Assembly: GCF_000003605.2 (NCBI RefSeq)
Contig: NW_003132854.1
Span: 51,097 to 91,116 of the forward strand
Direction: 5' to 3'
DNA length: 40,020 nucleotides
From: Saccoglossus kowalevskii
Taxonomy: Eukaryota; Hemichordata; Enteropneusta; Harrimaniidae
Below are positions 1 through 40,020 of this stretch, piece after piece. A model generated the notes under the pieces. That model worked only from the letters and a program-made list of their open reading frames with translations, made no database searches and was not told the DNA's origin. Numbering within the stretch: the stretch's first letter is position 1; each line of letters opens with the position of its first letter. The position numbers and the translations under genes are program-made.

Positions 1-12
1 ACTAACTGCAAA

Positions 13-44
13 GACTCCCATTTTGTGCTTCGCACATGGGAGTC
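13..44. repeat. Hairpin-forming inverted repeat
   Basis: GACTCCCAT at 13-21 pairs with ATGGGAGTC at 36-44, and an inner stem GTGC (25-28) pairs with GCAC (32-35) around a 3-nt loop. It is directly followed by the 30-bp repeat array, so both may belong to one element. Confidence 0.6.
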
Positions 45-60
45 AAAAATACTATTATTC

Positions 61-206
61 TGACCAGCGTAAAAGTAGTGGTCATTATAACTACCAGTTT
101 GAAAATACTGGTCAATATTTTGACCATTAAAAAAGTTCTGGTTGATAATCTGGCCATTAAAAAAATAGTGGCCATTACAATGGCCAGAAGTGACTTTTTG
201 AAGGGG
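61..206. repeat. Degenerate 30-bp tandem repeat with internal palindrome
   Basis: Four exact 30-bp registers (61-90, 91-120, 121-150, 151-180) and a decaying fifth share the plan TGACCA, A-rich centre, TACTGGTCAT. Each unit is itself an imperfect inverted repeat (CCAG against CTGG). Because 30 is a multiple of three, the frame stays open as a 10-residue repeat, but I see no reason to call it a gene. Confidence 0.75.
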
Positions 207-1124
207 TCTGAGGGGTGAAAAAAACAGAGTTAAAGTGAAATGAAAAATTATTATAACCTCCTCACTAACCTAAAAGCACAAATAAATATTCAAAAGTTGT
301 GAAAATTAAAACTTTCCAAAACGCGACGGAATTTCCGAAGGTAATCTGGACGCTGTTTATAGCTATTTTTTAAGCTAGCTTAAAACTAGCTTAGCATGCT
401 TTCAAAACAGCCACATCTAAATTCTATGGAATATATTTCATATTTAATAGTAACATACATGTGGGTAAATCACTAAAAAGAATAATTGAAATTATTGAAG
501 TTAAGTTTTGCCTGGACTGTACTGTAGCTAGTTTACTCATTCTGACCATTAGCATCACACAAGGTGCATTAGATCAGACACTCTCGCCCAAATTATTCTG
601 CATGTTTTCCTTATATTCTTCAATATTTCTGGAAATGAACCCTAATTTTGGAGCCAACAGACAAACTTTTTGTAAATTTTCAATCAGTTGTTATTCAAAA
701 AATGTGGCTATTTTTGTCTAAATTTTCTGAAGAAAAGTGCAGACTATAAACTATTTTGTGATGAAAAGAGGGAACTGGTGGTGAAAAGGTTAATGATCAA
801 GGCCTTAGTGCCACCATTAGACAGTTGTCGCTCTTCGTTCATAATTTCCCTATCATGTATACACAGCAACACATCTTTGAGCACAAAAAAGCAACTTTTA
901 CCTAGACATGGGTATCACTGGAAAAAGACACATATTTTTTTATTATTTGACAATTCACAACTGGTTTGTACACATCAGCATAGAATGTCAGACTAGCAAC
1001 TGTTACTATATATGTTAAAATGTCTGAAGGACAAATTCAAGTATTCTGAATCTATATTTGGTTGGATTGTGAGAATATAATACATCATACATCAGGGCTT
1101 GCATAATGCCAGAATTGATTCAAT

Positions 1125-1418
1125 ACTCAATGGTCATTGCGGTGCACATATGCGACATTTCTGTTGATAAACGTTGATTTTCCCAGAATCCAATGCGCTC
1201 TTTTAATGGAAATTAGTATGAGGTTTGACCTGGGCACGACTTGCACTAATTACCGCCGATGCCTCTCTCGATACCTTCCAATCACCTAAAAATTATCTAT
1301 TAAAGCATGATAACATCTCAGTTTGTACTCGTTGATCTGCCCGACAGTCAAAGTCACCATCTTTGTTTATATGAGACCCATATATCTCGCGCATGCGTGA
1401 CGCGACGACTACCGCCCT
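1125..1418. mobile_element. TTAA-flanked MITE, family A copy 1 (inverted relative to copy 2)
   Basis: The right end reads CGCGACGACTACCGCCC followed by TTAA (1419-1422). The interior (GTTGATAAACGTTGATTTTCCCAGAAT...GAGGTTTGACCTGGGCACGACTTGC) is clearly homologous to the reverse complement of 26486-26773. The left terminus is diverged. TTAA flanks suggest mobilisation by a piggyBac-type transposase. Confidence 0.75.
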
Positions 1419-1908
1419 TTAAACACTACATATGATTTACTCACAATAACAATAACGAAACATTGATTTTGATCATTTTTAGAAAAATAAATTCCTTGTA
1501 TATTTGAACTCAAATTTCTATGGAATATACTAAGAATTTCATACAACTTGAAATGAAAGTATAAATCATATTCATTGTCTCCAGGGATACCATTCTGTGC
1601 AAAAATGGTACATGGTCTAAGAGAATTGAAGTTCAAAGAGCAAAGAAGGGGGAAGAAATATTTGTCCATCTCATAAGCCAAGATTTAGGTAAAATGTTAA
1701 TGGTTCTTCTAGAACAGTTTCAAAAGAAATTATATGATGCCATTGAGTTTATGTGATATAATTGTTCATTTGTATCAGCATCTAGAAAATATATTTATTT
1801 CTGGTTCATAAAAGTGAACAGATATATATTGTCTAAAATTAAAATAAGATAATGGAAAAATCCTTGTACATGTAGTAATTAGCAGTAATTAACAATGTTT
1901 CTATATGT

Positions 1909-2236
1909 ATCCTCGGGGCGGAGCTACGTCACAGACGTTCTACGTTGCCAAGATGCGCATCACTGTACCATGTATTTCTATGGGCTTTGTGCGCGCTGCT
2001 GTGGAACGCCGGTGGAGCCGGTGAAAACTCGAGAAAACAACACAAACTCAACTTTGAAGTAATCCTGAACAACCAAATTCATATATGTAACACACGTAGG
2101 GCTAATCTTGTTACACTGTTCAGGGGATTCTCAACAACCATCGCAAAGTACCGTTTTCTGCGAGTTTTTGGTCTCTGTTTTCACCGCGAGGGTTGCCAGG
2201 CGGTAGAAAATGCCTGGATGTCCGCCCCCGAGGATT
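1909..2236. mobile_element. GC-rich inverted-repeat element
   Basis: TCCTCGGGGCGGA near 1910-1922 is inverted as TCCGCCCCCGAGGA at 2221-2234. The 300 bp between are much richer in G+C and CpG than the AT-rich surroundings, which suggests a recent insertion. The element ends about 60 bp before the acceptor of the first HFM1-like exon in the window. No transposase is encoded. Confidence 0.6.
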
Positions 2237-2295
2237 CATTATTGTTGATATCGTAATTTTTGTTATACCTAACTATTCTGCTTTTATTTTTGAAG

Positions 2296-5200
2296 TTGGT
2301 CTTGATGTCCAGAAAACATTTAAACCTGTGTATCTTGGCCAGTATATGAAAGGTGTTGATTGTAAACAAGAGAAACTCCTGAAGAAAGGTAATTAATTTT
2401 ATATCATTTCTTGGTGCATTGAGAAATTGATTTGTTTGTTGAACTGATTGTCTAGAAATTAGACTAACTATTTATGGAATGCCTTGTTGACATCTAATCC
2501 AGAAATATAGTTTATCCATTTGAGATATCAAAACTGTATTATTGTGTGTGACTTATTGGTGTGTTTTGTGTAAGACAATATTTGAAAGTGCTCCAGTCAT
2601 TAAACTTTGATCTGTTGATATGGGACCCATGGCGACGTATACAACATGTGTGTAAAATATATTGTTTATTTACACAAACAACTGTAGCACTTTAAGATCT
2701 ACTATAACGTTTCAACATGCACACTGAATCTTCACCTTAAAATAATCAATCAATCGCAACCATTGCATGGAGTCTCAAATAATTACTACCGGGCATGTTT
2801 TCTTACATTCTTTACCACTTGAGTATTCTGGCTTTTTACTGACTAAGCTTTGTCTCATTTCATATGATCATATTTTTCATTACCAGGTACAGAAATGAGG
2901 TACATATATTTCTAATCTTTAATTCTTAACACCATATTATTATTACCGGTATATACAACGTATGGTCAAGTGTTACATGCAGGCAAACACAGATTACCTG
3001 GTATTATAATTACTTCTTCAATTTCAGACATATCTTCTGCCACTAGACCAAAAAGTCAAGACGAACAGACAGGAAGAATACCCTGCAGCCATCGCTGCAT
3101 TAATAAAGATGTTTGTGGACATGAATGTTGTAAATATGGCGTGAAGTCAAATAGAATAAATAGAAGCCTAAAGCCAATGGTTGCAGTTGAACCATGCAAA
3201 GGCTCTCATGTACAGGGTCATATTAGTCAGTTACATTCTAAAGTACAGCAAATACCAAATGCTCCTCCTTTAAAGAGACTTAAGTTAGAGAAGGTAAATA
3301 CTATTTTTTGATTACTTATGTAATCAAATACTTCAGAGTAGGTTTATAGAGTTAGTTATAAACACGTTAGACATAGCAACGACAGCTGACTCATGATCCA
3401 CATCAATTTACAGACCACCTGCACATTGGCTTTATTGCAAAATTTGGTCGAAAAAATGAATGTTGGTTTACAAGTCTCTGGACAAAGAAACTAAGTGTGG
3501 GTTAGAGTGCCCTCTAAGCTGATATGACATGCCAATGATGCAAACAAATTCACTGGCACTTCATTTATCTAACACAAAATTGTACAGTGATATCAAAAGA
3601 TATGCTGCTCTAGTTTGGAATTTGTAAGTTGGTGAAATAAAATTGACATACTGTAAGCAAATTAAGTGTCAAAACAAAAGAAATCAGGGCAGCAGCGTTT
3701 TCTTTTGTGTCTCAAGTCCTTGCCTTTACGACCAGCCTCTCCAGCAGTCAACAAGTTGACTCACTTGATTTTGGGGCATATCATCTTTGACTTAGGATCC
3801 CTATAAAATCAGTCCTATTAGCTTAGAGGGCACCACTGGTGTAGGTTACTAAGAAATAATTAAGAGGCATGAAGGATGCTTACCAGATTAACAGGTAGAA
3901 AAAATCTGAGGCCACATTAAACCATACCGTTTCTAACAAAGAAAGTGTCCAGACACACCAGTAAACTGTCCTGGACAACAGGAATAAACATACGATGAGG
4001 CACTTGACCGAAAGTGATAGTAGTGGAATTGATGCATTACAAATGATTCAGATTTATATTTAACAAGATACTTTTACTTTTTATTTTGAAAAATGTGATA
4101 AGATTTAGGGGTCATAATATTTTATTTTTCCATTTTTATATCTAATATCATATTTACAATGTAGCTATGTAAGTTGGCTTGTTAAGTTGGGACAGTGTTA
4201 CAGACTTAGATATCACTCTTACAAAGTGTTCATGAACTCTTAAAATGTCATTTATTGTTTATACAGGTAAGCCCAGACAAGCCTGAGCAGGATTCCTACT
4301 TGTCCAACAGCTATTATAATAACAAAGAATACTTGCAGTATTTAGGATGCAATGACAGTGATTGGGAAGATAATGATGACATAGAGATCCTGAAAAACAC
4401 TCTCCTTGATGGTATGTGTGATGTTCTTTTTTCTTTTGTAGTTTACACAAAATAAATTTAACATATTTATTGCTATATTGGTCTATACAGAAGTTGAAAT
4501 TAAAAAAAAATACCTGGGCAACCACTTGGAAAATCTGGTTGTCCACAGTAAAATTGCAATTGCTCATTAATTTAAATATATCCTATTCCTTTGATGTACT
4601 GGTACTGTGATTAATTTTGTTTAAAGGTGGTACAAACAAAATGGTGTACATATGCATGATAATTTGTTTTTTGTTTTGCTTTCATGATCTTTGTTCAACA
4701 GGTGGTAATAAAAAAAATTTGACCGATTTTGTGTCATTCTTTTCTTATTCACAATGTTTTAATCCACATCGATCTCAGCATTCAGTTCTTGTCATTCTTG
4801 ATATAAGATACGATAACTTTATTGACATTATTCTTTCTATAGAAGATAAACATAGTCAAGTGAAATAAAAAAAAAAGTAAAGAGGATAATCAAAAAATTA
4901 AAATAACAGATTAGTTAAAAGGCAATTACAAGGTAGTACAGAATCAGATGTTTTATTAATACACACCTGTTTGCATTATAAACACACCAAGCTTAATTTG
5001 GCAGTTTGTCATAATGTAGATATATGACACTTAGCTGCTATTTTGACCAACGAAAATATTTTAAATACACCTTTTGTAGTTAACATGTCAAGTACTCTCC
5101 CAACATTTAATTATAATCTATCTACATCTTTTACTGTTTTTAATTTACATAGTTACTGTGAAAAAACTGTGATTTATTTTGTATTAGTTCAGCAGGATTT

Positions 5201-8200
5201 ACCTACATATGAAGAAAATATTAGAACCAAAGTTCGGAACAATCAAGATAAGGCTCTAGATAATGATATGTACAAATGTGCAGATATAGGATTTTCAGTT
5301 CAATTGCAGCCATGTGTTCTGTTATCAATTATCTTACTGTTATGAATAAAATGTAAAGTCCACACTGTGCTCATCCAGTAACAGTATTATAGTAGAATTG
5401 TTCTTTCAATAATTAGGCAATTCAAGGGTATAGCTTAAAATTAGCCAGATTCTACAATGGTGTGGTGTTACGTTTCTTCAATCGTGGCTTGTTTCATTCA
5501 AAAACTCAATACTTACTCAATACTCAATCAGCATATATTTTTCACAAGCCTGAATATAGATTATTATTATTATTGCGGTATTGCACTGGGTATTTTCATC
5601 CTACATGTACCATCTTTAATAGGAAATGCAAATTCCTCATATGGAACGATTACACACGTAAGCATCCTCAAATAATAAAAACAAACATGACAGTCCCCAT
5701 GGTTTGACCGGACGCCACACAAAGAAGTTTGCTAAATCTGTTCTAAACTTTTTGGATTTCAGCATTTCCAAGATGTGTCCTTGGAAAGAAAAGATATATA
5801 ATAAGGTTATTACGAGGATACCACAAAGTTTGCACTCTGACAATGCCGTCGCATTGACCTCAGCCGCATCGACCTCTGCTGCACATCAGTCAATACTTCC
5901 GCTGTACTGTCTTCATGCATACATTTCAGTATCCTCGTAATAACCTCATATTAACACATCATACATAGCATGTACATTTTGTAGATAGTCATTGTTCATA
6001 TCTAAATCTAACATGCACTTCTAATACGATTCTATATTTGATTCCTTGTGTGTGCATATTGGCAGGTTTTTATCAAACAGTTCCTCTCAAAAACAAATGA
6101 TATTTATATATCCAACCATTACCGGTATGTAATCTGTAGTGCTTTCAGGCAAATCTCTATTAGGATTAACTTACATGTACACATAAAGTTTGTTGTTCAT
6201 CTTATCTCATTTTGTAGAAGTACCAATATGTGATGAATATACAGTAGATGACGTCGACTATGACCAGATAGAAGATGACTTGGACAACATAGTTAACCAT
6301 CCAAAGGATTTCTCTACTGCTAGTCAGTACTTCTCTGCTCAAAATAATAGTAATCAATATACATCATACAGCAATATACCCACTAAAAGTAGTCTTCTTT
6401 ATAAGTTGACTCCTACCAGTAGATGTCAACAACAGTCATATACGCCAGGAATCAGTAAGCCGTCTACAGCGGTCATCAATAAAGGGCACAGAAACTTTCA
6501 GTTTTCACCAAGTAAGCCGCTTCCACCTTATGAGCTAAAGAACCAGAAACAACCACCAAAATATACTATTTACACGCAGCCTGATAGAATATTAAACCAG
6601 TCAAATGAAGAAATGATTGAATATGGAAGTAAAGCTGACCAGAACACCATTACCACTAATCTCAGAAACAAATTTTCATTCAAAAAAGTGAAGAATGTTT
6701 CTTTTAATCCGGCAAATTATAGTGAACACAAGTAAGTATAACTTTCATTTCTCTGATTAATCAAAATTATGTGTTGGCCAGATCTTGTTTGACAAGGTTG
6801 AATTACAGAATGTCAATTATCGTGAAATTTAAAATGCATTGTCAATTTGTTTACGTCATGTAAGTTCTGAAAAATTTACTTGTATTCCATAAAAGAGCAA
6901 AATTATAAATTTTTATCTCCAAAATCAACAAGATCACTATTGTGTATAAGAAAAGTTTCAACATTTGCACCAATATGTAAGTGAGTTAGGAATGAGACCC
7001 ATGTTATTTTTCCAAATCTACTAAATTTGGTAGCCAGTACATGAAATTCAAAGTCTTTTGAGTGAAAAAATAAAATATCTGCAAATTTTTAGACAAAACT
7101 CATAAATATAATTTTCCAAAACATTATTTATAGCAACGACAGAAAATATAACATGAAGAAGGGAATAATAGAATCCCACACCCGCACAGGCCTGAAATGA
7201 GATTTCTCACATGAGCAGGAGAGCGTAATTTCATCCCAGATACGTTATTATACACTGTGGATGCATTATTTCACACCAAAAAATATATTCCCTATTGTCT
7301 GCTTAATGTATGAGTACCAAACAGATATAAATCAGGTAACAACAGATTTAGAATCTCAGTAAAACCTGTGTAAAAGGATTAAATTATAAAAAAAAATGAA
7401 TGTACAAATAATTTACCTTCTTTTCAGTATTGAATCAAGTATTCCATGTAGACTACAAGATGGAGGTATCCAATCCAGTCCTGAGCTGATAGCCATTGAT
7501 ACCAAATGTGCTGGAAATAAACAGTTTACCAACTACAACATTTCATCAAAGGTGAAAAATTTCAAAAATTATACCAGTACACATAATTTTGTGCAGGTTC
7601 ACCTGTCAGAACAGTGTAATCATGTTTACATGCAGTACTGAGAGGGTGCATGTTGACATTCTGTAGTGCCAGTAAGCGGGAGTTATACTTACAACACTTA
7701 ATATGCATCTATTTTGGGTTTTGTGCAGTGTTAACATTGTTAAATATTATCTTTCAAAATTGAATTTAAAAAGCCATAACAGCAAAGACTGGCACAACTA
7801 TAATTTTCTAGCCATATTTATTGGAGTGCAGACCTTTTAAACTAAGTGAAATCTACATAATGTATGAATGCAAAAGCCCAATTTAGTGTTTTATCTGAGC
7901 AAAGATTATAATACTAAGCAAGCACAATTTCTAATACTTTCCTGGACTGAACCACACTGTATGACCACAGGCAGTAATACTTGACCAGTTCAGACAGTGT
8001 TATATACTTTCTATTGTTTTGGGATTCTATAAAGAAATCAATTTTTTTTTTTTCAAGTTACTGACATTTCATTTGAATTTACATTATTGTGAATTGATAT
8101 GGATGCAAATGTATAATGAGTATTGAATGACAGTTGACAGTCTTAGTGTAATTCAAGTCTTACAGAGATTATGTACAAATGTTAAATTTCATCACTTTCA

Positions 8201-9650
8201 GGTGAATAAATCAGCAGGAGTGTTCGATAAGAAATCCAGCTCTTCGTTCACGCAGCCCATACCAGGTCCCAGTTTCTTCACTGGTCAAACTGTCAGGTAA
8301 ACTTATAACAAGGCAATACCGGTACTACAAAAGTGAGCTGTGCAACATTTGGGTTTATTATCTCATTAGCATTAGCATGGGCAATAAAGTTAACAGGAGA
8401 TGCATAGGGCATATGGCCCCTTACCTCATCTTATTGGATGCATTCTCCACTCATCAATGAGTTTTTACTGCCACATGCTCAGGGTTTACAATTTTGTGGG
8501 GAAAAGTTGGCTCTATAGTGTTGGGTTTAGTCCTTTTAAAATCTTTTTGATTTGTTTGGACTGTTTTTTTCAACTCACAAAACATATAAATATTAAATCA
8601 TGAGGAATCTTCACCAGCCAAGGTAGTCCAACTCCTGTCTGTTACATTGTGACGATGTTGAGGTGACAAATCCAGGGGAGATCAAACATCAAACTTGGCA
8701 CAGGCTCATGTGATACTAGATGAGTCACCACATTGTGGAAGAAAGTGTTGATATGATAGTCCTTTTAATATAATGATAAAAGATGTTATGACTCAGTACC
8801 ATTTTTCCAGTGCCAAGAGCCAACTGTGGCTATCAAATATACACACCTGTAGGCAGAATCTCTTTCTAAACCAGTTGCTGACCAACTGTTGCCTAGCCAC
8901 TATCTAAGCTAGTCTTAGAATCGAAGGAAGAAGGCCTCAATTTTGATTTTGACTCTGAAAACAGTATTATTACTGGCCCTAGTTTCGGACAGCTGACATA
9001 GTGAAATGCAAGTTCTTTCTGTTTCCAGGCTTGTTTTACAGGGTGAAATGTGAAAAGACGCACTCTACCTTGTCTAAATTTAGAGTCATAATTATGATTT
9101 TATAAAGCATCCACCCCAGTTCCCATACATACCAACACTGCAGGAGCATTTGAACTGTCCTGTTAAAGCATTGCACTATTATAGAGTAAAAACCTGAACA
9201 CTAGGAAAATATGTAAAATTTTACTTGTGCTATGTAGAGGGCAAGCAGAAACAAGCAATGTATTCACAAAGTGATCACTATAATTTGATTTGACCTCCCA
9301 AAATTTCAAAAATCACCAACATTTTTTTAGAAGATCAACTTAAAAATCTATACAAGCCAACTGTACCTACAGATTAATCATATATATAAGTTTTGTTAGC
9401 GATTGAATGAATATTATTGGAGTTCTTGCACCCACAAAAAAAGTTAACAATAAGGACTGATGACGGACACTTTGCTACTACTATAACTTTTCATCTACTC
9501 CATCATGGGCAAGCCAAAAACAACAGTATTGACTGTTAGGATTTACACCAGAAGTGACAACTTTAATTCTGTTTTCATTGCAGCCATAATGATGAAAATA
9601 CAAGAGAAGCCACAGAAGAATTCCTTAATATATTTGAAGGAATCTTTTGA
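2296..9650 (+). CDS. HFM1: HFM1/Mer3-like meiotic DNA helicase, 3'-terminal exons (5' part outside window)
   Basis: HFM1 is a meiotic Ski2-like DNA helicase needed for crossover formation. Exons seen: 2296-2388, 3028-3293, 4267-4411, 6218-6731, 7428-7551, 8202-8296 and 9584-9650 (TGA 9648-9650). All have AG acceptors and GT donors, and the phases agree throughout (1,1,0,1,2,0,2). The second exon encodes a C-x3-C-x5-C-x3-CC cluster (CSHRCINKDVCGHECCK), which matches the C4 zinc-finger-like segment I know from the C-terminal part of HFM1. A basic PPLKRLKLEK stretch follows, then an acidic Asp/Glu-rich and Ser/Asn-rich tail, ending in a hydrophobic-acidic EEFLNIFEGIF. The helicase, winged-helix and Sec63 domains would lie upstream of the window. 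The tail is fast evolving in this family, so identity rests mainly on the Cys cluster and its position. The first exon is the least certain: it has good phase and splice sites but no motif I recognise. Confidence 0.72.
3505..3838. mobile_element. hAT-like MITE in HFM1 intron
   Basis: Ends are GAGTGCCCTCTAAGCT (left) and AGCTTAGAGGGCACCACTG (right), a terminal inverted repeat of about 15 bp that fits the hAT-type CAGTGG start. Flanking direct repeats GTGTGGGTTA (3495-3504) and GTGTAGGTTA (3839-3848) differ by one base, as expected for a slightly aged 8-10 bp target-site duplication. There is no coding capacity. Confidence 0.8.
5578..5945. mobile_element. GGTTATTACGAGGATAC MITE, copy 1
   Basis: A core of about 140 bp (5805-5945) starts GGTTATTACGAGGATACC and ends GTATCCTCGTAATAACC, a perfect terminal inverted repeat of 17 bp with further inner pairing (GCACTCTGACA against CTGTCTTCATGC). 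A left arm (about 5578-5804, with TTTGACCGGACGCCACACAAAG) is shared with copy 3, so the unit may be longer than the palindromic core. It lies in an HFM1 intron. Confidence 0.8.
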
Positions 9651-12153
9651 AGTATGTGAATTGGAGTAATCTTTTTTTAGTTATGTGATACAATGGGATG
9701 GCAAAACCATCTCCCTGATAATTTTTGTTGGCACGTTGCAATGCCCCTTTGAAGATTCTTAGCAGAGTTTCTTACTTTGCATTAAGGCATTTGAAATTTG
9801 CATATCTAAAGTCCTACTATATTTGATGGGCTGATAATATGTTCTAGTGTAGAATGCTCAAAAGATAAAAAAAATTCCCCATTCTGATATTTAATGTAAT
9901 TCCTTTACTCAAAAACTGTTTGAAAGCATTTTCACAGAGTAATATTACCCACATAATCAACTGTCTATCATTTGGAAAGTGATTCAGAAATATTGGCAAC
10001 AGGACTAGTTGAATTTTAAATTTAAATATGACCAACCTCCTGTGATAAATTATTTTTTTATCCACAATATTGAACAATTAAAATTGAACAATTAAAAAAT
10101 GTGTATATTATGGTGAAAACTGTTGTGTCCAGGGAGCAGGCTGTTGGGATTGAAAAAAATTGCAACGTTTCAAGCAAAATTATATTAACAGCAGGGGCCA
10201 AAATAAAGTGATCATAAGTAAAGGCAGCAGACTTCATCCATTTTTTTAAGCTCATTTTTGGCTCAACGGACCATGGGCTGAGCCTATGGGATGGGTTTCT
10301 GTCCTGCGTCTATCGTTCGTCTATCTATCTCTGTGCACGACAACTTTTCAAAAACCGCCAAACTGTTTGAGTCAATTTGCCTTGATGAGTGTAGATGGTA
10401 ATTTGTTTATGAGAAGTCGATCTGCAAAAATTTATGCAAATTAGCCCCCAAAAACTCTAAGATTTCTTGTATGCTACTATGACACTAAGTGGTCTACAGT
10501 TCTGATATTGATAGTGCATGTGCCTTGGGTTGTCCTCTATCAGTTGTGTTGATTTGGTAAGGAAATTTAAAATTTCCTAATTTTGGCGAATATTTTAAAA
10601 TGGTCATTTTTGGTAAAAAATTCTATTTTCGACTTCTTCTTCGGAAATCGGTAGCCTGAATGCTTTGATACTTGGTGTGTATGTACCTTGTGTTGACATC
10701 TACTAGATTTGTTCATCCCATGGCCATATCTTTAATTCTATAATTTTGGCAAATATTTTTGTGATTTTTGGTTAATAATGGAATTTCAACTAACCACTAT
10801 TTCCAATGTCAACTGTTTCTCATTCTCACAAAGCACATGGGAGTTCTAAGTTTTCTTTGATTGGTCTATTGTGATTGTAATGAAAACATAACCACTCAAC
10901 ATATTTAAATGTGTCTAGACATGATTGATTTTGGTGGAAAATTATGCAAATTGCCTAAACTACATACCAATATTTAGGCTATTTTGGTGATATCTAGAAA
11001 ACCATTTAATATGTTTTAATAAAACTTGGTGCATTGATGTGTTGGGGCAGTTTCCAGATATTTAGTTTTTGGTGGAAATTTATTCAAATTATTAAATTTT
11101 CATACCAGCTAGTGAAATTCAAGCTATTTGGGTGCTATTTCAAGAACCATTCAACATATTTCAACAAAACTTGGTATATACATGTATTACGAATTCAGAT
11201 AATTGCAAATATCATGTTATGTTATTTTTTCTCAAAGCTGATGGCTTTTATTGACTATGATATCAGGGATCCATTCATGTAAATATCATTGTTTTTATTC
11301 AGACAGAATACCAAATATAAACATACAAAACAACTCAAAATATATATTATAAATACTCAATGTTCACACTGGAAATGGCTATAGCTATCAAATTTAAAAA
11401 TATAAAATGTTTCATTCATGCATGGTCACTCTATTATGTATTTGGCTTTTTTTTAATAATCCATATTTGTATAAAAAGGTCAAATAAAATATTAAAGCTT
11501 TCACAACTGCAGCCAAATGTCTTCCACAAATGCACATAGACCTTTCATCAGAATCGACAAATACAGGGAGCCAATCATTTCAATGCAGTTAGTTAATTTT
11601 GAACTATGTCTGTTGAATATTACTTTAACTTATGACTATCAATACACAATTGTTGAATACTGCTATTTTATAGTAAAACCAATATATATTACCAATAGTT
11701 CTTAGAAAATATAATGTAAATATTTAACATGAAAATTAATAAAAGTTTAAAGTAAAATTTTGAAACCTATTTCAGTGGATTCAAGGGGTTAAAGTATTAC
11801 AGTAAAAAAACCAAAGTCACTGTGTTCCTTCAGTTGTGGGACACAACAAAATAAATGCTACATTTTCTATTTATTTCCAACGCACGTGGTCGGCACTTTT
11901 GATTGCATTTGTCGTTGAAATGTATAACTGGCTGCAATTATCTTGTCATGTCTTGCAACAGAAGGTTCTCACTGACTGTTTTGACTGTACATTTGAATAC
12001 ATTTACCTAGCCAACATGAATACACAGCTGAATGACTATCTCTCTGCAGGCTATAAGCACACAAATCTATTATTATTAATGTCACATGCTTAGTCATTCT
12101 GTTTTTCGTGGTTTGTGAAATATGAAAAAGCTTACGACTCTTTATCTACAAGT
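9651..12153. other. Convergent intergenic region with degenerate repeats
   Basis: This is the space between the stop codons of the HFM1-like gene (9650) and Notch (12154). It contains an AATAAA at 10202-10207, a possible HFM1 poly(A) signal, and on the minus strand an AATAAA (plus 11870-11875), about 280 bp after the Notch stop. The middle (10243-11200) is repetitive. I see no exon. Confidence 0.6.
10243..11200. repeat. Degenerate dispersed/tandem repeat block
   Basis: Starts near GGCTCAACGGACCATGGGCTGAGCC and continues with loosely repeated blocks. The clearest pair is about 10930-11040 and 11060-11190: TTTTGGTGGAAA, TATGCAAATT or TATTCAAATT, ACCATTYAAYATATTT, AAAACTTGGT, about 130 bp apart. 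Earlier blocks share TTTTGGCRAATATTTT. It looks like an old, decayed repeat array. Confidence 0.5.
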
Positions 12154-13194
12154 CTAATCCCATAGTTTTAAATGTGTATTACTTGGACCAGTGGCTGGTA
12201 TGCCACCACTACTACCAGGCATGTGATTTACGTTACTTGATGAATACTGTACATCACATGGATTGTTAGAAAAACCTGGATGTGTAGTACGAGGTGTATT
12301 TGCTAGGGCTTGAAAAGCTGCAAACTGGGACAAAGAAGGAGCAAACCTAGGAACATCTTCAATTGAAGTTTCAAGAAAGTCATCTATAAAACAATCATTT
12401 GTTGTAGATCCTTTCCCATTGTTCTGTATGCTTTTGATCCAGTCATTGGGTACAGTGACAGGAGCTGTAACTCCCATATCAAGTCTAAGACTACTATTCA
12501 TAGTTACTTCTCCTTGATAATGAGGAGGAGATGATGATGATGATGAGGGAGCAAATGGATGAGAAATCCTTGGTGCTGTAATGATATGATTGTCATCCTC
12601 ATAATCATAACAGTTGATGGTAGAATTTTTTGACACCATTATATTATCCATCACTGGGATATTTGGATGAGAAGCTGGGTTGGAGTGATATGAAGAAGGT
12701 GATGTGCTTGGATAATTTGCAGGTGAAGACATTGAAGAGTTGTCAGATGAGAATGCTGCAGGCGAGTCTTCTCCAAACTGTTGTAAGACTCTTGGTGGAG
12801 ACTGTTGTTGAGAGGAAGGGAAATTTTGCATTCCTGCTTTAGACTGACCACTGTTCTGTTTGATACTATTACCAAATCGGAATCCATTTTTTGTCCGGGA
12901 CATCTTTTTCTTTGTTGGTTTGTTAGCATCATTCTTGAGATAATTTCCCTGTTGACATGACTGGACTACAGCACCATTAGCAACCAGTGATAACAGCTCT
13001 GGAGGACTCTCAACATGTACTATATTATACTCATCGAGTAACTTAATTATGTCATGATGGAATCTTTCTTCTGCAATGTCCCGAGGTGATCGGTCCATGT
13101 GGTCGGTGATATCCCGATTTCCATAGTAGTCCAAAAGTATCTTAGCTGCTTCATGACTTCCTTCTCTTGAAGCCAAAAATAATGGAGTCTCTTC
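12154..13194 (-). other. Notch last exon: final ankyrin repeats and short C-terminal tail
   Basis: The exon starts with the EETPLF ankyrin motif and continues for 346 codons to TAG at 12156-12154. After the ankyrins (to about residue 974) it has a basic patch ([11 protein letters not shown]), a likely nuclear localisation signal, then a low-complexity tail rich in Ser, Pro, Asn and Gln. A run of six Ser follows FAP. I see no WSSSSP motif and no obvious C-terminal PEST block of the vertebrate type; the protein ends HLKLWD. The tail is about 290 residues, far shorter than in long Notch proteins. Confidence 0.93.
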
Positions 13195-16100
13195 CTGAAA
13201 TTCAGATAAAAATAAATAAACTTTAATGATTTTGTATACTAGCACCAACAGTTCTGTTTAGTTATTAGACTACCAAACACAATCATTCAGTGTTCAATTG
13301 GAATCACTGTCATAAATAACATAAGGTACTGTTGTGTTGGAAATAGCAATGTAATTTGAAGGAGGACTTTCACTGGGCATGCTGTCGACACTGGAAATCT
13401 CAGAAGGTACATTGCTGCTCATATGTGAGTGAGAATGCCCAAGTTTGGAACGTACCCATTGACTAATTCTCAAAACTCTTTGTTGAACACCATTTTTTTG
13501 TAATGTTTTGTTTTCCAACATAATCAAAACACTTTGAGTTTCTTCGGGCCTCATTGTTATTATCGGCAGCGAGAGTCGCATGGAATAGCTTTTAAAGAAC
13601 TAGGCAACATAGAAACACTCGCATAAATTGAATGTAAGTACAGGTTTTGTATATTGTTTTTATGGAAAAAACTTAAAAACCATAATTGAGAATCAATATT
13701 TTACGTTTTGTTCTAAATGAATTATATTTATTTACACTGCCCAGCTGTCCATTACAATTGTAAAAGTAGTGCTGGTCACACAGTGAATATAAAATAACAC
13801 CAATCACATGATGTATATTTTTTATTTGGAACATCGCAGCAACTCGTGATATTTTCACTTCTATAGCAATAGAAATCAGTGGGATAACACACTCGAATGG
13901 ATAATAATAACAATATGTTACCTTATCATCTTGTGCATCCTTTGAAGCTCCATGTTTTAATAAAACAGATGTAGCTTCTCCATTGTTAACAGCTGCTGCC
14001 CAATGCAAGGCAGTTTTACCTGCAGGAAACAAGCATTTGGTATAAAAGCGCCCTCTAGTGGTGTTACTGTAAAAGGGGTAATTATTCACTGGGTTTTAAT
14101 TTAGCTTATTTCGCTGACTGGAAAAATGCGCTAAATTAAAACACAGTGAATTTGTCAAATTTAGCATAGAACACCACATCTAAATGACGAAACCGTGAAT
14201 TTAAAACCCACTGAATATGCCTGAAATGGTAAATCAGTGAAATTTAAACCCAGTGAAAATTAGTCATTTTACAGTATATTATACATGTACTACAGTAAAA
14301 TTTCATCAATAAACTCATAACAGATATAATTTACCGTGTCTTGTAACCTTTTATAAGAGAATGGTAATACATTTGACTGTTAGAAGCAAGTCTCCAGTAG
14401 TATGCATTTAGATATTTTTTTTTGCTGTACTGGAATCGCACCAACTGAATACTGCCACATCCATAATGTGGGATTCACTCCAATTGCTGGTGATTCCCCA
14501 TTTCGTGATTTTCTCACATTTTTATTACCAATGCCAAAAATTATCTATACTGAAATTGACGTCATGGAATTTCTCAACAATGCGATACATAACTCACTGG
14601 AATAATCCCAAAGTATCAAAACACACTTTGAGAAAAATGTTTTGCAACATGGCCAACAATAATAAATACACATATTTTTAATACAATAATTTAAAAATAA
14701 AAAAAAACTACCACAAACTTTTATCAGGTACTAAGATTGGCTATAAACTAAAGTCTTCAATGATTTGAGAAAATATTTCTCTCATTTTCTAAAACTGAAC
14801 TGATATAAACTTTCAAGCCTCAGATGTTATTACTTGCATTGCATACTCACCGCCATTATCAGCTGCATTCAGATCTGCACCAGCATTGACAAGACCTTCA
14901 ACCATATTCTCTACAGCCAACCTAGCAGCCAGTATCATGGCTGTTGTACCATCATATGTCTTACTGTCAATATTTGTTGAATTATGCCTCAACAAAATCT
15001 AAAACAAAAAACATTAGTTAGTCACATACACGTTGCTCAAAGAGTTAGATAAATAATATATTTTGTATTATTATGATATGCCTTAATTTATAAGCTTTTT
15101 ATTGCCATATTTGTTATGCTGTCAACATCATTATACGAAAAAAAAATACTTGTCGTGATTACCTCACACACACACACACACACACACCATGATTGATGTG
15201 ATAATGCATTAAGACATACAACTGTCATTTTGCCCCAAAACAAGCAGCCTGTCAGCTGAGATAGCTCCGCTGTTAGCAATTCACATTTCAATTAAGAACT
15301 GAAGATATCATTAGAAAATGAACAATATGTATAGTATCAAAGCAGAGTCGTCAGCCGAGTTAAAAATGCAAGTAAAAATATTGATGCGTCCTGATTTTTT
15401 GTCAAGGAGATTTACCAGCAACATATCATTTTGTTTGGCATTATGAATGTTTTGTTTTGTATTTTCTGTAATACTAATTTTATACATGGGGAACTAGACA
15501 TGTGGTTAGGCTGTTGAATAAAATTCAGTTACATCCACCATGGCACTGTTATTTATATAAATAAATCCAGATATTAAAGTGTGTACCTGAAATACTCCCA
15601 TAGCATCTGCAGCAACTGCAGCATGTAATGGAGTTCTGCCTGTTAGATCTTTTGCATTAGCATCAGCACCTGACATGAGTAAAGTCTTTGCTGCATCTGA
15701 TCTGGAGTATCTGGCTGCTAAGTGTAATGACGTCTCACCTGACAAAAGTAAACCACTCTTAGTATTACATATCATAAAATTTCATATTAGTAGATACAAC
15801 AGTGTATAAAGTATACAAATTCAGTGGTGTGAATTCCATAGAAAAATGAATTATTTTTCATATGACCAACTGCATGAAAGTTCATTTTATAGCTGACAGA
15901 AATCTTGTTTTTCTGCAATCTTGCAAGCCCCATCTCTAGAAAGCAAAAGAGTACCTGTTTTCTTTGTGTTACTAGAAGTAGTTGCTCCTTGTGCTAGCAA
16001 ATCAACTATAATTGCAGCTGATCTTTCTTCCATGTCTTCATCACAACCATGTGCAGAAGCCAACATCAATGGCGTTAAACCACCTGCCAGACAGAATAGA

Positions 16101-19100
16101 TAGCAAATATCAAAACAATTTTCTCACAAATAAAGATGTAACAAGACATGTATTTTAGTGTTCCCAATTTATTCCATTGCATGTGTATCGGTAATTGCCC
16201 CTGCCCCTGATTTAAAAAGGTGGCAATAAATAAAGATGAACTGAATCCATAACATCGGCAAATTATTTCTATAGTTACTGCACTAGATGGCCAAAAACAA
16301 ATTGATGAGCTGCCCAGTCATTACATGTACATTTGTGTAAATAAGTCAAAAAGTTATTGTATACAATAAGCTGTCACCTGTTAGATTTCAAGTTCAACAT
16401 CAACTAACCTGGACCTTGTGCATTCACTTCAAACTGTACCCCATCAGCATCATCCACATCATTTGGTGGTGTCATTGCTAATAGTGGAGGTACTTTGACT
16501 TCAGCTGCATCATAGTGTGATTTAGACCAATATTGCTTATCAGTTTCATCATCTATCATTATCATCTGATCTCTGTCATCCTGAGAACTTGCACTCGGGC
16601 TTGGCTCTTGGAACTATGAATGAATATGAATGTATAATGAAACCTGTCTAAATTGAATACCTAAGGGACTGCGAAAGTTGTCCAGTTTACAAATCCTGAG
16701 GTGTATAGTTTATAGATGTTTCTAGTAACTGAACATCAAAAGGATTGAGAAAAATGTTCATCTTACAGAGTTGTTTATAGATGTATCTATAATGAAACCT
16801 GTCTAGACTGTTCATTTGGCTGCGGCGTCCTGTTTTTGAAAGCTTTTTACATAGGAGTTGGTTTGGACAGGTTTTACTGTACAAGTCAAGCAAGTTGTTT
16901 CATGTAATAAATTTTTACTATTATATTGACATGAAAGGTGAATACATCTCATAAGCAATTTGGTCACTGATCTGGGAAGAATAATGGAACCATAACACGT
17001 AAATGGGAACGGTAACCAAAGCTTGTAGTAATGCAGCAATTCACTGAATTGTGCACCAGTATTATAAGGAGTTAAAACTGAATTCAAATTTCTATTAGCA
17101 AGCATGTTTTGCTGAGTATATGTGAAAGAAATTCTGCAGGGCAAGTGATGTACTGGTACCTATGATGACAGGTTCTGGTATTCAAAATAACTTATTTCAA
17201 TACTTGCAAATTACAGTGTAAAAAGATTTTCAATCAACACTCATCTAAAGTATCTTACCTTTATTCTCTTTTTGGATGGTTCAATATCTGTTTCAGAGTC
17301 AGGAGAATGACTTTTACCACTCAATGTAGAAGGTGACTTCCCATGACTTTCATAGTCACATGATTCAACACTTGCTACGCCATTGGGTGTTCCTTCAATA
17401 CTTCTGTGTATATAAATATAGTCATGTCACATTAATGCAGATTCAATGCTCAGTTGAACTGTCAGGTGATATGCTATGTGTGTTTTTTGACTACCATATT
17501 TGCTTTATTAGTAGCAATGGACTTAAAAAAAATACCCTAAATTACTGACAGAGGTGTTTCCAAAATACTTCTCTCGCTAATAGCCAAATTTCATATAGCA
17601 GTTTTATTTGTGATCAAGTTTTCAGGATCTTGGGGTGTCATCAAGTCTCCAAATTGCACATTGGGTTCGATGATAAAAAATATTCTATATTAAAAAAATC
17701 AATATTCAATGTGAAGCAGAGTAATCTGGTATGAGTTGCTCCTGTACAGGATTTGAACAGCAAAATTATGCATAACAGGATTTATTGCAGTAAAGACAAT
17801 GAAATAACGATAATGATTAACATGCACAATGCATCAGGTTTTAATCAGTATAACTCATGAATGTCATAACTTTCAGATTTTATTTTGGCCAAGTTACTCA
17901 AAATTAAAAGGGCTTTCATCTAAGTTTTGCCGACAGTATTAATATTTTTGTATGTATGTGATGAAACTTATCATAGAATATTCAAACGTAGTCTTGCAAA
18001 TTGAACATTCTATTTAACTCTCAAGAGATTGTTACATCAAAGAAAAGACTGAAGTTCCTTTCCAATGTAGGTATAGATTTATTTAATATTTTATATATTT
18101 ATTTATTGTTATTTTTGTGTATTTATGTTAATTTGTTTTACTTGTCATTTTCTAGTTACGCATCGTAACTTTGTCGCCTCAGGTCTATATCTAAATCAGA
18201 TTTAAACTTACCTCAAGTTAACAGACTCCTTGCCTGAGGTTTCTTTCCTTTTGCCGCCTTGACTTGTATGGGGCACAAAGTTATCAGGAAACCATAGAGT
18301 TCCTTTAGCTTTGCGCCTTCTATTAGCAGATATGAGAACTCCAACTAATGGAAATGCTATGATGACAAGCAGTACTGCCATAATCCAGAGAAGACTACTA
18401 GGAGAGTTTTCAGTTGTTGTAGTGTCTGCTTCAGCTAAAATTAATTGATTCTATTAGATTTTGTTTACTGAGAGTGGCCAGGTAAGCATCAATAAATAAT
18501 AATAAGTATGTATGATAATTAGCTAATTTTCGGCATTTCCATGATGTATTCCTGGGAGGAAAAGATGTATAATAATAAGGTTATTACGAGGATACCACAA
18601 AGTATGCACTCAGACAGTAAGCAGTCGCATCCACCTTTGCTGTGCATCAGTCGATACTGCTGCTGTACTGTCTTCTTGCATACTTTGCAGTATCCTCGTA
18701 ATAACCTCATATTATACAGTGACATCACATGTTTGAATGTACCATGTGCTTGACCAACACAACATTGATATTTATGGCAAGACAATTTATTCTTAACAAC
18801 ATGTACATGACTTACTTTCTATATTTTGTAGTGGTAATACTTCCAGGTCAATGGTACTTTTAGATGATCTAGCACCTAGTAGAGAAGCTGCTTCATCTGC
18901 AGTTTGAAGGCAACTACCACCAGACTGATAACATTTCCTGTTATCCATCTTTAAGTATACTTTGGAGCTGAAATGAAAATATATTCCAAAATTAAGAAAA
19001 TGTATTGTTATTTTAGTTTACACATCTATGGGGTTGCATTATCTGTGAGACTGTCATTATTTCAACCTGTTGTCAAAATTATGTGTACTGTATTTGGCAG

Positions 19101-22100
19101 TCTTGTAGATTGCTTCCCTTTTTTGGCAATAAATACAGGTTTGACTGTATTTAATTTTTAAGTACTATTGAAGTAGCTCTCAAATTATTTCCATTTAATC
19201 AGATAAAATTTCAATCTGTCTGAGCCAAATTATGAAAAATATCTACCAGTGGAGAAACTATAATTGGGAAAAGTAACACCAACCAACATACACAATGGAA
19301 TAATAAATTTGAATGGAAAAAAAGTTCTGGTATAAGCCCAACATGAAGATACTTTTACAGTAGAATACTTTATTTTTTGCTGAAGGGTTGAACCAGCAAA
19401 AAAACAATCCTGTGACAATAAATTTTACTACATTTTGTTATAATCATTGACAAATTACTAATTTAAAATGTATTTGCTTTATTATAAGAACAACTCGAAT
19501 AGAATCCATATCAACAGTTGCATGTACTGCACACTGGATCATTAAAAATATGACTCATTTTGACTATACACTTCTTATCATTTATGTAAGCATATGTGCT
19601 ACTAATCAAGTAATAATTAGTTTTTTAAAGTTATAGTTTTTCACTGAAATAAATTCTAGTTAAAAAATATATTCAATCCCATAATATTTAGTTTGACATA
19701 TGCACATATTTACATCAGCAACCAGGTATTTAAACTAAGAAAAAAGACGCAAAATGCTTGTACAAAACAACTCTCTGTTAATTGGATTGGTACAGCCACC
19801 TACCCTGTTAATGTTTCTTGTGTGACTGTGTCATTATAAGCACTTCGTTTACTTAGTTCACTTGAATCTATGACATCATCTTCATCCTCTTCAGTCCATG
19901 CAATAATCTTATCATTTCCATTCTCGTCTTGAACAAAGACTACAATAGTATGCAAAATTTGACCAACTTCACGTAGAAACATCTTGGAATTATTACGAAT
20001 TGCTTCTGGTTCTAGTAGTATGGTCATAACAAGTGTGCCTTCAGCATAATTTGGTGGGTATTCATCACAATCCAAACCATCCCAACTGCATGGGGCATTG
20101 TTACATCCATTATCACACAATCCATCAGCATAATAATTACTGCAGTAATTATCATATCTTAAATCAAAACAAAATTATCAATTGATTAAGAATCCATCTA
20201 CTAAAAATTAAAGTGAGGTAGTCGCCACCTGCACGTTGGTCAGATGGCCATAGCAGGTTATTGTTTTAATACAAACAAGCGTCTACCCATGAGCCTTTGC
20301 ATGTGTTTTCATCATCGATTGGGCCTCAATTCCCACATGTGTGCAGGTGACTACCCTCTCACTTTAAATTAAAGGTTATTCAATAGAAATTATTCAATTA
20401 ACAGAGCCTGAGAGTTCCTTGTATTTCATTTTTGTCAACAAACCTTCAGGTTTCACCTATATGACTATGATTGATTTCAGTCTGGCGCAACTTTCAAAGA
20501 TTTCTGTAATCAAACTCACTTGCACTCTCCAACAGGTTCATCACAGTCAAAACCATCATGTATACAAGTATTAATATTACATTCTTCATCACATTTCCCA
20601 TCTTGAAATACATCCCAGCAATTCACACTGTCCACTGTACAGTTTTCCCATGGTAATGTGCCTAGTGAACAGTCTCTGCCATCCCAATAACAATTGTATG
20701 TGTTACATTTTGCCTACAGAGTAAACAGATATAAATCTTATGTAACCTTCCCAGTGAACAGTCTCTGCCATTCCAGTAACAATTGTAGCTATCACTGTCA
20801 TATTTCCCATCATTATTAAAAATTGAATATTGTATTGTTGCTCTACTAGGATACATAATTATGTAAAAACATTGTTGACCAGTAAGTATTAAAACATCAT
20901 AGTATTTGCTTTAATAAATAAACAATTTTATAAACATATGCAACAACAGTTTTCCTCTAGTTAAATACCTTAAACAAACAATATACAAAAGGTAACATTT
21001 TCTTTTTTAGTACTATTATTGTAATTTTCTCTTTATTGTAGTATTTTTCTAAGCATACATTACCCACAGATGATAATTGTTGAGTAATAAAGTTATTATA
21101 TTAAATCAAACCAAACTGAAGAATAATTCTGTACTTCTAATAGAGATTCACATCAAAGAAAGAAACTCCATACAGCATAATGACTTGTATGACAGACATA
21201 AGATTTTCTATCCATCTGAGATGTAGCGAATCAAGAAATTCCTAATCATCTGAAAAACTTTATCAAACCATGGACTTTGAAGTTGCTAACAAAACTAGAA
21301 TGTATTTTATATCAAATTACTTTGGGAAATTAGGATAGGATAGGATAGGATATTTTATTTGGAATGTACACAAAAACAATGCTTGAGTAAAGTCCAACGT
21401 AAGAAACATACAGTATCACAACTAATCTAAAATAATTTTAAAATCTGAAAAACAAAATTAGCTAAAATACTACAAACATATTTGTCTATACTAGAGAAAA
21501 CATTAATAAACAATTCTCCATTTGGTAATGTTTGATAGTCAGGTGAGTATTTGAACAATGTATAGAGGAATTTTTTTCTGTGTTCAGAAAAACTGTCACA
21601 ATGAAAAAAGTAATGTTTTTCATCACCCACATCCTTAGAGTCACATTTGTTACATACCCTGTCAATTTTATTTATTCCCCTGTGACGACCTATTTCAATT
21701 GGCAAGAAGTGGGCTGAAATACGAAATTTGGTTAATGCTACTCTGTGTTTTTTGTTTTTTATATCATCCAAGTATTTTTCAAATTTATAATTATTTTTGA
21801 ATGTTTTATAAGTACTTAGTTTATTATGACCAGTTTTGTTCAACTGACTTTCCACATTTGTTGAGTAAATTTGGTTTAACCTTTCTTTAAACAGATTGCA
21901 AAAATTATGTTCAAATTTTTTTTATTGTGACCCACAACCACTTGGCAAAACAAAAACATGTGTCATTGCTTCATGGCTAGCTACTGTATCTGTTGCGTGC
22001 GATGGACATTATCGTAGTAATACACCGTACAAAATTACTTAAAACACAATAAAATGACAAAACCAGTTTTTTCATGTTTCAATGATATTGAAGGTTGTTA

Positions 22101-25100
22101 AATCCTTGTATACTTACGTCACATACACCATCACCATAAACGAGTGCACACTCTGGTATTTCACAGTTGCGTTGATCAGCAGCCAGTGGTGCAGCCGCGA
22201 CATCCTCTCCAATTCCACCTGGAAAGTTGATATCAAATATATCGCAGTGCAGGCCATTGTAATAGATGGGGCAATCACACAGATACATTTCTACATCATC
22301 TAAGCAGAAACCGCCGTTGACACACGGGGATGATGAACATTCATCGCGCTGGTCATATTCGCATTCGGTGCCATTGTATCCCGAGACGCAACTACAGATG
22401 TAACCAGTTTCAGTTGGCTGGCAAAGACCAGAATTCAGGCACGGATTTGGCAGACAGTTGCTTTCTGGAATCTCACACTCATTACCAATGTAACCCTGAA
22501 CAAAAATAGAATACATGTTATTTTTTAAAGCTGCATTTCTCAGTGTTTCTTCATGAATTGGTAACATTCTGAAATTTTCGGGTTCCATATCCACTGAAGT
22601 ATTTGTATTGTTTTGAAAAATGTGAAACCCACAGAGGTGGCGGCAGCTTTTTTTGACTGTGGGGGAGATGGTTTTATGTGAATGTTCAAAAAACGAGCCA
22701 AAGGCGCAACCTTTGTGGGGAGTCCGGGGGCATGGACCCCCAGGAAAATTTTTAAAAATATAGACCATCTGAAACGCTGTTTCCTGCATTTTGGGGAGCA
22801 AATTTTGAATCTGATCTAAAAAAACAAAATGGCTATCAAAATAATCAAGGACTCTTATAGCAGATTTCAGTTGAAAATAGAGGAATGGTCGCTTTCCATT
22901 ATTAATTTCATGCAAAATAGTCTATAGGACTGTTTACAGTTTACATATCTCAGAATAATCCTTGTAGCCTGGCTTTATCCTAAATTAAGTCACATAAAAA
23001 ATGTTTGTCATTGTTATATACAAAAGACATTTGGTAACACAAATGAAGCACATATTTTATAAGGTGAGAAAGTATGCCAGGCATACATGTGAACTCTCCC
23101 ATGTACAAAATAAATATGTCACATACACCAACATATACTGTAGTTGAAATTTTTAGACAAGCAGACATAAGACAACAGGTGGTTGTATAATTTATACTTC
23201 CCCAGGGCCCCCTCAGTAACGGGATAATTATAAATCACCTTACTTTATGTTGAAATACAATGCAGATTTACTAGTCTTAGAGAATTATAATGGTAATTAA
23301 GATCATACCACAGTCAAGGGAATACTGAGTCATGGTCAATTACAATAGCAAACATTTTTCTTCAAATTATACTGTGTTCCATCGCAATTTGTTTTAAACA
23401 CAGATTATTGTATTGTAAGTACTGTATCCTCTTGTGTTCGTGAAGTATGTTTAATCTTATTTTACTTGCATCTATCAGCCATTAAGATGAAAATTAAAAA
23501 AACTTTGCTAAAGGCAAACTGATTCTAATTCTAATTTTCTTTTTCTTTTTAACTCCATTCTGATTTGTAACAATAGATGTTTTACTGGTGCCAAAGCAAT
23601 GAATAATACAAATTCAGAAGTGGACAAAAATAGCTAAATTTTATGGGTAAAAACTGAAAATTTACCAACATTTTGTTCATTTAAGAATATAAGAAAAAAG
23701 TGCAGACAAATTTGGGTGAGAAAATCTGGTGGTGAAACGGTTAATTTAGCTCAATGTCAGAAGGACTAGTCTCAACCCAGAGTTCCATGTAGGTATAATC
23801 CTGAGTCCCTGTGTCTCGTCTAATGGGTCCAATTTTAGGTGAATAAGGCATGAAAAAGTGTGAATGTCAGTTTAATTAAAACTTCTGCAACGCATGACCA
23901 GGTTATCCCACTGATAAGTAATATTCACAAAATTCACAATATTCAGCAAAAACCTTCTTAAGATTTACATTACATTCATTATCATCTCTATCTCAACTAC
24001 TGTAAAATATTTTATTTTCACTGAAATACATTTCGCATGAAGTTCATTCCCACTGATTTTTAATGAGTTGAATATAAAATAAATGAAAAAAAATTTTTAC
24101 TGGAATTTATTTTTAATGATTCACCTTGTCAGAGAAAATAGCAAAAATAAATTCCAAGTTAAAATAAGTTACTTTACAGTACCAGTAGAACACATAACTT
24201 AAACATTATATTCATGGATTGGTGACTTACCAAAAGGCAATCACAGCTGTATGACAGGTTTAAATAAGTACAATTACCATTATTTTGGCATGGATTTGGA
24301 TCACAAATATCAACTTCACAATTTGTACCTGTATAAATCAAAATAAATTAAACATATTTAGAGGTGAGTAATGCATATAACCAGAAATTATTTTAGCAGG
24401 GTTGGAAAAGACAAAAAAAACAATAATTTAGTGTCTCTGACATGGAAATTATACACTATGAAATATACTTGAAATCTGCAACCAAATATGTATGGTTATC
24501 ATATCAAGTTTGATGACTGAACGTCATTTAAGGAAAACAGTTCTAAACCGATTCAGTTTTTTGTCAACAAGTAATTACATTACATAGTTTCTGTAAGTTC
24601 TCAAGTTATAGTAAAATTCACCTTCTACTTGTGATTAGAAGAACACATTGGATTATGGGAAAATAAATGTTTATTAACACAATGGTCCAATTAAGTTTAA
24701 TGAGAATGCACAATTGCTTGATTTTGATGAATTTTTAACATTAAAATGGCTGCCATTCAGCCATATTGAATTGTAATGTCAAATAAATATATACATATAT
24801 GCATACGTGCAATATGATGTACATGTATATGTAAAGTTAGAACATGATTGGTCAGGACATTGCGGAGATGCATCTCCTGAGCTGCATTTCTTAAAACAAA
24901 ATGGTCATTAGAATTTCAATTAAATTTAAGAGTTATTTATTAATATTGATTGCACACCTGATATCAAGAGTATTGATAGACGTACCTAGGAATCCAGTTA
25001 AACATGTACAGGTGTAGGTAGTGGCATCTATTTCTTCACATACCCCATTATTTAGGCATGGCATTACATCACATGGTGAACTGGCTACCGTGGTAACAAC

Positions 25101-26015
25101 TGTGGTGGTGGTGGTTACTGTGGTGATCACCTGATTATCATCAATCTCACAGTAGGTTCCAGAATAACCAAGCTGGCAGAAACAAAATACATCTGGAATC
25201 AGTAAGCAGTTAGCACCATTCAGACAGGGATTATATGGATCTAAACAAATGAAATTATCTTGACAGTCACTTCCAAAGACTGCATAGCTGCAATTGCAGT
25301 AGTAGTCAACACCATCATCCACACAAACACCTTGGTTTAAATCACCAAAACAAAGTGCAGAGACAGCACCTGAAAGATAAAATGTTGACGAATAAAAAAA
25401 TCAGTAATCGGATTTTTTTTAATCTACTATGAATAATTGCATGGTTATAAATGACATTATTATACATCTGTCATCGTAACGCCATAAGTAACAACGTGCC
25501 CTAATTTTGCAGTATTTTACTGGGTATATTCATCCTACCATATTAGGAAATGCAAATTCCAAATTTGGAGCGATTGCATGCATGAGCATCCTCTAATAAT
25601 AAAAACAAACATGGCAGCCCCAGGGTTTGACCGGACTCCACACAAAGAAGTTTGCTAAATCTGTCCTAAACATTTGGGATTTCGTCATTCCCATGGTGTA
25701 TCCTTGGAAGGAAAAGATGTATAATAATAAGCTTATTACGAGGATACCACAAAGTGTGCACTCAGACAGTATGTACATGTAGTCGCATCAACCTCCGTCT
25801 GTCAATACTCCCACTGTACTGTCTTTGTGCATACTTTTCGGTATCCTCGTAATAATCTCATATTATATGATTCGTAATCTGAAATTATAGATATAACATG
25901 CAGTTTGAATATAGAAATGCAACTTACGCCCTTCATCCATTGCTTTTTGTTCACATGTGATAGCATCCGTGTAACTGATTAGTACTACTGCTACAAGCAG
26001 GAGCTGAACAAACAT
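12154..26015 (-). CDS. Notch: Complete short Notch receptor with only six EGF repeats (15 coding exons, 1262 aa)
   Basis: A single-pass receptor whose cleaved intracellular part would act with CSL in the nucleus. Coding exons, 5' to 3': 26015-25928, 25369-24986, 24328-24231, 22495-22118, 20713-20520, 20157-19804, 18967-18816, 18434-18212, 17403-17259, 16613-16409, 16083-15955, 15738-15587, 14998-14851, 14019-13922, 13194-12154. They sum to 3789 nt (1262 codons plus TAG), with every junction in phase. Domains: signal peptide about 1-18; six EGFs at 21-65, 71-103, 129-161, 166-197, 204-235 and 243-274; three LNRs at about 301-331, 341-373 and 380-411; NOD/NODP about 414-548; TM about 564-586; RAM with LWFPDNF at about 596-602; basic KKRIK at about 668-672; ankyrin repeats about 741-974; Ser/Pro/Asn-rich tail 975-1262. 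In the exon of the ATG, an in-frame TGA lies five codons upstream, which supports the start. Canonical Notch has about 30-36 EGFs. Everything from the LNRs to the ankyrins is well conserved; the reduction is in the EGF array and the tail. Confidence 0.96.
13294..13599 (-). other. Possible alternative 3'-terminal exon of Notch, or small nested gene
   Basis: Within the last Notch intron (13195-13921) an acceptor-like TTGCCTAG ends at 13600. It is followed by an open frame of 101 codons to a stop at 13294. The frame is phase 0, so it can join the preceding ankyrin exon (14019-13922, phase 0) directly. The product would lose the last ankyrin repeats and gain a Ser/Pro-rich tail ending VIYDSDSN. 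An internal ATG at 13581 would give a 95-residue stand-alone protein. I recognise no domain. The tail has ordinary-looking composition and no transposon motif. Confidence 0.35.
14065..14275. mobile_element. TACTGTAAAA MITE in Notch intron
   Basis: The left end TACTGTAAAAGGGGTAATTA with TTCACTGGGTTTTAA is inverted at the right end (TTTAAACCCAGTGAAAATTAG...TTTTACAGTA). Additional inner copies of AATTTAAAACCCACTGAAT give nested inverted repeats. About 210 bp, non-coding, between two ankyrin exons. Confidence 0.7.
15165..15188. repeat. (CA)12 microsatellite
   Basis: About twelve uninterrupted CA units in the Notch intron between ankyrin exons 15738-15587 and 14998-14851. Confidence 0.95.
18212..18434 (-). 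other. Notch transmembrane helix and RAM exon
   Basis: One exon encodes a Thr/Ser-rich juxtamembrane stretch and a hydrophobic helix of about 23 residues ([20 protein letters not shown]). The helix ends in Gly-Val-Leu-Ile-Ser, which aligns with the gamma-secretase (S3) site of Notch. A stop-transfer NRRRKAK follows, then LWFPDNF, the RAM motif that binds the beta-trefoil of CSL. A basic cluster (GGKRKE) and ESVNLR, matching the family DSVGLK, close the exon. This indicates retained proteolytic release and CSL binding. Confidence 0.94.
18527..18706. mobile_element. GGTTATTACGAGGATAC MITE, copy 2
   Basis: Core at 18579-18706 with the same terminal inverted repeats as the copies at 5805 and 25731. 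Only about 50 bp of the left arm is present (from about 18527), so this copy is 5' truncated. It lies in the Notch intron between the NODP and TM exons. Confidence 0.8.
18816..20713 (-). other. Notch negative regulatory region: LNRs, NOD and NODP
   Basis: Exons 20713-20520, 20157-19804 and 18967-18816, together with the end of the preceding exon, encode three LNR modules followed by NOD and NODP. Each LNR keeps six Cys and the calcium-binding DGxDC end (WDGRDC, HDGFDC, WDGLDC). The segment between LNR1 and LNR2 has the family PWxNC signature. NOD contains the conserved [19 protein letters not shown] contains [10 protein letters not shown] and a second Cys (SCLQ) for the usual disulphide. The expected furin (S1) loop is short and acidic with only a Lys-Arg pair (SELSKRSAY), not a full RxRR. 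This block is what normally holds the receptor inactive until the S2 site is exposed. Confidence 0.93.
20212..20363. mobile_element. TTAA-flanked MITE with GGTAGTCGCC ends
   Basis: Flanked by TTAA (20208-20211 and 20364-20367). Ends are AGTGAGGTAGTCGCCACCTGCAC and, inverted, GTGCAGGTGACTACCCTCTCACT, an imperfect terminal repeat of about 23 bp. The GGTAGTCG core is shared with family A, suggesting relatives moved by the same TTAA-specific transposase. It lies in the Notch intron between the LNR2 and LNR3/NOD exons. Confidence 0.8.
20741..20818 (-). pseudogene. Decayed duplicate LNR exon segment
   Basis: About 28 bp upstream of the true LNR exon (20713), the minus strand encodes [23 protein letters not shown]. 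The second half is nearly identical in DNA to the LNR1 exon (ACAATTGTTAYTGG...GGCAGAGACTGTTCACT), while DGKYD matches DGKCD of LNR2. Two LNR Cys are replaced by Tyr and Ser, and there is no suitable acceptor and only a weak GTTACA donor. It is best read as a relic of a tandem exon duplication. Confidence 0.65.
21328..21925 (-). mobile_element. 5'-truncated LINE (non-LTR retrotransposon) 3' end
   Basis: An open frame (about 21920 to 21427) reads like the C-terminal end of a LINE reverse-transcriptase polyprotein. It has FKERLNQIY, the segment [20 protein letters not shown], and the Cys/His cluster C-NK-C ... HYFFHC typical of the post-RT zinc-finger-like region. The 3' end carries a short pentamer tail (TATCC repeats, plus 21331-21351), as several LINE clades do. 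No RT catalytic core is present, so this is a dead fragment inside a Notch intron. Confidence 0.75.
22620..22920. repeat. Dispersed repeat fragment with GGGGGCATGGACCCCC core
   Basis: Contains GTCCGGGGGCATGGACCCCCAGGAAAATTTT and a downstream ATTTTGGGGAGCAAATTTTGAA. From memory, similar G-rich-core segments are common dispersed repeats in several marine invertebrates. It is not coding; the minus-strand frame that runs from it into the Notch EGF exon crosses the splice acceptor at 22496. Confidence 0.45.
24000..24182. mobile_element. TACTGTAAAA MITE-like element in Notch intron
   Basis: TACTGTAAAATATTTTATTTTCACTG at the left is matched in inverted form at the right by AAGTTAAAATAAGTTACTTTACAGTA. 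Same terminal motif as the element at 14065. It ends about 50 bp before exon 24231-24328. Confidence 0.6.
24618..24692. repeat. Fragment of TTAA MITE family A
   Basis: CTTGTGATTAGAAGAACACATTGGATTATGGGAAAATAAATGTTTATTAACACAA aligns with the interior of the full copy at about 26678-26740. The termini are missing. It lies in the Notch intron between exons 25369-24986 and 24328-24231. Confidence 0.65.
25505..25857. mobile_element. GGTTATTACGAGGATAC MITE, copy 3
   Basis: Core at 25731-25857 plus the long left arm (CTGGGTATATTCATCCTACC..., TTTGACCGGACTCCACACAAAG) matching copy 1. It sits in Notch intron 1, between the signal-peptide exon and the first full EGF exon. The open frame on the minus strand across it is a by-product of the shared element sequence. 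Confidence 0.8.
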
Positions 26016-26069
26016 CTTTATTCTTCTATATCATCAGATAATACATACAATTATAATGTCAAACAATCA
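25928..26069 (-). other. Notch first coding exon: signal peptide and start codon
   Basis: The start codon is at 26015-26013. It opens [18 protein letters not shown], a clear signal peptide with likely cleavage after Ala18, followed by ITCEQ, the first Cys of EGF1. The donor is a perfect GTAAGT (intron begins 25927). Upstream on the minus strand a long pyrimidine run ending in CAATAG gives a strong acceptor, so the exon probably begins at 26069 with 54 nt of 5' UTR and is preceded by a noncoding exon. An in-frame TGA between the acceptor and the ATG rules out coding sequence continuing further 5' in this exon. Confidence 0.85.
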
Positions 26070-26485
26070 CTATTGAAAAAAAAAATATCTTTCAATATTT
26101 GACTATAATTTTAAATCATTTCCCCATTAAACCTTATTATTAAAAATGATGGGGCTATTTTTTCATCTGTATGATCAAAGTTATTTGTGGAACAAATATA
26201 CAAGTAATTAGGGTAATACTCTATATACCTATCTGAATGCCAAATATTAATACGCCAAAATGTTTTAAATTATTTCTATAAATTTTGTAAAATTTTGGAC
26301 CAACTTTCTTATTTCTAACTTTTTGAAAACAAAAATGGAAGCATTTATGCAGATTTCACATTAAGTGGAAGGTGACAAAAGTAGATAATGCTGTGAGGTA
26401 AGTTTTGATGTTGGTGGATGGAACAAACAAACAAACAAACATTTCCTATTGGCCAAATTTACTCCAGCATAATTGACATGTTTAA

Positions 26486-26773
26486 AAGGCGGTAGTCATC
26501 GTGCCATGCATGTGTGCAAAGATGGCAACTTTAACTGTTGTGCAGATCAACGAGTACAAACTGAGAAGTAACAAAGCTTTAATTAGATATTTGAAATTTT
26601 CTTGTGTGTTTTCCATTAGGTATTAAAGGAGTCATCGGCGGTAATTATGGCAAGTCGTGCCAAGGTCAAACCTCATACTTGTGATTTCCATTAGAAGAAT
26701 GCATTGCATTGTGGGAAAATCAATGTTTATCAACACAAATGTTGCACATGCGCAGCGCGACGACTACCGCTTT
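26486..26773. mobile_element. TTAA-flanked MITE, family A copy 2 (full length)
   Basis: Flanked by TTAA (26482-26485 and 26774-26777). Terminal inverted repeats are AAGGCGGTAGTCATCG and CGCGACGACTACCGCTTT. The interior also has subterminal CATGCATGTGTGCAA and TTGCACATGCGCAGC in inverted orientation. 288 bp, no coding capacity; the best-preserved member in the window. Confidence 0.85.
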
Positions 26774-26944
26774 TTAAGTTGGAAACCTACTCATAGATGC
26801 AAATACCCAGAATTTATCATTTTGCAATAAATTATACTCTTGGGCAATATTATTGACTTTAAAAAATTTGGGGATCACCAGCCTAATTTATGAGAAAGAT
26901 GAAGGTTGTATTTAGTAGATTGTCAGTATTATACCAGTATTGCT

Positions 26945-27668
26945 TTTTACATAGGTTTCTATGGGAGAGATATTATGTCATATCTCAAATTTTAGTTTTT
27001 ACATAGGTTTCTATGAGAGAGATATTATGTCATATCTCAAATTTTAGTTTTTACATAGGTTTCTATGGGAGAGATATTATGTCATATCTCAAATTTTAGT
27101 TTTTACATAGGTTTCTATGAGAGAGATATTATGTCATATCTCAAATTTTAGTTTTTACATAGGTTTCTATGAGAGAGATATGTCATATCTCAAATTTTAG
27201 TTTTTACATAGGTTTCTATGGGAGAGATATTATGTCATATCTCAAATTTTAGTTTTACATAGGTTTCTATGAGAGAGATATTATGTCATATCTCAAATTT
27301 TAGTTTTTACATAGGTTTCTATGAGAGAGATTATTATGTCATATCTCAAATTTTAGTTTTTACATAGGTTTCTATGAGAGAGATATTATGTCATATCTCA
27401 AATTTTAGTTTTTACATAGGTTTCTATGGGAGAGATATTATGTCATATCTCAAATTTTAGTTTTTACATAGGTTTCTATGAGAGAGATATTATGTCATAT
27501 CTCAAATTTTAGTTTTTACATAGGTTTCTATGAGAGAGATATTATGTCATATCTCAAATTTTAGTTTTTACATAGGTTTCTATGAGAGAGATATTATGTC
27601 ATATCTCAAATTTTAGTTTTTACATAGGTTTCTATGAGAGAGATATTATGTCATATCTCAAATTTTAG
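26945..27668. repeat. 52-bp satellite array, 14 copies
   Basis: Fourteen head-to-tail units of about 52 bp (TTTTTACATAGGTTTCTATG, then AGAGAGATATTATGTCATATCTC, then AAATTTTAG). Copies are nearly identical; differences are GGGAG against GAGAG after CTATG, one 3-bp deletion, one lost T and one added T. Each unit has a palindrome GAGATAT...ATATCTC and another, CATAGgtttCTATG. The array sits 0.9-1.7 kb upstream of the Notch start codon. Confidence 0.95.
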
Positions 27669-28467
27669 ACTGGTGATGAGGTACTTCAATTTTGTTGATG
27701 AATTATTTGAAAAATCTGGGTTTTAAGAAGTATCAAAAAATGTAATTTTTCTTTAACACACGTGTGTTCCATGAAAATGTTCTAAAAATAGCGATTCTTG
27801 AAAAATATTAGGACAAGTTTATTCTCAAAATACGTCACTATAAGAATCAAAAGAATTCTTACTATTTCATGCCATGAGACAATAACATTTTTTTAAATAA
27901 ATCAATGAACATTGTCATGCGATTTATAAGCAACTTTCTCAAAAACTAAGAGTAGGCTTCTACCTTTAGGTAGTTAGCATGAATGGAAGACTGATGTACA
28001 TAAAAATCATCCTGAAACACAATTCCATTTCTCACATGTGCCTTTGATTTTTCCTGAAAACTATGTTTTTGATTACAGCAGTTTAGGAACCTAAATCCAG
28101 TACACACAGATCATAGGGCATGTTTGTAATTGTAAAGATTTCTCTGCATGAGGTATCGTGCACTTCAGAATAACATGGTTTCAAATATCACGTCACTGAA
28201 TATAACTTACAACTAGAATACAACTAGAAACCATTTACTTCTGTGTTTTGAAATCAACTTCATATGGCTTTAATAATTAGAGCACATATATCTGGTAGTG
28301 GATGTAAAACATATGCATAGCAAATGTAATCTTGTTTAGGGATGAAGGTAGGGGTGGGTGGCGAAGATGTTTTCAATTACTGTGAGCAAAATTTTTACAG
28401 TGTTGTTTAAAGTTTGTTACATGTATTCCACCCTTGCAAACTTTTGTTTAAAGGGAGGAATTATTAA

Positions 28468-28585
28468 AGGTGGTGGTCGCCGCGCAGTGCATCTTCGAAT
28501 TTCATGACAACAAACAATGTATTTCACATGCTTTGTGTACGTTGAGTCCATATCGAACAGGATGCGGTGCGACGACCACCGCTCT
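28468..28585. mobile_element. TTAA-flanked MITE, short family A relative
   Basis: Flanked by TTAA (28464-28467 and 28586-28589). Ends are AGGTGGTGGTCGCCGCGCAG and GTGCGACGACCACCGCTCT. 118 bp; it shares the family A termini but not the interior, as an internally deleted or independently derived element would. Confidence 0.8.
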
Positions 28586-29799
28586 TTAATGAAGAGATTA
28601 CACTTGTTGTTTAATTTCTATAAACTGGTTCAGTTTCATGAGAACCAAGATTTTTACGGCTCAGTGAAAATCAAGAAATTTTATAGCAGGAAAAATGTCT
28701 CTGGGGTCAAATGTCTGTGGACAGAGAAACAGTGACTTTCATCACATTTTTTCTTCACAAATTCCATAAAATCATGAATCCGTGACAATCCATAGCAGTG
28801 GAAATCAGGTGTATACAGTATTTATGGTCCCTTAATAAAATATTAATGTATCAAACATTGTGAAGTGATTGTGGTATGTGCTTGATAATATTAGTTTTTA
28901 AATTACACTGAAGTTGATAAAATTTGTATTAATTAATTGGTATGGATGGTGGATAAATGTTCACTCTATACATCATGGGCATATAGTGATAAATTCATGT
29001 GTAAATGAAAAAATATCCAATGTTACCATTTATATAACATATTCCAAGTTACCTAATTTGTACATGTATAGAAACGAGCAACCTGACAGTCGAAATAGCC
29101 CCGCTACAAGAACATATTTGCCAAAAATAGAGAATTGATGATATAGGCATGAAATGAACAAATCTGATAGAGGTCCATCCAAGGTGCTATATCAAAGCAA
29201 TAGAATTGGTACTTCTCAAGCAGTTGAAAATAGCATTTTTTACCAAAACAATTTGACAAAAATTGAAGATATTGTCACAAAATAAACAAATCTGACAAAG
29301 GTCCACCCAAGGTTTCTACATACCAAGTATCAAAGTAGTTTTCAAGAAGAAAATGCAATTGTTGACGAAGAGAACGGACAATCACCTATATGAACAGCTC
29401 CAGATTGTCATCTATCATGACAGTAGAACTAAAAAGTGGTTTACTTGAAACTCAAATACTTGATGGAGCTTAGTCCTGACCAAAGTGATCAAATGCTGGC
29501 ATGCTTATATAGCTTAGAGAGTCGCATATTTTCAAGTACCTTTGATCCAAGTATCAATTGATTACTACATGTACATACCCTAATTATCAAAACATACACA
29601 TTTAAGCAAACATACTAGGTATCTTTGGTTTTAGGATACATATATAATGCTGTAGTTTTGAAACATTTGTCACCAAATTTGCCACAGTCCAGTGGTAAGC
29701 AGTTGGCCACTTTTATCCTACACAAAGTGTTAGAGACCCCGGAATAATAACCTGCATTAAAAATAAAAATGTAGAAAAGTGTAGCTGAATAGTACTTAC

Positions 29800-29866
29800 C
29801 AGTTCAGTAGGAAAAATTCAACACAACAAGCCAACACCACCAAGACTGGTTTCAACTGACTAAAGA
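29800..29866 (-). other. Possible noncoding 5' exon of Notch
   Basis: The minus strand shows a strong donor (CTG|GTAAGT, intron starting at 29799) after a non-coding stretch. The Notch start-codon exon begins with a strong acceptor at 26070, so an upstream noncoding exon is expected. This is one candidate; its 5' limit is a guess and no promoter motif was identified. Confidence 0.2.
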
Positions 29867-30659
29867 ATAAAATATCAATAACCTACTCTTTGTGCATGAT
29901 GTGTGTGTGTTTATTTTAATGGTTAAATAACGCTTGTCTTAACAGTCTGTCATGCATGAGAAACTTTTGTTAATGTGTCTCAACTGTCACAAGCAGTTAA
30001 AATCTAAAGTTACATGCAGGTATATGTGTAAAGAATTACAGTGGCACTGGTAAATTATAATTTAACAAACATTAGAAAAGCTATTATTTTGTTAATCTCA
30101 ACAAATGTAGAACATATTTAAAGTTTTTGTATCAGTAAAAAAAAATTCTATACAGAAGTGTGAATCTGATAACTTGATGAGTTGCCATAACTACTATTGA
30201 TAGAATGAGCAATGTTTGTGGCTTTCCAACAACAAGGTTACACTGGACTATTCAGTCAGTTCATTGAATAACTGAAATCAATGCCTTGCAAGCACCAGTA
30301 AACACGCTCAACTTTCACCATTGGAGAACTGTTCTATTTTGATGAAAAGTGGCACACCCCCTCTATGTTTAATATTCACCAATGTTGAGATATTCCAAAT
30401 TAATGTAATAGGAATGGCCACTTAGGCTTACAGGAGGTTTAACTGTCAGTTTTATAAACTGATAGTACAGTTATACTACTTTTTGGCTTGTCTATTGTTC
30501 TGAAAATCCGCAAACTTTGATAGCTGACATTTTTCATTCAGCATTCTTCGTAAGAATTTACAAGAAAAGTACTCTTCTGGTGTTCCAGACAGTCATAGTT
30601 TCTTCGTTCTCAACAATGCCCATTTACTCAGAAAAAACAAAGAGTTCAACGTTCATCTT

Positions 30660-30673
30660 TGGGGGGGGGGGGG
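30660..30673. repeat. Poly-G tract
   Basis: A run of about 13-14 G in AT-rich DNA. Confidence 0.95.
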
Positions 30674-32172
30674 CAGCAACACCTTGGATTGGTACAACAA
30701 TTTTCAGATTGACTAGCTGCGTGGCTGCATTCTACTGAATAAACTAAGCATCTATGGTTGAATGAAACATGTATTTGACTAATGATATTTATATATAACC
30801 TCACGATATGTCACAGAATTTTGAGAGTTCTACCTATATTATAATCTGAGCCGTAGTTGAGGATTTATGCTAATCTGTGGTAATCACGAGTGTATACTTA
30901 CGTCATCCTAAAAGAAAATATCGCGAGATTATACATTTATCACATACCATTTCCTCAGCACAACAGAATGAAACTGTGGATTGTTGCCAAAATATTACTG
31001 AATACAAATATATTATTGAACACACCTCGTATGCTAATTTTGTTCATGCCAGAGTGTTTTATTTCAGGCAAAAACCTTGTGCACACTGTGTAGCAATTCA
31101 GCTCATTCATAATACTTGCTCTAATTGACTAGCATTTATTCAACTGATTTTTTTGAGGGACTGAATATAAACTATGGTCTTGGGTCTCAGACAATCTCGA
31201 CCAGAACCTCAACCCTAAACAAGGTGTTTAACCAGTTAGTTTCCACGTAGCAGGCTTACCCATAACTATTCGACTGAAAAACCATGTAAGAGGACTTTGT
31301 TCCATGTTGGTGATAATGACAAAACAATATAATACTGTACACAATTCATTTTATTAAGATATAATATTGCATCATTCACTGAGGAAGTGATATATTACAA
31401 AAAGTGTCAAATACTGATCAGACATACAAAACAAAAGTTTCGTCACCCAATTTTTAAGTATGAATATCTTTTTTGACAAAAAAAAAAAAATAAGAATGGT
31501 ATGTTCTTGTGACCAATATTAAATTAAACACATTTATAGTGATATATTTTACCTGAATTCTAAATGTAACTGACAGTACGCAGCACTATAGACGTCGAAG
31601 TTCCAACTTCACATATTATTTGCATATTATGTTGTATAAAGTTTGCATTTCATTTATTATTGGTCACTTTGAATACATAGTGTGTTACTAGGTGTATAGG
31701 GGTTTTCAGAATTAATGGGAAGTCATTGTACATTTGGCATTGGTTGGTGGATAGAAAAGAATTTTTTAGGAAACGATTTTGATGTCTAAAAACATAATTT
31801 ACATTACCATACTTGCTCTATTAGGAGCACATCTACATGATTTTTTTAAATAATGGAGCGAGCATATTTAGGAATAGTATTTCACCAACTGTAATTGATT
31901 GATTGAATGAAATACAACGAATTTCAATATGCAAATTACAACATGTTAAGTTGAATTCCACTGACAAAGCAAAGAAAATAAACTGAAAAATACAATTTAC
32001 AAAATAATTAAAAATTTCGTCAACTTTAGGGGACTATAAGATGAAGTTCTCTTTAAACTAATTGAACTATATACACTGCAAGACACAGAGAAAAAGGCTA
32101 ATGAGTTCACACACAAACTGAACTACAGGTCAATGGATATTAAAAACTGAGCATCTCCTCATTTTACATTAA

Positions 32173-32186
32173 CCCCCCCCCCCCCC
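32173..32186. repeat. Poly-C tract
   Basis: A run of 14 C flanked by AT-rich sequence, probably within the 3' flank of the minus-strand MORC-like gene. Confidence 0.95.
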
Positions 32187-33717
32187 AATTAAAAACAACA
32201 CAGTGCTATTTTGGCAAATCAACTATGCCCATGCCTTAAACTATAAAGACTGTTTGCTATGTGCATATTTTAATTATTCATAGCCCTTGAAGAGAACATG
32301 CATAAAACAAATGTTCAAAGAAGAAATAACAAATCTAAACATGGCTAAAAAAAAGCGGTATTTTAAACATGTACATTTCCCACATGGCAATGGGTATTTT
32401 CAAGATATGAGCGAGATCTTGCATATCATGTGAAATGCGCAATTTTATTTTGAACTTGAATTTTCTGTTTTTATAGTTTTGTCTTTCGGAAAGGCAATAT
32501 ATTTAAAGTTAAGAACCCTTACTTCATCAAAATTGACCATCATACTTTTGCAACAAAGAATACCAAAAAAGCAGTAACCTGACAATTCAAGATATTTTAA
32601 AAACAAGGTAGAGTTGCGGTTCTTTCATAAAACATGCACTTCTATACAACACTGACCATTTTCTTTAAAGGATCGTCATTTTTACATGTATAAGACATGA
32701 TTAGAACAGTTCTGAAGGAATATTAGGTTTGCCTTGGGGTTAAAGTATTTGCACAGTACGAACCTGAAAGTTTGGGTTGAGTTTCGTGGCAATGGCAAAA
32801 TTTTAGGTTGTTTAGATAAATAACAGTTTGTGATTGGCAATTTGTCAGGATAACTCACAAAATAGGAATTTAGTTCATGACCTGATTACTGTTTATGTTA
32901 AAGCCTTTAAAAAAATATTTTGTGAATATTAAGTATATTAAGTGACATAACTTCCATCACCCACTATTCAAAATAAAGGGCTTGTTGATTGGAAGATGTT
33001 TAACTATCTATCAATAATAATTTAAATTTGCAAAGATGACGCTGTATCATTTCCGGATTGGTCAATCAGCTTCATGCCTTTCACTGTAAATGTTGCAAGA
33101 AAATGTTGTATGTTATTACAATTGCCATTCTACTTCCAAAATAGGACAAATTTTCTAAAAAGACTGCTTTAAAAATATAGCAGCTATATGGATGCCACTT
33201 TATATCTAAAGCAGCTATAAAAAGCTAAAAAGACAAATGTGTCATAAATCTTTTTACACTTTCCATAACAATAAGTCAATCTAATTTCACAAGGAATGAA
33301 TATTCAATTTTTTGCGAGTAAAAGCTACAAAAACCCAGTAAGTCACAGCTACTTTCACAGAAATGTGTTCTTATAAACGCTCTCAAGTGTGGAAAATGTA
33401 TAATGGTAAAAACATTCTAGGCCTTACCTACCTTGAAGAGAAGCTAGAAATTGCTTTTCTGAAATTATACTGTTAATAGGGTTGCAATGATAATAGATGG
33501 TGTTTTTATATCTTGATTTGTGAGTGAGATATTGACGTTTTGTGTACTGCCTACATTTTTGTATCTATATAAAAAACAACCGTACAAAAAAAGTGGTAAT
33601 ATACCACACACGATTGCTGGAATTGGATAAAAATGCTGTATAAATGTTCATTTTATAACTTTTATATATTACACAGGTGTATAAGCTGAGCACAAATCTA
33701 TATGTATTCTAATGATG

Positions 33718-36700
33718 TCAGTTGGTTTTATTTGCATCTAAAACCTGTCGTAAAAGTTCATCCATTTCATTACTCTCAATGTCAATATCATTGTCGGCCA
33801 AGTCCAACTCCGGCACAAGAACCTGTAAAAGTTTTGCAACATTCCTCCTCAGTTGTCCAAGCTCCCTAGATTTCTGCATTAACACCTGCTGCTGTTCCAG
33901 CGATGATAGTTTCTGTATAGAGTCATCTGGAATGCTAGTTTTTATTTCCACTGTGTCTGTCTGCGTACTGTTAACGCTAGTGCATACTGTTTTCCTATTA
34001 GCAGGGGAAGAACTTGCACAATTGGAGAGGGAATCCTCATCGTCATCAATCACAATTACACAATCTTGTGTTCCTGGTTCTCGTTTGATTCTTTTCATAT
34101 CTGGTATTCCAGCAGCAGTGGTATTGTTAATTGGTGTTGGTGTTCTTTTGAGTAGTGGTTTGGTAACAATGTACGACGATTTACTAAAAATTAAATCAAA
34201 CCATGGCGATGTTAAGAATTGAGTTGAAAGAGTATTACCTTTTTTTCAATTAAAAACAAAACACTAAATGTGCAATAGGTTGCCATTTTAGGGGAGAAAG
34301 ACAGACTCAGACCTGAAAACTCAATTATTTGCATGGTAGCAAAGCATTGTACATGTACATATAGCTTTTATGTTACTTATATCATTTATTATGCGCTTGG
34401 ATTTATTTTTAACCTTTCTCATAGACAGCTAAATGTGCTAATGTAAAGTAAAACTGAGTGAATATAGAATACAAGGTTTCTTTCACAAAATGAGATGTTA
34501 TAAAATGAATAAACATCTTACCTTGTGCCTGCAACCGGTGTAAGACCAACAGGTTTGGAATCAACTTGTCTTGCAACCTATGTGATTAAGATAAAGTAAG
34601 CCTCAAAAATTTGCACGAAAAAAATTTGTTCGCTCAAGTACTCCTGATAACAATTTTAAGTTTTAAATTTAATCTTTGACAAATAGAAATCAATAAACTG
34701 AGTTTCACAAAATGTTAACCCTTAATTTAAAATAAGGTGCAAGTATTAACTATAACCCCTTCGATGCCATCATTTTTCTCATTTTGGTGTAACTTGTTAA
34801 CATCTCACAATTTGTTAATTTTGGACTAAATACACAACATGTCTAGATCAAAGGGTTATATAGATTTATTTTGTGAAAGCAACATAGCTGTGATTTTGAA
34901 CATTTTTTTGTTTAAAAATAACTATGTAAAGATCACTTACCGAAATACTGTTCTAGACAATTTAATGGGAAAAGTTACCCTACATGAAGCTAATGTCGCA
35001 TAAAAAGTAATGTAAAAACTAAGGGTCCAGTAGTTCCATTTGAAATTAGTTGGCACACAAGCCATGCATGGCACAGTCCCAGTTAGTTATCAGATATATT
35101 TGTTTATAGTAATATAGTATGAGTACTATTCCATATTGAGAGATATTGCTCTAGGAACAGCATTAACTAAAAAAAAAAGGGCACCGGTCGGCCATTTTGA
35201 ATCGAATCATCAAACCAATACATCTGTATATCTATGAAATGATGCATGATCAATATATCAAATCTGAACATCAGTCAAGGCTTGTCAGAGATGGCTCTAG
35301 AACTGCATTCATTAAAACAAAATGGCCACCAGTCAGCCATTTTGAATCCGATGCAAAAAACAAAATGATGTGAATCTGGGACACATGATATCTAATGTAT
35401 GTACCAAGTTTGAACGAAATTTATCCGTAAACGGAAGAAATCCAGTTTCGGAATGCCGGAAATGCTTGATTTTTTAGCACAAAAATGGCCACCATTTGGA
35501 AATTTTGAATGAGATCGCCAAATCAATCGATCTGTATATCTATGAAATGATGTATAATAAATATTTGAAATGTGAACACAGTCAGTCAAAGGATGGCAGA
35601 GATATGGTACTAGAACCGCATTCATTAAAACACAATACCTCTCGTTATTTAATTATAAAATACTCATGTTAAAATAATACATGAAACATCTGAATTAATA
35701 TGTACTCTATATGGGTACAACTCATCATAAAGTGATTTCCCTTGATATCTGAAGCAGAATTTCTGAGGAAATGTTGGATACATAAAGTGGGGAGGTTGGA
35801 GGAAAACCAGAAATAAGAAATAATAGTCACGATTCAGGCTACACCTGAACAGAGACTAAAAATGGCTGCCAGTCAGCCAGTTGTCATCTTGCACTGTAAT
35901 TCTCCAAGGTTTGCTTGAGAAAACTGAATTTCAATAGATCTGGAGCCCTATATATGCTATGCTTTCATATTATTTGCACAGGAAATGTGTAATTGAAAAT
36001 AAAAATTGGAGATAGAATATCAATAGTTACAGCTATTGCCACTTGAATAATAAACAAATTTGTCATTGATGTTCAAAATGTCAAAGAGATCAACTATGAA
36101 TATGATTTCTGAACATAAATTATTAGTTGTTCTGGTTTAAATGAAGATGAATCTGTCTAAATCAATGCCAAAGAAACAGATATTCAGTTAAATAAATAGT
36201 TTTATCGACAAAACACTGGCTTACAGTGCAAAGGTGATGATACAAGGACCATGATATTGAATGTTATGTGCTGTGCATAACACACCCTTAAGAATGCAGC
36301 AAGTAATCATACTTTTAGACATATGTATTTATGATTGGCTCACCTGTTTACCATTCATCTGCTGCTGTCTTATCTTTTCTTGCTGCCTTGCTAGTTCCTC
36401 GCGCTGTTTCTCAAGCTGTTGCATCAGCAATTGCGTTTGTTTTTCCATATTTTCACGAAATCTAAGCTCATCTGGTGTAAGAAGTCCTCTCGCTTTGACT
36501 AATAACTTTTGATTAAGGAAAGAATAAATTTAATAACCACACATTCAGATCCAAGCAAGTGATGTGAATAGGAGGGGAAAGGGAATCTATAAAACAGCTT
36601 TGTTCTACCAAAAAATGACTTTCTTGACATTAAATTCAAAATCAAAACAATAATGATACTGTAATACAATAATGGATACGTCTATTTTTCTAATACATGT

Positions 36701-38586
36701 TAAATCTAGGCATGGGTCTACAGCTCTTCTTGTGCCAGTCTTTAGTCATTATGATGGTGCTTTTGTCATTTCTGATACTTTTGTTATTTTCAGACATTTT
36801 TATCTACACAGAAGAGCTACGGTTCCTCCTATAGACTTGCATAGCACAAACGTGCGACGCCAAATGGCATCGCAAATAAAAGTCGACAAAAGCAGAATAC
36901 TGTAAAACACGTCTTTTTAGCGAATTTAGCGAGAGAACTGATTTGTTAATTCAAGATGTCGATAATGACTTTATTATAAATTCAAAATGGCCAGGGCTTG
37001 GGGATTTGTATACAGTAATCCGGAACATAAAAATCTGGAGCGCTTCCTAATTACACTTGACTGTTTTTCTTTGTTTTTATGGAGGTGATAACTGCGCATT
37101 TGTTTTGGCATGTGACAGACAAGTATTGTGAAAACAGGAAATCAACAATGACAATGAAGATTCGCTAAATCAACATTTCGCTATTATGTCATTTTACCAC
37201 CATTCGCTAAAATTGTGTGTCGCTTTTTCAACATGTTTTTCTTACATCACACCATCAAAGCCAATCGATAATAATTTTTATTAACCTCTCACCAAAACCA
37301 TGACAAAGACCATTAGTTTTTTCCCCCCAGATTTATGCTCCAAACCACACACAACTCCGGTGGCAATATGACAACTGGAAAAGATATTCTTGATAATATG
37401 TTGGATACTCTTGTAAAGTAAACTACTTGTCGGAGTCTACTTAGCTAAGTAATTTTGTCCTCTTTTTTTATGGACCCACAGCTAGTTGAATCAAACAAAA
37501 ACATTTTGTTCAATAGCAAATTACAAAATGTATGTTCACAATGCAATATATTATACCTCAAGAATATGGCTGCCATTAGAGTTACTTACGAGCGAGCTAA
37601 TTCCTGGGAATACAACTTCATACAGATAATTTGTTATGGTTTTCACACTAGTGAATGTTTTATACACATACTATTTATTGGTGGTAGTTTCTATTGCGTG
37701 CTATATGCCATTTGGCATTGCGTGTTTGTGTTACGCAATCTTATGAGAGGAACTATAAGCTCTTCTGCATTGATAAAAATCTTAATATCTGAAAATAACA
37801 TTTAATGACACAAAATATATCAGGAAATTACTAAAATACAAAGACTAAAGACTGACACAAGAAGAGCTATGGACCCACAGCTAGTTGAAACAAACAAAAA
37901 CATTTTGTTTAATAGCAAATTACAAAATGTATGTTCACAATGCAATATATTATACCATTTTGCAATGTGGAATAATTGCAAAGTGTAATACTGACAGTCA
38001 ACATAAATGTTTATAGCGATCACACAAGGTCTTGAATGAAACTGTCTTTTATAGACAGGTGGTCATTATACAAAAATTAATGAATTCATGTACAAAATAT
38101 GACACTGTGCCAGAAAACCTGTGTTTTGTTATTATATTTGGCATTTCCAAGGTCAACATGTGCTTACAATAGACATGCAAGGAGTGAGATGTCATCAATA
38201 TCAATCTGAATTCTAATGGAAACAGAAAAGTTTACAGACTTGCATCAGACATGCTATGTGAGAAACAAATCAAAATTTAACATAATACTTACTTGTTTTT
38301 TCTTTTCATGTTCAATCTGTTTATTTTTAACTTGCAACTCTGCATCTTTTTTCTGTATCTGTCGCTGCATTTCCACGATCTTCCTTTGTTCCTGTAACCA
38401 TGTGTTATTTGTAAATATTTGGTACATATATCTGACCATGTAATTGTAATTAGTAAAGTGACTCACACAGAGCATGTTGCATTCTTTTACTGATCTACAT
38501 TTGATGCTTGAAAACAGACGTAAAAACTTACTATCATTTTTTGCCGATTCCTTTCATCAATTGCTCTCTGCAGTTTATCTCTTTCC
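33718..38586 (-). CDS. Coiled-coil nuclear protein, probable MORC-family C-terminal part (5' end outside window)
   Basis: Five exons: 38586-38532, 38391-38293, 36505-36344, 34577-34522 and 34183-33718 (TGA 33720-33718). Phases agree at every junction. The first three encode a continuous Glu/Gln/Lys/Arg-rich coiled coil (RAIDERNRQK, EMQRQIQKKDAELQ, then LLVKARGLLTPDELRF and QQLEKQREELARQQ). A basic, Pro/Thr-rich linker follows with KRIKREPG. Next is VIVIDDDEDS, a hydrophobic core flanked by acids, typical of a SUMO-interacting motif. The end is a helical segment, LGQLRRNVAKLLQVLVPELD, then an acidic stretch. That ending resembles the C-terminus of MORC3/MORC4-type proteins as I remember them, and MORC3 is a SUMO/PML-body ATPase. 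No ATPase or CW domain lies in the window, so the family call is tentative, while the gene model is firm. Confidence 0.6.
35175..35640. repeat. Two diverged copies of a ~308-bp-spaced repeat
   Basis: CTGTATATCTATGAAATGATG occurs at 35224 and 35532, each preceded by a CCATTTTGAAT-type or AAATTTTGAAT block and followed by TCAGTCAAGG or TCAGTCAAAGG and CTAGAACYGCATTCATTAAAACA. A related AAAATGGC fragment occurs near 24841-24910 and near 35861. Old dispersed repeat in the MORC-like intron (34578-36343). Confidence 0.6.
36712..36890. repeat. Dispersed repeat, inverted relative to 37690-37876
   Basis: GGTCTACAGCTCTTCTTGTGCCAGTCTTTAGTC and the downstream CAGAAGAGCTACGGTTCCTCC...GCATAGCACAAACGTGCGACGCCAAATGGCAT match the reverse complement of about 37690-37876 with indels. 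Two copies in opposite orientation 0.9 kb apart can form a large stem in the intron of the MORC-like gene. Confidence 0.65.
36900..37225. mobile_element. Possible MITE with TTAGCGAAT ends
   Basis: TTTTTAGCGAATTTAGCGAG near 36915 is mirrored by ATTCGCTAAATCAACATTTCGCT and CATTCGCTAAAATTG near 37160-37220, and a TACTGTAAAA lies at the left edge. The ends are not exact and I found no clean target duplication. Confidence 0.45.
37470..37956. repeat. 88-bp direct repeats flanking a 311-bp spacer
   Basis: 37470-37557 and 37869-37956 are 86/88 identical (ATGGACCCACAGCTAGTTGA ... TATATTATACC). The spacer contains the sequence that recurs inverted at 36712-36890. The arrangement fits a recent segmental duplication or a very small terminal-repeat element. 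Confidence 0.8.
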
Positions 38587-40020
38587 CTACAAATAATATA
38601 AAAGGAAAAGTTCATCATAACACCTAATTGCAGTGATTTTTTCTACAAGTATATACTATATACTCTATACTCTATAAAACTGAAATCTTTTGTGGAATAG
38701 TCAAAAGTAAAAATTTTTTCGCAGTACAATTATCTGCATAATCCCTTGAACATGTATCATAACAATGTGAATAAAAACTATACAATAGAACAATGAACAT
38801 ATATATAAAATACATGCAATGTCGAATGCTTTCTGCATCAAGACCATAATATTAATCATGGTGGAAACAGTTTGCCTAAAAAAATGCTCAACTTGCTAAT
38901 ATTGTTCATTCAAACAACCACATTTTCACACTAAAATAGATATACCAAAAATATATATCATTAGCAGACAAACTGCAGACTTATTCTAAATCAAACTCCT
39001 TAAAATGTGTTATGGCTATCCTCATTAGAATCTAGATGTGCCCCTTTTGCTTATGATCTCCTATGAGGCGATTATCATCTATACGTATCGCTCGGATACA
39101 CTCAATGAGACAGATGAAGTGTTAACCAGAACAAATAATAGAAGCATATTAAGCAAAATGAGAAACTTGCAAAAAAACAATCAACCATACATCATTAGTG
39201 TATAAGCAACAAGTGACAGTACCATTTTCGAACGAAATTTAAAATAAGCAATGGCAGACACAAATTATACATAGTGTACTGCAGGGGTTTTTCTAGAAAA
39301 AAACTGCAAGAGCACTGCAGTTCAGCGGCGCCACAAAACTTGCTATCAGACAGGTCACAGTTGAAGAATTTTATGGTTGCCAGAGGATCTGCTCCCCAGG
39401 GTAAGGGGGCGCATAGCCATGGCATGAGGGCACTACGTCCTTGTTCCCTTGTTTAAAAAAATTCCTGATCAGAAATACACAGCCTCCAATCAAACATGCC
39501 CTTTTTTATAAACATATTATTATGTGAGAAGACTTAAATTTATGTTCAAATTTGAAGTGCAAGTACTGACATATACCGGTAGTGCATTTTGCCAGAAAGA
39601 CTATATTTATATTTGGGACTACCATACATCCCTCTGTCAAATAACATTTGAATGTGCTACCAGGCCCAGTCGAATACAAGCACCTGTAGACCAAGGTTCC
39701 TCCTAAAGTCGCATTTATTAGTTAATGAACCTCAGCCAGTAGATCCAGCCTTCCCATGGAGTGTGGGTATAACTCATCATAAGTGATTTCCCTTAATCTA
39801 GTATTGTACTGATAACTTCCATTGACCCAAGTCCAAAATCTCAGAGTACACAAGTGCAACCAAACTATGTCTCATACATGTATAACATGCTCAAGAAACT
39901 GCATTCATAAATCTGAGTAAACCTTGATGTACCTTTAATAACAACTTGACTTCTTTGTTAATTCAGTGTTTGTATATTACCAGGACCTGGGTTTGTTTCA
40001 GGGTCACCACTATAATTCCC
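38587..40020. other. Non-coding right edge, probable intron of the MORC-like gene
   Basis: No exon recognised. There are AT-rich microsatellite-like stretches (TATACTATATACTCTATACTC near 38650) and a dispersed-repeat-like segment around 39285-39450 (GGTTTTTCTAGAAAAAAACTGC...GGTAAGGGGGCGCATAGCCATGG). Confidence 0.55.

Follow-up and report, generated by a model that had tools for sequence, protein, structure and literature searches.

The window, i.e., the complete stretch of 40,020 nucleotides of Saccoglossus kowalevskii DNA analyzed here, contains a gene whose predicted product combines six EGFs, none of which fits the strict calcium-binding or the O-fucose consensus, with a full negative regulatory region (NRR), a transmembrane helix, a RAM region and ankyrin repeats (ANK). 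Mitochondrial DNA places the animal among hemichordates of Saccoglossus type. With moderate confidence, we interpret it as a complete second Notch receptor gene that is triggered otherwise than through the EGF11-12/calcium/Fringe interface and that exists beside a long Notch, seen as its ectodomain. Directly observed are the anatomy of the gene, the homology of its NRR and ANK regions to Notch and the presence, in the same assembly, of a long-Notch EGF array, two DSL loci, a CSL beta-trefoil and a Fringe exon.

The gene model, rebuilt from the sequence, runs on the minus strand from 26015 to 12154 and comprises 15 exons and 14 introns, all of the latter being GT-AG and of compatible phase, given that exon 10 starts at 16613, after 'ttcatag'. 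The coding sequence (3,789 bases, including the stop codon) is free of stops or frameshifts and yields 1,262 residues, thereby bearing out a preliminary description of this DNA, which had proposed a 15-exon model in frame from signal peptide to stop. From N to C terminus, the product consists of a signal peptide, six EGFs, three LNRs, NOD, NODP, the transmembrane helix, WFP and the ankyrin repeats; Pfam recovered five EGF stretches, three LNRs, NOD (residues 415 to 469), NODP (residues 498 to 552) and ankyrin repeats.

Exon 1 (25928 to 26015) provides the ATG, preceded immediately by an in-frame stop, as had been reported, together with the signal peptide (hydrophobic core LLLVAVVLI, by eye) and the first cysteine of EGF1. 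Exon 2 (24986 to 25369), which begins in phase 1, encodes the remainder of EGF1, EGF2, a Thr-rich stalk separating EGF2 from EGF3 and most of EGF3, and exon 3 (24231 to 24328) encodes the end of EGF3 and most of EGF4, both assigned from the model and EGF cysteine spacing. Such spacing, along with Pfam, also defined exon 4 (22118 to 22495; end of EGF4, EGF5, EGF6, a linker and the start of LNR-A). Exon 5 (20520 to 20713; end of LNR-A and LNR-B) was assigned from the model and alignment to an NRR structure, and exons 6 (19804 to 20157; LNR-C and NOD, the first half of the heterodimerization domain) and 7 (18816 to 18967; NODP) from Pfam and the same alignment. Exon 8 (18212 to 18434) holds the transmembrane helix with its Gly-Val, a basic stretch and the RAM WFP motif. 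The model places the RAM-ANK linker with a basic KKRIK stretch in exon 9 (17259 to 17403) and the linker towards ANK in exon 10 (16409 to 16613). ANK occupies exons 11 (15955 to 16083; Pfam and Notch structure alignment), 12 (15587 to 15738; 79% identical to fly Notch over 53 residues), 13 (14851 to 14998) and 14 (13922 to 14019), the last three identified by sequence comparison, and ends in exon 15 (12154 to 13194; model and sequence comparison), which adds the final repeats, a Ser/Pro-rich tail with PPHY and the TAG stop ending at 12154. Part of exon 5 recurs in degenerate form within intron 4 (20811 to 20743); a TGA following the possible acceptor of this copy ruled out its use as an alternative phase-0 exon. 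Among ten open reading frames of the window outside the exons of this gene, Pfam (E up to 0.01) gave no match, and no neighboring gene could be named.

The regulatory and nuclear parts leave little doubt about the family. Since the ANK region matched the Notch structures of fly (1ot8) and human Notch1 (2f8x) at 7e-97 and 7e-96, respectively, and the NRR matched Notch1 structure 7abv at 4e-62, a chance resemblance to Notch is excluded. ANK identity amounts to 158/231 residues (68%) with fly and 153/234 (65%) with human, compared with 170/236 between fly and human themselves, so that conservation of NRR and ANK appears, at the level of sequence, near canonical. Both Pfam and the 7abv alignment showed three LNRs, with NOD and NODP after them. 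The earlier statement that LNRs, NOD/NODP, the Gly-Val transmembrane segment, the RAM WFP and the ankyrin repeats are all conserved thus stands, with the transmembrane PLVGVLIS and the juxtamembrane TLWFPDNF of RAM recognized by eye and with a weak structural alignment (Notch1 6py8; 15.8 bits) that concerns RAM only. A decayed or unexpressed copy, for which the degenerate exon-5 duplicate might speak, is exceedingly unlikely in view of 3,789 uninterrupted coding bases and an ANK region still 65 to 68% identical to those of human and fly.

Whether the receptor would need a ligand at all is a question raised by its cleavage region. A furin-type S1 motif (R-X-K/R-R) was not found in the NOD-NODP loop, where only LSKR was seen by eye; a furin S1 site is not a requirement in every Notch. 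Taken together with the reduced ectodomain, the loop could suggest slow basal or endocytic activation without a dedicated ligand, or a competitor for CSL and shared proteases, all the more so as the intact NICD could occupy CSL. However, the alignment to the Notch1 NRR structure shows the LNR-HD lock to be conserved over its length, and a receptor active constitutively would have no use for such a lock; we regard this explanation as improbable.

The ectodomain, in contrast to these parts, departs strongly from canonical Notch. Cysteine spacing confirmed the six EGFs counted previously; EGF1 is atypical (first cysteine in exon 1, 14 residues between C1 and C2) and was called by cysteine pattern alone. 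An O-fucose consensus was found in 0 of 6 EGFs, versus 16 of the 22 EGFs of the long array from the same genome (Fisher P = 0.0025), and under a strict consensus no EGF has a calcium-binding-type start, versus 16 in the long array. EGF6 retains part of a calcium-binding-like pattern. None of the six had EGF11 or EGF12 of the long Notch as its best match in single-EGF scoring, a weak tool that clearly recovered the counterpart of fly EGF11 but ranked that of EGF12 second and placed that of EGF13 outside the top three. These observations support the previous suggestion that equivalents of EGF11-12 are missing.

An alternative is that the paralogue is still a receptor for DSL ligands, with some of the six EGFs binding Delta/Jagged without O-fucose tuning, in the manner of nematode LIN-12/GLP-1. 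Short EGF sets do still bind DSL ligands in nematodes. DSL domains occur at two loci of the assembly (C722 and C1938), and an NRR kept intact implies that the receptor must be pulled by a ligand. A Notch with 10 EGFs is known from Caenorhabditis, according to the portion of a survey available to us (PMC2770060). Against this, none of the EGFs has a calcium-binding-type start or an O-fucose site, nor does any best match long EGF11 or EGF12, and we therefore consider this alternative unlikely, albeit less so than ligand independence. Under the reading that we prefer, the short gene would be expressed and would work as an NRR-gated receptor, in which an S2 cut would be followed by a gamma-secretase cut and by passage of NICD to CSL. 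Its trigger would then not be the calcium-dependent, O-fucose/Fringe-tuned contact of EGF11-12 with Delta/Jagged but might be another ligand or contact, engaged via the six divergent EGFs.

Of the pathway components, the CSL beta-trefoil (BTD) lies on contig C214 and a Fringe-like exon on C4565, the latter being the only one of six Fringe-family matches shown to be Fringe-like; a frame on C1747 was judged by eye to be another glycosyltransferase. Among 37 O-FucT matches, POFUT1 was not distinguishable.

A canonical long-Notch EGF array on C2501 (375686 to 382217) makes the short gene a probable paralogue beside a canonical long Notch that is seen as its ectodomain. This array has 22 readable EGFs, with Notch1-like EGF8-12 recognizable, and is co-linear with Notch1 EGF structure 5uk5 over 192 residues (1e-76). 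It is on account of this alignment, not of the query score, that we take C2501 to be the long Notch: the EGF query that led there scored higher at EGF-rich C3809 (103.5 bits, 52%), and single EGFs reached up to 68% on C4659. Since C2501 reads N from 384096 to 387499, the end of the stretch examined, the long gene's LNRs, NRR and ANK would fall outside readable sequence. The idea of a derived short paralogue, for which a genome search for a second, long Notch had been proposed, thus gains support at the level of the ectodomain.

Might both belong to one Notch gene, with misassembly having detached the short model, which would be the 3' portion of the long gene or an isoform of it from an internal promoter? 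Readable LNR and Notch-type ANK exons occur only in the window, apart from a single LNR on C3219; the phase-1 start of exon 2 would allow phase-1 EGF exons to splice in; and outside the window, the sampled parts of the contig read mostly N. However, C1 of EGF1 comes from a signal-peptide exon that belongs to the window gene itself, and the contig on which the long array sits measures 1,079,018 bases and continues for almost 700 kb past that array. In addition, the 14 kb upstream are without an EGF match: in the window upstream of the gene (26016 to 40020), neither tblastn with the short Notch protein (E up to 1) nor an EGF pattern scan returned a hit, which within that range agrees with the reported lack of a preceding EGF exon. 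The pattern recovers whole only three of the gene's own six EGFs, the others being missed because introns split them. A claim of no EGF in 75 kb upstream is void, as seven 10-kb stretches of C2446 outside the window were all N, and holds for 26016 to 40020 alone. Finally, the accessible part of PMC5356439 exempts S. kowalevskii from its statement of a single Notch orthologue, without specifying the Notch content of this species. A single gene is, in sum, very improbable. As for C3219, tblastn of the window protein gave LNR matches only, and 38,286 bases of the 50 kb examined were N; we presume this LNR to be GNPTAB-like. Claims of absence across the assembly are weak, since 18 of 40 sampled places, chosen on contigs known from matches, were wholly N (one more was partly N); with much of the assembly N and the long array on C2501, the notion that the short gene is the sole Notch of the genome was dropped.

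Relative to canonical bilaterian Notch (Drosophila Notch and vertebrate NOTCH1-4), the order of the three LNRs, NOD, NODP, the Gly-Val transmembrane segment, the RAM WFP and ANK is unchanged in the short gene; the differences are its EGF number (six, against about 36), the absence of an O-fucose consensus and of a strict calcium-binding EGF start, and a Thr-rich stalk. The C2501 array is likewise a Notch family ectodomain of the same animal, yet differs in its 22 readable EGFs, 16 with an O-fucose consensus, and its Notch1-like EGF8-12. Human NOTCH2NL, a paralogue with about six Notch EGFs, lacks NRR, transmembrane segment and NICD, all of which the short gene kept while its EGF array was reduced. 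LIN-12 and GLP-1 of Caenorhabditis possess NRR and ANK, and both are short, whereas S. kowalevskii has a long array alongside the short gene. That short-ectodomain Notch can occur as paralogues is documented by LIN-12 and GLP-1 in the part of PMC3415683 available to us. EGF numbers in the survey, in the portion of its text at hand, range from 10 (Caenorhabditis) to 36, hemichordates going unmentioned there (PMC2770060). The short Notch, with six, lies below that range and lacks an array of about 29 to 36 EGFs with an EGF11-12 ligand-binding module; as members with 10 EGFs exist, the count alone does not exclude it from Notch. The preliminary description knew of no such short paralogue, a view to be qualified by these counts and by the listing of S. 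kowalevskii as a single-Notch exception; where the same portion of PMC5356439 exemplifies lineage-specific Notch duplication, it does so with Helobdella and Schmidtea and not with Saccoglossus.

We tentatively speculate, while thinking it less probable than not, that Notch has split in this deuterostome into two receptors, one long and canonical, the other short, with the NRR mechanosensor and nuclear output retained but the DSL-binding, calcium-stiffened, Fringe-tuned ectodomain given up for a new input; the short one would amount to nature's own version of a synthetic Notch whose sensor has been exchanged. A natural receptor with an intact NRR lock and NICD, without O-fucose sites or EGF11-12, would offer an evolved protein with which to test how much of the Notch ectodomain is needed and could test whether other inputs drive the NRR. 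The short Notch thereby bears on the duplication and repurposing of developmental receptors outside vertebrates.

The short gene lies on the minus strand, from window position 26015 to 12154, and the model that we rebuilt from the sequence consists of 15 exons, with phase-compatible introns that are all GT-AG (14/14). With exon 10 starting at 16613, the product is 1262 residues long, the same figure as in the preliminary description. Its order is a signal peptide, six EGFs (five stretches scored by Pfam and a sixth recognized from its cysteine pattern), three LNRs, NOD, NODP and a transmembrane helix with Gly-Val, followed by a basic stretch, WFP and ankyrin repeats; the tail is Ser/Pro-rich and contains PPHY. 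EGF1 is atypical, with a C1-C2 loop of 14 residues and its C1 encoded in exon 1; since that exon provides both the signal peptide and this cysteine, exons 1 and 2 belong together. An in-frame stop is located just 5' of the ATG exon. EGF2 and EGF3 are separated by a Thr-rich segment that may be a mucin-like stalk, and no R-X-K/R-R motif was read in the NOD-NODP loop of the translated model. Because introns are present, the gene is not a retrocopy.

The introns themselves hold several additional elements. On the minus strand, the 5' half of exon 5, encoding the end of LNR-A, recurs in intron 4 as a degenerate tandem copy (window 20743-20811), with a TGA in the required phase after its possible acceptor. 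The same intron holds a 163-aa open frame (21433-21921, minus strand) that by eye looks like the C-terminal region of a reverse transcriptase from a retroelement; at E up to 0.01, it matched no Pfam family. Two similar short elements with roughly inverted ends, in introns 1 and 7 (~25700-25870 and 18530-18720), start near ATGAGRTTATTACGAGGATAC and end near GGTATCCTCGTAATAA and, again by eye, resemble a miniature transposon.

The LNR-HD region aligns over its full length with Notch1 NRR structures (7abv, 4e-62; 3eto, 5e-60) and also matches those of Notch2 and Notch3. The ankyrin region matches the fly (1ot8, 7e-97) and human (2f8x, 7e-96) structures, with identities of 158/231 and 153/234, respectively; these are near the fly-human level (170/236), and the nuclear part is therefore only slightly more diverged than that of a normal Notch.

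The assembly (572 Mb, 4830 contigs) can yield matches only in readable, non-N sequence, and negatives were weighed by the readable share. All seven 10-kb stretches examined beside the window are N, as are, entirely, 18 of 40 places sampled on contigs known from matches, with one more partly N (by batch, 10 wholly and 1 partly N of 20, and 8 wholly N of the other 20). Matches at the loci brought by the searches sit in readable DNA, two of these loci (L041 and L043) being partly N. A Wnt search returned exons on eight contigs, about ten genes by our own grouping, so the gene-level view of the assembly may exceed half. Within the readable part, the LNR family was found at three places, two of them in the short gene and the third a single LNR on contig C3219, which we take to be GNPTAB-like. 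Outside C2446, the contig of the short gene, the best identities were 42% for the NODP-to-ANK query from the short gene (72 matches) and 41% for fly ANK (65 matches), and neither query found a second locus with Notch-level identity in readable sequence.

On their own, these searches suggested a single Notch, a reading revised when a fly Notch EGF11-13 query (at least 175 matches) exposed EGF exons on contig C2501. With 150 of 1347 candidates scored, a different EGF-rich locus, on C3809 (52%), ranked highest; one exon of the C2501 run has 63% identity over 63 residues covering fly EGF11-12. Joining exon pieces in order gave 22 readable EGFs (C2501:375686-382217). Six of them, from four joined exons, align over 192 residues (1e-76) with Notch1 chain 5uk5, presumably rat Notch1 EGF8-12, at 261.5 bits versus 114.8 for the next distinct protein, DLL1 (best single alignment). 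This similarity identifies the array as a canonical Notch ectodomain. From 384096 onward, as far as the examined sequence extends, C2501 is N, and any LNR, NRR and ANK exons of the long gene would lie past the readable part. The chief rival on identity is a misassembly or one Notch gene split over two contigs; we rate it low.

The two ectodomains differ. The O-fucose consensus (C2-X4-S/T-C3) occurs in 16/22 long-array EGFs versus 0/6 short ones (Fisher p = 0.0025), the O-glucose consensus in 10/22 versus 1/6, and starts of the calcium-binding type ([DN]x[DN][EQD]C) total 16 versus 0, EGF6 of the short protein (DQRDEC) coming near that pattern yet falling outside it. As a control, applying the two glycan consensuses to fly EGF11-13 recovered two O-fucose and two O-glucose sites. 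Together with anatomy and homology, this within-genome contrast is a direct observation. When EGFs were scored pairwise, long EGF11 or EGF12 was preferred by none of the six short ones, a weak test in that fly EGF11 clearly favours its long counterpart (143 versus 89), the counterpart of fly EGF12 comes second and that of fly EGF13 falls outside the top three. According to the accessible part of a review, ligand binding is calcium dependent and sits in EGF12 and/or the EGF11-12 junction (PMC3415683). On the basis of these comparisons, the canonical EGF11-12 ligand contact appears to be absent from the short protein, in agreement with the earlier proposal that equivalents of these modules are missing or unrecognisable.

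Other pathway parts are found in the same assembly. DSL domains occur on two contigs: by eye and nearness, that on C722 continues, through a partly N stretch, into an EGF run and a transmembrane helix and is Delta-like, and that on C1938 continues into EGFs and a VWC-like stretch (22.2 bits, under the Pfam cut-off of 27.6) and is Jagged-like. The C722 domain (92486-92611) finishes, unusually, in GGDSVEEYC; DSL domains usually finish in a short G-x-x-C. The chief rival on mechanism is a nematode-like DSL receptor that works without O-fucose. A CSL beta-trefoil is located on C214, a Fringe exon on C4565 (Manic Fringe match, 1e-7), and O-FucT family members are present, POFUT1 not being singled out among them. 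Therefore, as far as seen, the O-fucose tuning of the long array is absent from the short receptor and not from the animal.

The mitochondrial contig (C4830; 17,037 bases) has cox1 opposite in strand to most genes, nad2 preceding nad1 and a tRNA-Lys with anticodon UUU, and it ends in similar tandem units of ~191 bases, visible as repeated frames (16243-17037). AAA occupies a conserved Lys position of COX1 and AGA a Ser position of cob that we take to be conserved; codon counts over 11 of the 13 protein frames gave a single AGG, 5' of the likely cox3 start. Nine of the ten COX1 ATA codons aligned with the best PDB chain, 7o37 (presumably mouse), at five Ile, two Val, one Leu and one Met, which fits ATA as Ile. 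In the portions available, published accounts give an inverted COX1, a moved ND1 or ND2, AUA as Ile, AAA as Lys, AGA as Ser, no AGG and a UUU Lys anticodon for S. kowalevskii (PMC3121625), and ATA as Ile as a trait of echinoderms and hemichordates (PMC2697986). On the strength of these traits, we assign the animal to S. kowalevskii or a close relative.

In its accessible text, one survey reports a single unambiguous Notch for every species it covers apart from vertebrates, S. kowalevskii, Helobdella and Schmidtea; the content of the S. kowalevskii exception is unstated there, and the discussion names only Helobdella and Schmidtea as examples of lineage-specific duplication (PMC5356439). S. kowalevskii is also among the species of PMC8166818, whose result section, as available, gives no Notch count for it. 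Notch EGF numbers range from 10 to 36 in Gazave et al. 2009, in whose available text "hemichordate" and "Saccoglossus" are absent (PMC2770060). Among the open-licence papers listed on hemichordate, sponge and Trichoplax Notch and on Notch with reduced or six EGF repeats, no title or abstract opening describes a short Notch from a hemichordate, which is weak evidence of novelty.

We consider the best explanation to be that the short gene is a second Notch gene, which retains the NRR lock and the nuclear output and no longer has the canonical array for ligand binding. If expressed and processed, its protein would act via CSL, and its trigger would be other than the canonical one.
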